NCBI GenBank assembly: GCA_016841675.1
Contig: JAENYQ010000010.1
Span: 1 to 61,547, forward strand
Direction of reading: 5' to 3'
Source of the DNA: Desulfotomaculum sp.
GTDB taxonomy: Bacteria; Bacillota; Desulfotomaculia; Desulfotomaculales; Desulfallaceae
DNA: 61,547 bases
Shown here: piece by piece, positions 1 through 61,547 of the stretch
Layout: every line of letters starts with the position of its first letter
Numbering within the stretch: position 1 is the stretch's first letter
Notes under the pieces: generated by a model
Databases searched by the model: none
Told to the model about the DNA's origin: nothing
Seen by the model: only the letters and a program-made list of their open reading frames with translations
Translations under genes and position numbers: made by a program

Positions 1-192
1 TATAAATAGCACAACCGGTAAGTTGTATTCGTTTATCGTGGTGCGGGTACGCGTGATAATTCTGAACGAAGTGAAGAATCTAGATCCTTCGCTAACGCTC
101 TTAGATGACAGCTTCACCCCGCAATGCACAATTGTTTATTAAAAATGTTTATCTCATCGATGGGGATTACTGAGTAAAGGGAATAATTATGT
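1..192 (+). repeat. right-hand part of a MITE-like repeat
   Basis: The last ~80 bases (about 112-192) match the right end of the 227-bp elements at 37607-37833 and 56763-56989, including the TTACTGAGTAAAGGGAATAA terminal segment. The inner part (about 37-112) instead resembles the repeat at 3270-3355, with the GAACGAAGTGAAGAATCT / AGATCCTTCGCTAACGCTC hairpin. It is a mosaic or diverged relative of the 227-bp element; its left end is either altered or outside the window. No coding sequence is seen in it. Confidence 0.7.
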
Positions 193-264
193 TATTTTTT
201 TATGCTCTTAAGTATATATAATAATTTATCATCAAAAAATAAAACAAACTAAAGAGGTGTTGAT

Positions 265-798
265 ATGCTAGATACCGTTGATATTTTATCAAACATAAAA
301 AAAATAACTGCCATAGGGCAATCTACAGGAGATAAACAAATAAGTATTAATGTTTCCGATGTTTGGAGCGGATGGGATTTGCTTGTAGCAAAATATGATT
401 TAATAGAAATTATTAATGTGCTGGGTAATTTTGCCAAAGATGATGACTTAAAATTAATTATCACACATACTTTAAAGCTTATTGAACAAGGGGCAGCTAA
501 ATTAGAAAAAAATATGTCTGAATATGCCATCCCATTACCCCCGAGGCCTCGACAAGGTTCATATAGTTCAACAAACCTTGAGACTATTTCGGATAAATAT
601 ATTTTTGTCCGTTTATTTAGAGAACTTAAAAGCCTTTGCCCTATTATTCTGACAGGCTGTTTAAATAGTACCTCACCGGTGCCAGTAAAATTTTTCAAAG
701 ATCATCTTATTGATAACATTACCATAATTAATAATATTTTAATATATGGTGAGCTTAAGGGGTATATAGATGAAATACCTGCTTATATGCCATCTTAA
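265..798 (+). CDS. DUF3231-like protein (first of tandem pair)
   Basis: A 177-residue soluble protein starting at ATG behind AAAGAGGTG. It resembles a single DUF3231 domain: an all-helical N-terminal half, a central proline-rich turn (IPLPPRP near residues 90-96) and a C-terminal helical half ending in an aromatic/proline tail. Known DUF3231 proteins of Bacillus and Desulfotomaculum usually carry two such domains; here each domain is its own gene. The neighbour at 823 is clearly homologous (same GDKQ/TRDKQ start, same IPLPP/IPIPA turn). Function is unknown; the family is common in spore formers. Base composition is AT-richer than the housekeeping genes. The family call rests on recalled motif similarity. 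Confidence 0.65.
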   Translation: MLDTVDILSNIKKITAIGQSTGDKQISINVSDVWSGWDLLVAKYDLIEIINVLGNFAKDDDLKLIITHTLKLIEQGAAKLEKNMSEYAIPLPPRPRQGSYSSTNLETISDKYIFVRLFRELKSLCPIILTGCLNSTSPVPVKFFKDHLIDNITIINNILIYGELKGYIDEIPAYMPS

Positions 799-822
799 AA
801 TATTTTTTAGAGGTGCTAATAA

Positions 823-1341
823 ATGAAGACAATGGGCCTTTATCAAAGAATAAGTGAATTAGGTAAGTCCACCAGAGACAAGCAAACGGAAATAAGTGTT
901 GCTGAAGTATGGCATCTTCATGAACATATATCTTTGCGATATGAAGTATTGGAAACAACAAACGTTTTAAGAAGTTTTATTAAAAGTAAAGACTTAAAGC
1001 TCATAGTAGCTAAAGGCACCAAGGTTCTTCAGGAACAAATTAAGGATATGGAAAAATTAATCAAAGAATATGGCATCCCCATCCCTGCCAGGCCACCTTT
1101 TGATTCAAAATCCATTTCCAGAATTGAAGTTATCAATGATAGGTATATATTTAGACGCATATTCAAAGGTATTCAAACCTTTATAGAACATCATGCCGCA
1201 GCTTTCATACAAAGCACTTCACCAAAGCTTAGAGAACAATTTAAAAAATTTCTATTTAAAGAGTTGGAATTATACGATATGCTTATGGAGTACGGCAAAC
1301 AGAAAGGCTTTTTATTCGTACCGCCTATGTACAGGGAATAG
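823..1341 (+). CDS. DUF3231-like protein (second of tandem pair)
   Basis: A 172-residue protein, 24 bases after the upstream homologue and preceded by an AGAGGTG ribosome-binding site, so the two are probably co-transcribed. Shared features with the first gene are an early TRDKQ motif, a helical half, the GIPIPARPP turn around residue 85 and a C-terminal KGFLFVPP segment typical of DUF3231 ends. The pair most likely arose by duplication or by splitting of the usual two-domain protein. A strong hairpin terminator follows at 1371. No catalytic motif is visible and no function can be assigned. Confidence 0.65.
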   Translation: MKTMGLYQRISELGKSTRDKQTEISVAEVWHLHEHISLRYEVLETTNVLRSFIKSKDLKLIVAKGTKVLQEQIKDMEKLIKEYGIPIPARPPFDSKSISRIEVINDRYIFRRIFKGIQTFIEHHAAAFIQSTSPKLREQFKKFLFKELELYDMLMEYGKQKGFLFVPPMYRE

Positions 1342-1370
1342 TTAATTCTATATACTGCGAGCATAAGCAA

Positions 1371-1405
1371 AGCGCCACACACCGACAAGGTGGTGTGGCG
1401 CTTTT
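1371..1405 (+). terminator. rho-independent terminator of the DUF3231 pair
   Basis: GCGCCACAC pairs with GTGTGGCGC, extended by ACC/GGT, followed by TTTT. It lies between convergent genes (1341 end, 1423 end of the minus-strand gene) and could serve both directions, although the T-tract is better on the plus strand. Confidence 0.8.
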
Positions 1406-1422
1406 GGGGTTTAAACCGGGTA

Positions 1423-2490
1423 CTAACTTAAAAGTTTTTGCAGCCAATTTTTATCCCGTTCCTCCGGGGGGATGTACCGCACGGTTTCCGCCGCCAGGCG
1501 GGCAAAATTATTGTTTACAGTGTTGCTGAACTTCACCGGTGCGGGAAGTTGACCGGATACCTCCATGGCTTGCGCCAGGGCGCCAAATGTTTTTTCGTCC
1601 AGTCCTGACTGGGGTTGCCACATGCCCATGGCCACGTATTTTTCAAGCAATGTTTCAGTTTCATGGCGTTCATTTTTGCTTAAAAATTTATGGGCTGCTT
1701 TAAGGCTTAAATCGGGTTCTTTGACCATGTATAATTGCGCCTTATAAAGTCCATTTACATAGGTTTGCACCGCCTGCGGGTGTTTGTTTATTGTTTCCCG
1801 GGCTACAACACATATTACGGCGGGAAACGCTTCATCCCTGTCGTCCACGGGGGCCGCGATGAATCCTGTACCATCTTGTTCGGCAATCAGAGCCTCGATA
1901 CCAGTCAGTTGAATATAATCACCGCTGCCGGATTTAAATGCTCCCAGTCGCAAATCCTGGGGAATGCGGTGGTAAATCCCGGTATCCCGGAAAGGGGTGA
2001 GCCCGTTGTCCCGTAATTTTTTATCCAAGGCCAAACCCGGACCGGTTTCCGGCGGGTAACTAATAATTCTCTTTCCTTTCAAGTTGTTCCAAGTGAAATC
2101 TCTTTTTTCCCTGGCCAAAAGAAAAGTTCCGTCGTGACCGGCCACTATGGTTACAATAACCGGTGCCTCAGGCCGGATGGCTTTGTAGTACAGATACTCG
2201 GCAGGGTCAATTAATACCACGTCGGCATCGGGAATACCTTGGTCACTGCCGCTTTTGCCGTTTTCTTTGGTCAGCCGCACCCGGATACCCTGTTCCTCAA
2301 AATATCCTTGCTGCAGTGCCACATATAATGGTAGGTGCAGAAGGGACGGTTCATTCTCTACGACGGTAAGAGTGATTATTGCTTCTTTGTCTTTCAATAA
2401 TACATTACTGATCAATAGTGATAGGCCCAGAAGCAAGCCCACAATAATAACCAGCGATAGAATAAGCGTGCGTTTACGCACCGCAGTCAC
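1423..2490 (-). CDS. ABC-type solute-binding protein, NMT1/SsuA-like
   Basis: A 355-residue exported protein with one N-terminal hydrophobic segment (about residues 8-31), probably a signal anchor since no lipobox cysteine is evident. The body fits the periplasmic-binding type II fold of the NMT1/ThiY/SsuA group: an N-terminal strand followed by LPLYVALQQGYFEEQGI, the hallmark where the binding lobe begins, a DVVLIDP strand, and a C-terminal helical part. Such proteins bind nitrate, sulfonates, taurine or thiamine precursors. No permease or ATPase gene is next to it, so the partner transporter and ligand cannot be named; it could be an orphan receptor. Confidence 0.7.
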   Translation of the reverse strand: MTAVRKRTLILSLVIIVGLLLGLSLLISNVLLKDKEAIITLTVVENEPSLLHLPLYVALQQGYFEEQGIRVRLTKENGKSGSDQGIPDADVVLIDPAEYLYYKAIRPEAPVIVTIVAGHDGTFLLAREKRDFTWNNLKGKRIISYPPETGPGLALDKKLRDNGLTPFRDTGIYHRIPQDLRLGAFKSGSGDYIQLTGIEALIAEQDGTGFIAAPVDDRDEAFPAVICVVARETINKHPQAVQTYVNGLYKAQLYMVKEPDLSLKAAHKFLSKNERHETETLLEKYVAMGMWQPQSGLDEKTFGALAQAMEVSGQLPAPVKFSNTVNNNFARLAAETVRYIPPEERDKNWLQKLLS

Positions 2491-2617
2491 CTCCGGCGGG
2501 CAATATCTCTATTTAAAAATATGGCTGCTTATTGTAATTCATGCCTGAAAAAACCAAATGTGCATAAATATTAATATTTAGCATATAATTAGTAAAATAA
2601 TTCTCGGAGGTGGACCA

Positions 2618-3076
2618 ATGTTCAGGAGAATAACCCTGGTAAGTTGGTCCCGGCGGGGTGGACAGGCAAGTCTGCTGAAGTCGGGTGCGATAATAGGGGG
2701 TCTGCTTTGGGCGCTTACCAGTACGGTGTTTATTTGCGCCGCGCTGGTGCTGTGGGCGATTATGACCGCAGGACAGGTTTACCATTTCGGTGCCCTGTTG
2801 ACTGCAGGTACTATGCTGGGTGCTTTGCTGGGAGGCGTGGTGAGCGGGCGGATAGCCGGCAATATGGGCTGGTTGCACGGTATCGTTGTGGGCTTTTTGT
2901 ACGGTTTGGTAATGCTCTCTTTTTTGGCCGCCTGGAACGGTACTTTTGCCGCCTTGCCGGGATTGGCCGGCCGAGGACTGACGCTGGTGCTCATGGGTGT
3001 GCTGGGTGGCGTGGCCGGTGTGAACATGTCGGCTTATGACCGGCGCAGGGACAACTTTAGGCCCGGCCTGCGCTAA
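2618..3076 (+). CDS. TIGR04086-type small membrane protein
   Basis: A 152-residue protein with four predicted hydrophobic helices (about residues 22-48, 55-80, 86-110, 115-135) and a charged Arg-rich tail. The glycine-rich helix pattern (LLGGVVSGRIAGN, GVLGGVAGVNMS) matches the TIGR04086/YrzE family of Firmicutes, whose function is unknown. ATG follows TCGGAGGTGGACCA, a very good ribosome-binding site. Monocistronic, with a terminator at 3125 and divergent from the upstream binding-protein gene. Confidence 0.65.
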   Translation: MFRRITLVSWSRRGGQASLLKSGAIIGGLLWALTSTVFICAALVLWAIMTAGQVYHFGALLTAGTMLGALLGGVVSGRIAGNMGWLHGIVVGFLYGLVMLSFLAAWNGTFAALPGLAGRGLTLVLMGVLGGVAGVNMSAYDRRRDNFRPGLR

Positions 3077-3124
3077 AAGTGAGCCATGGATTAAAAGATA
3101 TTAAACAATGATAAACAATAAATT

Positions 3125-3147
3125 TGCCGCCCCTGGGGCGGCATTTT
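3125..3147 (+). terminator. rho-independent terminator
   Basis: TGCCGCCC and GGGCGGCA form an 8-bp GC-rich stem with a 3-base loop, followed by TTTT. It closes the membrane protein gene ending at 3076. Confidence 0.8.
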
Positions 3148-3151
3148 CTAT

Positions 3152-3355
3152 TATGTCATTGCTATGAATACAACGAATCTGTCATTCTGAGCGCAGTGAA
3201 AAATCTAAAAGACTAGATCCTTCGCTATCGCTCAGGATGACAAGCTTAATCTTGACGAAGGTAGATTGTATTCATTTATCGTGGTGCGGGTACGCATGGT
3301 AATTCTGAACGAAGTGAAGAATCTTAAGATCCTTCGCTAACGCTCAGGATGACAA
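3152..3355. repeat. composite of two dispersed inverted-repeat hairpins
   Basis: Two successive copies of the hairpin TCATTCTGAGCG...AGATCCTTCGCT...GGATGACA, at about 3182-3242 and 3300-3355, joined by a segment (TTATCGTGGTGCGGGTACGC) also seen at 37-56 and, inverted, at 25420-25440. It belongs to the same dispersed repeat family as the copies at 22140, 25369, 41826 and 53895. Non-coding. Confidence 0.75.
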
Positions 3356-3532
3356 CTAACTCTTTTTTTCCCGGACACTGAAAAACTCTTTTTTTTCGGA
3401 ATCCCGTACATCTTCAAGGCTTGGTAGCGGTAAATTCTTTTTATCGCCGGGGCGGGGAAAGTTAAACTGTTCTAATGGGGAAATATATTTTTGTTGATTC
3501 AAGTCTTTATCATCGGTCAAGGCAGAATTCAT
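3356..3532 (-). CDS. possible small hydrophilic protein (58 aa)
   Basis: An open frame from ATG 3532 to TAG 3356, 58 residues, highly charged, with SPLEQFNFPRPGDKK in the middle and a Lys-rich end; no transmembrane segment. An AAGGAG motif lies directly against the ATG, which is too close for good initiation, and the same frame stays open upstream without a start codon. It could be the tail of a decayed gene. No family recognised. Confidence 0.25.
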   Translation of the reverse strand: MNSALTDDKDLNQQKYISPLEQFNFPRPGDKKNLPLPSLEDVRDSEKKEFFSVREKKS

Positions 3533-3710
3533 CTCCTTATTTGAATTTAATTTTTTAAACAGCTGGCCTAATCTTAATATTGTCCTGTATAGGGCAAAAA
3601 AAAACTTGTTACTATTCAGGTATTCAGAATTCGTTTTGCGTTTTTTCTCATCCTGACTCCTTTTTCATGACTTCTGACTTCTGTTTCCTGACTCCTAAAG
3701 TTATAATTAG

Positions 3711-3739
3711 TTGACAGCGGGCGCAAAAAAAATTAATAT
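3711..3739 (+). promoter_or_regulatory. sigma-A-type promoter of the valS T-box leader
   Basis: TTGACA (3711-3716), a 17-base spacer and TAATAT (3734-3739) lie just upstream of the T-box leader. A start near 3746 would give a transcript that includes the whole leader. Confidence 0.65.
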
Positions 3740-3751
3740 TATTGTAATTAA

Positions 3752-4045
3752 AAACCTGACTTTGATGGGGAGTACGTCCGTTCCAAGCAAACCAAGAGAG
3801 GGAAAGCTCGTAGGCTGCAAGGTTTCCTGTTTGCTGCGGTTGTTGTCGCCCCGGAGTCGCCGGTCTGAAGGGTTTATGCCTGGTAGGGCCCGCCGGGATC
3901 AGCCCGTTACAGCTGCCAAAGTGCCGGAATGTGTTTCAGGACTTAAGTCTGGTTATTGTATTTTATTTTTGTCCTGTCCTCCGGAATTAAGGTGGTACCG
4001 CGAAAAACCCTTTTCGTCCTTTTTGTGCGAAAGGGGTTTATTATA
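3752..4045 (+). ncRNA. T-box riboswitch leader of valS
   Basis: The T-box core AAGGTGGTACCGCG (3989-4002) is followed by a terminator hairpin (AAACCC 4005-4010 with GGGGTTT 4033-4039, then a T/A-rich run). Upstream are stem I hallmarks: GATGGGGAGTAC near 3763, AGAGAGGG and GGCTGCAAGG. Aligning this leader with the leuS leader at 37284 puts GTC (3845-3847) before GCCCCGGAG exactly where the leuS leader has CTC before GCCCCGAAG, so the specifier codon is GTC (valine). Uncharged tRNA-Val should favour the antiterminator and read-through into valS. Confidence 0.93.
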
Positions 4046-4066
4046 TTTTGCTTGGAGGGGATCAAG

Positions 4067-6724
4067 ATGACCGAAAAGTTTGATATGCCGACAACTTACG
4101 ACCCTCATGCCGTGGAGGATCGCTGGTATAAACACTGGGAGGAAAACAAATTTTTCCGCTCCGTGGTTGATCCGGAAAAGGAGTCTTTCACCATCGTAAT
4201 GCCGCCGCCCAATGTCACCGGGCAATTGCATATGGGACACGCCCTGGATAATACCCTGCAGGACATCCTGACCCGCTGGCGGCGGATGCAGGGTTACAAC
4301 GCTTTGTGGCTGCCCGGCACCGACCATGCCGGTATTGCCACCCAGGCCAAGGTGGAAGAACAGCTGCGCAAGGATGGCACCAATAAACATGAATTGGGCC
4401 GGGAAAAGTTTTTGGAGCGGGCCTGGGAATGGAAGGAACAGTTCGGCGGGCGGATTACCCACCAACTGCGGCGGATAGGCGCATCTTGCGACTGGGACCG
4501 GGAGCGGTTTACCATGGACGAGGGCTGCTCAGAAGCCGTGTTGGAAGTATTCATTCGTCTGTATGAGCAGGGCCTGATCTATCGAGATTACTACATCACC
4601 AACTGGTGTCCCCACTGCCAGACCACAATTAGTGACATCGAGGTGGAGCACCAGGACAAACCGGGCCAGTTATACTATATCAAGTACCCGGTCAAGGAAG
4701 TCGAAAGGGAGTTTATCTCCGTGGCCACCACCCGGCCTGAGACTATGCTGGGGGACACTGCCGTCGCGGTGCATCCCGAGGATGAACGGTACCGTCATTT
4801 GGTGGGTCAAATGGTAATTTTGCCCTTGGCGGAGCGGGAAATCCCTGTTATTGCCGACGAGTACGTGGACCCGGCATACGGAACCGGGGCGGTGAAAATT
4901 ACCCCGGCTCACGATCCCAACGATTTCGAAGTGGGGCGGCGCCACAGCCTGCCATCGATACAGGTTATTGACCGGGAAGCTAAAATGACTGCCGAGGCCG
5001 GGGCCAAGTACAAGGGTCTGGATCGCTGGGACTGCCGTAAGCGGGTAGTCAAAGAGCTGCAGTCACGCGGTTTGTTGTACCAAATTGACGACCTTTTACA
5101 TGCGGTGGGACACTGCTACCGTTGCACTTCGGTGATTGAGCCCATGCTTTCCAAACAGTGGTTTGTGCGTATGAAACCCCTGGCCGAACCCGCCATTGCT
5201 GCTGCCAAAGAAGGCCGGGTGCAGTTCGTGCCCGAGCGGTTTACCAAGGTTTACTTGAACTGGATGGAGAACATTCGCGACTGGTGCATCAGCCGCCAGC
5301 TGTGGTGGGGGCACCGGATACCGGTTTATTACTGTCAGGATTGCGATGAAATTATGGCCAGTAAAACCCGGCCGGCCAAGTGCAAGTGCGGGTCAACAAA
5401 AATTGAGCAGGACCCCGATGTGCTGGACACCTGGTTCAGCTCCGGGCTGTGGCCTTTTTCTACCCTGGGCTGGCCGGAAAAAACCGTGGACTTGGCTTAT
5501 TATTATCCCACTTCGGTGCTGGTGACGGGTCGGGACATTATCTTCTTTTGGGTGGCCCGGATGATCTTCAGCGGTATTGCCTTCATGGACCAGGTGCCTT
5601 TCCGGCAGGTGTTTATCCACGGGCTGGTATTGGATGCGCTGGGGCGCAAGATGAGCAAGTCGCTGGGCAACGGGGTGGACCCCATTGACGTAATCGAAAG
5701 CCACGGGGCGGACAGTCTGCGGTTCATGCTGGTGACGGGCAACGCCCCGGGCAATGACCTGCGGTTCCACTTTGAGCGGCTGGATGGGGCGCGCAATTTC
5801 GCCAACAAGATTTGGAATGCCTCTCGGTTTGCCCTGATGAATCTGCAGAACTATGAACCTGGGGAAAACCCGGACCGGGAGCGGTTTACCCTGGCCGACC
5901 GCTGGATTTTAAACAAGCTGGAGCGGGCTTCCCGCCAGTGTACCGAACTGCTGGAACATTATGAACTGGGCGAGGCCGCCCGGGTGCTCTATGAGTTCAC
6001 CTGGGATGAATTGTGCGACTGGTATATTGAGCTGGTTAAACCGCGGTTGTACGGGAAAACAGACCCGGCCGACCGGGAGACCGCCCAGTATGTGCTGACC
6101 GCGGTGCTGCGGGGCGCGCTGGAACTGCTGCATCCGTTCATGCCCTTTATCACCGAGGAGATTTGGCAGCATCTGCCGCACCGGGGCCGTACGATCATGC
6201 AGGCCCGGTGGCCCAGACCGCGGGATGAAAACATGGATTCGCAAGCCGAAGAGCAGATGGAACTGCTGATGGGCGTCATTCGAGGCATTCGGCAGATTCG
6301 CAGTGAAATGAATGTACCACCGGGTAAAAAGGCCGAGGCCATTATTGTTTCCGCGGTGCCGGAAGTTAGGGAGACATTAAATGCCCATATTGCTTATATT
6401 GAAGGCCTGGCCAACTGCCGGGCCGAGGTAACGGCCGAGTTGGCCGAAAAGCCCGAACAGGCGGCGACAGCCGTAGCCAAGGATGTCCAGGTATTTGTGC
6501 CCCTGCGGGGATTGATTGACGTGGACAAGGAATTGGCCAGGCTGAACAAGGAATTGAAAAACCTGGCCAAAGACCTGGAACGGGTGCGGGGCAAGCTAAA
6601 TAACCAAGGTTTTATGGATAAAGCGCCCGCCGAGGTAATTGATAAGGAGCGTGGCAAAGAAGCTGAAATGGCATCCAAAACCGGTGCCATAAAAGAGCGG
6701 CTGGCGGTGCTAACTTCTGGATAG
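4067..6724 (+). CDS. valS: valine--tRNA ligase
   Basis: An 885-residue class Ia aminoacyl-tRNA synthetase that charges tRNA-Val. Visible: a HIGH-type motif (LHMGH near residue 52), the CP1 editing domain (TTRPETMLGDTAVAV), a KMSKS motif (GRKMSKSLGN), the anticodon-binding domain and a C-terminal coiled coil (about residues 815-880) typical of ValRS. ATG 4067 is chosen because GGAGGGG lies 6 bases upstream and the protein then begins as ValRS proteins do; a longer frame from TTG 3956 would run through the T-box terminator. Regulated by the T-box leader immediately upstream. A short GGGGTCAGGC palindrome relic follows the stop. Confidence 0.98.
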   Translation: MTEKFDMPTTYDPHAVEDRWYKHWEENKFFRSVVDPEKESFTIVMPPPNVTGQLHMGHALDNTLQDILTRWRRMQGYNALWLPGTDHAGIATQAKVEEQLRKDGTNKHELGREKFLERAWEWKEQFGGRITHQLRRIGASCDWDRERFTMDEGCSEAVLEVFIRLYEQGLIYRDYYITNWCPHCQTTISDIEVEHQDKPGQLYYIKYPVKEVEREFISVATTRPETMLGDTAVAVHPEDERYRHLVGQMVILPLAEREIPVIADEYVDPAYGTGAVKITPAHDPNDFEVGRRHSLPSIQVIDREAKMTAEAGAKYKGLDRWDCRKRVVKELQSRGLLYQIDDLLHAVGHCYRCTSVIEPMLSKQWFVRMKPLAEPAIAAAKEGRVQFVPERFTKVYLNWMENIRDWCISRQLWWGHRIPVYYCQDCDEIMASKTRPAKCKCGSTKIEQDPDVLDTWFSSGLWPFSTLGWPEKTVDLAYYYPTSVLVTGRDIIFFWVARMIFSGIAFMDQVPFRQVFIHGLVLDALGRKMSKSLGNGVDPIDVIESHGADSLRFMLVTGNAPGNDLRFHFERLDGARNFANKIWNASRFALMNLQNYEPGENPDRERFTLADRWILNKLERASRQCTELLEHYELGEAARVLYEFTWDELCDWYIELVKPRLYGKTDPADRETAQYVLTAVLRGALELLHPFMPFITEEIWQHLPHRGRTIMQARWPRPRDENMDSQAEEQMELLMGVIRGIRQIRSEMNVPPGKKAEAIIVSAVPEVRETLNAHIAYIEGLANCRAEVTAELAEKPEQAATAVAKDVQVFVPLRGLIDVDKELARLNKELKNLAKDLERVRGKLNNQGFMDKAPAEVIDKERGKEAEMASKTGAIKERLAVLTSG

Positions 6725-6732
6725 TTAAATAC

Positions 6733-6769
6733 GGGGTCAGGCTCTTTAATAAGTTAAGATCCTGACCTC
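6733..6769. repeat. degenerate GGGGTCAGGC-type palindrome
   Basis: GGGGTCAGGCTCTT...AAGATCCTGACCTCC forms an imperfect hairpin and is a shortened relative of the 74-base palindrome at 23533-23606. It sits between convergent genes valS and the tusA-like gene and may end transcription. Confidence 0.6.
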
Positions 6770-6779
6770 CCATTTTATG

Positions 6780-6992
6780 TTATTTGGTTAGAACCAGCAA
6801 AATATCCTCGCCCTGTTGGCTTATATCTACCCGCCAGCCCTTGTTCTCGGCCAGCCTGGTCACGTTCTCCCTTGCCGCCATGTTGCTTACCAGCACGTTC
6901 ACTGTTCCACCGGACATAGTATCAAGTACCTTTTTGGTCAGCAGAATTGGTTCGGGGCAGAGTAGTCCCCGAGCATCAATTTCCTTTGCCAA
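6780..6992 (-). CDS. TusA/YeeD-family sulfur carrier protein
   Basis: A 70-residue cytoplasmic protein of the TusA/SirA/YedF fold. The diagnostic N-terminal CPxP motif is present (LLCPEPILLTKK, Cys at residue 12), where the cysteine carries persulfide or selenosulfide; the rest follows the beta-alpha-beta-alpha-beta-beta pattern. It overlaps the 3' end of the upstream yedE-like gene by 17 bases, so the two are translationally coupled. Pairing of a TusA-like protein with a YeeE/YedE transporter is known from thiosulfate uptake (TsuA/TsuB) and selenium metabolism (YedE/YedF). This protein lacks the extra DsrE-like domain of long YedF proteins. It probably accepts imported sulfur or selenium. 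Confidence 0.85.
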   Translation of the reverse strand: MAKEIDARGLLCPEPILLTKKVLDTMSGGTVNVLVSNMAARENVTRLAENKGWRVDISQQGEDILLVLTK

Positions 6993-8058
6993 CGCTTACA
7001 CCTCCCATTACCGCCACAGGGCGGTTTACTACGGCTATTACGAAGACAACCATTAGACCTATAATAACCGCCACCTGGCCTGCCATCGGTACCCCGTTGG
7101 GACTGGCCGCTAAACCAAAGTTATGCGCCACCGCCGCGCCGGCCAGCAGGCCTATAATTGTTACGGCACTGTCAGTGTTGCCTTCCGCGCCGGCCACCAG
7201 TTGTCTTAACGGGCAGCCGCCCAGCAGTACAGCCGTCCAGCCGGCCAGGGTCATGCCCAGGAAGTTCCACAAGCCGTCGGTATGGGCCACCGGCTGTCCG
7301 GCAAACCCAAGATTAAATGAGCCCACGGCCAGGTTGCCCAGCAGGGCGGCAACAAAGATGGCTGCAAAACCGTACAGCAAGTGACCGTCGCGGAAGAAAA
7401 TCAGGTCCCTGATTCCGCCCACCATGCAAAGACGGGATCGCTGGGCCAAGATTCCCACAACCAGCCCGGCTGCCAGGGCAATAAGCACCGGTGCCCGCAT
7501 TGAACCGGGGCCTTCGGCGCTGAAAAACAGAAAAGCAGGTTGGGCCAGCAACAAAACAAGCAGGCCGGCCATCAGTGCCGGGAACAGGTATCCGTTACCC
7601 TGTTGTTGAGGTACGGCCCGGCCCAGAGTAAAACCGGTTTTAAGGAAAGCGATGCCGATGACTACGCCTGCCACCAGGCCAACAAGGGCTACTGCCGCAT
7701 TCAAGTCGCCGCCCGCCAGCCTCAGTACCGCTCGCAGCGGGCAGCCCAGGAAAACCAGCATCCCAATCATGCCCACGAAACCAAGGATAAAACGGGTAAA
7801 AGTGCTTGAGCCGCCTACGGCCCGGAATTCCCTGCTAGCCAGTGAAGCGATAAACGCCCCCAGTACCAGACCGGGTATTTCGGGACGTATGTACTGCACC
7901 GGGGCGGCTCGGTGAAATCCCAGTCCGCCGGATATGTCCCGCAGGAAACAGGCGATACAGTAACCCATATTGGCCGGGTTCCCCAGGGCTACCAGGGCTA
8001 CCGCTAGGATGCCAATGGTCCCCCCGGCAGCGATTAACAATATGCGCTGTTTGGACAA
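6976..8058 (-). CDS. YedE/YeeE-family sulfur or selenium transporter
   Basis: A roughly 360-residue polytopic membrane protein with two related halves. Each half carries the family's Cys-containing loop (FLGCPLRA in the first, LLGGCPLRQLV in the second), and the N-terminus has NMGYCIACFLRD, typical of YedE. The protein is translated from TTG 8058 behind AAGGGGG; a TTG at 8079 is possible but has no ribosome-binding site. It is coupled to the TusA-like gene. YeeE-type proteins import thiosulfate; TIGR04112-type YedE proteins are linked to selenium use. Without neighbouring sel genes the substrate cannot be decided. Confidence 0.8.
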   Translation of the reverse strand: MSKQRILLIAAGGTIGILAVALVALGNPANMGYCIACFLRDISGGLGFHRAAPVQYIRPEIPGLVLGAFIASLASREFRAVGGSSTFTRFILGFVGMIGMLVFLGCPLRAVLRLAGGDLNAAVALVGLVAGVVIGIAFLKTGFTLGRAVPQQQGNGYLFPALMAGLLVLLLAQPAFLFFSAEGPGSMRAPVLIALAAGLVVGILAQRSRLCMVGGIRDLIFFRDGHLLYGFAAIFVAALLGNLAVGSFNLGFAGQPVAHTDGLWNFLGMTLAGWTAVLLGGCPLRQLVAGAEGNTDSAVTIIGLLAGAAVAHNFGLAASPNGVPMAGQVAVIIGLMVVFVIAVVNRPVAVMGGVSVGKGN

Positions 8059-8250
8059 AAAAAATCTACCCCCTTGCAAAGTGTAATATGGGGTAGATAT
8101 TCTAGTTTTAACATAAACATCCTTTATTTAAACTATTTAATGTTTTTATTAACTTCCACTGCCAGCCAAATATTTTTTATCATTGTGCACCCAGTTGGTT
8201 AATATATTCTTCCGGGGTAAAAATGAAATCCGCACGATAGTAATTTCAAG

Positions 8251-8463
8251 TTACTTTTTATCGCTGTTTTTTACTGATTTTTTGTCGTGGGTTGGCAGAT
8301 TCAGTTTTGTGGATTCTTGACGGGTTGTGCAGCTGCTGCACGAACCCGAGCACGCCCCGATGCTTAGCAAGGGATTGAAGCAGCGGGGGCAGCGCAGGTC
8401 ATTTTGCGGTTCAAAACTGTAGCCGCAGCGGCAGCATTTAAAAAGAGTTGTTTTGTTGGCCAT
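8251..8463 (-). CDS. Cys-rich zinc-ribbon protein of the feo cluster
   Basis: A 70-residue protein starting at ATG 8463 (AAGGATGGTG ribosome-binding site). It has a zinc-ribbon pair (CCRCGYSF and LRCPRCF) followed by a serine/cysteine cluster (CSGSCSSC) and a charged tail. It begins about 30 bases after feoB, so it is in the same operon. Small Cys-rich proteins often accompany FeoB in Firmicutes (FeoC-like or FeoB-associated Cys-rich proteins), but this one is not recognisably either. A metal-binding or redox accessory role in ferrous iron uptake is inferred from position. Confidence 0.6.
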   Translation of the reverse strand: MANKTTLFKCCRCGYSFEPQNDLRCPRCFNPLLSIGACSGSCSSCTTRQESTKLNLPTHDKKSVKNSDKK

Positions 8464-8493
8464 AGATGGCACCATCCTTTTACACCAAAGCAT

Positions 8494-10437
8494 TTAGGCC
8501 ACGCGGCGGGTAAATGCGGTGGCCATGAAAGCTGCCACCAGGCCCGCCACGGCCAGGGAAATCGCTGCTAGATCACCGCGCTGAGCGGTTAGGTCCAGCA
8601 GTTGGGCCAACAGGCCCCCCACCGTAAAGGCAATTACCCAGGTGGATACCCACATAATGGTGGCTTCACGGCGCCCACGTTCTTTAAAGATAATCAGGAT
8701 GGAGGCGATGCAGGGCACAAACAGAGTGATGGTCACCAGCGCTACCAACATGGCGGCCGGTGTTAGATTCATGCTATATAGCCCGGCAGCGCCAAAGTCA
8801 CGGCGTACAATGCCCATGATAAAGGCGGTGGCCGTTTCCGGCGGCAGACCCAGCCAGCCCACGGTCAGCGGTGACATGGCCCGCTGCAGAAGCGACAGAG
8901 CGCCGGTAAGCTGCAGCGTGCTGATAATCAATGCCCCCCCGGCAAAAAGCGGTGTCGCTTCCTTGATGAATATCCAGGTTCTGGTAAGTGTCTTTTTCAG
9001 CACGTTTTCGGCCTTGGGTAGGCGCAGGGGAGGCAGGTCAATAAGCAAATTAGCCGAATGGCCTGGTAAAATTCTATTTAGCACCGTGCCAACTACGATT
9101 AAAACGGTTAGAATTACCAGAGCGTAAAGCAGTACGAACGATAGTCCAATCCCGGCCAGCAGTCCGGCAATTACGCCCAACTGGGCTGAGCAGGGGATGG
9201 CCAACCCCAAAAGGAAAATGGCGATGCGCCTTTCCCGGTCCGAGCTTAACAAACGGGTGGTAATGCTGGCCATGGTAACGCAGCCGAAGCCGAGGATCAG
9301 GGGTATGATGGCCCGGCCGTTCAGTCCCAGGTTGGTAAGTGCCCTGTCTGTCAGGGTGGCTATACGGGGCAGGTAACCGGAATCCTCAAATAGAGCAAGG
9401 AAGAAGTAAAAACCTGCCACTAGTGGCATTAGAAGCCCCAGCACGTAGGTCACGGTCATGGTTAAAACCCCGAATTCGCCAATTAAAATAGTTCCCGGAA
9501 TACCTTCCACCGGAGCTGCCCGCCCCACCAGGTCCCGCACAAATGGTTCGTATTGGCCCAGCATTACGGTCTCTTCGGTGAAGCCCACTACTGTCCCAGC
9601 CACAAATACACCCACCGTCTGATACATCAACCACAGGGCGCCGAGCAGGATGGGTATCCCGGTCAGCGGCATAATCATCCACCGGCCCAACTTGGCACTA
9701 AAACTGGTGCTACCAATGACTGTCTTAGTTACCCTCTCAACTATACTATTGACCTGCTCCCGGCGCGCCAGGTAAATAACCTCCCGATCCGCACCGGGTT
9801 CAATGCCGTGTCGTTTGGAAACCGCGGGATCGCCCTCTAAAACCAGCAGAGCCTCGGCCTGGCTGCCCACTCGGTTAAACATTTGATTTAGTTTTTGCTG
9901 TAACTCCGGGTCAATATAACCCGGTTTGGCTTGGTCCAGTGATGACACCAGTTTATCCAGCCCTTCTTTGCGCACTGCCACCGTTGGTATTATCGGCACA
10001 CCCAGCATTTCGCCCAAAAGATCATGGTTTATGTCGATACCCTGCCTGGCAGTCTCGTCCATCATGTTCAGGGCTACGATTACCGGTACCCCGGTGTCGA
10101 TAATCTGTCGGGTTAGAAATAGGTCCCTTTCCAGGTGCACGGCGTTGACTACATTAATTACTAGGTCGGCGGAAAGAATGATGTCCCGGGCTACCCGTTC
10201 CTCGTCGTTAAATGAAGATATGCCGTATACCCCGGGGGTGTCGATAAGCACATCATGGCCCAGTTTGGCGTGGGCTATTTCCAGGGTTGTCCCCGGGTAA
10301 TTCGATACATCAACGTAAAGTCCGGTTAAGTGATTAAAGAAAACTGATTTACCAGCGTTTGGGTTGCCGGCCAGGACGACTTTGCGAGCTTCGGCCGGAA
10401 TATCCATTTGTAGAGCCATACCATGGCAATGGGCCAT
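8494..10437 (-). CDS. feoB: ferrous iron transport protein B
   Basis: A 647-residue GTP-dependent Fe(II) transporter of the cytoplasmic membrane. The N-terminal G domain shows G1 GNPNAGKS (residues 24-31), G3 DTPGVYG and G4 NMMDE, followed by the helical GDI-like region and a membrane domain with two Gate motifs (about 8-10 helices). Codons and length are normal for short-form FeoB. It lies downstream of feoA, with a REP-like palindrome between them, and is followed by the zinc-ribbon gene. Two Fur boxes upstream of feoA imply iron repression. Confidence 0.95.
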   Translation of the reverse strand: MAHCHGMALQMDIPAEARKVVLAGNPNAGKSVFFNHLTGLYVDVSNYPGTTLEIAHAKLGHDVLIDTPGVYGISSFNDEERVARDIILSADLVINVVNAVHLERDLFLTRQIIDTGVPVIVALNMMDETARQGIDINHDLLGEMLGVPIIPTVAVRKEGLDKLVSSLDQAKPGYIDPELQQKLNQMFNRVGSQAEALLVLEGDPAVSKRHGIEPGADREVIYLARREQVNSIVERVTKTVIGSTSFSAKLGRWMIMPLTGIPILLGALWLMYQTVGVFVAGTVVGFTEETVMLGQYEPFVRDLVGRAAPVEGIPGTILIGEFGVLTMTVTYVLGLLMPLVAGFYFFLALFEDSGYLPRIATLTDRALTNLGLNGRAIIPLILGFGCVTMASITTRLLSSDRERRIAIFLLGLAIPCSAQLGVIAGLLAGIGLSFVLLYALVILTVLIVVGTVLNRILPGHSANLLIDLPPLRLPKAENVLKKTLTRTWIFIKEATPLFAGGALIISTLQLTGALSLLQRAMSPLTVGWLGLPPETATAFIMGIVRRDFGAAGLYSMNLTPAAMLVALVTITLFVPCIASILIIFKERGRREATIMWVSTWVIAFTVGGLLAQLLDLTAQRGDLAAISLAVAGLVAAFMATAFTRRVA

Positions 10438-10460
10438 AATTTCACCACCTTTTTAATTTT

Positions 10461-10518
10461 GGTGCCAGGTGTTGCAAGTTGAAAATCGAAGATTTTACAA
10501 CTTGCAACACCTGGCACC
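10461..10518. repeat. GGTGCCAGGTG-type palindrome between feoA and feoB
   Basis: GGTGCCAGGTGTTGCAAGTT and its inverted copy form a nearly perfect 58-base hairpin with an ATCGAAGAT core. It occupies almost all of the feoA-feoB junction. A related palindrome is at 30223-30311. It could attenuate feoB relative to feoA or stabilise an mRNA end. Confidence 0.85.
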
Positions 10519-10528
10519 AAGGTTGGGG

Positions 10529-10747
10529 TTACTGTAGAGCCACTGTTATTTTACCGGCCAGACCGCGGCCGATGGCAATCTCCTGCCTGTCTTTACGCAG
10601 TACTACGGGACCTGCCGGAACTATTTCCGAGCAGGTTGCGGTGGAACCTTCGGCAAATCCGAACCTAATGGCCTGCACCCGGGTAAGTTCGTCGGCAATA
10701 GCTAGAATCTTGAATACCTGGCCTCTTTTAATTCGGTCCAGTGTCAT
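10529..10747 (-). CDS. feoA: ferrous iron transport protein A
   Basis: A 72-residue SH3-like cytoplasmic protein that assists FeoB. ATG 10747 is preceded by GCGGAGGTGC; the longer open frame to 10816 would overlap a Fur box and lacks a ribosome-binding site. The C-terminal IAIGRGLAGKITV segment and the early LDRIKRGQ segment are typical of FeoA. First gene of the feoAB-zinc-ribbon operon. Confidence 0.92.
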   Translation of the reverse strand: MTLDRIKRGQVFKILAIADELTRVQAIRFGFAEGSTATCSEIVPAGPVVLRKDRQEIAIGRGLAGKITVALQ

Positions 10748-10795
10748 ATTGAGCACCTCCGCTAATAATGAGTTACTTTTACAAATAATCACATT

Positions 10796-10814
10796 GATAA
10801 TGAAAATCTTTATC
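10796..10814 (-). promoter_or_regulatory. Fur box (promoter-proximal)
   Basis: GATAATGAAAATCTTTATC agrees closely with the 19-base Fur consensus and is near-palindromic. It lies about 50 bases upstream of the feoA start. Binding of Fe-Fur here would block transcription of the feo operon. Confidence 0.75.
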
Positions 10815-10869
10815 ACTAATTAGCTAAAATTAATACCGGTTACCCGGTTATGAACTTATGTAACTAAAT

Positions 10870-10888
10870 GATAATGATTTTCATTTAC
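10870..10888 (-). promoter_or_regulatory. Fur box (promoter-distal)
   Basis: GATAATGATTTTCATTTAC is a second good match to the Fur consensus, 55 bases upstream of the first, so the probable feoA promoter lies between or over the two sites. Confidence 0.75.
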
Positions 10889-11059
10889 ATTATATTGCCG
10901 GGTATTTATTTAGTCAACTAATTTATTTGTGATAGGAAAAAAGATATAACTGTCGAATTTAAGTCCAGCGAACAAAAGTCATTATTAAAACCAATTGTCA
11001 TAGCAATAAGGGGTTCTCAGGGGAAACTAGCACAGCCTGTTTTTACCATAACCGGGGAG

Positions 11060-12394
11060 ATGAGGAAATTGCAGTACCAGGAAGCCATGGAATACTTGCA
11101 GAACCTGACCAAGTTCGGGATGAATTTTGGGCTGGGGCGAGAAACCGAACTGTTGCGCAGGCTGAAAGACCCGCATAGAAAAATCAGGGTAATCCACGTC
11201 GGCGGAACCAATGGCAAGGGCTCTACCTCGGCTATGCTGGCAGCAGTGCTGCAAAATGCCGGTTATCGGGTCGGCACATTTACATCACCTCACTTGCATT
11301 CCTATACTGAACGTTATCGGATTAACGGGCACCAAATTGAAATAGAGCAAGTGGCCCGGCTGATTACAATTCTTCGGCCGCACCTGGAAGACATGGTGCG
11401 GGACGGTTTTGAGCACCCTACCGAATTTGAAGTTAGCACCGCCATGGCTTTTTTGTATTTTTGTGAACAGGCGGTGGATTTTGTGGTGCTGGAGGTAGGT
11501 CTGGGCGGCGCCATCGATTCCACCAATGTGGTAACGCCGCTGTTATCAGTCATTACCAACGTGGCCATGGACCATATGGATTACCTCGGCCATACCTTGG
11601 TGGAAATTGCCCGGGTCAAGGCTGGAATTATAAAACCGGGAGTGCCGGTGGTAACCGCGGCCGAAATCCCTGAAGTGCTTGAGGTGATTGAATTGGCCTG
11701 CCAGGAAAAAGGGTGCTCGCTGGTCAAGGTGGGCAAAGGAGTATCCTGGAAGCCCGGCGGACATTCACTGCAGGGCCAGTCTTTCGATTATATTGGAATT
11801 AACGGGCAGCTACAAAATTTGTGGCTGCCGCTCATGGGCGGACACCAGCTGATTAATGCCGCCACCGCGCTGGTGACGTTGGAAATGTTGGAAAAGTACA
11901 GACATGCCGTGTTAAACGAGAAGGCTATACGGGATGGCCTGGCCGCCGTGGTCTGGCCGGCGCGGTTAGAGTTGATTGGGGAAAACCCACCGGTACTCAT
12001 TGATGGTGCACATAATTATGACGGGGCCTGCAGTTTGCGCCGGGCGCTTGATGAATATTTTGCAGGCAGTAGTGTGATTATGGTAATGGGGATGCTTGGC
12101 GACAAGGAGAGGGCCAAGGTGGTTGCTGAACTGGCGCCCCGGGCCCGGCACGTAATAATTACCAGGCCCAACAGTCCCCGGGCAGGCAACTGGGAGCAGC
12201 TGGCCGACGAGGCGCGCCGCTACGTCACGCACGTGGAGACTGTGGAAGACATCGACGCTGCGGTCAAGGCAGGTCTGGCAGTAGCCCGAGAAGGCGACCT
12301 GGTTTGTATTACCGGCTCATTGTACATGGTGGCCGACGCCCGGGAAACGGTACTTTGGCTGAACAGCCACAGTAAGCCGAGGAGTTTGCGGTAA
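11060..12394 (+). CDS. folC: folylpolyglutamate synthase / dihydrofolate synthase
   Basis: A 444-residue Mur-ligase-family enzyme that adds glutamate to (dihydro)folate using ATP. The P-loop is GGTNGKGST (about residues 48-56), preceded by the FolC signature TKFGMNFGLGRE; later come the magnesium-site region VLEVGLGGAIDSTN and the C-terminal DGAHN motif. ATG 11060 abuts GGGGAG; TTG 11069 would have better spacing and remove three residues. In many Clostridia folC directly follows valS; here a sulfur-carrier/transporter pair and the feo operon lie between them on the other strand. Confidence 0.95.
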   Translation: MRKLQYQEAMEYLQNLTKFGMNFGLGRETELLRRLKDPHRKIRVIHVGGTNGKGSTSAMLAAVLQNAGYRVGTFTSPHLHSYTERYRINGHQIEIEQVARLITILRPHLEDMVRDGFEHPTEFEVSTAMAFLYFCEQAVDFVVLEVGLGGAIDSTNVVTPLLSVITNVAMDHMDYLGHTLVEIARVKAGIIKPGVPVVTAAEIPEVLEVIELACQEKGCSLVKVGKGVSWKPGGHSLQGQSFDYIGINGQLQNLWLPLMGGHQLINAATALVTLEMLEKYRHAVLNEKAIRDGLAAVVWPARLELIGENPPVLIDGAHNYDGACSLRRALDEYFAGSSVIMVMGMLGDKERAKVVAELAPRARHVIITRPNSPRAGNWEQLADEARRYVTHVETVEDIDAAVKAGLAVAREGDLVCITGSLYMVADARETVLWLNSHSKPRSLR

Positions 12395-12714
12395 GTGCTC
12401 AGGATGACACCATCAAGATTGTTTTTTCAAGGTAGCCGAGGATGCCAAATGTAAACTCCAACAGTAGGCTGCAATCCGTTGACGGGGCATTTTATTTACG
12501 GTAGACTTTAACGAGTGCAATGCTAAAATGTCTCAAAGATGATGTTTAAATAATCCCGCACTAGATTATGGTTAATAACTCTTTTTGATATGCACTTACA
12601 TGATATGGGAGTGGAACTGGTTGCGGCATATTGCTAGCCTGATTATTGGGTGGGGTAAAATACTGACTGCCGCCGTCTTTTTTATCAATGGTGTGGATAT
12701 GGAGGTGTATGTTT
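12395..12714. other. 320-base intergenic region
   Basis: No gene is seen. It begins with a short relic of the GCTCAGGATGACA repeat just after folC. A candidate promoter for ridA is TTGACG (12479-12484), 17-base spacer, TAGACT (12502-12507). The ridA ribosome-binding site GGAGG is at 12701-12705. Confidence 0.5.
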
Positions 12715-13170
12715 TTGAAACCCAGCGAAAAAATGACTGAATTGGGGCTGACTCTTCCACTGGCGCCGCGACCGGTAGCGGCCTACGCGCCCGGGGTACT
12801 GGTTGACGGGTGGGCTTATATATCCGGCCAACTGCCCTTTGTAGCCGGCGAATTAAAGTATACCGGCCGGGTGGGTAGCGACTGTACCGAAAAGGAAGGT
12901 TATGATGCTGCGCGGCTCTGTGTTTTAAACTGCCTGGCGGTGGCTGCGGAACTGGCCGGCGGTATTGACTTAATCAAGCGGGTGGTTAAGGTCACCGGCT
13001 TTGTAAGCAGTGCGCCTGGTTTTACCGGTCAACCGGCGGTGATTAATGGTGCCTCTGAATTGTTGGGACAAGTTTTTGGTGATGCGGGCAAGCATGCCCG
13101 GGCTGCCGTTGGGGTTTGCGAACTACCGTTGGGCGCCGCCGTGGAAGTGGAAATGATCGTTAAAATATAA
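12715..13170 (+). CDS. RidA (YjgF/YER057c/UK114) family protein
   Basis: A 151-residue protein of the RidA superfamily (YjgF_like subgroup with longer N-terminus). Visible are [12 protein letters not shown], the DAARLCVLN helix and a C-terminal [18 protein letters not shown] stretch with the conserved arginine that binds the carboxylate in RidA. Family members hydrolyse enamine/imine intermediates such as 2-aminoacrylate. TTG 12715 is chosen for its 9-base spacing from GGAGG; ATG 12709 is only 3 bases away. Ordinary for this chromosomal neighbourhood. Confidence 0.85.
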
Positions 13171-13287
13171 TTTATCTACAGTCGAAACAGGACGGTAATA
13201 TGGTAAAATGTAATTGTATTAAGTTTATTAATCAGAGCGGAAAAAGCAGCATGCCGCACCGAAATAAAAACATTGGGGTGGTGAATC

Positions 13288-13545
13288 TTGAACAAAGGGT
13301 ATCGGGGTTCAAAAAGCCCCTTGATTTTGTTTTTGTTACTATTGACCGGAGGCTTGGCAGGCAGCGCCCTTTCCGGCTCATTGGCCAAAACATTACCTGT
13401 GCTGGCCACTACCGGTAATATTGGTATGAAACCGGCTACATTGGATTTACATTTTATGCAATTGACTTTTGGTTTTATTATGAACATAGGCCCGCTTACA
13501 GTGTTGGGTATCATACTGGGTTATCTGGTTTACCGCAGGGCATAA
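13288..13545 (+). CDS. DUF4321 small membrane protein
   Basis: An 85-residue protein with two hydrophobic helices (about residues 11-34 and 58-81) joined by a loop containing DLHFMQLTFGF, recognisable as DUF4321. TTG start behind GGTGGTG. In Clostridia the gene commonly sits just upstream of maf-radC-mreB, as here, suggesting a cell-envelope role, but no function is established. Confidence 0.75.
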   Translation: MNKGYRGSKSPLILFLLLLTGGLAGSALSGSLAKTLPVLATTGNIGMKPATLDLHFMQLTFGFIMNIGPLTVLGIILGYLVYRRA

Positions 13546-13628
13546 TGCTTAAGGCGGACTTGAACTATCGTGGCGGCACTGGTTATTGGATGCAAGCGTG
13601 CGGCCGATAATGGAGGGTATGTAATACA

Positions 13629-14216
13629 TTGCCTCACATCTATCTGGCATCGTCATCACCCCGTAGACGCGAAATACTGGAATTAATCAAATTGCCGCAT
13701 ACCGTACTGGCTATTGATGTGGATGAGTCCCTGCCGCCGGGTATGACTGCGCCGGAACAGGTGGAATCACTGTCCCGGCGCAAAGCGAATTATGCGGCTC
13801 GTAAGTTGCCAGGTGGGGTGGTTATTGCTGCCGACACCGTGGTGGTGTTGGACGGCGAGGTGCTGGGCAAGCCGGAAGATGAGACTATGGCCATGGAGAT
13901 GCTGGAGCGGCTGCAGGGGCGCACCCATGAGGTTTTTACCGGGGCCACGGTGTGGGACATTTCTCGCGGGAGATCCGTCACCAGGCACGACCGTACCTTT
14001 GTGGATATGCGGCCTGTGGGGCGGGACGAGTTGTTTAGGTATATTGCGACCGGCGAACCGATGGATAAAGCCGGCGCGTATGGGATTCAGGGGCTGGGTT
14101 CCGTATTAATAACCGGGATTCGGGGTTGCTATTTCAACGTGATGGGACTGCCGGTGTACAAGCTGACCCTGATGCTCAAGGAGTTGGATATTGATGTCAG
14201 CGAGTACTGGGGATAA
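13629..14216 (+). CDS. maf: Maf-like nucleoside triphosphate pyrophosphatase
   Basis: A 195-residue cytoplasmic Maf protein. The N-terminal LASSSPRRREIL motif and the IAADTVVVLDGE and KPED segments are those of the YhdE/Maf group, which hydrolyse dTTP/UTP and modified nucleotides to monophosphates. TTG start behind GGAGGG (11-base spacing). The 3' end overlaps the start of radC by about 23 bases. Part of the conserved maf-radC-mreBCD cluster; overexpression of Maf blocks septation in Bacillus. Confidence 0.93.
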   Translation: MPHIYLASSSPRRREILELIKLPHTVLAIDVDESLPPGMTAPEQVESLSRRKANYAARKLPGGVVIAADTVVVLDGEVLGKPEDETMAMEMLERLQGRTHEVFTGATVWDISRGRSVTRHDRTFVDMRPVGRDELFRYIATGEPMDKAGAYGIQGLGSVLITGIRGCYFNVMGLPVYKLTLMLKELDIDVSEYWG

Positions 14217-14919
14217 TTCCAGGCAGGGGCGGGAGCATTACCGGATAGCTATCAAAGATATGCCCGTAGAGCTGCGTCCCAGGGAAAGGCTTTTAAATGA
14301 GGGGCCGCAGTTTTTATCGGATATTGAGCTTTTAGCCATCATGCTGCGCACCGGCAGTGCTGATGCAAGTGCCATGGATTTAGCTACAGGTTTATTGGGA
14401 CATTTTGGCGGACTCAGACAGTTATTGGACGCATCTACCGAGGAATTAAGCGCGTTTAAAGGTGTTGGGCCAGCCAAAGTGGCTCATATTAAAGCCGCGC
14501 TTGAACTGGGCCGGCGGGTTGCCATAACCACTGCTTGGGACAGGCCTTCCATCAAGTCACCGGAAAATGCCGCTGCCTTGGTGATGGAAGAAATGCGTCA
14601 CCTGGATCGTGAGCATTTTTGGGCTCTATTGCTTAACACCAAAAACCAGGTGCTGGCCCGAGAAGTGATTTCCATTGGAACGCTGAACTTTTCAGCCATT
14701 CATCCCCGGGAATTGTTTAAGGCAGCCATCAAGCGCAGCGCCGCCGGGGTAATCCTGGTACATAACCACCCCAGCGGAGATCCCACTCCCAGCCGGCAGG
14801 ACATTGAGGCTACCACAAGACTGGTGGAGGCGGGGAATATTATTGGGATTGATGTCTTAGATCACCTGGTTGTGGGAGATAATAAGTTCACGAGTTTCAA
14901 GGTCCAAGGACTGCTATAA
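14194..14919 (+). CDS. radC: RadC/JAB domain protein
   Basis: A 241-residue protein with an N-terminal helix-hairpin-helix region (FKGVGPAKVAHIKA, about residues 88-101) and a C-terminal JAMM/MPN metalloprotease-like domain with HNHPSGDPTPS followed by the distal Asp. ATG 14194 lies inside the maf 3' end behind AAGGAG; an adjoining TTG at 14191 is an alternative. RadC's biochemical role is still unsettled. The gene lies between maf and mreB, as in most Firmicutes. Confidence 0.93.
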   Translation: MSASTGDNSRQGREHYRIAIKDMPVELRPRERLLNEGPQFLSDIELLAIMLRTGSADASAMDLATGLLGHFGGLRQLLDASTEELSAFKGVGPAKVAHIKAALELGRRVAITTAWDRPSIKSPENAAALVMEEMRHLDREHFWALLLNTKNQVLAREVISIGTLNFSAIHPRELFKAAIKRSAAGVILVHNHPSGDPTPSRQDIEATTRLVEAGNIIGIDVLDHLVVGDNKFTSFKVQGLL

Positions 14920-14944
14920 ACAATAAACTGAGAGGTGCCGATAG

Positions 14945-15976
14945 ATGCGGTTTGGAATTTTCTCCAAAGATATGGGTATAGATCTGGGAACGGCTAATTC
15001 CCTGGTTTACGTAAAAGGTAAGGGCATAGTGCTCCGGGAACCGTCGGTGGTGGCCATCCAGAGGGACAATGGCCAGGTGCTGGCAGTGGGGGAGGAAGCC
15101 AAGCAGATGATTGGCCGCACCCCGGGTAATATCGTGGCTATCCGCCCTATGAAAGACGGTGTGATTGCCGATTTTGACGTCACCCAAAGTATGATTAGGT
15201 ATTTTATCAACAAGGCGTTGCGCAGGGGCTCATTTCTAATCAGGCCCCGGGTGGTGGTTTCGGTGCCTTCAGGGGTCACTGCAGTGGAGGAACGGGCGGT
15301 ACGCGAAGCAGCCCTGCAGGCGGGCGCTCGTGAAGCTTACTTGATTGAGGAGCCAATGGCAGCTGCCATTGGGGCCGGGTTGCCGGTGCATGAACCTACT
15401 GGCAACATGATTGTGGATATCGGGGGCGGCACCACCGAAGTGGCCGTTATTTCGCTGGGCGGCATCGTTACCAGTCGGTCCATCCGGATCGCCGGCGACG
15501 AAATGGACGAGGCCATTATCCATCACGTTAAAAAGACATACAACCTGATGATCGGTGAACGTACCTCCGAGGAAATTAAAATTGAACTCGGCACTGCCTA
15601 CCCATTCAATACTATAGAAACATATGAGATCAGGGGGCGGGACCTGGTCAGCGGATTGCCCAAAACCATTGAGATTACATCGGAGGAAATACACAAAGCG
15701 CTTTCCGAGCCTGTTTACAGTATCCTGGACGCCATTAAAAATACCCTGGAACTTACCCCGCCGGAACTGGCCGCGGATATCATGGACCGGGGCATTGTGA
15801 TGGCCGGCGGCGGCTCGTTGTTGCGCGGTTTGGATCGGCTGGTGTGCGAGCAGACCGGGATGCCGGTGCATATGGCCGAAGACCCGCTGTTGGCGGTGGC
15901 TTACGGAACTGGTCGAGTATTAGAAAACATCGAAATTTTGCGTAAAGTGCTAATCCATCCCAAAAAACTAGCCTAA
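14945..15976 (+). CDS. mreB: rod shape-determining protein MreB
   Basis: A 343-residue actin homologue. Phosphate-1 ([15 protein letters not shown]), phosphate-2 ([14 protein letters not shown]) and the adenosine region ([12 protein letters not shown]) are all intact. It assembles membrane-bound filaments that direct lateral wall synthesis with MreC, MreD, RodA and PBP2, all encoded just downstream. ATG follows GAGAGGTGCC. First gene of the mre block. Confidence 0.97.
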
Positions 15977-16089
15977 AACAGGATTCAAAAAGTCAGGAGT
16001 CAGAATGAAAGAGCGGTTTGCCGTCTCGAAGTATTCTGCATTCTGAATACTAAACTTAACGCCCGGCACCGGAGGAAGGTGGGTGTTGC

Positions 16090-16929
16090 GTGTCCGGCTT
16101 ATCCCTGGCAAAAAAACTCGTATTACTTGGTCTACTGATCATAGTGATGGTGACAGGCCTGCATTATTCCGCAGGCGGCATCGAGAGGCTCACGCCTCTG
16201 GCTTCCTCTGTCCGGGATATCCTGTCTCCGGTACAGCGGGTAATCATGATTGCCGGGCGGGAAGTAAGTAATTTAGTTACAACACCAGCCAAATTGATTG
16301 GGCTGTCCAAACGTTACAGGCAGTTGGATGAGAAGAATAGCCAGCTGGAGAGTCAATTGCTGCAATTCAAAGAAATAAGCGAGGAAAATATCCGACTTAA
16401 AAAAATGCTTGATTTCAGAACAGATCTGGCGCCCCAGCTAGCCACCGAGGCCGCTGCGGTAACCGGGCGGGACCATGGCAACTGGTTTGGTAGTATAACA
16501 ATTAATAAAGGTGAAAACCAGGGCATTAAGAGTGATATGACCGTGATTACGCCGGCCGGGCTGGTCGGCAGGGTAATCCGGGTCTCTGGTAATACCGCCG
16601 AGGTGCTTTTGATTACCGACCCCCGTAGCGGGGTCGGCAGTATGGTACAGGAAACCCGTTCACCGGGTATTTTGGAAGGAGTCACCGGGGGACAGGGAAG
16701 TTTAAAGATGGTGCATATCCCAGCAGACCTGACTCCAGACAGGGGCAATCGGGTCATCACCGCAGGCCTGGGCAGCGTCTTCCCCAAGGGTATTCCGATT
16801 GGTACCGTGCGCGAAGTGCGCAAGGAAGAGGCAGGATTGTTTAAGATGGCTGAGATTGAGCCTTACGTTGATTTTAACCGGCTGGAGGAAGTCCTGGTGG
16901 TTACTTCTTATAAGCTGGAAACGCCCTAA
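16090..16929 (+). CDS. mreC: rod shape-determining protein MreC
   Basis: A 279-residue membrane-anchored protein: one N-terminal helix (about residues 7-27), a coiled coil (about 70-105, QLDEKNSQLESQL) and the two beta-barrel domains (WFGSITINKGENQGI, GLVGRVI, DPRSGVG). GTG start behind GGAGGAAGGTGGG. The 110-base gap after mreB contains a GTCAGGAGTCAGAATGAA tract related to simple repeats elsewhere in the window. MreC links MreB to extracytoplasmic PBP2. Confidence 0.95.
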   Translation: MSGLSLAKKLVLLGLLIIVMVTGLHYSAGGIERLTPLASSVRDILSPVQRVIMIAGREVSNLVTTPAKLIGLSKRYRQLDEKNSQLESQLLQFKEISEENIRLKKMLDFRTDLAPQLATEAAAVTGRDHGNWFGSITINKGENQGIKSDMTVITPAGLVGRVIRVSGNTAEVLLITDPRSGVGSMVQETRSPGILEGVTGGQGSLKMVHIPADLTPDRGNRVITAGLGSVFPKGIPIGTVREVRKEEAGLFKMAEIEPYVDFNRLEEVLVVTSYKLETP

Positions 16930-16947
16930 TGCCGGGAGGTATTCCTG

Positions 16948-17448
16948 TTGCGCACATTTTATTTCCTGGCTCTGGTGCTGGGATTCATATTACTTCAATC
17001 CACGGCCTTGAATTTTATTGCCATTAATGGCATCAAGCCTGATTTGGTGCTGGTGCTGATAATACTTAACGGCTTCCTCCGGGGTACCCGGGAGGGGGCT
17101 TTTTTGGGTTTTGTGGGCGGGGTAATGCAGGATCTGGTAAGCGGGGGTTATTTTGGAATGTATGCCCTTACCAACATAACAGCTGGTTATTTGGGCGGTC
17201 TGGGTGAGGGCCGGTTGTACCGTGATAACCGTTTTATAGCCGCCGGTCTGACCTGGTTTTGTACTTGGGGCGCCCAGTTAGTGTTCTACCTGCTGTTGGC
17301 TGTGGCGGAAGTGCAAGTGCCAGTGCTCACCGCACTAATTGGTATCATTATCCCCGTATCTTTTTACAATGCGCTGGTGGTGCTTTTGTTTTACGGCCTC
17401 TATTACCGTTCCCATCGTCAGGGTTTGCTTAGCGACGGACAGTATTAA
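16948..17448 (+). CDS. mreD: rod shape-determining protein MreD
   Basis: A 166-residue integral membrane protein with about five helices, GIKPDLVLVLIILNGFLRG in the first loop/helix region and FLGFVGGVMQDLVSGGYFGM, both typical of MreD. TTG start behind GGGAGG. Lies 18 bases after mreC, so co-transcribed. Confidence 0.93.
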   Translation: MRTFYFLALVLGFILLQSTALNFIAINGIKPDLVLVLIILNGFLRGTREGAFLGFVGGVMQDLVSGGYFGMYALTNITAGYLGGLGEGRLYRDNRFIAAGLTWFCTWGAQLVFYLLLAVAEVQVPVLTALIGIIIPVSFYNALVVLLFYGLYYRSHRQGLLSDGQY

Positions 17449-17521
17449 ACCCAAATTGTATTTTTGCGGCTCATAATCATATCAAGCATATCAACCGTCG
17501 AACTTGAAAGGGCTGTAGTCT

Positions 17522-20275
17522 ATGGGACGAAAACAGATGGAAATAAAAACCAAATATATGCTGGCTACTGTAGTGCTGGTTTTCATTGTTTTACTGGTTA
17601 AAATCATTTTTCTTCAGTTTGTCCATACTGAACAGTTCCGCACCTTAGCCCGCAACAATTATATCCGCATTGTGCCGGTTTTTGCGCCCAGGGGTGAAAT
17701 TTTTGACCGCAGTGGCGAAAAAATGGTTACCAACCGGCCTATCTATACCGTTTCAATAAACGATATCAATTTTAAGGGTACTACCTACAGTGTGGTGCTG
17801 GAGCGAGTTGGGGCCGACAGCGTGCAAATGGCTGAACAAATGGCCCGGGTACTGGTCCGGGACCCCGAGTATCTCCGGCAGACCGGAGGCAATATTAAGG
17901 TGGACGGTGATCCCGCTGAGAATACGCGCTTGATTGAAGAAAAAATTAAAGAAAACGTGAGAAATAAAAAGACCGAGCTGGAAAATGGCCAGCCACTGGA
18001 ATTGGCTGTGGTATATGACCCGGCAGCTGCTGCTGCGCTGTCCGGTCAGCAGTGGGATGCTTACGGTATTCGGGTGGAGAAACAAACCGATATGTTAAGC
18101 CAGCTGGTTGCTATGTTGTTCCCCAAAGGGGTATTTGAGGAAGAAAGCAACTATGCCGTGGAACGCAGCATACGGGATGAAATTCGAGGTAAAAAGGCAT
18201 ATGAATCGGTGCTTGTCGCTGAGGACGTGCCGTTGGAGACGGTGGTGGAACTGCGGGAAAGGCAGTTAGAGCTGCCCGGTGTGGTGGTGGACATCCAACC
18301 AACCCGTGATTATCCCCATGATCAGCTGATGAGCCACGCTTTGGGTTACGTTCAGAATATAAAACCGGAACAGTACGAGCAGCACAAAGATGAAGGTTAC
18401 CTGATGAATGACCTGTACGGGCAGAACGGTTTGGAGTTGATCTTGGAGAGTTATCTAAGGGGAGAGAACGGGGCCCGGCAGGTAGAGGTGGACACCTATA
18501 ACCGCCCGGTGCGGGATCTGGGCATGAAGCAGCCCGTTCCCGGCAACGACCTGGTGCTGACCGTGGACCTGGAAGTTCAGAAGGCCGCGGAAAAAGCGTT
18601 GGCCGAAGGAGCCCAGCGGGCGCGAAACGCGGGTCACCTGAATGCCAATGCTGGCGCCGCAGTGGTGATGGACGTTAACACCGGGGCAGTGCTGGCCATG
18701 GCCAGTTACCCGTCTTACAATCCCGGGGTATTTGCCAACCTGACTACCCCCAAATGGCAGGAATTGCAGGAGAGTGGTGCACTGATAAACCGGGCCATGT
18801 CATTGTACCCACCGGGTTCCACTTTTAAGATGGTTACTGCCGCCGCCATACTGGAAAACAATGTGGTGGACCCCTCATACAGAATGCCCGACCCGGGCTA
18901 CTTCATGTTGGGCAGACGTTATAACGACTGGAAACCTGGCGGGCACGGCAGCGTGGATATGCTGGCGGCTATTCAATTTTCCTGCGACACTTATTTTTGG
19001 CAGTACGGGTACCTGGCCGGGGTGGAAGCCATAGCTCATTACGCCCGGGAATTTGGCCTGGGCCAGCTTACCGGTATTGGTCTACCCGGCGAAATGGCCG
19101 GTGCTGTACCCGACCCGGAGCATAAGTATGAGTTGGTCAAAAGCATGTTGATTAGGGATTATGACGATTTTGCCGGGGTACGTGAATTTAACCGCCAAAT
19201 AAAACAGATTGATGCGGAAATTCAAGAAACTGTCGACAACGCCGAAAAGCGCCGCCGGCTGGCCCAGCAAAAAAAAGAACTGGAAAGCGACCGGGACAAA
19301 GAACTTGCTGAACAGTTAAAGAAATACGACTGGGAGTTAAAGTGGCAGGCCTATGATACGCTGAATATGGCCATCGGCCAGGGGGATAACTGGTATACCC
19401 CGCTGCAGTTGGCGTCTTACGTGGCGGCCATTGCCAACGGGGGCACCCTTTACAAGCCTTATCTGGTGGATAAGATAATTGCACCCGACGGGGAGCAGCT
19501 TGAGGAATTTGACAAACAGGTCCGCCACAAAGTAGATATAAAACCGGAAAACCTGAAAATTATTCAGGAAGGAATGCACCTGGTTACGCTGCCGCCAATC
19601 GGCACGGCCGCAAGCGTATTTACAGGGTTTAAGCAAACAGCGGCGGCTAAAACCGGTACTGCCGAGGTCATGGATACTGCTGGCAACAAGAAAAGTAACC
19701 ACGCCCTGTTTGTTGCCTATGCACCCTATGAAAAGCCCGAAATTGCGGTGGCGGTAATTCTTGAGAGTGGGCATGCCGGCGCCAGTTTTGCCGGGCCAAT
19801 TGCCCGCAACATACTGGACGCCTATTTTGGTGAGGAAGCCAAAAGCCTGTTGCCGCCCGGGGAAGCGGAACAATTAGAAAACAGTGAACAGGACCAGGAA
19901 CCGGACCTTAACAACTGGCTGCAAATACATGAAGATACTCCTGCACTGGCCTGGCCGAGCTGGAATAAACACTCTGCCGGTGGTCAACAAGGTGAAGATG
20001 AGCGTTTCCGTTATTACGATACCAGGCTGAAACGCCAACAAGCCGCGCAGCAGGCTGTTACCATTCAGCAACCTACCGTGGTTCAGACTACGGTGCCGCC
20101 GCCGGACGAAACGCAGCAGCAGTCGGAACCGCAACTACCGGATGAAACGCCGCCGCCAGCGAACGGGGCGGCACCGGATGACGCCGAGTCGGGTGATCAG
20201 CAAACAGTGCCGTCGCCGGGCAACCAGCTTGAACCGGTGCCCGAGGAACTTGACGGGCATGTTAATACAGATTGA
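17522..20275 (+). CDS. mrdA: penicillin-binding protein 2 (elongation transpeptidase)
   Basis: A 917-residue class B PBP, well above the family's usual 600-700. One N-terminal helix (about residues 12-32), the pedestal domain (FAPRGEIFDRSG), then the transpeptidase with S433-TFK, S487-CD and K710-TGT motifs, all intact. Two additions are unusual: a charged coiled-coil insertion of about 60 residues (550-612) between the SCD and KTGT motifs, and a hydrophilic P/Q/E-rich tail of about 130 residues after the transpeptidase domain. It partners RodA in rod elongation. A second in-frame ATG at 17537 is also possible. Confidence 0.93.
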   Translation: MGRKQMEIKTKYMLATVVLVFIVLLVKIIFLQFVHTEQFRTLARNNYIRIVPVFAPRGEIFDRSGEKMVTNRPIYTVSINDINFKGTTYSVVLERVGADSVQMAEQMARVLVRDPEYLRQTGGNIKVDGDPAENTRLIEEKIKENVRNKKTELENGQPLELAVVYDPAAAAALSGQQWDAYGIRVEKQTDMLSQLVAMLFPKGVFEEESNYAVERSIRDEIRGKKAYESVLVAEDVPLETVVELRERQLELPGVVVDIQPTRDYPHDQLMSHALGYVQNIKPEQYEQHKDEGYLMNDLYGQNGLELILESYLRGENGARQVEVDTYNRPVRDLGMKQPVPGNDLVLTVDLEVQKAAEKALAEGAQRARNAGHLNANAGAAVVMDVNTGAVLAMASYPSYNPGVFANLTTPKWQELQESGALINRAMSLYPPGSTFKMVTAAAILENNVVDPSYRMPDPGYFMLGRRYNDWKPGGHGSVDMLAAIQFSCDTYFWQYGYLAGVEAIAHYAREFGLGQLTGIGLPGEMAGAVPDPEHKYELVKSMLIRDYDDFAGVREFNRQIKQIDAEIQETVDNAEKRRRLAQQKKELESDRDKELAEQLKKYDWELKWQAYDTLNMAIGQGDNWYTPLQLASYVAAIANGGTLYKPYLVDKIIAPDGEQLEEFDKQVRHKVDIKPENLKIIQEGMHLVTLPPIGTAASVFTGFKQTAAAKTGTAEVMDTAGNKKSNHALFVAYAPYEKPEIAVAVILESGHAGASFAGPIARNILDAYFGEEAKSLLPPGEAEQLENSEQDQEPDLNNWLQIHEDTPALAWPSWNKHSAGGQQGEDERFRYYDTRLKRQQAAQQAVTIQQPTVVQTTVPPPDETQQQSEPQLPDETPPPANGAAPDDAESGDQQTVPSPGNQLEPVPEELDGHVNTD

Positions 20276-20302
20276 GAGTCTTATAGTAATCTGTTAACTT
20301 GC

Positions 20303-20360
20303 AAAAAAGGGGACAGGCTGCTTTTTTTGGTTTTTGAAAAAAGATGCCTGTCCCCTTTTT
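20303..20360. repeat. GGGGACAGGC-type palindrome
   Basis: AAAAAGGGGACAGGCTGCTT pairs with AAGATGCCTGTCCCCTTTTT around a TTTGGTTTTTGAAA core. A nearly identical copy is at 31359-31415. Located between mrdA and minC, it can form a strong hairpin ending in a T-tract and may terminate the mre-mrdA transcript. Confidence 0.85.
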
Positions 20361-20489
20361 GTTTTTTAACCGCTCTAGCAGGATTTGGTTATAGGCTGTA
20401 GAATTATTTAACTTTAAATGCAAAAGACGGTTAACCTATAAGATTTGGTGTGTAGGTTTGCGGGTTGTTTGCAGCGGGGGGGAATAAGT

Positions 20490-20915
20490 TTGGTTGCTGA
20501 TTGGGCTGGTGACAATCTGGTGCGTTTACCCGGCAGGGGAGGAAGGGAACCGGAGGATATGGCAGACGACAATACAATTATGGTTCAGCGCACCCTGCGT
20601 TCCGGGCAGTCGCTGCAATTTGAAGGTAACGTGGTGATCCTGGGTGACGTTAACCCGGGCGCGGAAGTGGTCGCTACCGGTAATGTGGTGGTGATGGGCT
20701 CCTTGCGCGGCGTGGTGCACGCGGGAGCCGAGGGCGACAGTAGCGCCGCCGTTTATGCTTTTCGTTTACAGCCAACCCAGCTGCGTATTGCCAACCGGAT
20801 TACCCGCGCTCCGGACGGGGAGCAGTCCTTTTCCACCACCCCCGAGGTGGCCAGGATCAGGGACGGTATGGTTGTCATCGAGTCTTTTCAGACCGGACCG
20901 GAACGCCAGGGATAA
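20490..20915 (+). CDS. minC: MinC C-terminal domain protein (short form)
   Basis: A 141-residue protein consisting essentially of the MinC C-terminal beta-helix: FEGNVVILGDVNPGAEVVA, GNVVVMGSLRGVVHAGA and AFRLQPTQLRIA are unmistakable. That domain binds MinD and dimerises. The ~100-residue N-terminal domain, which antagonises FtsZ in E. coli and B. subtilis, is missing; only 40-odd polar residues precede the beta-helix, and the 214 bases back to mrdA contain a palindrome and no such domain. TTG 20490 is chosen for GGGGGG 7 bases upstream; TTG 20445 would add 15 residues without changing this. First gene of minCDE. Confidence 0.88.
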   Translation: MVADWAGDNLVRLPGRGGREPEDMADDNTIMVQRTLRSGQSLQFEGNVVILGDVNPGAEVVATGNVVVMGSLRGVVHAGAEGDSSAAVYAFRLQPTQLRIANRITRAPDGEQSFSTTPEVARIRDGMVVIESFQTGPERQG

Positions 20916-20963
20916 ATGCGATATGCTCACATGTAAAAGCGCAAAAGGGAGGAAAATTAACAA

Positions 20964-21755
20964 ATGGGAGAAGTAATCGTCGTTACTTCGGGCAAGGGTG
21001 GTGTGGGGAAAACAACTACCTCTGCCAACCTGGGAGCCGGCCTGGCCTCAGCTGGCAGTCGGGTATGCCTGATTGACGCGGATATTGGACTGCGTAACCT
21101 GGACGTGGTTATGGGTCTGGAAAACCGGATTGTTTACGACCTGGTGGATGTAACCAGCGGCAACTGCTCTTTCAGGAAAGCGCTAATCAAGGACAAACGT
21201 TTTGATAACCTGTTTTTGATGCCTGCCGCCCAGACCAAGGACAAGACCGCAGTAAACCCGGCTCAAATGGAAGCTCTGTGTAGTGAAATTAAAGATGACT
21301 TTGACTACGTGCTTATTGACTGCCCGGCAGGTATTGAACAGGGGTTTCGCAACGCCATTGCCGGTGCCGACCAGGCGGTGGTGGTAACCACTCCCGAAGT
21401 ATCAGCGGTGCGTGACGCCGACCGGATTATCGGTCTTTTGGAAAAAGAAGACCTGCGTGAGCCTAAGTTAATTGTGAACCGGATGCGGCACCAGATGGTC
21501 AAGCACGGGGACATGATGAGTATTGATGATATTATTGAGATCCTGGCGATAGACCTTTTGGGTGTGGTTCCCGAGGATGAGCTGGTCGTGGTAAGCACTA
21601 ATCGCGGCGAGATGGTGGTGCTTAATAACAATTCGAAATCCGGCCAGGCTTACCGCAACATAGTACGCCGAATTAGAGGCGAAGATGTGCCCATGATGAA
21701 CCTGGAAGACAGCGGGTTGTTTGACAAAATACGCCGTATTATCGGACTGAAGTGA
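20964..21755 (+). CDS. minD: septum site-determining ATPase MinD
   Basis: A 263-residue deviant-Walker-A ATPase (GKGGVGKTT at residues 10-18, with the signature lysine), switch I/II regions (DADIGLRNLD, LIDCPAGIE) and a C-terminal amphipathic membrane-targeting helix (GLFDKIRRIIGLK). It recruits MinC to the membrane and is displaced by MinE, encoded next. ATG behind GGGAGG. Confidence 0.97.
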   Translation: MGEVIVVTSGKGGVGKTTTSANLGAGLASAGSRVCLIDADIGLRNLDVVMGLENRIVYDLVDVTSGNCSFRKALIKDKRFDNLFLMPAAQTKDKTAVNPAQMEALCSEIKDDFDYVLIDCPAGIEQGFRNAIAGADQAVVVTTPEVSAVRDADRIIGLLEKEDLREPKLIVNRMRHQMVKHGDMMSIDDIIEILAIDLLGVVPEDELVVVSTNRGEMVVLNNNSKSGQAYRNIVRRIRGEDVPMMNLEDSGLFDKIRRIIGLK

Positions 21756-21774
21756 AACCAAGGGGGGATGCGCG

Positions 21775-22056
21775 GTGCTGGATTTTATCAACCGGATTTT
21801 CGGCCGGGAAAGCTCGTCCAGCAAAAACGTGGCCAAGGAACGGTTGCGCCTAGTGCTTGTCCATGACCGGGCTGGTGTTTCGCCGGAACTTTTGGAGTCG
21901 TTAAAGGCCGATTTAATCAATGTTATTTCCAATTACATGGAAATAGACAAGGATGGCCTGGAGGTTTCCTTGGATAGCTCGGAAAACCAGGTGGCTCTGG
22001 TGGCTAACATTCCGGTCAAGAAAATGAAGAGAAAGTTCCAAACCGAGAGCGCCTGA
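21775..22056 (+). CDS. minE: cell division topological specificity factor MinE
   Basis: A 93-residue protein. The N-terminal amphipathic segment (LDFINRIFG) and the MinD-activating strand (RLRLVLVHDR) are followed by the dimerising C-terminal domain (LKADLINVISNYM, LEVSLD). It stimulates MinD ATPase and drives Min oscillation or bipolar gradients. GTG start behind GGGGGG; 19 bases after minD. A terminator follows at 22082. Confidence 0.95.
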   Translation: MLDFINRIFGRESSSSKNVAKERLRLVLVHDRAGVSPELLESLKADLINVISNYMEIDKDGLEVSLDSSENQVALVANIPVKKMKRKFQTESA

Positions 22057-22081
22057 TCGCCGGAGGCGTTCAGGCAATTGG

Positions 22082-22112
22082 GCCGGTAGCTTTATTTTAC
22101 CGGCTTTTTTTG
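22082..22112 (+). terminator. terminator of the min operon
   Basis: GCCGGTA (22082-22088) pairs with TACCGGC (22098-22104), followed by seven T residues. Confidence 0.85.
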
Positions 22113-22139
22113 TGTCTGATTCTGATATATAATTAACTT

Positions 22140-22255
22140 TGTGTAACTGTCCTGAAAATAGACTTTAGGGATTGTCATCCTGAGCGTTAGCGAAGGATCT
22201 TATCTTTTAAGGATTCTTTACTTTGTTTAGAATGACAATTAAACTTTTCTAACTG
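22140..22255. repeat. dispersed hairpin repeat
   Basis: CTGAAAATAGACTTTAGG-GATTGTCATCCTGAGCGTTAGC...GAATGACAATTAAAC. The same CCTGAAAATAGACTTTAGG lead-in recurs at 53902-53920 followed by TTGTCATCCTGAG, so lead-in and hairpin travel together. Non-coding, between minE and rodA. Confidence 0.7.
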
Positions 22256-22327
22256 CCTAAACAGTAACAAATTTGCAACTAAAAAAAGTCTTTCATTATT
22301 TTGTTGGACTCGCGGGCGGTGATTATT

Positions 22328-23521
22328 TTGGGCACTAGGCGCCTGGTGAAGAGCCTCGACCTGACCTTGATTGGAACCACTCTAATCATTGTGATGTTCG
22401 GGCTGGTTATCGTGGGCAGCGCCAGCACCGATTTCAGCTGGCTGAAACAATTGGGGCTGGATATGGACAAGCTGCAGAATTCTAATGTACTGCAGCGTTT
22501 GTTATGGATGAAAAAGGAATATTTAAACAAACAGTTTACCTGGTTCCTGTTGGGTATTGCGGCGGCTGCCGCAGTAATATATATACCTTATGAAGACTGG
22601 CGCAACTACACCAAACACTTGTACGTAATTAACCTGGGCATGCTTGGTGCAGTGCTGGTCCTGGGGCACACCGCCATGGGTGCGGAGCGCTGGATTAACA
22701 TTGGGCCATTTGTGTTCCAGCCTTCTGAATTTGCCAAAATTATTATTATCATTACCATGGCTGATTTCTTGGCCAACCGAGAAGGACGTCTGAGAAATTT
22801 TAAGGAACTGGTGCCCTGTTTTGTCTTTGTGGGTGTGCCATTGCTTTTGATTATGGCGCAGCCCGACCTGGGTACATCGCTGGTGTTTGTAGCGGTTTTG
22901 TTCAGTATGCTATTCATGGCCAGTTCACGGACGCCCCTGGTGGTGGGCATTTTTACCGCCGGCCTGGCTGCTGCAGTGGGTTTGGTGTGGTCACATTTGA
23001 AGTTCGGCACCTGGATGCCGCTGCATGAGTACCAGCTCAAGCGGTTGATTATTTTTATCGACCCCTGGTCAGACATTCAGGGAGCGGGTTATCACGTCAT
23101 CCAGTCCCAGATTGCCATCGGGTCCAGCGGTTTTTGGGGCAAAGGGCTGTTATGCGGCACGCAGAGTTTTTTGGAGTTTTTGCCCATCAGACACACCGAT
23201 TTTATCTTTTCTGTGCTGGCGGAAGAGCTTGGCTTTTTGGGTGCCTTGGTGCTTCTAACACTGTACGGAGTGTTCCTCTACCGGGCCATCCGTATTGCCG
23301 CCGAAGCCAAGGATACTTACGGTTCTCTGCTGGCCACCGGGGTAACCGGTATGATTACTTTTCACATCCTGGTTAACATCGGCATGACCGTCTCTATTAT
23401 GCCCATTACCGGTCTGCCGCTGCCGCTGTTCAGCTACGGGGGCAGCAGTATGATCACCAATATGATGGCCATCGGCATATTGCTAAACGTCCATCTGCGC
23501 AGACAAAAGATAATTTTTTAA
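22328..23521 (+). CDS. rodA: RodA/FtsW-family peptidoglycan glycosyltransferase
   Basis: A roughly 397-residue SEDS protein with about ten membrane helices. Hallmarks: GAERWINIGPFVFQPSEFAK, DLGTSLVFVAVL and the C-terminal GLPLPLFSYGGSSM. The position after mreBCD-mrdA-min favours RodA, the glycosyltransferase partner of PBP2, over FtsW. TTG 22328 is chosen because GGGCGGTG lies 8 bases upstream; the frame stays open to TTG 22301 but that codon has no ribosome-binding site. Confidence 0.92.
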   Translation: MGTRRLVKSLDLTLIGTTLIIVMFGLVIVGSASTDFSWLKQLGLDMDKLQNSNVLQRLLWMKKEYLNKQFTWFLLGIAAAAAVIYIPYEDWRNYTKHLYVINLGMLGAVLVLGHTAMGAERWINIGPFVFQPSEFAKIIIIITMADFLANREGRLRNFKELVPCFVFVGVPLLLIMAQPDLGTSLVFVAVLFSMLFMASSRTPLVVGIFTAGLAAAVGLVWSHLKFGTWMPLHEYQLKRLIIFIDPWSDIQGAGYHVIQSQIAIGSSGFWGKGLLCGTQSFLEFLPIRHTDFIFSVLAEELGFLGALVLLTLYGVFLYRAIRIAAEAKDTYGSLLATGVTGMITFHILVNIGMTVSIMPITGLPLPLFSYGGSSMITNMMAIGILLNVHLRRQKIIF

Positions 23522-23532
23522 AAAGGTAGAAA

Positions 23533-23606
23533 GGGGTCAGGCTCTTAACTTATTAACTTATTGGCTGAACTTCGCCAATAAGTTAATAAGTTAAGAGCCT
23601 GACCCC
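23533..23606. repeat. GGGGTCAGGCTC-type palindrome
   Basis: GGGGTCAGGCTCTTAACTTA and its inverted complement form a nearly perfect 74-base hairpin with a GGCTGAACTTCGCC core. It follows rodA by 12 bases and could act as a terminator or mRNA-end stabiliser. Confidence 0.9.
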
Positions 23607-23688
23607 ATAATTATATAATTGTAATATTTTAACAACTACCTCCATATATATTGATTACACAGCTATGAATACTTATGGGGGGATTGCC

Positions 23689-24462
23689 GTGTTTAAGTGG
23701 GACAAGTTGCCTCGTTTGGGGGCCGGGAAAAAAAAGTATAGTGATGATTGGACTAATTACTACCAGACCGCTGCCGGACAGGGGAAAACACCTTCTTACA
23801 GGCAGCGGGGCGGCCGGAACAGGTTTTTTAGAATCTCAGCAGTGCTGGTGGTCCTGGCTGTTTTACTGGTGGCTCGCCAAGTGCCCCATCCGGTAGGTGA
23901 TCAGGTACGGGATAATCTGCGTTATCTCTTAACTGCCGAATGGAATTTCCAACCGCTGCTGGACAAGTCCGTTCAACTGGCTGCCCAGATGGTTAACTGG
24001 GACAACCCTGTGTTGCACGGTACGCCGGGTACCGGATTAGAACCCGTAGCCGGGCCGGGGTTGACTAATGATGGTTTGAGTGTTCCCGTTTCCGGCCAGG
24101 TGGTGCAGCAATACGGCTGGGTGCAATCACCTGTGGACGGCCTGGAAAGGTTCCATTCCGGGATTGACATCAGCGCACCGCCAGGCGAAGCGGTGGCTGC
24201 CGCCAAAGACGGCCGGGTGGAGAAAGTATCCGAAGACACAGTGCTTGGCCGCTATATTTTGATCAGTCATGGTGAAGGCAATTACACCCTTTACGGAGGG
24301 GTAACGGACATAACCGTTGAGGAAGGGCAGGATGTTCGGGCCGGGCAAGTAATGGCAGTGGTGGGTGACGGTGAGGTGCCTGGTGGGGGCTTGCACTTTG
24401 AAGTACGGGAGGACGGCAAGCTGGTTGACCCCTTGGAACGATTAAGCATTAAGGGTAATTGA
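23689..24462 (+). CDS. SpoIVFA-like M23/LytM-domain membrane protein
   Basis: A 257-residue protein with a basic N-terminus, one membrane helix (about residues 46-66) and a C-terminal LytM (M23) domain. The first zinc motif is kept (HSGID), but the second, normally HxH, reads GLHFEV with the first histidine replaced by glycine, so peptidase activity is unlikely. Pairing with the M50 protease gene 13 bases downstream makes SpoIVFA, the regulator of the SpoIVFB sporulation protease, the best match. GTG 23689 is chosen for GGGGGG 7 bases upstream. Confidence 0.75.
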   Translation: MFKWDKLPRLGAGKKKYSDDWTNYYQTAAGQGKTPSYRQRGGRNRFFRISAVLVVLAVLLVARQVPHPVGDQVRDNLRYLLTAEWNFQPLLDKSVQLAAQMVNWDNPVLHGTPGTGLEPVAGPGLTNDGLSVPVSGQVVQQYGWVQSPVDGLERFHSGIDISAPPGEAVAAAKDGRVEKVSEDTVLGRYILISHGEGNYTLYGGVTDITVEEGQDVRAGQVMAVVGDGEVPGGGLHFEVREDGKLVDPLERLSIKGN

Positions 24463-24475
24463 CGGGGGTGACGCG

Positions 24476-25351
24476 ATGCGATTGGGGCGTTTTTGGGGCA
24501 TTGAGTATTCGCTGAATCCTTTTTTTCTTGCTTTGCTTGGTCTGTTCTTTGTTGCCGGTGTCCTGGACCGGGGGTTGATTGCTTTCGGTGTGGTGCTGGT
24601 GCATGAAACATCCCATGCACTGGTGGCCAAACGACTTGGGGTGCCAGTTGAAGAGGTGGAGCTATTGCCCTTCGGGGGAGTGGCCCGGACGGGTGTCGAA
24701 CTTTCGGTGCACCCGGTGCGGGAGATATACGTAGCCGCTGCCGGGCCGGCCAGCAACCTGGCGCTTTTCTCCCTGGGTGTGGCTTTAAAAAATTACGGGA
24801 TCTGGCACGAAGGGCTGGGTCCGTTTTTTTTACAGTGCAACCTGCTGGTGGCTGTTTTTAATCTGCTGCCCGGGTTACCCCTGGATGGGGGGCATATTTA
24901 CAGGGCTCTACGCGCCCAGCGGGACGGCATTGCCAAGGCTGCATATAAAGCCGCCGGACTGGGGCAGTTAATTGCCCTTGTGGTTATGTTTGCCGGTGCG
25001 GCGGGGATATGGGCAGGGTATTGCGGGCTGGATATCCCGGTTACCGCCCTATTCCTGTTTTACGCTGCCACCCGGGAGCGGCAGGAATCACCACACCTTT
25101 TTTTGCGTATGCTCAGGTTTAAGAATGAAGAACTTAACCGGGAGGGCGTACTGCCTGTAAAGCAGTTGGCGGCAGTTGAAAATATACCGTTGGGGATGCT
25201 GGTGCGACCTTTCGTACCCCGACGGTACCATCTGGTGACTGTGCTGGACAGTCGGCACCGCTATCTTGGTACGGTAACCGAAACCGCGGTGATCGATGCA
25301 TTGCTGCAAAGTGGCGCAAGCACCAGGGTAGGGGATTTATTGGACGGGTAA
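24476..25351 (+). CDS. SpoIVFB-like M50 site-2 protease
   Basis: A 291-residue intramembrane zinc metalloprotease. The HExxH motif is HETSH (about residues 43-47) and the third ligand is in NLLPGLPLDGG. A C-terminal CBS-like segment (about 225-290) fits SpoIVFB, which cleaves pro-sigma-K in the mother cell. The upstream SpoIVFA-like gene supports this. ATG lies behind GGGGGTGACGCG. If the organism sporulates, this pair should be expressed late. Confidence 0.88.
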   Translation: MRLGRFWGIEYSLNPFFLALLGLFFVAGVLDRGLIAFGVVLVHETSHALVAKRLGVPVEEVELLPFGGVARTGVELSVHPVREIYVAAAGPASNLALFSLGVALKNYGIWHEGLGPFFLQCNLLVAVFNLLPGLPLDGGHIYRALRAQRDGIAKAAYKAAGLGQLIALVVMFAGAAGIWAGYCGLDIPVTALFLFYAATRERQESPHLFLRMLRFKNEELNREGVLPVKQLAAVENIPLGMLVRPFVPRRYHLVTVLDSRHRYLGTVTETAVIDALLQSGASTRVGDLLDG

Positions 25352-25368
25352 CAGCGGGGGGAGAACTG

Positions 25369-25672
25369 TCATCTAGGAGCGTTAGCGAAGGAGCTAAATT
25401 CTTCACTTCGTTCAGAATTACCATGCGTATCCGCACCACAATAATAATACAAATTTAATGGTTGTTATTTAACTTGACAAAATTATTCACTCTGTTCAAA
25501 TTAAGCTTGTCATCCTGAGCGCAGCGAAGGATCTGGTTTTAAGATTCTTCGCTGCGCTCAGAATGACAGATTCGTTGTATTCATAGCAATGACAGGCTTA
25601 AAAGGTTCTTCAATTCTTGTATTCATAGCAATGACACGACGCTGTACCAATTACTGAGTTAATGTCATGTAA
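25369..25672 (-). repeat. composite MITE-like repeat, inverted orientation
   Basis: Three modules in minus orientation: a hairpin at 25369-25440 (related to 3270-3355), a hairpin at 25507-25570 (GTCATCCTGAGCGCAGCGAA ... GAATGACA), almost identical to 54017-54080, and a segment 25575-25672 carrying TTCATAGCAATGACA twice and ending in the left terminal repeat of the 227-bp element (TTACTGAGTTAATGTCATGT). The matching opposite terminal repeat is absent, so this looks like a rearranged or nested insertion. Confidence 0.75.
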
Positions 25673-25735
25673 TATTTTTAGAAAGAAGTAGTCAGTTATG
25701 GGGGACATATTCCCGGACATTTTTATTTTGATATA

Positions 25736-25776
25736 AATCTGAATTCTGACTCCTGAATTCTGAATTCTGACTACTT
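25736..25776. repeat. GAATTCTGACTCCT simple tandem repeat
   Basis: Short tandem heptamer-like units (CTGAATT/CTGACTC) as GAATTCTGACTCCTGAATTC. Similar tracts lie upstream of valS (3650-3700), mreC (15990-16045) and rsfS (36778-36835). Confidence 0.75.
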
Positions 25777-25852
25777 AAGATAATACTCAGACTTGCTTTT
25801 TCCGGCGATTAATGGTATTTATCATGGGAAGCAAAAATATGGAGGATAAACC

Positions 25853-27733
25853 ATGGACAAACGGCTGGAAAAAACTTTGCGACGGGTACAGAAACCGGGT
25901 CGGTACACAGGTGGGGAATGGAACGCGGTGTACAAGGACTGGCCAAATACCGACGTGAAGATGGCTTTTGCGTTTCCCGATGTTTATGAGGTGGGTATGA
26001 GCCACCTGGGTTTACAAATTATTTACCACGCGGTGAACAGCCGTGATGATGCTTTATTGGAACGGGTTTTTGCTCCCTGGGCGGACATGGAGAAGCAGAT
26101 GCGTGAAACGGGATTGCCGTTATTCAGCCTGGAATCCCGGCGACCACTCCGCGATTTTGATATTTTAGGCTTCACATTACAATATGAGTTGAGTTTCACC
26201 AACATACTAAACATGCTGGATCTGGCCGGGATCCCGGTGCGGCGGGATGACCGGGCCGCCGACGTGTATCCGCTGGTTGTGGCCGGCGGTCCCTGTGCCT
26301 TTAATCCAGAACCTTTGGCTGATTTTATTGATGTTTTTATTATCGGCGAGGGGGAAGATGCGGTAAACGACCTGCTGGACACCTACCTGGAATCGCAGCG
26401 CCGGGGCGAGGACCGTCGGCAATTACTGCTCAGGATGGCCGGAATTAGTGGTTTTTACGTGCCTTCGTTGTACCGGGTGGAGTATAATGATAGGGGAAAA
26501 CTGGAAGCGGTAAAGCCTGCTGTTGCCGAAGCGCCTGCGGTGGTCAATAAAAGAGTTGTGACTGACCTGAGCGAGGCGGTATTCCCCACTCGGCCGCTGG
26601 TGCCCGTCATCGAAGCGGTGCATAACCGCGCCATGCTTGAAGTGCAGCGAGGCTGTACCCGCGGCTGCCGGTTCTGCCAGGCCGGTGTAATTTACCGGCC
26701 GGTACGTGAAAAAGAGCCCCAAACCCTGGTCCGCCAGGCTGAAGAAATAATCCACAACACCGGCTGGAATGAGATTTCCCTTTCTTCGCTCAGTACTTCG
26801 GATTACTCCCAAATTAAGTCCCTGATCAGTGAGCTCACCGGGAGTCACACTGAAGCGGGTGTGAACATATCACTTCCTTCACTCAGGGTAGACGCTTTTT
26901 CGGTGGATCTGGCCAAAGAGGTACAAAAAGTGCGCCGCTCCAGTCTTACTTTCGCTCCGGAGGCGGGAACCCAGAGACTGCGAGACGTGATTAACAAGGG
27001 CGTCACCGAGAATAATCTGATGGAAGCGGTGAGCGCTGCATTTGCCGGCGGCTGGCAGGCCGTAAAACTGTACTTTATGATTGGGCTGCCCACTGAGACT
27101 GACGTCGACCTGGAGGGAATTGCCGACCTGGCCCGCCGGGTCTTGGATAAGGGACGCAGTCTATCTCGTTCCCCGGGGCGAATTAAGGTGACCGTAAGCG
27201 TATCATCCTTCGTGCCTAAATCACACACGCCGTTTCAATGGGAACCCCAGGATAATATGGATGAACTTAAGCGTAAGCAGGCCTTTCTAAAGCAGCGTAT
27301 GCGTGGCCGGGGGCTGGTTTTCAACTATCACGACCCGGAAGGCAGTTTTCTGGAGGCTGTTTTTTCCCGCGGTGATAGAAGGTTAGCTGCTGTTCTGGAA
27401 GCTGCCTGGCGGGCAGGCAGTCGCTTTGACGGCTGGTCGGAATTTTTCGATTTCGGACGCTGGATGAAAGCTTTTGAGGCAACCGGTATTGATCCGGTAG
27501 GTTACGCCCACCGCCGTTTTGAGTATGGCGAAATTATGCCCTGGGATCATATCGGGGCCGGAATGAGCAAAAAATATCTGGAGCGTGAACACCGCCGTGC
27601 CCTGGATGGGGAGATCACTCCGGACTGCCGTGCCGGCAATTGCCCGGGCTGCGGGCTGTGCCCCACCCTGGAGGTTAAACCGAGACTGGCAGGGGGTGAA
27701 ACGATTGCACCGTTACATGATTCGCTACAGTAA
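25853..27733 (+). CDS. TIGR03960-family radical SAM protein
   Basis: A 626-residue protein: N-terminal cobalamin-binding-like (Rossmann) region with AFPDVYEVGMSHLGLQ, then a radical SAM barrel with the CxxxCxxC cluster (RGCTRGCRFCQ, about residues 262-272), and a C-terminal Cys cluster (CRAGNCPGCGLC). TIGR03960 members in Clostridia and Bacteroidetes occur just before a DUF2344 protein and rng, as here; the two are fused in some genomes. Their reaction is unknown, and an RNA- or ribosome-related role has been inferred from location. ATG behind ATGGAGGATAAACC. Confidence 0.9.
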   Translation: MDKRLEKTLRRVQKPGRYTGGEWNAVYKDWPNTDVKMAFAFPDVYEVGMSHLGLQIIYHAVNSRDDALLERVFAPWADMEKQMRETGLPLFSLESRRPLRDFDILGFTLQYELSFTNILNMLDLAGIPVRRDDRAADVYPLVVAGGPCAFNPEPLADFIDVFIIGEGEDAVNDLLDTYLESQRRGEDRRQLLLRMAGISGFYVPSLYRVEYNDRGKLEAVKPAVAEAPAVVNKRVVTDLSEAVFPTRPLVPVIEAVHNRAMLEVQRGCTRGCRFCQAGVIYRPVREKEPQTLVRQAEEIIHNTGWNEISLSSLSTSDYSQIKSLISELTGSHTEAGVNISLPSLRVDAFSVDLAKEVQKVRRSSLTFAPEAGTQRLRDVINKGVTENNLMEAVSAAFAGGWQAVKLYFMIGLPTETDVDLEGIADLARRVLDKGRSLSRSPGRIKVTVSVSSFVPKSHTPFQWEPQDNMDELKRKQAFLKQRMRGRGLVFNYHDPEGSFLEAVFSRGDRRLAAVLEAAWRAGSRFDGWSEFFDFGRWMKAFEATGIDPVGYAHRRFEYGEIMPWDHIGAGMSKKYLEREHRRALDGEITPDCRAGNCPGCGLCPTLEVKPRLAGGETIAPLHDSLQ

Positions 27734-28376
27734 AAAGGGACCGGCCCGTTATACTGCTCATCTGGACTTGATGCGGGAACTGGAACGGAGTATGCGTCGG
27801 GCCCACCTGCCGGTGGCCTTTTCAGAGGGTTTTAACCCTCATCTCAAGTTGAGCATTGCGGCACCGCTTCCCGTGGGTACCGAGGGTCTGGCCGAACTGG
27901 CCGAGGTTGAAATGACCAGGCCTGTGGAACCCGACCAGATGGCCGAAAGTCTTAATGCTGTCCTGCCGCCCGGATTAAAGGTGTGGGAAGTGGCTGAAAT
28001 TAGCAGTACCAATCCAGCGTTGATGGCTGCTCTGGATCAGGCGGCTTACATTGTGCAACTGGACGGGGAAGATTTACCGGTCCCGCTGCCCGATGCTGCT
28101 ATAGAAGAATTTCTGGCTCGGGAGTGTGTGGAAGTCCGGCGGCGTGGTAAGGACGGTAAGGAAAAAGTTCGGGACATCAGGCCCGGCATCATAAAAATAG
28201 AAGCATTGCCTGGTGACGACGGCCTTGGCCTGCGTATGGAATTAAAAACCGGCAGTGTGATGAATGTTCGGCCCGCCGAGGCGGTAACGGCGCTGTTGGA
28301 ACACGCTGGCATAGAAATTGATTCCGCTGACCTGGAGATAACCAGGACCGGGTTGTTCCTGGTCAAAAAAAAATAG
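27705..28376 (+). CDS. TIGR03936/DUF2344 protein, radical SAM partner
   Basis: A 223-residue protein containing IRYSKKGPARYTAHLDLMR and AFSEGFNPHLKLS, the DUF2344 hallmarks. It overlaps the 3' end of the radical SAM gene by 29 bases, indicating translational coupling. TTG 27705 is chosen for AGGGGGTG 6 bases upstream; ATG 27717 is possible. In other genomes it is the C-terminal half of a fused radical SAM protein, so it probably forms a complex with the upstream product. Confidence 0.88.
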   Translation: MHRYMIRYSKKGPARYTAHLDLMRELERSMRRAHLPVAFSEGFNPHLKLSIAAPLPVGTEGLAELAEVEMTRPVEPDQMAESLNAVLPPGLKVWEVAEISSTNPALMAALDQAAYIVQLDGEDLPVPLPDAAIEEFLARECVEVRRRGKDGKEKVRDIRPGIIKIEALPGDDGLGLRMELKTGSVMNVRPAEAVTALLEHAGIEIDSADLEITRTGLFLVKKK

Positions 28377-28524
28377 CTTAATTAATGGCTTAAAAAATGG
28401 CAACTGGAAAAAAAAGCTTATTAATGCAGAAAAAATTTTACCAACAGCCAGGATAAGGGTTATAATCATAATTAGAAGTTTAAATATTTAAAATAAAAGC
28501 TTATTGACCAAGGCAGATGATAAT

Positions 28525-30216
28525 ATGTTTAAAGAAATATTGATTAATGTAGGCGAAGAAGAAACTAGAGTCGCCGTACTGGAGAACCGTATCCCGGTGG
28601 AGATGAATATTGAACGCTCGCCTAATCAGAGGCTGGTGGGTAATATTTACAAGGGCCGGGTAGAAAACGTGCTGCCCGGCATGCAGGCCGCCTTTGTGGA
28701 TATAGGTCTGGAAAAAAACTCGTTCCTTTATATTGAGGATGCCATCCCCGACCGCAATGCAGAGCCGGGGCACGGGCAGGGTGCGGCCGTGGGTGCAAAT
28801 ATCTGCGATATACTTAAGCAGGGACAAGATCTGATTGTACAGATCGTTAAAGAGCCCATCGGCACCAAGGGGGCCCGGGTGACCACCCATATTACTTTAC
28901 CGGGGCGTTACCTGGTGCTAATGCCTACCGTAGATTATATCGGCATCTCCAGACGTATTGAAGATGAACATGAAAGAGACCGACTCAGGGATATGGCGTC
29001 GCGGACCAAGCCCCGCGGCATGGGCGTAATTGTACGTACTGTGGCCGAAAGGGTGGCTGAGGAAGAACTGGCCGTTGACGTTAATATGCTTACTAACCTG
29101 TGGCGTAAGATTATGAACCGCTCCAGCCACGGGTCGGTGCCAAACCTGCTGCACCGCGACCTGGAATTGGTACAGCGCATACTGCGGGACACTTTTACTT
29201 CCGATGTGGACCGGCTCACCATTGACTCCCGGTACGAATACGAAAAAATATTAGATTTATTGGATATCGTGGGACCGTCTCTGAAGGTTAAAGTATTTCT
29301 TGAAGAGCGGGACAATATTTTTGAAGATCACCATATCGAAGCCGAACTGGAAAAGGCCCTTAAACGCAAGGTATGGTTGCGATGCGGCGGTTATATCGTC
29401 ATCGATCAGGCCGAGGCCTTAAATGCTATTGACGTGAACACCGGCAAGTATGTGGGCAGCACAAACCTGGAGGATACTGTCCTGAAAACCAATCTGGAGG
29501 CGGCGGTGGAAATCGCCCGCCAGTTGCGTTTGCGCAATATCGGAGGCATTATAATAATTGACTTTATTGATATGACCCTAGAGGAGCACCGCCGGCAGGT
29601 TTTGGATGTGTTGGATGAAGAGATACGCAAGGACAAAACCAAAATTAATATTCTGGGGATCACCCAACTGGGTCTGGTAGAGATGACCAGGAAAAAGGTT
29701 CGTCCCAGCCTGGCCGAGGTGTTGCAAAAAGCCTGTCCGTACTGTGAGGGCCGGGGAAAGGTGCTCTCCGAGGAAACGGTGGGTATTAACATTAAACAGC
29801 AGATCTACCAACTGTCCAGGCAAACTGGCGCTGAGACTATTCTAGTGGAAGCTAACCCGCTGGTGGCCGCCAGATTAATCGGCAGCGGCGGCGCCAACCT
29901 GCGGGAACTGGAGAGTCGGACCGGTAAAAACCTATACATCAGGGGCACTGCCGAGCACCATATTGAAGAGGTGGCCATGCGTCCTCTGTACGACCAGTCC
30001 GATATCAATGCCCATGTACTGCCCGTCAAGCCCGGTCAGATACTGGATGTCAGAGTGGAAGAGCCGCATGCAAACAACACTAACGATGGCATCGCCCGGG
30101 TGAACGGTTTCATACTGGATATTGAAGGTGCCGGCTCACTGGTGGGTAACACAGTAGCCATTGAGGTAAACAAAGTATACCGTACTTACGCCAAGGCCAA
30201 GCTGCTCAAGGCTTAG
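28525..30216 (+). CDS. rng: ribonuclease G/E family protein
   Basis: A 563-residue endoribonuclease. An S1 domain (YKGRVENVLPGMQAAFVDIG, about residues 40-60) is followed by the DNase I-like catalytic core with AIDVNTGK (first catalytic Asp) and IIDFIDM (second), and the zinc-link CPYCEGRG that dimerises RNase G. After the usual end there are about 100 extra residues with a TRAM-like beta segment. ATG 28525 is chosen because TTG 28504 has no ribosome-binding site. It sits before rplU-rpmA, the usual arrangement. Confidence 0.93.
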   Translation: MFKEILINVGEEETRVAVLENRIPVEMNIERSPNQRLVGNIYKGRVENVLPGMQAAFVDIGLEKNSFLYIEDAIPDRNAEPGHGQGAAVGANICDILKQGQDLIVQIVKEPIGTKGARVTTHITLPGRYLVLMPTVDYIGISRRIEDEHERDRLRDMASRTKPRGMGVIVRTVAERVAEEELAVDVNMLTNLWRKIMNRSSHGSVPNLLHRDLELVQRILRDTFTSDVDRLTIDSRYEYEKILDLLDIVGPSLKVKVFLEERDNIFEDHHIEAELEKALKRKVWLRCGGYIVIDQAEALNAIDVNTGKYVGSTNLEDTVLKTNLEAAVEIARQLRLRNIGGIIIIDFIDMTLEEHRRQVLDVLDEEIRKDKTKINILGITQLGLVEMTRKKVRPSLAEVLQKACPYCEGRGKVLSEETVGINIKQQIYQLSRQTGAETILVEANPLVAARLIGSGGANLRELESRTGKNLYIRGTAEHHIEEVAMRPLYDQSDINAHVLPVKPGQILDVRVEEPHANNTNDGIARVNGFILDIEGAGSLVGNTVAIEVNKVYRTYAKAKLLKA

Positions 30217-30222
30217 AAAAAC

Positions 30223-30311
30223 GGTGCCAGGTGTTGTTAGTTGATAGATGCCGGGTGTTGCAAGTTGAAAGTTGCGCAGTTTGCAGCTTTCAACTTGCAA
30301 CACCCGGCATC
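30223..30311. repeat. GGTGCCAGGTG/GATGCCGGGTG palindrome
   Basis: A full hairpin at 30247-30311 (GATGCCGGGTGTTGCAAGTT and its inverse) preceded by a partial, diverged copy (30223-30244). Same family as 10461-10518. It lies between rng and the rplU promoter. Confidence 0.85.
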
Positions 30312-30387
30312 AAAGCCTACCACTACTTTTCTTAGAGAGCACAAACTGTATAAAATATGGAGAAAACAACTTGCAACGCACCAAGTC

Positions 30388-30415
30388 TTGACAAGACGCC
30401 AGGTTATGATAAAAT
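30388..30415 (+). promoter_or_regulatory. sigma-A-type promoter of rplU-rpmA
   Basis: TTGACA (30388-30393), 16-base spacer ending in an extended -10 TGA, and TAAAAT (30410-30415). Confidence 0.75.
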
Positions 30416-30424
30416 GTTTTATTG

Positions 30425-30530
30425 TAGGCAAGTACCGCTCGGAACGGGTTCCGACAAGTTTTTAGAGCACTGAACCTGTATTAAAGGGTTTTACGCCCTA
30501 CCTGGTTCCGGCGAGTCCTTTAGAAAAAGG
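30425..30530 (+). ncRNA. structured 5' leader of rplU (L21-leader-like)
   Basis: Between the promoter and rplU lie two hairpins: TCGGAAC/GTTCCGA (about 30440-30455) and AGGGTTTTACGCCCT (30485-30499). The position and size fit the L21 leader family of Firmicutes, thought to mediate autoregulation by ribosomal protein. The assignment is by position and hairpins only. Confidence 0.5.
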
Positions 30531-30540
30531 GGGTTAACTA

Positions 30541-30906
30541 TTGTACGCTATTATTGAAACCGGCGGTAAACAATACCGCGTGAACGAGGGAGACACACTG
30601 TTCATTGAAAAGCTGCCCGCTGATGTTGGTGAAACCTATACCGTGGACCGGGTGCTGGCTTTGGAAAATGAAGGCCAATTGCAGGTAGGTACTCCGCTGA
30701 TAGAGGGTGCCAAGGTTTTATTCAAGGTAGAGAAACACGGCAAAGATAAAAAGATTATCGTTTATAAGTACAAGGCCAAGAAAAATTATCGGCGCAAAAA
30801 GGGCCACCGCCAGCCATTTACCAAAGTCGTGGTGGAAAAAATAGAGGTTAATGGAATGGGGACACCCCTCCGTTTAAGCAAAGGGGACACACCTCTTGCG
30901 GAGTAA
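30541..30906 (+). CDS. rplU: 50S ribosomal protein L21
   Basis: A 121-residue L21. [11 protein letters not shown] at the start and [17 protein letters not shown] near the C-terminus are diagnostic. The normal protein ends about residue 103 (KVVVEKIEV); the last 16 or so residues ([16 protein letters not shown]) are encoded by a repeat containing two GGGGACACMCCTC units, so the repeat has replaced the original stop. TTG start behind AAAGGGGGTT. Confidence 0.96.
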
Positions 30907-30914
30907 TGTCCCAA
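30855..30914. repeat. GGGGACACACCTC-type repeat inside the rplU 3' end
   Basis: ATGGGGACACCCCTCC and AAGGGGACACACCTCTTGCG followed by AATGTCCCAAC. The same family occurs at 33648-33692, 35716-35808 and 40384-40425. Here it overlaps the last codons and stop of rplU. Confidence 0.75.
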
Positions 30915-30968
30915 CGAATACTGAGAATTTAGTTTAATATTTTACACCAATTGTGGAGGTGAGTTTAG

Positions 30969-31238
30969 TTGGCACATAAGAAAGGTGTAGGCAGTTCCCG
31001 TAACGGTCGCGATTCCAATCCCAAGATGTTGGGAGTTAAACGTGGTGACGGCCAGTTTGTATTAGCCGGCAGCATTCTAGTTCGGCAGCGGGGCACCCGC
31101 ATCCATCCGGGTCGCAATGTTGGCCGCGGTGGAGATGATACATTGTTTGCCAAGATTGATGGCGTTGTTACCTTCCAGAGCAAAGGTAAAGATAAAAAAA
31201 TTGTTAGCATTATGGAAGCGGAAAGCGCAGTGGTTTAA
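30969..31238 (+). CDS. rpmA: 50S ribosomal protein L27
   Basis: An 89-residue L27 beginning [16 protein letters not shown]. This is the short N-terminus found in Gram-negatives: the extra ~9-residue leader that most Firmicutes carry and remove with the Prp protease is absent. Consistently, no prp (ysxB) gene lies between rplU and rpmA, where it is usually found. TTG start behind GGAGGTGAGTTTAG. A terminator follows. Confidence 0.97.
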
Positions 31239-31303
31239 ACAAATATTTATATTGCCGCCAATGCCGAATGTTAGCTGGTTAAACTTAAATTAAGCTATTA
31301 AAA

Positions 31304-31338
31304 GAGACGACACCATTTTGGTGTTCGTCTCATTTTTT
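31304..31338 (+). terminator. terminator of rplU-rpmA
   Basis: GAGACGACACC and GGTGTTCGTCTC form a stem with an ATTTT loop, followed by ATTTTTTATT. Confidence 0.85.
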
Positions 31339-31358
31339 ATTGTTAAGGAAAGTATACC

Positions 31359-31415
31359 AAAAAGGGGACAGGCTGCTTTTTTCGGTTTTTGAAAAAAGAT
31401 GCCTGTCCCCTTTTT
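31359..31415. repeat. GGGGACAGGC-type palindrome, second copy
   Basis: AAAAAGGGGACAGGCTGCTT ... AAGATGCCTGTCCCCTTTTT, differing from 20303-20360 only in the loop area. Located 20 bases after a normal terminator. Confidence 0.85.
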
Positions 31416-31611
31416 GTTTTTTATATTTATAAAAAGGAAAATGTAAACATTTATAGAACAATATCTTTGTGGCAGAAAATATTACAAAAATATTAGCTAA
31501 AACATACCAGTAACAACTTGAATTGTCCTATATTCGAGAGTATTGAAAAAGTCATTAGATTGGCAAGTAGCGAGGAATTTAAGTATAACTAACACATATA
31601 AGGAGAAAAAA

Positions 31612-32187
31612 ATGGGGGACACGGCCAGGATAATGGAGCTATTTTCTCTGCAGCGGCATGATTTTCTTAATCACTTCCAGGTAATCTCCGGGCTGTTGCA
31701 GATGGGCCGGGGGGAACAGGCCCGGGAATACATAAATAATGCAGCCAGGGAAATCACCCGTTTAAGCAGGGTTGTGCACCTGAAGCTGCCCGAAGCGGCG
31801 GCGGCGATAATGCTTGCGCATTACCATGCGGCGGAGCGCGGTGTAGACGTGGAGTACGAGATCGAAACGGATCTGGGTGGATGCACTATTCCGGCTGAAA
31901 AGCTGGGACAGGCTCTGGAGGCGGTACTGCTTTACGGCGTCGAGTGCTTGGCCCCGCCGGAGAACAAAGACCGCGAAATGAATGTGGTTATTTACGCTGC
32001 AGACATGGGGTATCTGTTCAAGGTGCGGTTTAAAACACCGGTTGGTACTAAAAATAGGCCTGGTAATGATGGGGCACTGCATGATATTGACTTGCTATTG
32101 TCATTATATGGTGGTTCTGTTAAACAGTCTAAAGTAGAGGGTGAAACCGAGATTGCTGTTTATTTAGCAGCTGCGATTACAATCTGA
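31612..32187 (+). CDS. spo0B: Spo0B-like sporulation phosphotransferase
   Basis: A 191-residue protein with an N-terminal helical hairpin holding the phospho-accepting histidine (LQRHDFLNHFQVISGLLQMG, His about residue 15) and a C-terminal degenerate kinase-like domain. In Bacillus, Spo0B passes phosphate from Spo0F to Spo0A. Position between rpmA and obg is the conserved one. ATG 31612 has AAGGAG 6 bases upstream. Similarity to the DHp domain of sensor kinases is general, so the assignment rests on the motif and synteny. Confidence 0.85.
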   Translation: MGDTARIMELFSLQRHDFLNHFQVISGLLQMGRGEQAREYINNAAREITRLSRVVHLKLPEAAAAIMLAHYHAAERGVDVEYEIETDLGGCTIPAEKLGQALEAVLLYGVECLAPPENKDREMNVVIYAADMGYLFKVRFKTPVGTKNRPGNDGALHDIDLLLSLYGGSVKQSKVEGETEIAVYLAAAITI

Positions 32188-32232
32188 TGGTTCCAGGGTT
32201 ATAGGTGTTGGATTAATAAATAAATAAGAAAA

Positions 32233-32277
32233 AGGCGTGCATTTAGTATTGATTTAGTGCGCGCTTTTCTTGTTATA
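32233..32277 (+). terminator. possible imperfect terminator after spo0B
   Basis: AAAAGGCGTGCATTTAG and TTTAGTGCGCGCTTTT form a hairpin with several G-T or mismatched positions ending in a T-run. Confidence 0.4.
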
Positions 32278-32361
32278 CTAGGTATAATAGATGCGGGGAT
32301 ATATAATACTGGTATCTGGTTATAAATGCAGATATAATTTAACAATGTAGGTGAATAGATA

Positions 32362-33624
32362 ATGTTTTATGACAGTGCCAAAATTTACGTCCGCGGTGGT
32401 GACGGCGGCAATGGCTGCGTTGCCTTCAGGCGGGAGAAATATGTGCCCGAAGGAGGCCCCTGGGGCGGTGACGGCGGCAGGGGCGGCGATGTGATTTTCC
32501 GGGGTGATGAGGGTTTGCGCACCTTGGTGGATTTTCGTTACCGGCGCCATTATAAAGCGGATCGGGGACAGCACGGCCGGGGTAAAAATATGCATGGCCG
32601 GTCTGCGGATGACCTGGTAATCAGGGTGCCTCCGGGCACAATTATCCGCGATGAAGAAACAGGCCAATTGCTGGGGGATATTACAACCGACGGCCAGGAT
32701 GTTATTGTGGCCGGCGGTGGGCGCGGTGGCAGGGGTAACTCCCGTTTTGCCAGTGCCCATAACAAGGCTCCCACTATGGCGGAAAAGGGCGAACCCGGCC
32801 AAGAGCGCTGGGTGTTGCTGGAGCTAAAACTGCTGGCTGACGTGGGTCTGGTAGGTTTTCCTAATGCCGGCAAATCCACACTAATAGCCCGGGTATCAGC
32901 GGCCAAGCCTAAAATCGCCGATTATCCTTTTACCACCCTGGTACCCAACCTGGGTGTGGTCAGTATGGGCGAGGGGCAAAGCTTCGTTATGGCCGATATA
33001 CCAGGGCTAATTGAGGGTGCCCACACCGGCGCCGGCCTTGGTCATGAATTTTTGCGTCATGTGGAGCGGACCAGGGTACTGATCCATGTGCTGGACACCG
33101 CCGGTACCGAAGGGCGTGACCCAGTGGAAGACTTCAGGGTCATCAACCGGGAACTTAAGCTCTATAACGAAGTGCTGGCCGGCCGCCCGCAGGTGATTGC
33201 CGCCAATAAAATAGACCTGCCGGACAGTAATGAACACCTGGACCGGTTGCGCGATGAATTTAGTGCGGAATATGAGATTTTTCCCATTTCGGCGGTGGCG
33301 GGAACGGGAGTTAAGGAACTTATCAACCGGGTCCATCAATTATTTCAGGAATTACCGGAAATAATTGCCACTGAAGAAGAGCCTGAAATAGTACACCGGG
33401 TTGTGCCCAGGTTTACCATTCGCCGCGTAGACGGTGAACTGGTGGTGACGGGTCGCGAGATTGAAAAGCATGTGGCTATGACCAACCTGGACAATGAAGA
33501 GGCGGTGGACCGTCTGCAGCGTATTATGCAGGTTATGGGCCTGGAACAGGCCTTGCGGCACCAGGGAGCTAAAAACGGGGATATGGTCCGTATTGGGGAA
33601 TTTGCATTCGAATTTGTGGACTGA
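32362..33624 (+). CDS. obg: Obg GTPase
   Basis: A 420-residue ribosome-associated GTPase. The Gly-rich Obg fold at the N-terminus (GGDGGNGCVAFRREKYVPEG) is followed by the G domain (GFPNAGKST, ADIPGLIEGA, NKID) and the C-terminal OCT domain (about residues 345-420), typical of Gram-positive ObgE. It takes part in 50S maturation and the stress and sporulation response. The gene follows spo0B, as in Bacillus. Confidence 0.96.
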   Translation: MFYDSAKIYVRGGDGGNGCVAFRREKYVPEGGPWGGDGGRGGDVIFRGDEGLRTLVDFRYRRHYKADRGQHGRGKNMHGRSADDLVIRVPPGTIIRDEETGQLLGDITTDGQDVIVAGGGRGGRGNSRFASAHNKAPTMAEKGEPGQERWVLLELKLLADVGLVGFPNAGKSTLIARVSAAKPKIADYPFTTLVPNLGVVSMGEGQSFVMADIPGLIEGAHTGAGLGHEFLRHVERTRVLIHVLDTAGTEGRDPVEDFRVINRELKLYNEVLAGRPQVIAANKIDLPDSNEHLDRLRDEFSAEYEIFPISAVAGTGVKELINRVHQLFQELPEIIATEEEPEIVHRVVPRFTIRRVDGELVVTGREIEKHVAMTNLDNEEAVDRLQRIMQVMGLEQALRHQGAKNGDMVRIGEFAFEFVD

Positions 33625-33636
33625 TGGTGAGGATTT

Positions 33637-34803
33637 ATGGATATAAGGAAAGGGGACACACCTCAAAACAAGGAAAAGGAGGAATGTCCCCAATTGAGGA
33701 AATTCAGCCCCATCAAGCGGCTGGTGATCAAGGTGGGCTCCAGTTCGCTCACCTATGCCACTGGTAAGCTGAACATTGAACAAATAGAGAAACTGGTGCG
33801 TCAAATGGCAGACCTGCACAACCGTGGCCTGGATGTACTGTTGGTCACTTCGGGCGCTGTGGGTGCAGGTCTGGGCAAACTGGGTTTGGATAAAAAACGG
33901 CGTACCATGCCTGAAAAGCAGGCCGCCGCCGCCATTGGTCAGGGCATGCTTTTACACATGTACGAAAAATTTTTTGCCGAATATGGTGTTGTAGTGGGGC
34001 AGGTGCTGCTAACCCGGGAGGATTTTGCCGACCGCCGCCGCTTCCTTAACGCCCGCAATACTTTGCAGGCCCTGCTTAATTTCAATATTGTTCCGGTAAT
34101 TAACGAGAATGATACCGTGGCAGTGGAAGAAATCAAACTGGGTGACAATGACAACTTGGCCGCCATGGTGGCCGGTCTGGTGGACGCTGAGCTATTAATT
34201 CTGCTGTCCGATGTAGATGGATTGTACGACGGCGAGCCTGGCATACCGGGTTCCAGCGTGCTGGGTGAAATATATGAAATAAACGAGGACATTGAATCCC
34301 TGGCGAAAGGCGCCGGCTCCAAGGTGGGCACCGGAGGAATGGTGACCAAAATTCAGGCTGCCCGGATTGCCATGCACTCGGGATTGGTAACAGTTATAGC
34401 CCGGACTTCAGAAAATGACGTGGTCCGCCGGATCGTGGCCGGGGAACCACTGGGCACCTCGTTTTGGCCTTCGGTCAGGCTGGTGCAGAAAAAGAAATGG
34501 ATTGCTTACGGGGCCACGGTATGTGGGCGAATCCACGTTGACGGGGGTGCGGTCCGGGCATTGCAAAAGGGCGGAAAAAGTCTGCTCCCCTCCGGAGTAA
34601 CGGCTGTCAACGGCGGTTTTGATGTGGGCAACACTGTTAGCATTGTTGACGCCAACGGCAAAGAAATCGCCCGGGGCATTGTGAACTACTGCGCTGTCGA
34701 TGTGGATAAAATAAAAGGCTGCAAAACCGGCGAGATAGCCGATATACTTGGCCACAAAGATTACGACGAAGTCATCCACCGCGACAATCTGGCCTTAGAA
34801 TAA
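33637..34803 (+). CDS. proB: glutamate 5-kinase
   Basis: A 388-residue enzyme: amino acid kinase domain (VIKVGSSSLT, TSGAVGAGLG, ENDTVAVEEIKLGDND) plus a C-terminal PUA domain (about residues 295-375). It phosphorylates glutamate, the first step of proline synthesis. From ATG 33637 the first 19 residues are encoded by a GGGGACACACCTC repeat; TTG 33694, behind AAAGGAGG, gives a normal N-terminus (LRKFSPIKRLVIKVG) and may be the native start. proA, usually next, is absent here. It follows obg by 12 bases. Confidence 0.94.
   Translation: MDIRKGDTPQNKEKEECPQLRKFSPIKRLVIKVGSSSLTYATGKLNIEQIEKLVRQMADLHNRGLDVLLVTSGAVGAGLGKLGLDKKRRTMPEKQAAAAIGQGMLLHMYEKFFAEYGVVVGQVLLTREDFADRRRFLNARNTLQALLNFNIVPVINENDTVAVEEIKLGDNDNLAAMVAGLVDAELLILLSDVDGLYDGEPGIPGSSVLGEIYEINEDIESLAKGAGSKVGTGGMVTKIQAARIAMHSGLVTVIARTSENDVVRRIVAGEPLGTSFWPSVRLVQKKKWIAYGATVCGRIHVDGGAVRALQKGGKSLLPSGVTAVNGGFDVGNTVSIVDANGKEIARGIVNYCAVDVDKIKGCKTGEIADILGHKDYDEVIHRDNLALE
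33648..33692. repeat. GGGGACACACCTC...GGAATGTCCCC repeat at proB start
   Basis: AAAGGGGACACACCTCAAAA followed by AAGGAGGAATGTCCCCAA. It lies inside the annotated 5' end of proB and also supplies the AAGGAGG that could serve the downstream TTG start. Confidence 0.7.
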
Positions 34804-34847
34804 ACCGTGGTCCCCGACTTGAATCTAGCATCAAATGGGGTCAATAA

Positions 34848-35477
34848 ATGGATAAAACTGCCAACCAAGCAAAGCATAAGAAAATCGGCCTTATGGGCGG
34901 GACTTTTGATCCTATTCACCATGGCCATTTGGTAACAGCTGAGGAAGCCCGTTTCCAATTTAATATGGACCAAGTGATCTTTATCCCGGCCGGCATACCG
35001 CCGCATAAAAGCAAAAAAAATGTATCCCATCCTTCCCATCGCCTGGAAATGACCAGGCTGGCCGTTGGCTCAAACCCTCATTTTACTGTCTCAGACGTGG
35101 AAATCAATCGGCATGGTCTATCATACGCCATTGATACTGTGGACTTAATTCGGGAAGAATATGACGGTTGGGAGATTTATTTTATTACCGGCGCCGACGC
35201 AGTATTGGAAATATTAACCTGGAAAAAGGTTGAAGAATTATTGCAAAAATGCTGTTTTGTTGCTGCCACCCGGCCGGGTTTTAGATTGGAGAGTCTGGGG
35301 GAGAGGCTGATTAAACTGCATCCGGCTTATTCTGCCAGGATTAAGACTCTGGAAGTGCCCGCTTTGGCCATATCATCCACGGATATCAGGCTGCGGGTGC
35401 AGCAGGGCAGGCCCATCAAGTACCTTTTGCCCGAAGCAGCGGAAGAATACCTTTACCGGCATGGACTATATAAGTGA
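34848..35477 (+). CDS. nadD: nicotinate-nucleotide adenylyltransferase
   Basis: A 209-residue NMN/NaMN adenylyltransferase making deamido-NAD. GGTFDPIHHGHL (nucleotide-binding HxGH) and the C-terminal ISSTDIRLRV are the family signatures. The ATG used adds about 14 residues before the usual start region, and its ribosome-binding site is weak. Position before yqeK-rsfS is conserved. Confidence 0.95.
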   Translation: MDKTANQAKHKKIGLMGGTFDPIHHGHLVTAEEARFQFNMDQVIFIPAGIPPHKSKKNVSHPSHRLEMTRLAVGSNPHFTVSDVEINRHGLSYAIDTVDLIREEYDGWEIYFITGADAVLEILTWKKVEELLQKCCFVAATRPGFRLESLGERLIKLHPAYSARIKTLEVPALAISSTDIRLRVQQGRPIKYLLPEAAEEYLYRHGLYK

Positions 35478-35562
35478 GTGATCGAAAAGTCACCAATAAG
35501 TGTTCAAGGCGGCAGCTTAAAGCCCGTACGGAATTTTCGGACAACCGCTATAAATCCAACGG

Positions 35563-35658
35563 GTTGGTAATTATTATATGTTGGTGTTGTTTCTTGAAGA
35601 TGCCGGCGTGGTAAAGATTCAAGATTACGTTGGTAATTATTATATGTTGGTGTTGTTT
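35563..35658 (+). repeat. 30-bp perfect direct repeat, 36-bp spacer
   Basis: The unit starts GTTGGTAATTATTATATG and ends GGTGTTGTTT; it occurs at 35563-35592 and 35629-35658. The spacer has no evident coding content. Confidence 0.9.
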
Positions 35659-35715
35659 GCATAGGCGTTTTGCTTTTGCAAATAATACTGACAAATTACT
35701 AAACAATATCAAGAA

Positions 35716-35808
35716 AAGGGGATACACCTTCTAAAGGAAAGGGAATAAGAAAGGGACACCCCGCCCAATAATGAAATGGTGCAGGAATGTCCCCCATTAG
35801 AGGCTTGT
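35716..35808. repeat. GGGGAYACACC...GGAATGTCCCC repeat
   Basis: AAAAGGGGATACACCTTCTA, AAAGGGACACCCCGCCC and GCAGGAATGTCCCCCATT; three half-units of the family also found in rplU, proB and after leuS. Confidence 0.65.
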
Positions 35809-35834
35809 CCCAACTATGGAAAAGAGGTGATCTA

Positions 35835-36083
35835 ATGGCACGTACACTTTACGTGGGCAATCTGCCGTGGGGAACTAATGCCGAAGATTTGGCCGGTGCG
35901 TTTTCCAGATTCGGCGAAGTCCTGGACAGCCGCATTATTACTGACAGGCAGACGGGGCGCTCCCGCGGTTTCGGTTTTGTAGAGGTTAAAGACGAAGATG
36001 CTGACGGAATGATTGAAGGAATGAACGGGACTGAGCTTGACGGCAGGGTTATTACCGTCAATGAAGCTCAGGTCAGGGATTAA
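35835..36083 (+). CDS. RRM-domain RNA-binding protein
   Basis: An 82-residue single RRM: RNP2 is LYVGNLPW (residues 4-11) and RNP1 is RGFGFVEV (about 45-52). Such small proteins resemble cyanobacterial Rbp and occur scattered in anaerobic bacteria; they bind single-stranded RNA and are often cold-induced. ATG 35835 follows AAAGAGGTGATCTA. It is monocistronic, with a terminator at 36098. Confidence 0.93.
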   Translation: MARTLYVGNLPWGTNAEDLAGAFSRFGEVLDSRIITDRQTGRSRGFGFVEVKDEDADGMIEGMNGTELDGRVITVNEAQVRD

Positions 36084-36097
36084 AATATTTGCGTGTA

Positions 36098-36128
36098 AAC
36101 CTCCTCTATACAGGAGGTTTTCTTCTTG
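36098..36128 (+). terminator. terminator of the RRM gene
   Basis: AACCTCCT (36098-36105) and AGGAGGTT (36112-36119) form a stem followed by TTCTTCTT. Confidence 0.75.
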
Positions 36129-36151
36129 CATTTAAACAGGAGAGGGAGAAT

Positions 36152-36730
36152 TTGAAGCTGGATTTTTACAAGGAACGTTTAAAGGGTATGCTTAATCATA
36201 AAAGATATGAGCATTCACTGGGAGTTATGAACACCGCCGTACAATTAGCTGCGATACACGGGGCGGATGTGGAGCGGGCTGCTTTAGCGGGTCTAATGCA
36301 TGATTGCGCCAGGGGTGTACCCGGGGACACCTTGCTGTTAATGGCCCAAGAATTTGATCTGCCAATGCATGAAGTGGATCTGGCCCTGCCGGTGCTGCTG
36401 CACGCACCGGTGGGAGCCCAGTTGGCCCGGCGGGATTTCGGGGTCCAAGATGAAGTGGTGCTTCAGGCCATAGCCGTACATACACTGGGCGACGAACACA
36501 TGACACTATTAGATAAAGTGCTATTTGTAGCCGACAAAGTTGAACCCGGGCGGTATTTCCAAAACGTTGATAAATTACGCGCCCTAGCCGAACGGGATAT
36601 TGACCAGGCACTATTGAACTGCTATGACTTGTCTGTCAGCTATGCACTGCGGTTGGGCGACCAAGTGCATCCACGGATGATTGCGGCTCGTAATCGGTTA
36701 ATTTTTGACAAGCCGAACCGGAAAATTTAA
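36152..36730 (+). CDS. yqeK: HD-domain hydrolase YqeK
   Basis: A 192-residue HD-domain protein: H-HD metal ligands (KRYEHSLGV, LMHDCARG) and DKVLFVADKVEPGR are characteristic of YqeK, shown to be a diadenosine tetraphosphate (Ap4A) hydrolase giving ADP. TTG 36152 is chosen for GAGAGGGAG 4 bases upstream. Order nadD-(RRM)-yqeK-rsfS is the usual one apart from the inserted RRM gene. Confidence 0.92.
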   Translation: MKLDFYKERLKGMLNHKRYEHSLGVMNTAVQLAAIHGADVERAALAGLMHDCARGVPGDTLLLMAQEFDLPMHEVDLALPVLLHAPVGAQLARRDFGVQDEVVLQAIAVHTLGDEHMTLLDKVLFVADKVEPGRYFQNVDKLRALAERDIDQALLNCYDLSVSYALRLGDQVHPRMIAARNRLIFDKPNRKI

Positions 36731-36863
36731 TTGTCCGGAAGGAACTTTGTCCGGATAGGCGAATAACAATAAAAAAAGGAGTCAGCAGTTAGTAGTCAGA
36801 ATGAAAGAATGGTTTATTTTCATTTCTGAATACCAAAAAATAAAAATCAGGGGGTATCACTTT

Positions 36864-37220
36864 TTGACAATTAACCCGCAGGTTATGGTACAGGTGACCG
36901 TTGAGGCGGCAGAGGCAAAAAAGGCAGCCGCTATTACCGTGCTGAACATTGGCGGAGTTTCCATTGTGGCCGACTACTTTGTTATTTGCAGCAGCCGGTC
37001 ACCCGTGCATGCTCGGGCCATTGCCGACGCAATAGAGGAAAGTATGGTGCAGCAGGGCCTTGGCAGGGCGCGCAAGGAAGGTTTTAGGGCGGGGCGCTGG
37101 ATACTGCTTGATTTTGGGGCGGTGGTAACGCACATCTTCCAGGAGGAAGAACGCCGTTTTTATAACCTGGAACACCTGTGGGGTGATGCAGAGGTTGTTG
37201 AATACCCGCAAAGCATGTAA
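36864..37220 (+). CDS. rsfS: ribosomal silencing factor RsfS
   Basis: A 118-residue RsfS/Iojap protein that binds L14 and blocks subunit joining in slow growth. VADYFVICSSRSPVHARAIAD and WILLDFGAVVTHIFQEEER are diagnostic. TTG 36864 has CAGGGGGT 10 bases upstream; the frame continues upstream into a simple-repeat tract and is not native there. Followed by a strong promoter and the leuS leader. Confidence 0.94.
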   Translation: MTINPQVMVQVTVEAAEAKKAAAITVLNIGGVSIVADYFVICSSRSPVHARAIADAIEESMVQQGLGRARKEGFRAGRWILLDFGAVVTHIFQEEERRFYNLEHLWGDAEVVEYPQSM

Positions 37221-37238
37221 AACTACGTGCCTGGTGCG

Positions 37239-37267
37239 TTGACATTAACTTTACCATATTATATAAT
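37239..37267 (+). promoter_or_regulatory. consensus sigma-A promoter of the leuS leader
   Basis: TTGACA (37239-37244), exactly 17 bases, TATAAT (37262-37267). A start near 37274 lies just before the T-box leader. Confidence 0.85.
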
Positions 37268-37283
37268 TTAGTGCAGTTAAACG

Positions 37284-37562
37284 AGCAAAGACTATGATGG
37301 GGAGCAGTAACCCGCAAATGTGTGGCAGAGAGCCGCCGGGTGGTGCGAGGCGGTGACCGGTACGGGTGAACTCGCCCCGAAGTTGCCCGGGTTGACGTGC
37401 CGGGACGGTATGAACCGTTACCTCATCAAGTGGTTAAGGTCCCGGGGCTGTGGCGCTAAAAAGGGTGCGCGTCCTACCAGCTTCATTAGACAGACTTTTT
37501 CAATTAGGGTGGTATCGCGGAAAAACCTTCCGTCCCTAGCAGGGGCGGGGGGCTTTTGTGTT
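37284..37562 (+). ncRNA. T-box riboswitch leader of leuS
   Basis: The T-box core AGGGTGGTATCGCGG is at 37506-37520, followed by a terminator hairpin (CCTTCCGTCCCT with AGGGGCGGGGGG, then CTTTTGTGTTTT). Stem I features at the 5' side are GATGGGGAGCAG and CAGAGAGCCG. CTC at 37371-37373, before GCCCCGAAG, is the leucine specifier and aligns with GTC in the valS leader. Confidence 0.93.
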
Positions 37563-37606
37563 TTGGATTAGCTCTAACGCCAATAAAATGTACAAACTAT
37601 AGTTTA

Positions 37607-37833
37607 ACATGGTTATACCGTTAACTCAGTAAGTGGTACAGCGTCGTGTCATTGCTATGAATGCAAGAACTTAAGAACCTTTTAAGCCTGTCATTCTGAG
37701 CGCAGCGAAGAATCTTAAAACCAGATCCTTCGCTAACGCTCTTAGATGACAGCTCTCCCCCGCGGTGCGCAATTGTTTATTAAAAATGTATATCTCATCA
37801 ATGGGGATTACTGAGTAAAGGGAATAATCATGT
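37607..37833 (+). mobile_element. 227-bp MITE-like element (copy A)
   Basis: It begins ACATGGTTATACCG and ends GGAATAATCATGT; the first and last ~26 bases are imperfect inverted repeats. It is flanked by AGTTTA direct repeats (37601-37606 and 37834-37839), as expected for a 6-bp target duplication. Inside is the TCATTCTGAGCG...GATCCTTCGCT hairpin. It appears identical to 56763-56989 and has no open frame. It separates the T-box terminator from the leuS start. Confidence 0.88.
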
Positions 37834-37866
37834 AGTTTAATAGTTAAAGGCGCATAGGAGGAAAAA

Positions 37867-40350
37867 ATGAAAGAACGCTACGATTTTAAAACCATTGAGC
37901 CCAAATGGCAGACCAGGTGGGCGGACCAAAAAATTTATGCCGTGCCCGACGCCGCTGACAAACCCAAATACTACTGCTTGGAGATGTTCCCCTACCCGTC
38001 GGGTAAACTGCACATGGGCCATGTGCGCAACTACTCCATCGGGGACGTCGTGGCCCGCTATAAGACCATGCAGGGCTTTAACGTGCTGCACCCCATGGGC
38101 TGGGACGCCTTTGGACTGCCGGCGGAAAATGCCGCTATCAAGCATGGTGCCATGCACCCGGCCCAGTGGACTTATGAAAATATAGCTACCATGCGGGAAC
38201 AGCTTAAACAATTGGGCATTAGCTACGATTGGGACCGTGAAGTGGCCACCTGCCACCCCGGCTATTATAAGTGGACCCAGTGGCTCTTTCTGCAGCTGTA
38301 CCACCAGGGCCTGGCTTACAAGAAAAAAGCGGCGGTTAACTGGTGCCCGTCCTGTGCCACGGTGCTGGCCAACGAGCAGGTTAAGGACGGCGGATGTGAA
38401 CGCTGTAAAGCCGTGGTGGAAAGAAGGGAATTGGAACAATGGTTTTTTAAGATTACCGATTACGCCGACCGGCTGTTGGATGACCTGGAAAAGCTGCCGG
38501 GATGGCCGGATAAAGTAAAAATTATGCAGGATAACTGGATTGGTCGCAGCGAAGGTGCCGAAATTACATTTACCATCGATGGAATGGATGAAAGCATGAC
38601 TGTCTTCACCACCCGCCCGGATACCGTATTCGGCGTCACCTACATGGTGTTGGCCCCTGAGCATCCCCTGGTGGAAAAGCTCATTGAGGGCAAACCCCAG
38701 GCAGAGGACGTGAGGAAATTGGCCGCCAGCGTGCGCCACCAGAGCGAACTGGCCCGTACTGCGACTGAAACGGAAAAAATCGGCCTGTTTACCGGCGCTT
38801 ATTGTATCAACCCGGTAAACGGGGCCAAGGTGCCAGTTTTGGTAGCCAACTACGTGCTCATGGATTACGGCACCGGTGCAGTGATGGGCGTTCCCGCCCA
38901 TGACCAGCGGGACTTTGAGTTTGCCCGCAAATACAACCTGCCCATTCGGGTGGTTATCCAGCCCGAGGGTGTGGCCCTTAACCCGGACGAAATGAACGAA
39001 GCATATTACGGTGGGGGCTTGATGGTTAACTCCGGGCATTTTGACGGCACGCCCAACGAGGATGGCATAACCGCAGTGACTCGTTATCTGGATGAAAAGG
39101 GGCTGGGCCATGGGCTGATTAATTACCGGCTGCGGGACTGGCTGATTTCCCGGCAGCGGTACTGGGGGGCCCCGATTCCCATTGTCTATTGCGAAAAGTG
39201 TGGCACTGTACCGGTACCGGTTCAGGATCTACCGGTAATGCTGCCTATGGACGTGGCCTTCACTCCCACGGGCCGCTCACCGCTGGAGGAACATGCTGCA
39301 TTTGCCAATGCTACCTGCCCGACATGTGGCGGACAGGCCTGGCGGGAAACCGACACCATGGACACCTTTATGTGCTCCTCCTGGTACTACTACCGTTATA
39401 CCAGTCCCCGGGACGAAGACAACGCCTGGGATCCGGCCAGCGTGCGCTACTGGCTGCCGGTGGACCAGTATATCGGCGGGGTGGAACACGCTATCCTGCA
39501 CCTTTTATACAGCCGGTTTTTCACTAAAGTGCTTTTTGATGCGGGATTGGTGGACAACGAGGAGCCTTTCACTAATCTTTTAACCCAGGGGATGGTGTTA
39601 AAGGACGGAACCAAAATGAGCAAGTCCAAGGGTAACGTGGTCAGTCCCGAAGACATTATAGCCACTTATGGTGCCGACACAGCCCGTTTGTTTATCCTGT
39701 TCGCTGCACCTCCGGAACGTGACCTGGAATGGAGCGTTCAGGGGGTGGAAGGATGCTACCGGTTTTTAAACCGCGTGTGGCGTTTGGTGGAACCCCTGGG
39801 GGATTCCCTGGCCGGCGTACCGCTGCCCGGCCCCGGCAAGATGTCCGGGGTAAACGGAGAAATGCGCCGAGTGACCCACGTGACCATCAAACGGGTCACC
39901 GAAGACGTGGGCAACCGGTTCAATTTTAACACTGCCGTCAGCGCCATCATGGAACTGGTTAACGCTTTATACCAGTACCGGGAAGTGCCTGAGATGGATC
40001 GGGATCGGGGTGTGATGAAAGAAGCCGTGGAAACGCTGGTGGTGCTGCTGGCGCCATTTGGTCCGCACATAGCCGAGGAACTGTGGGAAGTTACCGGTCA
40101 TGCCGAGAGTGTGCACAGCATGCCCTGGCCCGCTTACGAACCCGAGGCCATCCAGGAAGATGAAGTGACCATCGTGGTACAAATTAACGGCAAGGTACGG
40201 GAACGTATGCTGGTGCCTGCTAACATCAAACCCGACGAAATGAAGGAACTGGTAATGCAGCAGGAACGGGTACAGGAACTGATTGCCGGCAAGCAGGTAG
40301 TCAAGGTAATTCCGGTGCCCGGTAAACTGCTCAACATTGTGGTCAAGTAA
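37867..40350 (+). CDS. leuS: leucine--tRNA ligase
   Basis: An 827-residue bacterial LeuRS. HIGH-type motif [11 protein letters not shown] (about residue 50), the CP1 editing domain ([16 protein letters not shown]), the zinc/CP region [10 protein letters not shown] and the KMSKSKGN loop are intact, and the C-terminal domain ends IVVK. ATG behind ATAGGAGGAAAAA. Expression depends on the T-box leader, now about 300 bases upstream because of the inserted 227-bp element. Confidence 0.98.
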
Positions 40351-40359
40351 AAGAGGTAA

Positions 40360-40425
40360 AAAGGGGCAGGTTCTTTTTTGCACCTTAATTTGGGGACATT
40401 CCTTCGCAAAAAGGGGTGTCCCCTT
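40360..40425. repeat. GGGGACATTCC/GGGGTGTCCCC repeat after leuS
   Basis: AAAAAGGGGCAGGTTCTTTT and TTGGGGACATTCCTTCGC ... AAAAAGGGGTGTCCCCTTTT. Mixed half-units of the REP-like families. The stretch from here to 40706 (280 bases) holds no gene I can support. Confidence 0.65.
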
Positions 40426-40706
40426 TTCGCAATACTGCAGCAGTTGAGACAAGCCCTGGATTCCCTTGTGTCGTACGATTAATTGCCTGGGTTTTTTATT
40501 TCAATGTCGCCAAAACGAAAGCCAACTTGATATTTGCACCTCAAGCACCTTCTGGATGCGGTTCAACCTATCATCATTATGAAAAATCGAAACTTGTCAC
40601 CTTTTTGTTTTTTTGATGTCAAGTTTTACCTTTAGCTGCCGATTATATGATTAAATGTGCAGACCAGGGTTTTCAGGGAGGACTATTAGAAACAGAGGTG
40701 CGGAAA

Positions 40707-41696
40707 ATGAAAATAGATAATTCAGCTGTAGCCATGGCCAGCCAGTACAGCTATTACGAAAAAACCACCCGGGAAGAATCGCTGCAGTTTTGGGTGGGTC
40801 GGGGAGGTCCGCGCGTTGAAGGGCGGGAACAGCAAACTGGTGGTCGGGACGTGCTGGAACTTTCCGAACAGGCCTTGGCTATGCTGGAGCGAGATAACAG
40901 TAATGTCCGCAGCGCAGAAAACGAAGAGGTAATTTATGAACTGAGCGAAAAAGACAAGCAGAAAATTTTCCTGATACAAGAGATGGTGCAAATGCTCACC
41001 GGGAAGAAGATAAAGATTCAAGTGCCTGTGCAGATTAAGATCAATCATGGTTCTGTTAATATGGGCCAAGCAACTTCGGGGCAGGCAGCACCTGAGCAAC
41101 AGCGTCTGGGTTGGGGGATGGAATACCAATTACGGGAATCATACTATGAACAAGAGCGCATGAGTTTTGGGGCGGCGGGCATTGTCCGGACGGCGGACGG
41201 CAGGGAGATTGACTTTACCGTGCAGTTGTCCATGAGCAGAACCTTCGCCCAAGAGAGCAACATCAGCATCAGGGCCGGGGATGCACAGTTGGTTGACCCG
41301 CTGGTTATAAATCTAAACGGAAATGCCGCTCAATTGACCGATACCAAATTTGCATTCGACCTGGATGCCGATGGTATGCCGGACCAAATTTCCTTTGTCA
41401 ATTCTAACAGCGGTTTTTTGGCCCTGGATAAAAACGGGGACGGTATCATAAACGACGGCAGCGAACTTTTCGGCCCGTCAACCGGCAATGGTTTTGCCGA
41501 GCTAGCACAGCATGACGGTGACGGCAACGGGTGGTTCGATGAGAATGATCAAATTTTTGATCGTTTGCGCATCTGGGTCCGGGATGACGACGGCAGTCAG
41601 CGGTTGTTCGCCTTGGGCGAGAAGGGTGTTGGAGCCATCTTCGTGGGGCACCTAGACACTCCGTTTGCCCTGAAGAACGGGGACAACGAACTGTAG
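40707..41696 (+). CDS. EF-hand-like calcium-binding protein, amber-interrupted
   Basis: A 329-residue hydrophilic protein (ATG 40707 behind AACAGAGGTGCGG). No signal peptide; a polar N-terminal half with a LSEQALAML helix, then a beta-rich part and three acidic loops resembling dockerin/EF-hand Ca sites (DLDADGMPDQ, DKNGDGIINDGSE, DGDGNGWFDEND). It ends at TAG 41694-41696, but the frame continues for 26 sense codons that look native (TTGVYLNEDGTPGTIQQVDL) to TAA 41777. The TAG is either a recent nonsense mutation, an error, or a read-through site. Function unknown. Confidence 0.8.
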   Translation: MKIDNSAVAMASQYSYYEKTTREESLQFWVGRGGPRVEGREQQTGGRDVLELSEQALAMLERDNSNVRSAENEEVIYELSEKDKQKIFLIQEMVQMLTGKKIKIQVPVQIKINHGSVNMGQATSGQAAPEQQRLGWGMEYQLRESYYEQERMSFGAAGIVRTADGREIDFTVQLSMSRTFAQESNISIRAGDAQLVDPLVINLNGNAAQLTDTKFAFDLDADGMPDQISFVNSNSGFLALDKNGDGIINDGSELFGPSTGNGFAELAQHDGDGNGWFDENDQIFDRLRIWVRDDDGSQRLFALGEKGVGAIFVGHLDTPFALKNGDNEL

Positions 41697-41777
41697 GGCC
41701 AAGTACGTACCACCGGGGTGTACCTAAATGAGGACGGTACGCCCGGTACCATCCAGCAGGTGGACCTGGCGGCATAA
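41697..41777 (+). other. C-terminal extension beyond the in-frame TAG
   Basis: 26 sense codons in the same frame as the EF-hand-like protein, from the codon after TAG to TAA 41775-41777. The sequence GQVRTTGVYLNEDG then TPGTIQQVDLAA continues the beta-rich style and codon use of the gene, so it appears to be the original C-terminus. Confidence 0.65.
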
Positions 41778-41825
41778 AACTATTCCGGGCATTTATGCAT
41801 GAAATATCAAGTTATATATGAACTT

Positions 41826-41892
41826 TACGTCACTCTGAACGAAGTGAAGAATCTTGTAAGATCCTTCGCAAAAGTTCAGGATGACAACTTCC
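41826..41892. repeat. dispersed hairpin repeat
   Basis: GTCACTCTGAACGAAGTGAA ... AGATCCTTCGCAAAAGTTCA-GGATGACA, a single-hairpin member of the family seen at 1-192, 3152 and 22140. Confidence 0.75.
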
Positions 41893-41926
41893 CTAAAAGT
41901 ATTTCTGGGGAGTTACCAAGCTAATC

Positions 41927-41960
41927 AACTGCCTACCACTTTGGTAAGCAGTTCTTTTTT
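41927..41960 (+). terminator. rho-independent terminator
   Basis: AACTGCCTACC and GGTAAGCAGTT pair around ACTTT, followed by CTTTTTT. Confidence 0.75.
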
Positions 41961-42563
41961 CCCCTTTTATTTTTGAAACACAATATATAGGATTGGATTA
42001 TGTACATTATTTTACCTTCACATGAAGGAATTGTTAATATATTGTCGTAAAAGATATATAGCTTTTAAAAAAGCAACAAGGGATTATGGTTTTTACTGGC
42101 TAAAGCCTTATCAGTATGGAAATAAAACTTAGATACTATGGATATTCAGAGAGATAAATTATTCGGCTTTAACAACAAGTGATATTATTTTGCTTAATTT
42201 ACCGGCTATGGGTGGGGTTAACCTAAAAGCAATTATTACTACAGTAAATGTCTATAACTGGAAGTTTCATTGAGGATTAATAAATTTATAGTGAGGGATA
42301 AAATGACTAGTTCACATAATAAAAATGAAAGACAACAGAAGGTGTTTCAATGTTATCACTGTGGGAATAAAACATTTTAAGCTTCGTGCTTATTTTAAGA
42401 TAGCTATGAAGACGTTGAAAATCCCTGAAGGCACAAACCCGTCCCAAGATATAGCATAACGCTAGTGAATTTATTTAGCTATATTAAGAAGGATTATTGT
42501 TTGTTTTTGGGAACGATATTAGGTATCATGTCTATAAGAACTCGAAGAATATAAGGTGGTAAA
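41961..42563 (+). other. 600-base AT-rich region with a gene relic
   Basis: AT-rich DNA unlike the housekeeping part of the window. The only recognisable item is a truncated frame at 42303-42380. AAGGTGGTAAA just before 42564 is the ribosome-binding site of the next gene. No promoter stands out. Confidence 0.6.
42303..42380 (+). pseudogene. truncated zinc-ribbon peptide
   Basis: ATG behind GTGAGGGATAAA encodes 25 residues ending with FQCYHCGNKTF and TAA. A CxxC knuckle that stops immediately suggests the 5' remnant of a longer zinc-ribbon protein; the following sequence shows no continuation in other frames that I can recognise. Confidence 0.35.
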
Positions 42564-43652
42564 TTGAAGCAGCTAATCGTTCTTTATGATATAGACAGCA
42601 GAATTCCAAACCTTGCACTAATGAAAATTAGTTCATACTATAAAAACCAGGGTTGTGAAGTTATTCTATCTCGGTGTACCCATGGTATTAAATACCTGGA
42701 GGCTGACAAATATTATGCCAGTACAGTTTTCAGTTGCTACCAACATTCTCAAAAGTGCATACAAAAATTAAGAGAGTATTATGCAGAAAACATCGAAATC
42801 GGTGGTTCGGGCATAGACCTAAAAAAAAGACTTTTACCGGAAATAGAAAACTGTTTTCCTGACTACCAATTATATGGTCACGACAAATACGCGATTGGCT
42901 TTTTAACGCGGGGATGCTATAGAAGATGTCCTTTTTGCCTCGTTCCACTAAAGGAAGGTAAAATCAGGAGAGTAGATACCTTTGATAATTTCGTTCCAGC
43001 CAGGCAAAGCAATGTTATGTTGCTTGATGATAACTTGCTTTCCTATTCGGAATCTGAAGCGCTTCTTTCTGAAATAATAGAGAAAAATATTTCAGTTAAT
43101 TTTAGTCAATCACTAGATATATCTTACGTTAATGATTATAATTACCAACTAATTAAGCAAATTGATTCCCGTAATGCTCGATTTAACAAAAAAATGTACT
43201 ATTTTAGCTGCAATAATACAAAAACTATTGACGAGTTTATAAACAGAGAGAGATTCTTAAGAGATCTCGGAAAAGGTGCAGTGACGGTAATTGTAATGTT
43301 TGGCTATAACACATCCTTAAGCGAAGACTACCAAATACTCCTTATGCTTAAAAATCTTAGACTCATTCCATTTCTTCAGGAGTACATGCCTATACCTGGT
43401 GTGTCAGCAAAAATGCCAGACAATTACTTTGATTATGATCTAAATGAAGTTATTAAACTAAGATTTATAAGTAACGGGTACAACTGGGAAAAATACCTCA
43501 AGTGGGTTAATAACTTATACTATAGCACCTTTGGTAAGTACTACTTGCCTCTATTGGAAATTCTTTTTCGCTACAACAATAAACACAAAATGCAATGGTA
43601 TCGTGCTCGTCCTAAAGAGTTGACCAAAGAGCTATACCGAATATATCGGTAA
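42564..43652 (+). CDS. radical SAM protein of unknown substrate
   Basis: A 362-residue protein. The N-terminal ~100 residues look like a Rossmann/B12-binding-type domain without an obvious cobalamin DxHxxG motif. The radical SAM cluster is RGCYRRCPFC (about residues 115-124), followed by DDNLLSYSESEALLSEI and a TIM-barrel-like region (VIVMFGYNTSL). The C-terminus is basic and Tyr-rich. TTG start behind AAGGTGGTAAA. AT-rich, with codon use unlike the chromosomal core, so probably acquired. It stands alone, with no carrier protein or peptide substrate visible nearby. Confidence 0.85.
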   Translation: MKQLIVLYDIDSRIPNLALMKISSYYKNQGCEVILSRCTHGIKYLEADKYYASTVFSCYQHSQKCIQKLREYYAENIEIGGSGIDLKKRLLPEIENCFPDYQLYGHDKYAIGFLTRGCYRRCPFCLVPLKEGKIRRVDTFDNFVPARQSNVMLLDDNLLSYSESEALLSEIIEKNISVNFSQSLDISYVNDYNYQLIKQIDSRNARFNKKMYYFSCNNTKTIDEFINRERFLRDLGKGAVTVIVMFGYNTSLSEDYQILLMLKNLRLIPFLQEYMPIPGVSAKMPDNYFDYDLNEVIKLRFISNGYNWEKYLKWVNNLYYSTFGKYYLPLLEILFRYNNKHKMQWYRARPKELTKELYRIYR

Positions 43653-43973
43653 CTGATACAAAAAAGTAACTATTATGCATCATTAAAAACAGCTGTGTTG
43701 CTTGTAACATTTTTAGGGATTTTAGAATACATTTAATGCTAATTTCAAATTCCCATTATTCTAAGTCAATTATACGAAGTTAGGCCGCAAAAAAGCTCAA
43801 CCTAAAAAGATAGATTCAGCGCTTATCGGCACTATGAATATTTTAGAGGCTTGACCATACAAAGAAAACACTGCTACAATTTTGCGGCAGTGTGTATAAA
43901 GTGCATAGGAACAATGTTGGTAAACCACTGCGCAGCAGTTTAGTGCTATTCATATTAGGCTAATAATAGGCAT
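43653..43973 (+). other. 321-base AT-rich intergenic region
   Basis: No gene supported. A hairpin ACACTGC...GCAGTGT at about 43868-43893 followed by GTATAAAG might end the radical SAM transcript. A short frame ending KKIDSALIGTMNILEA at about 43785-43853 may be a relic. Confidence 0.5.
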
Positions 43974-44001
43974 TTGACAGTTAAAGGGTAATTTGTATAA
44001 T
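43974..44001 (+). promoter_or_regulatory. consensus sigma-A promoter
   Basis: TTGACA (43974-43979), 16-base spacer, TATAAT (43996-44001). The start point would be near 44008, giving a very short leader for the gene at 44034. Confidence 0.85.
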
Positions 44002-44033
44002 ACCTATAAAATGTTAAGTGTAAAGGATTGAGA

Positions 44034-44696
44034 TTGAGAATGATAAATTTTGTTTCTGAAAATACTTCTTCAAAAGTGAATTGGCAAGGAAAAATTGTAT
44101 CTATTCAACCTCGAACAAGAGTTTGGAGATATCTCACAGATAATCGAACCCATTATCATTTAGGATACAATTTTTTTATTGAAGGGCACAGTAGTGACTC
44201 CAAAAAACAGTTTACAGTCGCAATTTCTGAAAAACAGCAGTTAAAAGGATTGTTTCGGATAGATGATATACTTGAAGGAACAGCATGGACAAAAAAATAT
44301 GAAGAAAGAGAATTTGCAGATTATTATAGAGCAGGCTCTTTAAAACTTTTGGATAGAGTAAATGAAAATTTTGAGGTAATATCGCCACCATGTATAATGA
44401 TGCCTCCATCCATACAGACATATGAGGAAAGAGGGGCTAGAATATTAAGTAAAAGTCTGTGGAAAACAAAGTGCTTTAAATGTATTTGGGCAAATATGGC
44501 TAATGTTGAAATTCAATGGGATTTTGATAAAGATATAAAAAAATATCGATTTGAAACTTTTTGTTATGGTCCAAAATCATGCAAATACTATAAAATGGGT
44601 AGACCTCGTACAGTTCCATATAAAAATAGGGGCTCGGCTCTTGATGCTGGATACTTAGATGAGCTTTGTACTGAAGGTAGAGATGAAAACGAATAA
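44034..44696 (+). CDS. unknown protein with OB-like and four-Cys regions
   Basis: A roughly 220-residue protein I do not recognise. The N-terminal half (about 15-95) alternates short strands in an OB-fold-like pattern (WQGKIVSIQPRTRVWRY, HYHLGYNFFIEG, DILEGTAW). The C-terminal half has four cysteines, KCFKC and, after about 30 residues, CYGPKSC, that could bind zinc or an Fe-S cluster, then a basic tail. TTG 44034 lies 6 bases after AAAGGA; ATG 44040 is possible. It has its own consensus promoter. Such an arrangement suggests a nucleic-acid-binding protein, but this is inference. Confidence 0.7.
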   Translation: MRMINFVSENTSSKVNWQGKIVSIQPRTRVWRYLTDNRTHYHLGYNFFIEGHSSDSKKQFTVAISEKQQLKGLFRIDDILEGTAWTKKYEEREFADYYRAGSLKLLDRVNENFEVISPPCIMMPPSIQTYEERGARILSKSLWKTKCFKCIWANMANVEIQWDFDKDIKKYRFETFCYGPKSCKYYKMGRPRTVPYKNRGSALDAGYLDELCTEGRDENE

Positions 44697-44799
44697 AAAT
44701 TACATAGTTACTTGATTTCCCATCCATAAGTAGCAAAATTTATATCGTGTAATTAATCATGCCCCGGTTAACCATCATGAAAGAAAGAGTGGCTTTTTA

Positions 44800-45477
44800 A
44801 TGAAACCTGAGCGAGTTACTGAAGGCGTATATATCATAGGGGGACCTCAAATAACGGATGAACGTGATTGTTGTGTTTACCTTGTAGACGGCGGCACCGA
44901 GCTGGCCCTGGTGGACGCTGGATTGGGTTATTCTACCCGGGCTGTTTTAGAGAACATTGAAAAACTAGGCCTGGACAAGTCCCTGTTGAAGTATGTCATC
45001 GTCACCCACGGCCATATTGATCACATAGGGGGTTTGCATTATTTTCGGGAGCGGGGAGCGCAGGTGGTGTGCCACGAACTGGAACGCAACGCAGTTTCCG
45101 GGGGAAATCCTGAACTGACTGCGGCATGGTACTACCGGGTTAATTACCATCCCGTACCGGTGGATAGATTATTAAATGTTGATATGCAGGATGTTGTCGT
45201 GGGTAACACGGTTTTACATTGCCTACATACTCCCGGCCACACACCGGGGGGAATCAGCCCCTACCTGGATGAAAGGGGAACCAGGATTTTATTTGGCCAG
45301 GACATCCACGGGCCATTTGACCCCTCCTGGGGATCGAATATGGAACTATGGCGGGACTCCATGCGCAAGCTTATCAATTTAAATGCGGATATCCTTTGCG
45401 AGGGCCACTTTGGGATTTACAAACCGGCTGAAAAAGTCCGGAATTACATAGAGTATTACCTGGATTATCACTCCTGA
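44800..45477 (+). CDS. metallo-beta-lactamase fold hydrolase
   Basis: A 225-residue MBL-fold protein. The zinc motif THGHIDHIGG (about residues 68-77), the later metal ligands in HTPGHTPGG and FGQDIHG, and CEGHFG near the end fit the glyoxalase II-like/hydrolase group with two zinc ions. GC content returns to the chromosomal norm. Its last base overlaps an ATG at 45477, and the fxsA gene follows. Substrate unknown. Confidence 0.9.
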   Translation: MKPERVTEGVYIIGGPQITDERDCCVYLVDGGTELALVDAGLGYSTRAVLENIEKLGLDKSLLKYVIVTHGHIDHIGGLHYFRERGAQVVCHELERNAVSGGNPELTAAWYYRVNYHPVPVDRLLNVDMQDVVVGNTVLHCLHTPGHTPGGISPYLDERGTRILFGQDIHGPFDPSWGSNMELWRDSMRKLINLNADILCEGHFGIYKPAEKVRNYIEYYLDYHS

Positions 45478-45497
45478 TGGTGAAGGGAGATACATTA

Positions 45498-45890
45498 ATG
45501 TTGATTAAACTATTCTTATTATTCACCTTGGTTCCCCTGCTGGAATTATGGATTCTAATCAAATTGGGCGGATTGATTGGAATGTGGCCAACCATTCTAA
45601 TCGTGGCTTCTACCGGGTTTGTCGGAGTCTTGCTGGCAAAATCGCAGGGTTTAAACGTGCTCAATCGGATGAAGAAGGACATTCAACAGGGGATTCTTCC
45701 CGGCAATAAGCTAATTGATGGGGTTTTTATCTTGTTAGGCGGCGCATTTTTAATCACCCCGGGCTTACTAACAGACCTTTTCGGTTTTTCTTTACTGGTA
45801 CCGCTTACCAGAGGCTGGTTAAAGAGCGCCGCCCGGCACTACATGCAGCGAATATTGGATAGTGGCACAGTCTACATCTGGCAACGTTAA
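45498..45890 (+). CDS. fxsA: FxsA-family membrane protein
   Basis: A 130-residue membrane protein: N-terminal LFTLVPLLELWILIKLG and GGAFLITPGLLTDLFGFSLL are the FxsA signature; about three helices and a basic C-terminal tail. In E. coli, FxsA overproduction relieves exclusion of phage T7 by the F plasmid. ATG 45498 is chosen for AAGGGAG upstream; ATG 45477 overlaps the MBL gene and lacks a ribosome-binding site. Co-transcribed with the MBL gene. Confidence 0.9.
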   Translation: MLIKLFLLFTLVPLLELWILIKLGGLIGMWPTILIVASTGFVGVLLAKSQGLNVLNRMKKDIQQGILPGNKLIDGVFILLGGAFLITPGLLTDLFGFSLLVPLTRGWLKSAARHYMQRILDSGTVYIWQR

Positions 45891-46051
45891 TTATAGCTGG
45901 TCCTAAATATATGCCGTTCCAAATCGTGATGGCTGACTCGCATACCCATGATAGATGAAGCTTAACTTAACTAAATATTGATCGCAACAAAATATGCTTC
46001 ACATTATTCTAATGGCTTAGTATTTATATTAGCTAAATCAGAGGTAAGTAA

Positions 46052-47080
46052 ATGAAAATTCATTATAACGCCAGTCTATGGAGCAAATGCAAAGGACTAC
46101 ACGGATTGCCACAGAAGATATATTGGCAGTATGAATACGCAGGATCGAAGCGCTGTATTCCTGTTAGTATATCGTTTTACGAAAGGTATTGTTTTTGATG
46201 TCATCACCTTTTTAGACGAAGCAAAACTTCGTGAGTTTTTTGAAAGCTATAAAGCTATTGAGGAAACATTGACACCATTGCAGCGACGCTGTGCAGAGCA
46301 GGAACACCCCTATCAGGCTATGCAAGTAAAAGAAATATGGATAAACGGGAGAAGATTAGAAAGCGGCTATTCATCCAGCAGCGCTGTGAGCATACCGTGG
46401 GCACAGCAGGACGATGGGCTAACACTTGTGCGAAATGCATATTCCTCTATTCTAAAGGATACGGCTTGTTTTGCCTGTGAACGCTTTTGTGTGCCATACC
46501 CTAAAACAGACTCCAAAACTCAAAAGTTGTTGCGTTTCTTGCGGCTTGACAGAGTGAACAGCATAAAGCTGTCTACCCGTTCTGTACAATGGTTTTCCCC
46601 GTTGGATATTCATTTTGAAATGTCAGCCAAAGAAAATCAAAAAGTGGTTTGTTTTAGGCATCCCATAACAGGAATAACACATACATTATACTTTCAAAAT
46701 GCAGAGTTTGTAGAAATGCCATGGGCGTGGAAGGAAACCGTAGCTATTACGCTACGCAGTTGATGTATGAAATAGAGCCTGATTTGCCACAGGGAGATAC
46801 CCTACAGTTTAATAGCAACATCAAATACACAGAACCAACGGAAGATCGATTTCACCCTACCGCGGCCTCGTCTATTGGTATCATTGGTGGAGCAGACGGT
46901 CCTACCGTTATTTTTGTTTCACCGACGGGCGAAGAAAAAAATGTTCCGCGTGGCTTACACGGATTATTACTACATAACTGTTTCTCTGTTCCAAGTTTTC
47001 AAAAGGATGATACCTCGCACTTTGTCCTTGAGGGTATTAATACAAAAAAATGTGACGGCAAGGAATATAACTTTCAATAG
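46052..47080 (+). pseudogene. double-frameshifted gene with GIIGGADGPT motif
   Basis: Three adjoining frame segments read as one protein of about 340 residues. Frame 2 from ATG 46052 gives HYNASLWSKCKGLHGLPQK up to KRCIPV; frame 0 continues LVYRFTKGIVFDVITFLDE from about 46168 to about 46728; frame 2 resumes as GNRSYYATQLMYEIEP to TAA 47080. A +1 shift near 46164 and a compensating shift near 46730 explain this. The C-terminal part contains SSIGIIGGADGPTVIFVS, resembling a motif of Na+-translocating decarboxylase beta subunits that also occurs in unrelated clostridial proteins. No function assigned; broken unless the shifts are sequencing errors. Confidence 0.75.
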
Positions 47081-47512
47081 TTTGCTGCACATTGGTTGCG
47101 GTCTGTAAACAAAATGAGCATATTGGGTATCTGCAAAATCATTAATTCAACTTGGCATTATCCATAAACTGTAAATCAATTTGGAGGGGTTTGTTCCGTC
47201 TGGGGCGCGCTCTGGCTTCGCGGGGCAAGAAAAGTCACAATGTATTCCCGCTTCGGGCGAGGGAGAGGTATTACCGGGGGCCGCGCCAAACTCCCTGGGC
47301 TCAAGTCAGATATGACACAGGGGGATAATAAGCAGCTGCATTTGAAATCATAGGTTTACCTCCTTTGTAAATGTTTGACTGAACATCTAACTTTTTCGAC
47401 ACAAAGGAGGTAAATCCTGTTATAGTAAAATGTTGTAAGAGGAATTTGTAGGAAGTAGCCGTATTGGCGATTGTCAGTGCCTAAGTTAATTTCTATTATT
47501 GAGGTGTATAGC
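47081..47512. other. 430-base region with inverted repeat
   Basis: No gene. A GC-richer patch (47200-47330) differs from its AT-rich surroundings and may be a relic of inserted DNA. At 47352-47418 lies an inverted repeat, described separately. Confidence 0.5.
47352..47418. repeat. inverted repeat with 17-18-bp arms
   Basis: AGGTTTACCTCCTTTGT (47352-47368) and ACAAAGGAGGTAAATCCT (47401-47418) are complementary except for one extra base, with a 32-base loop. The right arm contains a strong AAAGGAGG. Could be joined ends of a small element or a riboregulator hairpin. Confidence 0.7.
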
Positions 47513-48220
47513 GTGAAAGAGCTAAAAAGAGCTTTCTTGCCTAGTGATGGAGCGATTTTGACAGTAGGAGCATCGGTTAGGATTAAGGAGGGGACAGCTG
47601 ATCCCGACTTTGAAGAGCGAAATATCGGTGGTTGGCAGGGAAGGGTTTCCGGTATATATGAGAACGAAGATGGGGAAGTGTCAGTGGATATAGATTGGGA
47701 CAACACCATTTTGAATAAAATGCCAAACTCATTCCTTTCGGATATCGAAGAAGCAGGACTTGATTTTTCTTCAATGGTTGTGGATATCAGTTGTGTTGAA
47801 TTGGTGCCCAAAAGGGACACTGAATTTGAGGGGAATCACGCCGTTAAAGAAGTAGAAAAGAAATTGACCTTTGTCAGTTTGGACGACCAGGATAGAAGGA
47901 TCGCAAAAATCCTTGGAGATGTTGATGAGTATGATTACTTAGAGTCGTTCCAAAGATGGGAAACGCACCTGTCGAAAACACTGGCATTTCCTTTTGAGGC
48001 ACGGGTTTCCGAACACCAGGAACGCGGCCCTTTAAAATTCGGCGACGTTCTAAGTGTGAAGAAAATATCATCGTTAGACGATCTATACGGAATCATTATC
48101 GAGGTTCGATTGGGGCGAAAGAAGTACTATTTACCTCTATGTGATCTAGATGTCGTGGATGCCAAATCGGTGAATTTTGAACAAGTGGACGATTATAGCA
48201 CTTGGTTTGCTAACCGGTAA
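47513..48220 (+). CDS. unknown protein, probable SH3-like beta-barrel domains
   Basis: A 235-residue acidic cytoplasmic protein. The first part (about 10-75) has the look of an SH3/KOW-type barrel (LTVGASVRIKEGTADPDF, GGWQGRVSGIY), the middle is a helical segment (about 105-160), and the last part (about 165-225) repeats a strand-rich pattern ending in LPLCDLDVVD. GTG 47513 lies 6 bases after GAGGTG. No catalytic motif. Neighbours are pseudogenes and an HNH nuclease. I cannot name a function. Confidence 0.7.
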   Translation: MKELKRAFLPSDGAILTVGASVRIKEGTADPDFEERNIGGWQGRVSGIYENEDGEVSVDIDWDNTILNKMPNSFLSDIEEAGLDFSSMVVDISCVELVPKRDTEFEGNHAVKEVEKKLTFVSLDDQDRRIAKILGDVDEYDYLESFQRWETHLSKTLAFPFEARVSEHQERGPLKFGDVLSVKKISSLDDLYGIIIEVRLGRKKYYLPLCDLDVVDAKSVNFEQVDDYSTWFANR

Positions 48221-48323
48221 AGTGTTGTTTATGCTACGTTAAGGCAGATTGGCGACCTTGAGCTATTATTGTTGAATCACAGTGAAAGCCTTAACGGCTG
48301 AAGGTGTAGTTGCGAGGTGTGAA

Positions 48324-49172
48324 ATGAAAGATTATAAAGAAGTCATAAATAAATGGATAATAAACAAAAAAATTAAGAACGATGCAAAACTGTTGATCAA
48401 TTTTTTTAGAAACGGCTTCATATTCACTAAATACCCTAAAAAAACATATTTTGGTTCAAGTGATTTTAGTCTATCATTTATTATAGGCGGTATATATCTT
48501 TTAGCATATGTTCATAAAGGAAATGATAAAGGCATTTGGATGCTACAAGATAGAATTCATAGCAATTTAAAAGACGACATGTTTAATCAACATGAAGTTA
48601 AATCCACTAAGAATTTGAAAATAAAGTTATATTGGTTACATACACAAAACATTAAGAATTTAGACTTTATAAATGAAAATGATGAAATTTGGGATAGTTA
48701 TCATAATGCATTAGATATTATAAAAACAACAAAACATTGGAACTTTATAAGGGAGGATTTTATAAAAAATAAACACCAGCTAACAACTTTTTGGCAATAT
48801 CCATCAATAGAGATCCTTTCTAAAGAATCCTTTGATGAATCATTCCAGAAGCAATTAGAGGATGCGAAAGCAATTTCAGTGAATGAACTAAAAAAAAGGA
48901 TATTAAAATATGATAGAAAGCCAGAAAAAATAGAGGTTTCAACTTATACATATAAGCGAAACCCATATGTTGTTATTGAAGTTCTAAATCGTTCTAAGGG
49001 AATTTGCGAGTTGTGCAAAAATAAAGCTCCTTTTATACGAAAGTCAGATGGTACTCCATATTTAGAGATTCATCATAAGATACCTCTATCTGAAAATGGA
49101 GAGGATACTGTTGAAAATACGATAGCCCTTTGTCCTAATTGCCACAGAAAGTTGCATTATGGTTCTAACTAA
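48324..49172 (+). CDS. HNH endonuclease, McrA-like
   Basis: A 282-residue protein with a unique N-terminal region (about 1-215) and a C-terminal HNH nuclease domain: CELCKNKAP, then LEIHHKIPLSENGEDTVENT (HH plus N), then CPNCHRKLH. The two CxxC pairs bind structural zinc; the histidines and asparagine bind the catalytic metal. The arrangement fits type IV (modified-DNA) restriction enzymes such as McrA or ScoMcrA relatives, the N-terminal part being the likely recognition domain. ATG 48324 follows GCGAGGTGTGAA. No methyltransferase is adjacent. Strongly AT-rich, so acquired. Confidence 0.85.
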   Translation: MKDYKEVINKWIINKKIKNDAKLLINFFRNGFIFTKYPKKTYFGSSDFSLSFIIGGIYLLAYVHKGNDKGIWMLQDRIHSNLKDDMFNQHEVKSTKNLKIKLYWLHTQNIKNLDFINENDEIWDSYHNALDIIKTTKHWNFIREDFIKNKHQLTTFWQYPSIEILSKESFDESFQKQLEDAKAISVNELKKRILKYDRKPEKIEVSTYTYKRNPYVVIEVLNRSKGICELCKNKAPFIRKSDGTPYLEIHHKIPLSENGEDTVENTIALCPNCHRKLHYGSN

Positions 49173-49297
49173 TCTATGCAACTGCGATATTATAAAGTAT
49201 AGATGTAATGTAAAAGTTAAAAACGTTAAAAACAACTTCCAGTTATCCATATTAAAGTTTAATTTGACATAAAACTATTATTCGAGGTGGCGTAAAA

Positions 49298-49512
49298 ATG
49301 GGATTAAGCAATACGTTAATAGCACAAACCTTTAATTTTATATTACTTATCTTATTTGTGTTTCTATAATAATCTATTTGATATTTATAAGACCTAAAAA
49401 GATAGCTCAGTTAAAACATCAAAACAAAGATGAAATATTAGCTAGGTTAGACAGGCTGATTGAACTGCATGAGGAGCATTCTCAAAAACCTAAAAGCAAA
49501 AATAAAGATTGA
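49298..49512 (+). pseudogene. frameshifted small membrane protein
   Basis: ATG 49298 behind TTCGAGGTGGCG encodes LIAQTFNFILLILFVFL and a stop at 49369. In another frame, from about 49366, the sequence goes on as IIYLIFIRPKKIAQLKHQ and ends in a charged coiled-coil tail (LARLDRLIELHEE) at TGA 49512. Joined, this is a ~70-residue single-helix membrane protein with a cytoplasmic coiled coil, a common Firmicutes type. A one-base change splits it. Confidence 0.65.
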
Positions 49513-49631
49513 AACATAAACATTGGTTTAAAATCCTAAAGCATGAACTTCGCATTATTCATATAATGTATAAAAGGAATTTTTTAAATGATATGTATTT
49601 TTGTCTTTATTAAACTTAAAGTTGTTATTAG

Positions 49632-50027
49632 AAATTTGCGGAGAGCAACATTGGAAAACTTGGATTACCCGGGAAATTTACTTTTGGGGAATCGAAAAGA
49701 TCAGTCGATCATCATTTGTCTGCATATGTCGGGATGGGATATTTTAACGAATTGATATTACACCCTTTAAACAGACATCCGGTGACACAGGAACAGGTGC
49801 CCTGGGCTAATACATTGTTGATGGATTTAAGATCACTTTGTCATTCTTTAGCAAGGTGGTTTGAAAAAACTTTCCGTTTTGAAAGCATAGGTAAATTGCA
49901 ACTTGAGGGCAGCAGGTGTTTAGCATGTGGTTATTCAGAATTGACAATTTGTGATATCGAAAATTACATACCTAGCAGATGGTACGGAAGGGCATTAAAG
50001 AAGCATTTAAATCTGGCCGACTGGTAG
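49632..50027 (+). pseudogene. 5'-truncated gene or non-canonical start gene
   Basis: An open frame from the codon after TAG (49629-49631) to TAG 50027. It contains LGLPGKFTFGESKRSVDHHL, PLNRHPVTQEQVPWANTLL and a CLACGYSEL zinc-type knuckle. It has no ATG/GTG/TTG before TTG 49716, although coding character extends upstream to about 49644; an ATT at 49650 sits 6 bases after GGAG. Either the 5' end is lost or a start codon has mutated. Family not recognised. Confidence 0.5.
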
Positions 50028-50076
50028 AGTTCGTTCAGCAGGTCTTATTAATTAATCTGCCTGGGGTTGAAGACGA

Positions 50077-50336
50077 GTGAATAATGGTAAAAACTATTGC
50101 TTTGAAAAGTGGCATTACCATAACAAGAAGAGATTATTGGTTAAGGGCTACTTGCTTATAATGAAAAAGGAGAGCCTGCCAAGTATGGCAAGCGCGGCGG
50201 AGGACCCGGTGACCGTATGGGCATGTTTCTGGACCGAAGGTTCACCGAGCAATCGGAAACTATCCATATAAAGGTAGAAAATCTTGCTTATCTTCTGGTT
50301 GGAGAATGGCAGGTTGAAGCCCAGACTAAGTTATAG
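50077..50336 (+). pseudogene. frameshifted gene remnant
   Basis: An N-terminal frame (MNNGKNYCFEKWHYHNKK...) passes near 50150 into another frame that reads AYNEKGEPAKYGKRGGGP, then MGMFLDRRFTEQ and LAYLLVGEWQVEAQTKL to TAG 50336. The second part has strong protein-like character. Neither piece is a full gene. No family recognised. Confidence 0.45.
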
Positions 50337-50788
50337 AGCAACTTTAAAATATAATATCTGTTCACCTAAATATGATCATTTGTATTGATCGTTGTCATCG
50401 CCTATGCTAATTTGAATGTGGCCAAGGCCTAACCACATATCACCGCCGAATGGTAACAAGATTGGGTCCGAACATGAACTACCTCGCGAGATCTACGCCT
50501 TTGTAGATTGGCTCTAAACAAATCCGTTGGACGCAATAACATAGGCTTTATGGTTTCATTTGATGGCCATAAACAATAAGTGTAATTCGCCAGAGTGATT
50601 TGCAGCAGTCAATCTGACGCTACAGGCTAAGCCGGGGGTAGAAAAAAACCATTATCAGAAACCGCGATATATTAGTCCGGAAGTGACTTATCGCGTATAA
50701 AACAGGGATGGGATGCAGACTGGGACCAGATGTTGCCCGTCAGGGCGCGTATGGGGGCTACCGGAAGCGACGGGAAAACATTCCACCT

Positions 50789-50902
50789 AACCGGGGACTA
50801 ACTGATGCCTATTGGGGGAAATAAGCCACCGAACCGGGGACTAATTGATACCTATCGGGGTAAATAAGCCAACGATCCAGGGACCGATCCAGGGACCGAT
50901 CA
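50789..50902 (+). repeat. 42-bp tandem pair plus GATCCAGGGACC pair
   Basis: Copies at 50789-50830 and 50832-50873 (AACCGGGGACTAAYTGATRC then CTATYGGGGKAAATAAGCC) differ at six or seven positions. Two GATCCAGGGACC units follow directly (50874-50897). Iteron-like in layout, but no replication gene is nearby. Confidence 0.85.
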
Positions 50903-50939
50903 CCATTAGATAAACTATACTATATTACATAACTAATTA

Positions 50940-50983
<44 letters not shown>

Positions 50984-51045
50984 TAAATATATATATACCT
51001 TTTTCCAACACGTAATGTTGGCGGGTAAGAGCATGTATTTTCTCA

Positions 51046-51267
51046 ATGGTAGATAGTTCTGATAAGTCTCAAATGGCAATTAAAATTAGATTTAACACTG
51101 GGGTTGGTGAATTGCAAGATAGAACTTTCTTTATTTGGGTTAAGCGAAACAGAATAACTACTAGTATAATGCTTAATTCTATATATTCCAAACAGAGGCT
51201 AGTATCTGAACTGAAAACGATAATTGACGGGTTAGAAAAACTACCTGATGGAGCATTTCCTAATTAA
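51046..51267 (+). CDS. possible small hypothetical protein (73 aa)
   Basis: ATG 51046 opens a 73-residue frame with strand-like segments (QMAIKIRFNTGVGEL, RTFFIWVKRNRITT) and a C-terminal helix (LVSELKTIIDGLEKLPDG). Composition is protein-like. The ribosome-binding site is poor. It may be a small intact protein or the end of a decayed one. Confidence 0.4.
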   Translation: MVDSSDKSQMAIKIRFNTGVGELQDRTFFIWVKRNRITTSIMLNSIYSKQRLVSELKTIIDGLEKLPDGAFPN

Positions 51268-51555
51268 TTTTATAACATCTCCTGCCATAGGTATAGAGAT
51301 AACTTCATATGAAGATTTAAGTGACGATATAGCTAAACAATTTTAAGCCTTTATGATAATGAATTTGTTAACCTTGTTAGTTTAGCGGGGAAATAATAGG
51401 GTAGTTAATATCATTTGCTTTAGAGGGTAAATTATGTTAGCAAAAGTACAATTTGATATTGATTAAGACCTCATAGATTGCTCACATGAAATTTGCGATA
51501 ATATAAACAAATACCAAACTGAATTTTTATCCACAATCCACAGGGGTATGGCTAA

Positions 51556-51729
51556 ATGTCTAAAATGCGATGGGGACAAGATAATTCCGAATTATTGAAG
51601 GAAGATCAATTAGAGTATCAGCGTCTTTGCAGGGATGATTCGCCGGACTGTATACTGAATATGCCCGGGTACTATGCATTCTTTACATATTCGTTGTTTT
51701 GGGGCAGAGTGGGAGATGCTGAGGATTAA
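51556..51729 (+). CDS. possible small frame (57 aa), perhaps relic
   Basis: ATG 51556 to TAA 51729: an acidic N-terminus (ELLKEDQLEYQRLCRDD) then an aromatic segment (MPGYYAFFTYSLFWGR). An overlapping frame from ATG 51548 begins MAKCLKCDGDKIIPNY, a zinc-knuckle start, but stops at once. Both lack a good ribosome-binding site. Confidence 0.25.
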   Translation: MSKMRWGQDNSELLKEDQLEYQRLCRDDSPDCILNMPGYYAFFTYSLFWGRVGDAED

Positions 51730-51753
51730 TGACCTTGCTCTTTCTCTTTAAAC

Positions 51754-51825
51754 TCTCTTAAATTGGGAATCGATATCGGCGAACTGGATGCGGTGCTTTT
51801 GGTGCAAACCCCACCTTCGCTTATC
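51754..51825 (+). pseudogene. fragment of a superfamily 2 helicase
   Basis: About 24 codons reading SLKLGIDIGELDAVLLVQTP. This corresponds to the conserved 'ELGIDIG-DLDAV-LV-TPPS' segment before motif VI of Lhr/YprA-type DEAD/DEAH helicases. No helicase sequence is recognisable on either side in the same frame. It is a remnant of a large gene deleted from this spot. Confidence 0.55.
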
Positions 51826-51892
51826 TATATAGAAAGAATGATTTACATCTTGACGATAATAGTTAACATGTTTATTATTTATATATAAATAA

Positions 51893-51978
51893 ATATGATT
51901 ATATCGTTAGCTCAGTAAGATTACAGCGACATGTTTTTTGCTAACGCTTGGATGATAGCTTCCCTCTGTGGTGCACCT
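51893..51978 (+). repeat. degenerate copy of the 227-bp element
   Basis: ATATGATTATATCGTTAGCT then CAGTAAGATTACAGCGACATG matches the left terminal ~40 bases of the 227-bp element with several changes, followed by GCTAACGCTTGGATGATAGC and CTCTGTGGTGCACC from its middle. The right end is missing. Confidence 0.75.
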
Positions 51979-52007
51979 ACGTAATTTGAAAGGGGTAATA
52001 CACACAT

Positions 52008-52808
52008 ATGCAGTTGAACAACCCGTTGGACGTATATAAGCATCTGCCTAAAACAAATTGCCGGGAGTGTCAGGAACCAACCTGCCTGGCCTTTGCTGCC
52101 GCGGTGATTCAGGGTAAAAAAAAGCTTGGAAATTGTCCCCACCTGGATCAAAGCGTTCTTGAAAAAATTAATATTATAACCAATGAACCGGTTTCCTTGG
52201 CCAAGCAGCAAGAGCAAATCCTAATGCAGTTACAAAAAGATATTACCGCCGTAGACTTTGCTTCTTCAGCAGAAAGACTGGGTGCGGCTTTGAGTGGGGA
52301 GAAGTTGGCTATAAAAGTGCTGGGCAGGGACTTTGTTGTTGATACTGGGGGAAATATAACCTCAGCCTGCCACGTAATTCCTTGGGTGACGATACCACTT
52401 TTAAGTTACATCATTTCAAGCGCGGGTAATGATGTTACCGGAACCTGGATGCCATTCAGGGAAATCAAAAACGGCATGACCTGGCTGCCACTATATGAAC
52501 AGAGATGTGAAAAACCTTTAAAGCAGATTGCCGATAACTATACCGGTCTTTTTGCAGATCTATTACAAATTTTTGGCGGCAAGCAGATAGATAACAACTC
52601 AAATGAAGAAATTCACCTCGTTCTGTATCCGCTGCCCAAAGTTCCTATCCTGATTAAATACAAACCAAAGGACGAACTGGATTCCAAATTAAATATTTTC
52701 TTTGACCGGACAGTGGAAGAAAATCTTAACATTGAATCATTATACTTTATCTGTGCCGGCCTGGTGGTTATGTTCGAAAAGATCGCCGTCAGACACGGTA
52801 AACGTTAG
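52008..52808 (+). CDS. DUF3786 Fe-S protein
   Basis: A 266-residue protein whose N-terminus has the 4Fe-4S motif NCRECQEPTCLAFA...NCPH (Cys at about residues 18, 21, 26, 43), the same type as in the corrinoid Fe-S protein of acetyl-CoA synthase (AcsC/CdhE) and in GrdX-like adapter proteins. The remainder is DUF3786-like (GTWMPFREIKNGMTW, YPLPKVPILIKYK). Such genes occur in acetogens, sulfate reducers and Dehalococcoides; the electron-transfer or activation role is unproven. ATG follows GAAAGGGGTAATACACAT. Confidence 0.8.
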   Translation: MQLNNPLDVYKHLPKTNCRECQEPTCLAFAAAVIQGKKKLGNCPHLDQSVLEKINIITNEPVSLAKQQEQILMQLQKDITAVDFASSAERLGAALSGEKLAIKVLGRDFVVDTGGNITSACHVIPWVTIPLLSYIISSAGNDVTGTWMPFREIKNGMTWLPLYEQRCEKPLKQIADNYTGLFADLLQIFGGKQIDNNSNEEIHLVLYPLPKVPILIKYKPKDELDSKLNIFFDRTVEENLNIESLYFICAGLVVMFEKIAVRHGKR

Positions 52809-52982
52809 TTTTGTCTCTATCCTTGAGGATTGACATTACATTGACATCTTATGACCCCTAGTTTGAAAAATCAAAATGAAATTGATCTGGCTTTTTAAAT
52901 AAACCTCATCACTAATCGTTAGTTGAAATTCATTTATAACATTTAGTATAGGACTTAATTTGACTTGAGTTTTGTTTCAAAG

Positions 52983-53717
52983 TTACTGACGGGTGGTCAC
53001 TTCTTGCACTGTTTTGGCCCAGACTTCCGGTTCGACCTGGCGGTACTTGTAGCCGCCGACCCGATAATCGCGGCCTGGAACTGCTTTTTTTTGCAGCAGT
53101 TCGGGGCCACAGCTTTTTAACAGACGGTAAAAGTTCAGAATTTGGCCGGGACCGATATTGGTGTCTACTTGGGTGGCAAAAACCCAAATTACCTGGGGTA
53201 GTTTTATAAGCATGGTTGGCGTGGTTAAAGCGCTTGCCAACTGCCTTATCTCTACCTGCAGATTGACCGGGCCGTCCACATAGCGGCCTTCAAAAACGTC
53301 TACAAAATTTGTATCTACGCCGGCCATTTGGATGGTGCCTATTAGCTTACTGGCATCAGTTAGTGATTTTTGGTCTACGCTGATGTAGGTTTCTATTGGC
53401 GTACCAAACAATTGCTCCAGCTGGCGGATCAGTTTAACTCTGCCGTGTTTTAAGTAATATTCGGCTAACGTCAGATTATCATTGTCCTTCCCTAGACATG
53501 CGTACAGGGGGACTGACACAATGCCCAGCGGACCCGCGTGATTTGGGAAAAAGGTCAGGTTAACTGCTTTTAACCTTGGTCCGTCGGTCCAGAATACAAT
53601 TGTGCTTTGGGGAGTGTTGTAGGATTCCATCTCTTCAGTTAGCGCAAAAACACTGGAATTACAGTGTAGTAAGAGTAATGTAACTAAAACAAAGATAAAC
53701 AATTTAGCCCGCAACAA
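52983..53717 (-). CDS. exported LCP-like (LytR-CpsA-Psr) protein
   Basis: A 244-residue protein starting at TTG 53717 behind AAAGAGG, with a signal peptide (LFIFVLVTLLLLHCNSSVFA). The core resembles the LCP domain: an initial strand (IVFWTDG), a SVPL strand, IETYISVDQKSLTDASKLIG and a late RLLKSC helix. LCP enzymes attach wall polymers to peptidoglycan, but the Arg/Asp residues that bind the lipid pyrophosphate are not evident. It may be a divergent or non-catalytic relative. The frame stays open further upstream without a ribosome-binding site. Confidence 0.5.
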   Translation of the reverse strand: MLRAKLFIFVLVTLLLLHCNSSVFALTEEMESYNTPQSTIVFWTDGPRLKAVNLTFFPNHAGPLGIVSVPLYACLGKDNDNLTLAEYYLKHGRVKLIRQLEQLFGTPIETYISVDQKSLTDASKLIGTIQMAGVDTNFVDVFEGRYVDGPVNLQVEIRQLASALTTPTMLIKLPQVIWVFATQVDTNIGPGQILNFYRLLKSCGPELLQKKAVPGRDYRVGGYKYRQVEPEVWAKTVQEVTTRQ

Positions 53718-53846
53718 TTGAACCTCTTTCCAAATACAAACAGGTCCGGCACAATCGGAGCCTGCAATTTGCCGTCCAGTTTTTATTACAAAGTTTAACT
53801 CTGGTATTGGTATTTTATCCACTAGGCTAGTGTTTATATAATGCAT

Positions 53847-54183
53847 CCTTTCAGATTACACCAAACCCCACCAAAAATTTAGTTTTTCATGAGACACTAC
53901 CCTGAAAATAGACTTTAGGTTGTCATCCTGAGTCGTAGGGGCACCCCTTGCGGGTGCCCGAATTAATGATGCGGGGTATGGATGAACCGGGATTCCTCAC
54001 TTTGTTCAAATTAAGCTTGTCATCCTGAGCGCAGCGAAGGATCTGGTTTTAAGATTCTTCGCTGCGCTCAGAATGACAGACTTAATGACAAGGTTCTTCA
54101 CTACTGTATTCATAGCAATGACAATCCAAGCAGATTCTCATCCCACTGATGTTGCCGCGACAGCGGGCGGCATGGGCGTCTAT
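53847..54183. other. 337-base repeat-rich intergenic region
   Basis: No gene. Most of it is dispersed repeat sequence (53895-54130); a GGGCACCCCTTGCGGGTGCCC hairpin lies at about 53939-53959. Confidence 0.7.
53895..54130. repeat. composite dispersed repeat
   Basis: CCTGAAAATAGACTTTAGG-TTGTCATCCTGAG (as at 22153) is followed by a GGGCACCCC hairpin, then GTCATCCTGAGCGCAGCGAA...GAATGACAGA (54017-54081), nearly identical to 25507-25573, and TGTATTCATAGCAATGACA (54105-54123), a module of the 227-bp family. Confidence 0.75.
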
Positions 54184-54465
54184 CTAGAAATAAAATTCGG
54201 TAGGCGGGTTACTGCTGTATGTCTTGATGCAGCGACCTTTGGATGATCTGAACAGGTCCCGATAAAGCCGGTCAAAGTCTTCCTTGGGCAGGCAGATGTA
54301 GCCGTCTGTGTTGGCCAGACAGCCGTTGACAGACATATTAAAAAAGATGTGATGGCGGGTTATTCTGATGATAGTGAGCAGGTACTCGTTTTCATGCATT
54401 CCAGTCCCGATGCCTCCTATGTAAGTAACCTTGCATCTTACTATAAAAATTGCAACTATTGTCAT
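54184..54465 (-). CDS. hypothetical protein (93 aa)
   Basis: A 93-residue frame with a hydrophobic N-terminus (VAIFIVRCKV) and a C-terminal VNGCLANTDGYICLPKEDFD-RLYRD stretch. The latter recalls the GC(I/V)R...D..LY catalytic region of L,D-transpeptidases (YkuD fold), where the cysteine is the nucleophile, but the rest of that domain is missing. It could be a small protein of its own or a C-terminal fragment. The ribosome-binding site is weak, and a later start (ATG 54399) is possible. Confidence 0.4.
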   Translation of the reverse strand: MTIVAIFIVRCKVTYIGGIGTGMHENEYLLTIIRITRHHIFFNMSVNGCLANTDGYICLPKEDFDRLYRDLFRSSKGRCIKTYSSNPPTEFYF

Positions 54466-54509
54466 TTACTAATATTTTATAGTAAAATACCCTCACGATC
54501 CAATACTCA

Positions 54510-54538
54510 TTGACATTGGCAAGTTAGATGTATATACT
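54510..54538 (+). promoter_or_regulatory. sigma-A-type promoter of hisG
   Basis: TTGACA (54510-54515), 17-base spacer, TATACT (54533-54538), about 60 bases upstream of the hisG start. Confidence 0.75.
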
Positions 54539-54599
54539 TTTTATTATACTTTAATGTACTAAACAGATAACGAGATAAAGCAAGGAGGCTCACCAGGCA

Positions 54600-55475
54600 A
54601 TGGAACAAAAACTAAAGCTGGGGCTGCCCAAGGGCAGTTTGCAAGAATCAACATTTCAGCTTTTTAAGCGGGCGGGATTCAATATTTCGGTCCGCCGTCG
54701 TTCATATTTTCCCAGTATTGACGACCCGGAAATTGAAGTGGTGTTGATGCGGGCTCAGGAAATCCCCAGGTATGTTAACAGCGGAGTGCTTGACGCCGGA
54801 CTAAGCGGACTGGACTGGGTACTGGAAAATGAAGCGGATGTGATAGAGGTGGCCGACCTATCCTACTCCAAGCAAACCACCAATCCCATACGAGTGGTGT
54901 TGGCCGTGGCCGAACACAGCAGTATTAAGAATGTCCAGGATTTGCAGGGCAAACGTATTGCCACTGAACTGGTGCGGTTGACCAATAATTACCTGGCCAA
55001 ATACAATGTTACCGCCAAGGTGGAATTTAGTTACGGAGCCACAGAGGTTAAAGTACCTCAGTTGGTGGACGCTATCGTTGATATTACTGAGACCGGCAGT
55101 TCACTAAAGGCCAATAAACTACGGGTTATTGATACCATACTGGTTTCCACCACCAGGCTGCACGCTAATAAGGCTGCCTGGGAGAATCCTTTCATCAAGG
55201 AAAAGCTGCAAAATTTGTCGGTATTGCTGCTGGGCGCACTGCGGGCTGATTCCAAAGTAGGTCTTAAGATGAACGTCCCCGGCGACAAACTGGACGATGT
55301 GCTGGCTATTCTACCGGCTATGAAGCACCCCACAGTTTCCCAGCTGATTAACAGCGACTGGATAGCCATAGAGGTTGTGCTGGACGAGAAGAAGGCGCGT
55401 GATTTAATCCCTGCGCTGCGCCGGGTGGGCGCCCAGGATATTATCGAGTATCCCTTAAACAAGGTAATCCCGTAA
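54600..55475 (+). CDS. hisG: ATP phosphoribosyltransferase, long form
   Basis: A 291-residue HisG: catalyses the first step of histidine synthesis (ATP + PRPP). LGLPKGSLQE at the start, GLSGLDWVLE and DITETGSSLKANKL (PRPP site) are clear, and the C-terminal ~75 residues form the ACT-like domain for histidine feedback, so it does not need HisZ. ATG has AAGGAGG 12 bases upstream. No other his gene is in the window. Confidence 0.95.
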   Translation: MEQKLKLGLPKGSLQESTFQLFKRAGFNISVRRRSYFPSIDDPEIEVVLMRAQEIPRYVNSGVLDAGLSGLDWVLENEADVIEVADLSYSKQTTNPIRVVLAVAEHSSIKNVQDLQGKRIATELVRLTNNYLAKYNVTAKVEFSYGATEVKVPQLVDAIVDITETGSSLKANKLRVIDTILVSTTRLHANKAAWENPFIKEKLQNLSVLLLGALRADSKVGLKMNVPGDKLDDVLAILPAMKHPTVSQLINSDWIAIEVVLDEKKARDLIPALRRVGAQDIIEYPLNKVIP

Positions 55476-55483
55476 AGTGAACC

Positions 55484-55556
55484 GGGGTCAGGCCCTGCGT
55501 AACTGCATAATTACATAAGTATTATGTGATTATGCAGTTACGCAGGGCCTGACCCC
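55484..55556. repeat. 73-base GGGGTCAGGCCCTG palindrome
   Basis: GGGGTCAGGCCCTGCGTAAC and the inverse form a nearly perfect hairpin over the full 73 bases, with ACATAAGTATTATGT at the centre. It begins 9 bases after hisG stops and can act as a terminator. Same outer core as 23533-23606, different inner sequence. Confidence 0.92.
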
Positions 55557-55627
55557 GTTCTTTTAGCATAAAATAATCTTGGTTCGGTATGATAATGACA
55601 GTCGAAAATGCCGGTGTTCATGACTTT

Positions 55628-55656
55628 TTGTCACGCCCGGTCTCAAGGCATAATAT
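55628..55656 (+). promoter_or_regulatory. probable promoter of the rhomboid gene
   Basis: TTGTCA (55628-55633), 17-base spacer, TAATAT (55651-55656). A TATAAT eight bases further on lacks a correctly spaced -35. Confidence 0.5.
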
Positions 55657-55700
55657 GCTATAATTAAATTTATCATCGGCGCATGAGAGGGGGCAGCAGA

Positions 55701-56387
55701 TTGATACCGCTCAGGGACAGTGCTAAGTCCAGCACATTCCCCTTTGTCAATATTGCCATCATTGTGTTGAATCTGGTGATTTACGTCAACGAAGTACTAC
55801 TGGAGCCCTTTGAACTAAATCAGTTTTTTTACACTTACGGTCTGATCCCGGCCGATGCTTTAAACGCTTTTTATACCGGTGCTGCTTTCACACCGCTGCT
55901 GGTGAATTTTATTACTTCCACATTTGTACATGGCGGTTGGTTTCATGTGCTGGGTAACATGCTTTTCTTATGGGTGTTCGGTGACAACGTGGAAGACCGA
56001 TTGGGACACGCCAAATATCTGTTGTTTTATTTGCTGGTCGGTATGGCAGGCGGGGCGGCACACATTATGACCAACCCTGCTTCTACCGTGCCCGTCGTTG
56101 GAGCCAGCGGTGCCGTGGCCGGAGTGTTGGGCGCATATATTATCGCTTTCCCCCATTCCCGTATCCTGGCCCTGGTGCCATTGCTTATCATATTCTTCCT
56201 CGCTGAAATACCGGCTATCGTTTTTATCGCTATTTGGTTTGTGCTGCAGTTGTTTAATGGGGTGGCCTCCCTAGGTGGAACTGCCGCTCCGATTGCTTAT
56301 TGGGCTCATATCGGCGGTTTTGTGATTGGCGCGGTGCTGATTAAAGTATTGGCTCAGCGCCGGGAAAGTAATTACTTCCGCCCGTAA
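55701..56387 (+). CDS. rhomboid family intramembrane serine protease
   Basis: A 228-residue polytopic protein with six or more helices. The catalytic serine is in VVGASGAVAGVLGAY and the histidine in YWAHIGGFVIG; the loop-1 and helix-2 motifs FVHGGWFHVLGNMLFL are intact. It should cleave transmembrane substrates within the membrane. TTG 55701 lies 9 bases after GAGAGGGGG; ATG 55683 precedes that site. Confidence 0.92.
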   Translation: MIPLRDSAKSSTFPFVNIAIIVLNLVIYVNEVLLEPFELNQFFYTYGLIPADALNAFYTGAAFTPLLVNFITSTFVHGGWFHVLGNMLFLWVFGDNVEDRLGHAKYLLFYLLVGMAGGAAHIMTNPASTVPVVGASGAVAGVLGAYIIAFPHSRILALVPLLIIFFLAEIPAIVFIAIWFVLQLFNGVASLGGTAAPIAYWAHIGGFVIGAVLIKVLAQRRESNYFRP

Positions 56388-56408
56388 AAAAACAGCAGCT
56401 TTAACGGC

Positions 56409-56437
56409 TTGACACCCATTAATGACAGTGTTAATGT
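56409..56437 (+). promoter_or_regulatory. probable promoter of the PspC gene
   Basis: TTGACA (56409-56414), 17-base spacer, TAATGT (56432-56437). Confidence 0.55.
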
Positions 56438-56519
56438 TTTTACATAATGACTGGTTAGTGTCTCGTGATAAGATCTTTTAGGCTGAACTAGTTAACTTTA
56501 GTTTAAAGGAGTCTGTCAG

Positions 56520-56723
56520 ATGGCCAAACAATTAAAAAAACTGTGCCGATCAAGCCGCCACCGGATGATTGCCGGGATATGCGGGGGGATAGCTGAATAT
56601 TTTGATGTGGATCCCACGGTGGTGAGGCTTGGTTATGTGATTGTATCGGTTTTTTCCGTGGCTTTCCCAGGTATCCTGGTGTACCTGATCGCCTGGCTGC
56701 TGATGCCTCAGGATTTTGAGTAA
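56520..56723 (+). CDS. PspC-domain small membrane protein
   Basis: A 67-residue protein: basic N-terminus, RMIAGICGGIAEYFDVDPTV (the PspC signature) and a C-terminal membrane helix ending LIAWLLMPQ. Stand-alone PspC proteins are common in Firmicutes and relate to envelope stress. ATG follows AAAGGAGTCTGTCAG. A terminator and then the 227-bp element follow. Confidence 0.92.
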   Translation: MAKQLKKLCRSSRHRMIAGICGGIAEYFDVDPTVVRLGYVIVSVFSVAFPGILVYLIAWLLMPQDFE

Positions 56724-56735
56724 GGAATAATTAAC

Positions 56736-56761
56736 GCGCCGAGCAGTCGGCGCTTTTTTTT
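56736..56761 (+). terminator. terminator of the PspC gene
   Basis: GCGCCGA (56736-56742) and TCGGCGC (56747-56753) pair around GCAG, followed by eight T residues. The 227-bp element has inserted at the end of this T-tract. Confidence 0.88.
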
Positions 56762-56762
56762 A

Positions 56763-56989
56763 ACATGGTTATACCGTTAACTCAGTAAGTGGTACAGCGT
56801 CGTGTCATTGCTATGAATGCAAGAACTTAAGAACCTTTTAAGCCTGTCATTCTGAGCGCAGCGAAGAATCTTAAAACCAGATCCTTCGCTAACGCTCTTA
56901 GATGACAGCTCTCCCCCGCGGTGCGCAATTGTTTATTAAAAATGTATATCTCATCAATGGGGATTACTGAGTAAAGGGAATAATCATGT
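56763..56989 (+). mobile_element. 227-bp MITE-like element (copy B)
   Basis: Same length and, as far as I can read, the same sequence as 37607-37833. It is flanked by TTTTTA direct repeats (56757-56762 and 56990-56995), a different 6-bp sequence from the AGTTTA around copy A, as expected of two independent insertions with target duplication. From 56990 to 57273 nothing else is evident except the leader of the next gene. Confidence 0.88.
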
Positions 56990-57273
56990 TTTTTAATTAT
57001 GACATCTCGAAATACTAACCATTAAAAATTCGGGCCAAACAGACCTCAGTTATGGAATGTTAGCTAATAAGTCTGAGCCGTTTTGTAAACCCTAATTAAA
57101 GTCACAAGAGTAAAATAATAATTATAATGCGAATTACAAATAATTTTAGTATTTAAACTTTTTAGTGCCGCGGTTTACTCTACTTGGTATAGCTTGTATA
57201 ATCATATTGCAATATACCTTTTTATACCTTCCCCATAGTGACCTATTTAATCGAAATTAACGAGGTGGAGAAA

Positions 57274-59382
57274 TTGGCTGAACTTACAAAGATGGTCCGG
57301 CCCGGATCGGTGGCCGTGGTAGGCGCTTCCGCTGCCGTTGGAAAAATCGGCAACACCATCTTGAACAATATTATCAGCAGCGGTTTTGACGGTAAAATCT
57401 ATCCGATCAACCCCAAGGAAAAGGAAATTAAGGGTATTACAGCATATCCGTCGGTCATTGATATCAAGGAACCAGTGGACATGGCGGTTATTGCCGTGCC
57501 GGCATCCCGAGTTCCGGATGTGGCCGAAGATTGTGGAAAAGCCGGGGTAAAAAACCTGGTGGTTATATCCGCCGGCTTCAAAGAGGTCGGCCCCGATGGG
57601 TTGGAGTTGGAAAAGCGTCTGGCTAATATTTGCCGTCAGTACGGGATGCGCATGCTTGGCCCCAACGTGGTGGGGTTAATTGATACCCACACACCGATTA
57701 ACGCTTCTTTTTCCGGCACCTTTCCCCGGCAGGGTGAAATTGCTTTTTTCTCCCAGAGCGGTGCTATGCTGGTGGCTATTTTGGATTGGAGTGCCGCCGG
57801 CGGGCTTGGTTTTAGCCGGGTGGTTAGTCTGGGTAACAAGGCAGACCTTTCTGAAATTGACTTTATCGAAGATGCCGCGGATGATCCAAACACCAAGGTT
57901 ATTTTATGCTATATTGAGGACATAGTGGATGGGCGCCGTTTTCTGGAAGTAGTCTCCCGGGCCGTGCGTAAAAAGCCGGTTATTATCCTCAAGTCTGGCA
58001 CCAGTCAGGCTGGTGCACAAGCGGCTTCCTCACATACAGGAGCTCTGGCGGGCAGCGATCTGGCCTACGAAGTAGCATTTCGCCAGTGTGGTGTTATCCG
58101 GGCCCACACTATGACCGAGCTGTTTGACCTGGCCGTGGCATTTGCCATGGCACCGGTGCCACGGGGCAGTCGGGTGGCTATAGTAACTAATGCCGGTGGG
58201 CCAGGGATTATTGCTACAGATAATGTGGAAGACGCTGGTTTGCAGATGGCTCGTTTTACCAAGGAAACCATAGTCGAATTAAGGGCCAAAATGCCCGCGG
58301 AGGCGGGTTTATACAACCCGGTGGACGTTCTGGGGGATGCCAGGGTAGACCGCTACAGGCTGGCGTTGCAAAAAGTTTGTGCTGATCCCAACGTGGACAG
58401 TGTAGTGGTGCTGGTGTGTCCTGTCGATGTGACTGAACCGGTTCAGACCGCCGAGGCGATCTTGGAAATGCGGGAGGCTTTCCCGGAAAAGCCGATTTTC
58501 GCCGCTTATATGGGCGGTGAAAGCCTGGCTGAGGGTGCCGGTTTACTGGTTCGGGCGGGAGTACCCTGTTACACTTTCCCAGAACCGGCCATTGCGTCCA
58601 TTAGGGGATTGGTTCGCTATAACGAACTTCTTAATACACCGGAAGAGGGGACCTCTGCTTCCCTCAAGGGTATCGACCGCAGCGGGGTTAAGGCCATTTT
58701 TTACGATGTTATCAGGGACCAGCGATTGGTGCTGTTGGGCAGTGAGGCGGCGGAAGTGGCCAACTGCTACGGAATACCGGCAACACCCATCACTTTGGCT
58801 ACAACGCCCCAAGAAGCGGTTTCTGAAGCAGATAAAATGGGTTACCCGGTGGTCATGAAAGTGGCCTCGCCAAAGATTTTGCACAAAACAGATGTAGGCG
58901 GGGTAAAAATCGGACTTAAAGATGCCGCCGAAGTACGGGAAGCTTTTACGGATATCATGGACAACGTGTATGGTTATATGCCTCAGGCAGTGATCTATGG
59001 AGTTGAGGTGCAGAAAATGATGCCCAAGGGAGACGAACTAATCGTGGGCATGACCAGGGACGTTCAGTTTGGCCCGCTAATTGCCTTCGGCCTCGGTGGC
59101 ATCTACGTAAACCTGCTCAAAGACGTTAGTTTCCGACTGGCTCGAGGTCTGTCGGCTCGGGAAATCGGGATTATGCTTCGTGAAACCAAGGCCTATACTC
59201 TGCTGCGGGGATACCGGGGTGCAAAGCCCAGGGATATTGAAGCCGTTGTCGACGTAATCAAACGCGTGGCAGCCCTGGTTACTGATTTCCCGGAAATAAC
59301 TGAGATGGATATTAACCCGGTTTTTGCTTATGAAGAAGGCAAGGGGCTATCCGCCCTGGATATAAAAATCACCATATCGTGA
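57274..59382 (+). CDS. ADP-forming acyl-CoA (acetate-CoA) ligase family
   Basis: A 702-residue fused enzyme: CoA-binding Rossmann domain (VAVVGASAAVGKIGN), two succinyl-CoA-ligase-like domains including SSHTGALAGSD with the phospho-accepting histidine, and a C-terminal ATP-grasp domain (GYPVVMKVASPKILHKTDVGG). Such enzymes make ATP from acetyl-CoA or other acyl-CoAs (Acd), or activate acids in reverse. TTG 57274 is chosen for GAGGTGG 5 bases upstream; GTG 57238 has none. It is followed after 13 bases by a P-loop/DRTGG-type gene, forming an operon. Confidence 0.9.
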   Translation: MAELTKMVRPGSVAVVGASAAVGKIGNTILNNIISSGFDGKIYPINPKEKEIKGITAYPSVIDIKEPVDMAVIAVPASRVPDVAEDCGKAGVKNLVVISAGFKEVGPDGLELEKRLANICRQYGMRMLGPNVVGLIDTHTPINASFSGTFPRQGEIAFFSQSGAMLVAILDWSAAGGLGFSRVVSLGNKADLSEIDFIEDAADDPNTKVILCYIEDIVDGRRFLEVVSRAVRKKPVIILKSGTSQAGAQAASSHTGALAGSDLAYEVAFRQCGVIRAHTMTELFDLAVAFAMAPVPRGSRVAIVTNAGGPGIIATDNVEDAGLQMARFTKETIVELRAKMPAEAGLYNPVDVLGDARVDRYRLALQKVCADPNVDSVVVLVCPVDVTEPVQTAEAILEMREAFPEKPIFAAYMGGESLAEGAGLLVRAGVPCYTFPEPAIASIRGLVRYNELLNTPEEGTSASLKGIDRSGVKAIFYDVIRDQRLVLLGSEAAEVANCYGIPATPITLATTPQEAVSEADKMGYPVVMKVASPKILHKTDVGGVKIGLKDAAEVREAFTDIMDNVYGYMPQAVIYGVEVQKMMPKGDELIVGMTRDVQFGPLIAFGLGGIYVNLLKDVSFRLARGLSAREIGIMLRETKAYTLLRGYRGAKPRDIEAVVDVIKRVAALVTDFPEITEMDINPVFAYEEGKGLSALDIKITIS

Positions 59383-59395
59383 GGTGTCTGGTAAA

Positions 59396-60457
59396 ATGAA
59401 AAACCTGTTTGTAGCTGGTAATCCCGGTAGTGGAAAAACTGCGGTGGCCCTGGGTCTGGCTCTCAAGTTTAAGGAACTGGGATACCGGGTGGGGTATTTC
59501 AAACCGGTGGACAGCGGCAGGAAATCAGCTTCCGGCAAAATCCCGGGCGGGGATGCCGTATTGATGAAAGAAGTGCTGGGTATGGAGGCACCGGCGGGTT
59601 TAATCAGTCCGGTAATGGCCGGCCCGGGCTATCTGAATAAGTTTGGTGGTAAGGCTGGCACCATCGACGAGATAATGGATGCCTACAGGCAAGTTTCCGA
59701 GGGGTACGACATTATGTTACTGGAAGGGGCGGTTTATCCCTACGCCCTAGCCTCAGTGGGCTTAGACTCGGCGGTACTGGCGAAAAAACTGGAGTCTTTG
59801 TTGCTTAACGTGTTTAAAGTTGAAGATGATTACAGCTTGGACCAAGCCATATTCTATAACAGTTACATGGCTTGCGTGCAAACCCCGGTGGCGGGAACGG
59901 TTTTCAGCAATGTCTCTCGTATATTGCTGGCTAAAGCCGAAGATGTTTTCCGGATTAATTTGGAAGAAAAGGGATATAGGGCGCTGGGAGTTATTCCTAG
60001 TAGGCCGGAAATCGCCGCTCCCACTGTGGGTGAATACCAGGAGCGTCTGGGCGCCGAAGTACTGGTAGGACATGAAAATATGGACCGCTTGGTGGAGGAT
60101 GTTATTGTCGGTGCCATGACCATGGATAGTGCACTGACGTACCTGCGCCGGGCAGCCAATAAAGCAGTGGTACTGGGCGGTGACCGGGCGGACTTGGCCC
60201 TGGCAGCCCTGGAAACCCATACATCAGTGCTGATTCTTACCGGCGGCCTATATCCGGATGTTAAGGTTCTTTCCAGGGCTGGGGAAAAGGGCGTGCCCGT
60301 GCTGTTGACTTACCAAGATACTTACACTGTGATTGAGATGCTGGGCGAGGTGTCCAGGCACATCAAACCTACCGATAAGGTGGGCATATCCATTGCCCTG
60401 GATAATATCAACCGTTACTGTGACTGGCAGTACCTGCTAAAGGCACTGGATAGTTAA
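59396..60457 (+). CDS. P-loop (BioD-like) and DRTGG-domain protein
   Basis: A 353-residue protein. The N-terminal half is a dethiobiotin-synthetase-like P-loop domain (AGNPGSGKTAVALGLA, KPVDSG, LLEGAVYP). The C-terminal half (about 215-320) has the DRTGG-type pattern (VIVGAMTMDSALTYLRR, VVLGGDRADLALAAL, ILTGGLYPD). The same two-domain layout forms the N-terminus of long phosphotransacetylases, without the catalytic PTA part here. Stand-alone copies lie next to ADP-forming acyl-CoA synthetases in several anaerobes, so a sensing or regulatory role in acyl-CoA metabolism is inferred. ATG 59396 has GAGGTG 9 bases upstream. Confidence 0.85.
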   Translation: MKNLFVAGNPGSGKTAVALGLALKFKELGYRVGYFKPVDSGRKSASGKIPGGDAVLMKEVLGMEAPAGLISPVMAGPGYLNKFGGKAGTIDEIMDAYRQVSEGYDIMLLEGAVYPYALASVGLDSAVLAKKLESLLLNVFKVEDDYSLDQAIFYNSYMACVQTPVAGTVFSNVSRILLAKAEDVFRINLEEKGYRALGVIPSRPEIAAPTVGEYQERLGAEVLVGHENMDRLVEDVIVGAMTMDSALTYLRRAANKAVVLGGDRADLALAALETHTSVLILTGGLYPDVKVLSRAGEKGVPVLLTYQDTYTVIEMLGEVSRHIKPTDKVGISIALDNINRYCDWQYLLKALDS

Positions 60458-60482
60458 CCCGAAAAACTTGTTTAAATGAATG

Positions 60483-60506
60483 CCGGAGGCAAAACCTCCG
60501 GTTTTT
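60483..60506 (+). terminator. terminator of the acyl-CoA synthetase operon
   Basis: CCGGAGG (60483-60489) and CCTCCGG (60495-60501) pair around CAAAA, then TTTTT. Confidence 0.88.
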
Positions 60507-60545
60507 CCCATTATCAAGGAAAGTATACGCGAAAACAATCGTAAC

Positions 60546-61508
60546 CTATTTGGATTTAAATTCTCGTAACCGTGTATATTCTATAAGAGAATTAAGAGTT
60601 TTTAATGTAAAAACCTTTCCATGTGTAGCAAGTAAAAGTTTTTTCATGTCCTCGCGGCGCACACCAAACCCGCGCCCGCCAATACAAGCGATAACTTGAA
60701 ATTGAGGCAAATCACGGATACTATTGATTAAACTAATTGAGGCAAGGTGCTGAACGCGAGTGACCTTGTCACGTGCTGTACCGTCATCTTCGGTAATTTT
60801 TGCTTCAATGACAACCTGCGGATTGAATTCGCTAGGTATGATAAAATCCGGTGCCTGATCAAATCCTGGAATTCTTTCTGCTCGTTTTGTTTTCCTGTAG
60901 CTTACACCTGCCTTGGTTAGTACATCCTCGATGGCAGATTCCAGGCTATCACCCACTAGTTCAGAAACAGAATCTCTGTGTCCGGCAAAAGGTCGTCCGA
61001 GAAAACGTTCATATAGAAGCATAGCATAAGGTACCCCCATGCCTGACAAGGCCATAATACTATCGGCACCACCACTTGTATCTGCTTTATTGAGACGATG
61101 AATTTTGTCTGGTCCTACCTCAGGAACAGGTAAGCTAAGTAACTGACAAGCTGTTTTAACAAGCGCTCTCACTCGTTCTTTCGTAACCTCGCTATATAAC
61201 GGCGCCATGGGGGCCATGCGAATGTTGCGGTCTAAGGTGCGAACAAACCCTTGAGATACGTTAATCCCTGTCCGTTGTGATGTAACATAAGCCCATTCAG
61301 GCGGAGTGAATCCAAGCATTGTTCGAAGGACAATAATTAGCATCGGGTTTTCGAACACTGTCTTTGTTATTATATTGGCATCAATATTTTGGAACCCATG
61401 TGTCACACGCTTTAAGGATTCATATCCTCTTTCAAATACAGGATAATCAATAAATCCATCGCCCCTGGGTAAAACAAGAAACTCTGATTCAAGGCAGAGC
61501 TGAAGCAT
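60546..61508 (-). CDS. probable restriction endonuclease, PD-(D/E)XK type
   Basis: A 320-residue protein. The C-terminal half carries a plausible PD-(D/E)XK core: SAIEDVL helix, APDFIIPS (Asp) and VVIEAKITEDDGTA (Glu-x-Lys), followed by DKVTRVQHL and a conserved-looking IACIGGRGFGVR strand. The N-terminal half is helical and polar, with no second motif. This layout fits type II restriction enzymes. ATG 61508 overlaps the TGA of a short upstream frame (TGATG), suggesting coupling to a partner gene beyond the window, possibly a methyltransferase. It converges on the acyl-CoA synthetase operon. Confidence 0.65.
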   Translation of the reverse strand: MLQLCLESEFLVLPRGDGFIDYPVFERGYESLKRVTHGFQNIDANIITKTVFENPMLIIVLRTMLGFTPPEWAYVTSQRTGINVSQGFVRTLDRNIRMAPMAPLYSEVTKERVRALVKTACQLLSLPVPEVGPDKIHRLNKADTSGGADSIMALSGMGVPYAMLLYERFLGRPFAGHRDSVSELVGDSLESAIEDVLTKAGVSYRKTKRAERIPGFDQAPDFIIPSEFNPQVVIEAKITEDDGTARDKVTRVQHLASISLINSIRDLPQFQVIACIGGRGFGVRREDMKKLLLATHGKVFTLKTLNSLIEYTRLREFKSK

Positions 61509-61547
61509 CAAAATACTTTAAACATTAAACCCTTGCAATTTTCCATC
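61508..61547 (-). CDS. possible 3' end of an upstream gene
   Basis: Reading leftwards from the window edge, a frame of 12 sense codons ends ...GLMFKVF-TGA and shares TGATG with the start of the endonuclease gene. Too short to identify. The overlap and the lack of a ribosome-binding site before the endonuclease suggest it is real and translationally coupled. Confidence 0.3.
   Translation of the reverse strand, partial: MENCKGLMFKVF

Follow-up and report, generated by a model that had tools for sequence, protein, structure and literature searches.

The two arms of REP-like palindromes in Desulfotomaculum sp. (GCA_016841675.1) mostly change together at fixed sites, as comparison between two species shows; the shared sites are known from two genomes only, and the changes are unpolarised. 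When REP-like hairpins pair perfectly, selection for an RNA or DNA structure is readily assumed. The window, that is, the whole 61,547-nucleotide stretch of contig JAENYQ010000010.1 analysed here, is compared below with the rest of its genome (G000) and with the sister species Peptococcaceae bacterium BRH_c8a (G002), which belongs to the same genus and whose flanking sequences are 11.5% different.

Palindromes of the window and their abundance

The long hairpin at 23533 is exactly as the initial annotation described it, with 33-nt arms that are 100% complementary and an 8-nt loop. The other hairpins listed there are present with small shifts in position, except that 6733 is only a short, degenerate copy and that 30223 holds one arm only, the full hairpin lying at 30247–30311. 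Cores of the GGGGACAYWCC group were likewise recovered near the places given (30858/30883, 33652 and 40392), the one at 35718 being degenerate. The copies are as follows.

23533–23606, unstranded: perfect palindrome of TTAACTTATT type; neighbours are an FtsW/RodA/SpoVE-family gene (22301–23521) and an M23 peptidase gene (23665–24462)
About 55483–55557, unstranded: palindrome 55484–55556, GCATAACT type, 36-nt arms, 97%; neighbours are hisG (54600–55475) and a rhomboid-family gene (55683–56387)
6733–6769, unstranded: short, degenerate copy of TTAACTTATT type, downstream of a valyl-tRNA-synthetase-like gene (3956–6724)
20304–20360, unstranded: palindrome 20309–20355 of GGGGACAGGC type, following a penicillin-binding-protein gene and ending in a T-rich tail
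31358–31416, unstranded: palindrome 31364–31410, second window copy of GGGGACAGGC type, 98% identical to 20309 over 65 nt
10459–10520, unstranded: palindrome 10461–10518, long hairpin of GGTGCCAGGTG type
30223–30244, plus strand: single arm of GGTGCCAGGTG type
30247–30311, unstranded: palindrome of GGTGCCAGGTG type, core altered on both sides (GATGCCGGGTG on one, CACCCGGCATC on the other)
30858–30912, unstranded: GGGGACAYWCC-type pair, a solo end at 30858 plus a short hairpin at 30883–30912, at the 3' end of the L21 reading frame
33652–33691, unstranded: GGGGACAYWCC-type hairpin, GGGGACACACC...GGAATGTCCCC, near the start of a mechanically called amino-acid-kinase (proB-like) ORF (33637–34803)
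35718–35794, unstranded: degenerate GGGGAYACACC-type element, core at about 35718
40392–40423, unstranded: GGGGACAYWCC-type hairpin, GGGGACATTCC...GGTGTCCCC

Intergenic position was judged for the window copies only, and among these the hairpin at 33652 falls inside a called ORF. The window also holds a second, unrelated repeat system, consisting of TGTCATYCTGAGCGCAGYGAARRATCT-type inverted pairs and of 239-nt and 89-nt direct repeats.

3179–3357, 25507–25636, 37603–37845, 54017–54123 and 56759–57001: TGTCATYCTGAGCGCAGYGAARRATCT-type repeats

The palindromes are real and far above chance. The 3.84-Mb genome has 36 occurrences of GGGGWCAGGC-N30-60-GCCTGWCCCC and none of its backward reading; GGGGWCA-N14-44-TGWCCCC occurs 198 times, against 6 for its reverse; and GGTGCCAGGTG-N25-55-CACCTGGCACC occurs 15 times, against 0, palindrome 10461 being one of these 15 perfect-core copies. 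The starts of the copies, GGGG(T/A)CA or GGTGCC, are preset by these search patterns. Together with 57 exact matches to the ends of the RAYT gene L013, the 36, 198 and 15 pattern palindromes make up a set of dispersed, end-derived repeats, and their organisation, paired inverted ends with a hairpin-forming spacer, is REPIN-like.

RAYT genes and their terminal repeats

As the initial annotation had remarked, there is no RAYT gene in the window: 17 stretches of the genome match Y1_Tnp (PF01797), none of them inside it. Two of these, L004 and L005, are pieces of one IS200-like transposase gene (G000:C4:17981–18339) broken by a TAG stop; the top Y1_Tnp scorers, L001–L003, may be of IS200 type. PF01797 was found in all nine proteins scanned. 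The cut-off of the NCBIfam model REP_Tyr_transpos was passed by L013, L006, L010 and L084, the last of these from the sister species, with L008 (79.4 of 80 bits) and L012 (68.9) below it, and H-x-H is present in L006, L007, L008, L010, L011, L012, L013 and L084. Three of the RAYT genes have the following terminal repeats.

G000:C70:23989–24321: RAYT L013, terminal repeats of 34 nt with 1 mismatch (TAAGGGGGTCAGGCTCTTAACTTATTAACTTATT)
G000:C83:7995–8330: RAYT L006, perfect terminal repeats of 22 nt (AAAAAGGGGACAGGCTACTTTT)
G000:C154:11264–11593: RAYT L008, terminal repeats of 36 nt with 3 mismatches (GTGCCAGGTGTTGCAAGTT...)

Terminal repeats of GGGGWSAS type flank L013 (GGGGTCAG), L006 (GGGGACAG), and L010 and the sister's L084 (GGGGTCAG); the ends of L008 start with GGTGCCAG, not GGGGWSAS, and the remaining members of the 17-locus set have no GGGGWSAS terminal repeats except partial ones. 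L010 is flanked on either side by GGGGTCAGGCC-type elements. The arms of palindrome 23533 are the terminal repeats of L013; the arms of both 20309 and 31364 closely resemble the ends of L006, which the outer arm of 20309 matches; the outer arm of 10461 matches the ends of L008; and the arm type of 55484 (GCATAACT) matches the ends of L084. The proposed connection to RAYT transposases is right: the genome has RAYT genes, and the ends of three of them are the arms of window families. Taken family by family, it stands for those three window families and is not supported for GGGGACAYWCC, which has no assigned transposase, as no RAYT flanked by such ends was found among the 17 loci within 1.5 kb on each side. 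Wherever a family has a matching RAYT, as these three do, its palindromes are very probably TIRYT-linked REPIN-like elements.

The proteins of L084 and L010 are 61% identical, the ends flanking the two genes are unlike, and each gene lies just upstream of one common reading frame, read by eye as uvrC. The C-terminal domain of L010 matches Pfam Bac_DnaA_C, and that of L084 is DnaA-like by weak NCBIfam matches; for L013, phmmer found no solved relative (E 0.001). Read by eye, the DnaA-C-like RAYTs L010, L084 and L090 apparently occupy one uvrA-uvrC-like place in two genera, the uvrC side being seen for L010 and L084 and the uvrA side for L084 and L090. Their ends differ between genomes, yet within each they match each other about 1 kb apart, so that this locus is apparently fixed, with its ends evolving together. 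L008, L080, L087 and L091, which have GGTGCCAGGTG ends, seem to share a similar gene neighbourhood in four genomes, again by eye; their inner end is GCAAGTT or GAAAG, and both ends of each agree. Of the 43 sister palindromes listed, 14 are on the single contig G002:C36 and belong to another type, GGGGACAGGGAC(T/C)TGTCTG, and one palindrome of this type lies just upstream of the Y1 transposase L003 (G000:C152) in the own genome.

Occupancy of the sites in relatives

The window is colinear with G002 in blocks over 1395–40350 and 51834–60504. Among 12 window stretches compared, 23533 and 55484 are occupied in both genomes, six (20309, 30247, 30883, 31364, 33652 and 35718) have no palindrome at that place in G002, 10461 corresponds there merely to a GGTGCCAG remnant, and 6733, 40392 and a weak copy at 40583 were not pairable. 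Where the window has the GGGGACAYWCC pair at 30858–30912 the sister has the solo end alone; hairpin 33652 is absent at that place in both relatives compared; and the element at 35718 has a short related sequence in G001.

Thirty-eight palindromes of the own genome were catalogued and 24 were compared with the sister, nine through flanks shared with a catalogued sister palindrome and 15 of the remaining 29 sought by their flanks. A sister palindrome, good or degenerate, stands at the same junction at 16 of the 24 sites. The sister site is rearranged with cores present at L107, empty at L116, represented by one flank only or by flanks more than 1.3 kb apart at L025, L109, L113 and L032a, and without a match at L029 and L115. 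None of the long GGGGWCAGG palindromes was found in G001 and G003, both of the same genus and in many contigs (G003 86% complete). Palindrome occupancy thus varies between species; RAYT genes and differing occupancy were the two points on which the RAYT proposal had been staked, and both were found. On transposition of these ends by the encoded protein, the differing occupancy bears indirectly. Two further features of G002 were seen at such sites: some 730 bp, including an additional open frame, that abut the orthologue of 23533 (L097, G002:C48:65758–66489), and a different hairpin with a GGGGACGGTTC core (L247, G002:C5:7240–7700) beside the kept left flank of the L109 site.

Shared occupancy might arise without orthology if each species had received independent insertions at the same preferred target, for which the core sequences could serve. 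Breaks in the flank alignment are in keeping with this, the own genome carrying 79 nt more on the left of L019 and the sister about 730 nt more on the right of L026. Save for these breaks, however, flank similarity at the nine aligned sites resumes within 0–33 nt of the palindrome on each side; L018 and, taking its two sister copies together, L023 show no gap on either side, and orthologous centres are more alike than the centres of other site pairs. Independent insertion is accordingly considered very improbable.

Paired change of the arms

At the sister site orthologous to 23533 a palindrome is present with symmetrically changed arms, and the site orthologous to 55484 is likewise occupied and symmetrically changed. 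In a first set of 10 comparisons at nine orthologous sites, one of which has two sister copies, 254 arm columns were identical and 5 had changed asymmetrically, whereas the symmetric changes comprised 25 substitutions and 6 indel columns; in the flanks of these sites 344 of 2987 positions were mismatched (16 of 18 flank stretches alignable). At L028 even the core is altered on both sides (GGGGTTAGG / CCTAACCCC).

Arms evolving independently from a palindromic ancestor would accumulate as many edits within palindromes as between species. Over 16 sites (416 positions per arm, at most 28 nt of arm each, one copy for the double site), the summed distance between the arms of one palindrome was 1 edit in the own genome. 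In the sister the sum was 26, of which two degenerate copies contribute 17, and between species it was 75 for left arms plus 75 for right arms. The sums of 27 and 150 differ with a binomial p of about 7e-22, a value that treats edits as independent, and a single event can make several. The first nine sites favour paired arms because they were found by recognisable cores kept in both species. The seven further sites lacked a catalogued sister palindrome, so that selection bias should run the opposite way, and there the sums were 0 + 22 within palindromes against 44 + 45 between species. As a control, 34 non-REP hairpins of the window showed 205 unchanged pairs, 1 symmetric and 42 asymmetric changes, a balance opposite to that of the REP-like hairpins (Fisher p about 1.4e-13). 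All aligned non-REP hairpins were taken for this purpose because conserved terminators, considered as a control for selected hairpins, were too few in the window (2 cases, 1 in a stricter version) and were dropped.

The pairing is not without exception. In the sister, L108 and L121 (2 of the 16 sites) have 8 and 9 arm-to-arm edits, and L103, L104 and L110 have 3, 2 and 2, which indicates that homogenisation is not constant. Nor is arm equality universal, since the left and right ends of GGGGACAYWCC elements are unlike (CAC versus TTC) in all eight distinct copies examined that match the pattern, with at least one copy among the matches listed having CAC at both ends (C42:58773, symmetric). Across this family (L033–L047 and the window copies) the left GGGGACACACC and right GGGGACATTCC ends are mostly distinct.

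For Pseudomonas REPINs, Bertels and Rainey suggested selection for the hairpin, as RNA or as a single-stranded RAYT substrate, with ordinary compensatory mutations restoring the pairs; in the available text of PMC3116915, compensatory changes across the REPIN hairpin are common and are linked to selection on the ability to form a hairpin. The present palindromes likewise keep their pairing. Several features nevertheless speak against such selection as the source of the paired changes, and this reading is rather unlikely. Intermediates are few, with unpaired interior arm positions numbering 2 of 560 in the own genome (35 copies) and 6 of 384 in the sister (24 copies), while copies within a genome differ from one another by 22% and 39%, respectively (ungapped). 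Symmetric indels are present, and transversions exceed transitions, making up 17 of the 25 paired changes versus 130 of the 344 flank changes (p = 0.005), a poor fit to stepwise repair through G-U pairs; the AT-rich arms may add to this excess. Moreover, the sister keeps most arms paired without a close relative of L013, its best matches being 36% identical.

Kept centres and uniform arms

At six TTAAC-type sites, a fraction of 0.017 of all permutations reaches the observed similarity between orthologous centres, with two of the six scoring low, and at all three GCATAAC-type sites the orthologous sister centre ranks best of 14 sister copies. For the one site that has a second sister copy, these comparisons used the nearer of the two. 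Such locus-specific similarity means that replacement of whole elements fails to explain most sites, and it argues that the same element stayed while its arms were rewritten. At L030, L104 and L111, the sister interior is largely different between kept cores, which looks like replacement or nesting, L030 resembling one palindrome inside another, so that replacement seems to happen too.

These observations bear on RAYT-driven turnover in place, by which an element would be cut at its cores and swapped for another copy, changing both arms at once and making the copies match the ends of the resident RAYT. In the own genome, 57 of 73 matches to a 25-nt arm of the own type are exact (two of the 57 being the ends of the L013 element itself), and the sister has nine matches, all with at least two mismatches. 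The sister has the CCTTAACTAATTAAC type instead, with 13 matches (5 exact) versus 2 in the own genome, including copies at sites orthologous to own-type sites. These distributions and the altered interiors at the three sites above are what turnover would produce. Whole-element replacement would, however, erase the locus-specific likeness of the centres, and the sister has only two Y1-family matches, neither with TTAAC-type ends; such turnover is thus improbable.

The uniformity of arms also follows RAYT presence. Where L013 is present, 26 of 30 TTAAC-type copies have one identical 27-nt arm, and the mean number of edits per 27-nt arm is 0.59 in the own genome (RAYT present, 30 copies) versus 5.31 in the sister (absent, 11 copies). 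For the GCATAAC type it is 1.18 in the sister (RAYT present, 14 copies) versus 2.00 in the own genome (absent, 4 copies). Copies were classed by a sequence rule; the L121 site, which is degenerate, and those sister sites whose interiors are unlike were excluded. Arms are uniform with a matching RAYT and more diverse without one, a correlation that comes from two genomes and in which the GCATAAC contrast is weak.

A proposed mechanism of arm copying

Hairpin-templated copying of one arm from the other is the best explanation of these data and somewhat probable, although not proven, because it accounts at once for paired substitutions, paired indels, rare unpaired intermediates and kept centres. 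On this explanation each palindrome is a non-autonomous TIRYT/TIRtron element made of fused inverted ends (REPIN-like or MITE-like), which are recognised by a RAYT encoded elsewhere in the chromosome. The ends appear to be modular: inward of the outer core (GGGGWCAGG or GGTGCCAGGTG) lie iterons of about 8 bp, which differ from one RAYT lineage to another and which the variable C-terminal domain may recognise. When the strand is folded, one arm would occasionally be copied from the other, most simply by polymerase template switching in replication or else by RAYT processing of single-stranded DNA, and the arms would be kept alike. A change in a single arm would then be either erased or written into both, so that the sequence could drift while complementarity stayed.

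Two further readings were weighed. Inversion of the loop was rejected as proof of template switching and is a hint only, since in 10 comparisons two centres fit clearly better flipped and three clearly better unflipped, the rest tying or nearly so. That the DnaA-C-like domain targets DnaA-box-like iterons (TTATGCAG; the DnaA box given in PMC6006769 is TT[AT]TNCACA) is no more than an idea: L084 combines the two, but in L010 this domain goes with different iterons, and the 72-locus set (53 of 72 parsed) is too mixed to decide.

A more far-reaching version of arm copying is that the resident RAYT, or its processing of single-stranded DNA, keeps the arms of dozens of fixed palindromes equal to its own ends while the palindromes stay where they are and retain their centres, and that after loss of the RAYT the arms drift in step, each templating the other. 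It is speculative and on balance doubtful. If it were true, the palindromes would be a self-correcting form of DNA in which arm sequence evolves and position does not.

Transcription termination

A general terminator role, which the initial annotation had supposed for most copies, is not supported. A scan for the terminator consensus over 20001–36000 returned 23 sites versus 18.8 (sd 4.1) in shuffled sequence, no clear excess, and the hits do not include 23533, 20309, 30247 or 31364; 33652, 35718 and a GGGGACAT hairpin at 25699 were weak hits. Palindrome 23533 has no T run. The scan admitted loops of 3–8 and no mismatch except G-T, rules under which 20309 and 31364 can be missed; these two, to judge from their T-rich tails, may terminate transcription.

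Implications

If the arms do template each other, pairing would be a mutational by-product and not by itself evidence of function. Wherever a genome is rich in such elements, the inference of terminators, REPINs and covariation-supported RNA structures would then have to change. The connection between a RAYT gene and its palindromes' sequence also becomes open to testing, and bacterial template switching gains a natural system in which it can be measured.

Comparison with known systems

The transposases belong to the Y1 (HUH) family, as do those of IS200/IS605, but L006, L008, L010 and L084 score 79–86 of 80 bits with the RAYT model versus 20–21.5 of 55 bits with the IS200 NCBIfam model, where matched. 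According to the available text of PMC8049555, RAYTs are single-copy genes that are inherited vertically. Like REPINs (PMC3116915), the palindromes join two inverted ends and a spacer into one long hairpin, are dispersed and RAYT-associated, and have interiors that vary yet stay self-complementary; unlike those REPINs, they have GGGGWCAGG or GGTGCCAGGTG cores, not the Pseudomonas GI-GIII sequences.

Template switching is argued to create and maintain perfect stems (PMC8794818, as far as its available text goes), and the accessible part of PMC8604942 describes homogenisation of inverted-repeat arms, with spacer inversion, by the same process. The likeness lies in the copying of arm from arm, several bases at once, with spacer inversion possible; the difference is that, in the portions of these two papers at hand, the process is known from RNA genes and yeast coding DNA. 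A literature search returned no paper linking template switching to REP elements and no relevant paper on compensatory or concerted evolution of repetitive extragenic palindromes. Nothing on paired or concerted change was found in the available part of PMC3686654, and the reference list of PMC3116915, itself seen in part, includes Higgins and others (1988), whose title asks whether REP sequences evolve by gene conversion.

The closest relatives are the genes named TIRYT and their elements, TIRtrons, with GGGGWSAS ends, in the available text of PMC3733652; TIRYTs are mostly TnpAREP subclass 2.1 of PMC6006769. TIRYT/TIRtron elements with GGGGWSAS ends is a more precise name for the present elements than GTAG-type REPs. 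In both systems a RAYT-like Y1 gene is enclosed by terminal inverted repeats that carry the GGGGWSAS motif, the ends form dispersed families of moderate abundance, often as dimers, and there are C-terminal DnaA-C or HTH domains. Here, by contrast, several TIRYT lineages occur together and have separate palindrome families, copies of GGGGWCAGGC type are fused and near-perfect palindromes some 50–80 nt long, and evolution has been traced at orthologous sites, which the consulted portion of PMC3733652 does not report. What is new in this comparison is that, at junctions shared with the sister species, both arms of the palindrome have mostly changed alike.
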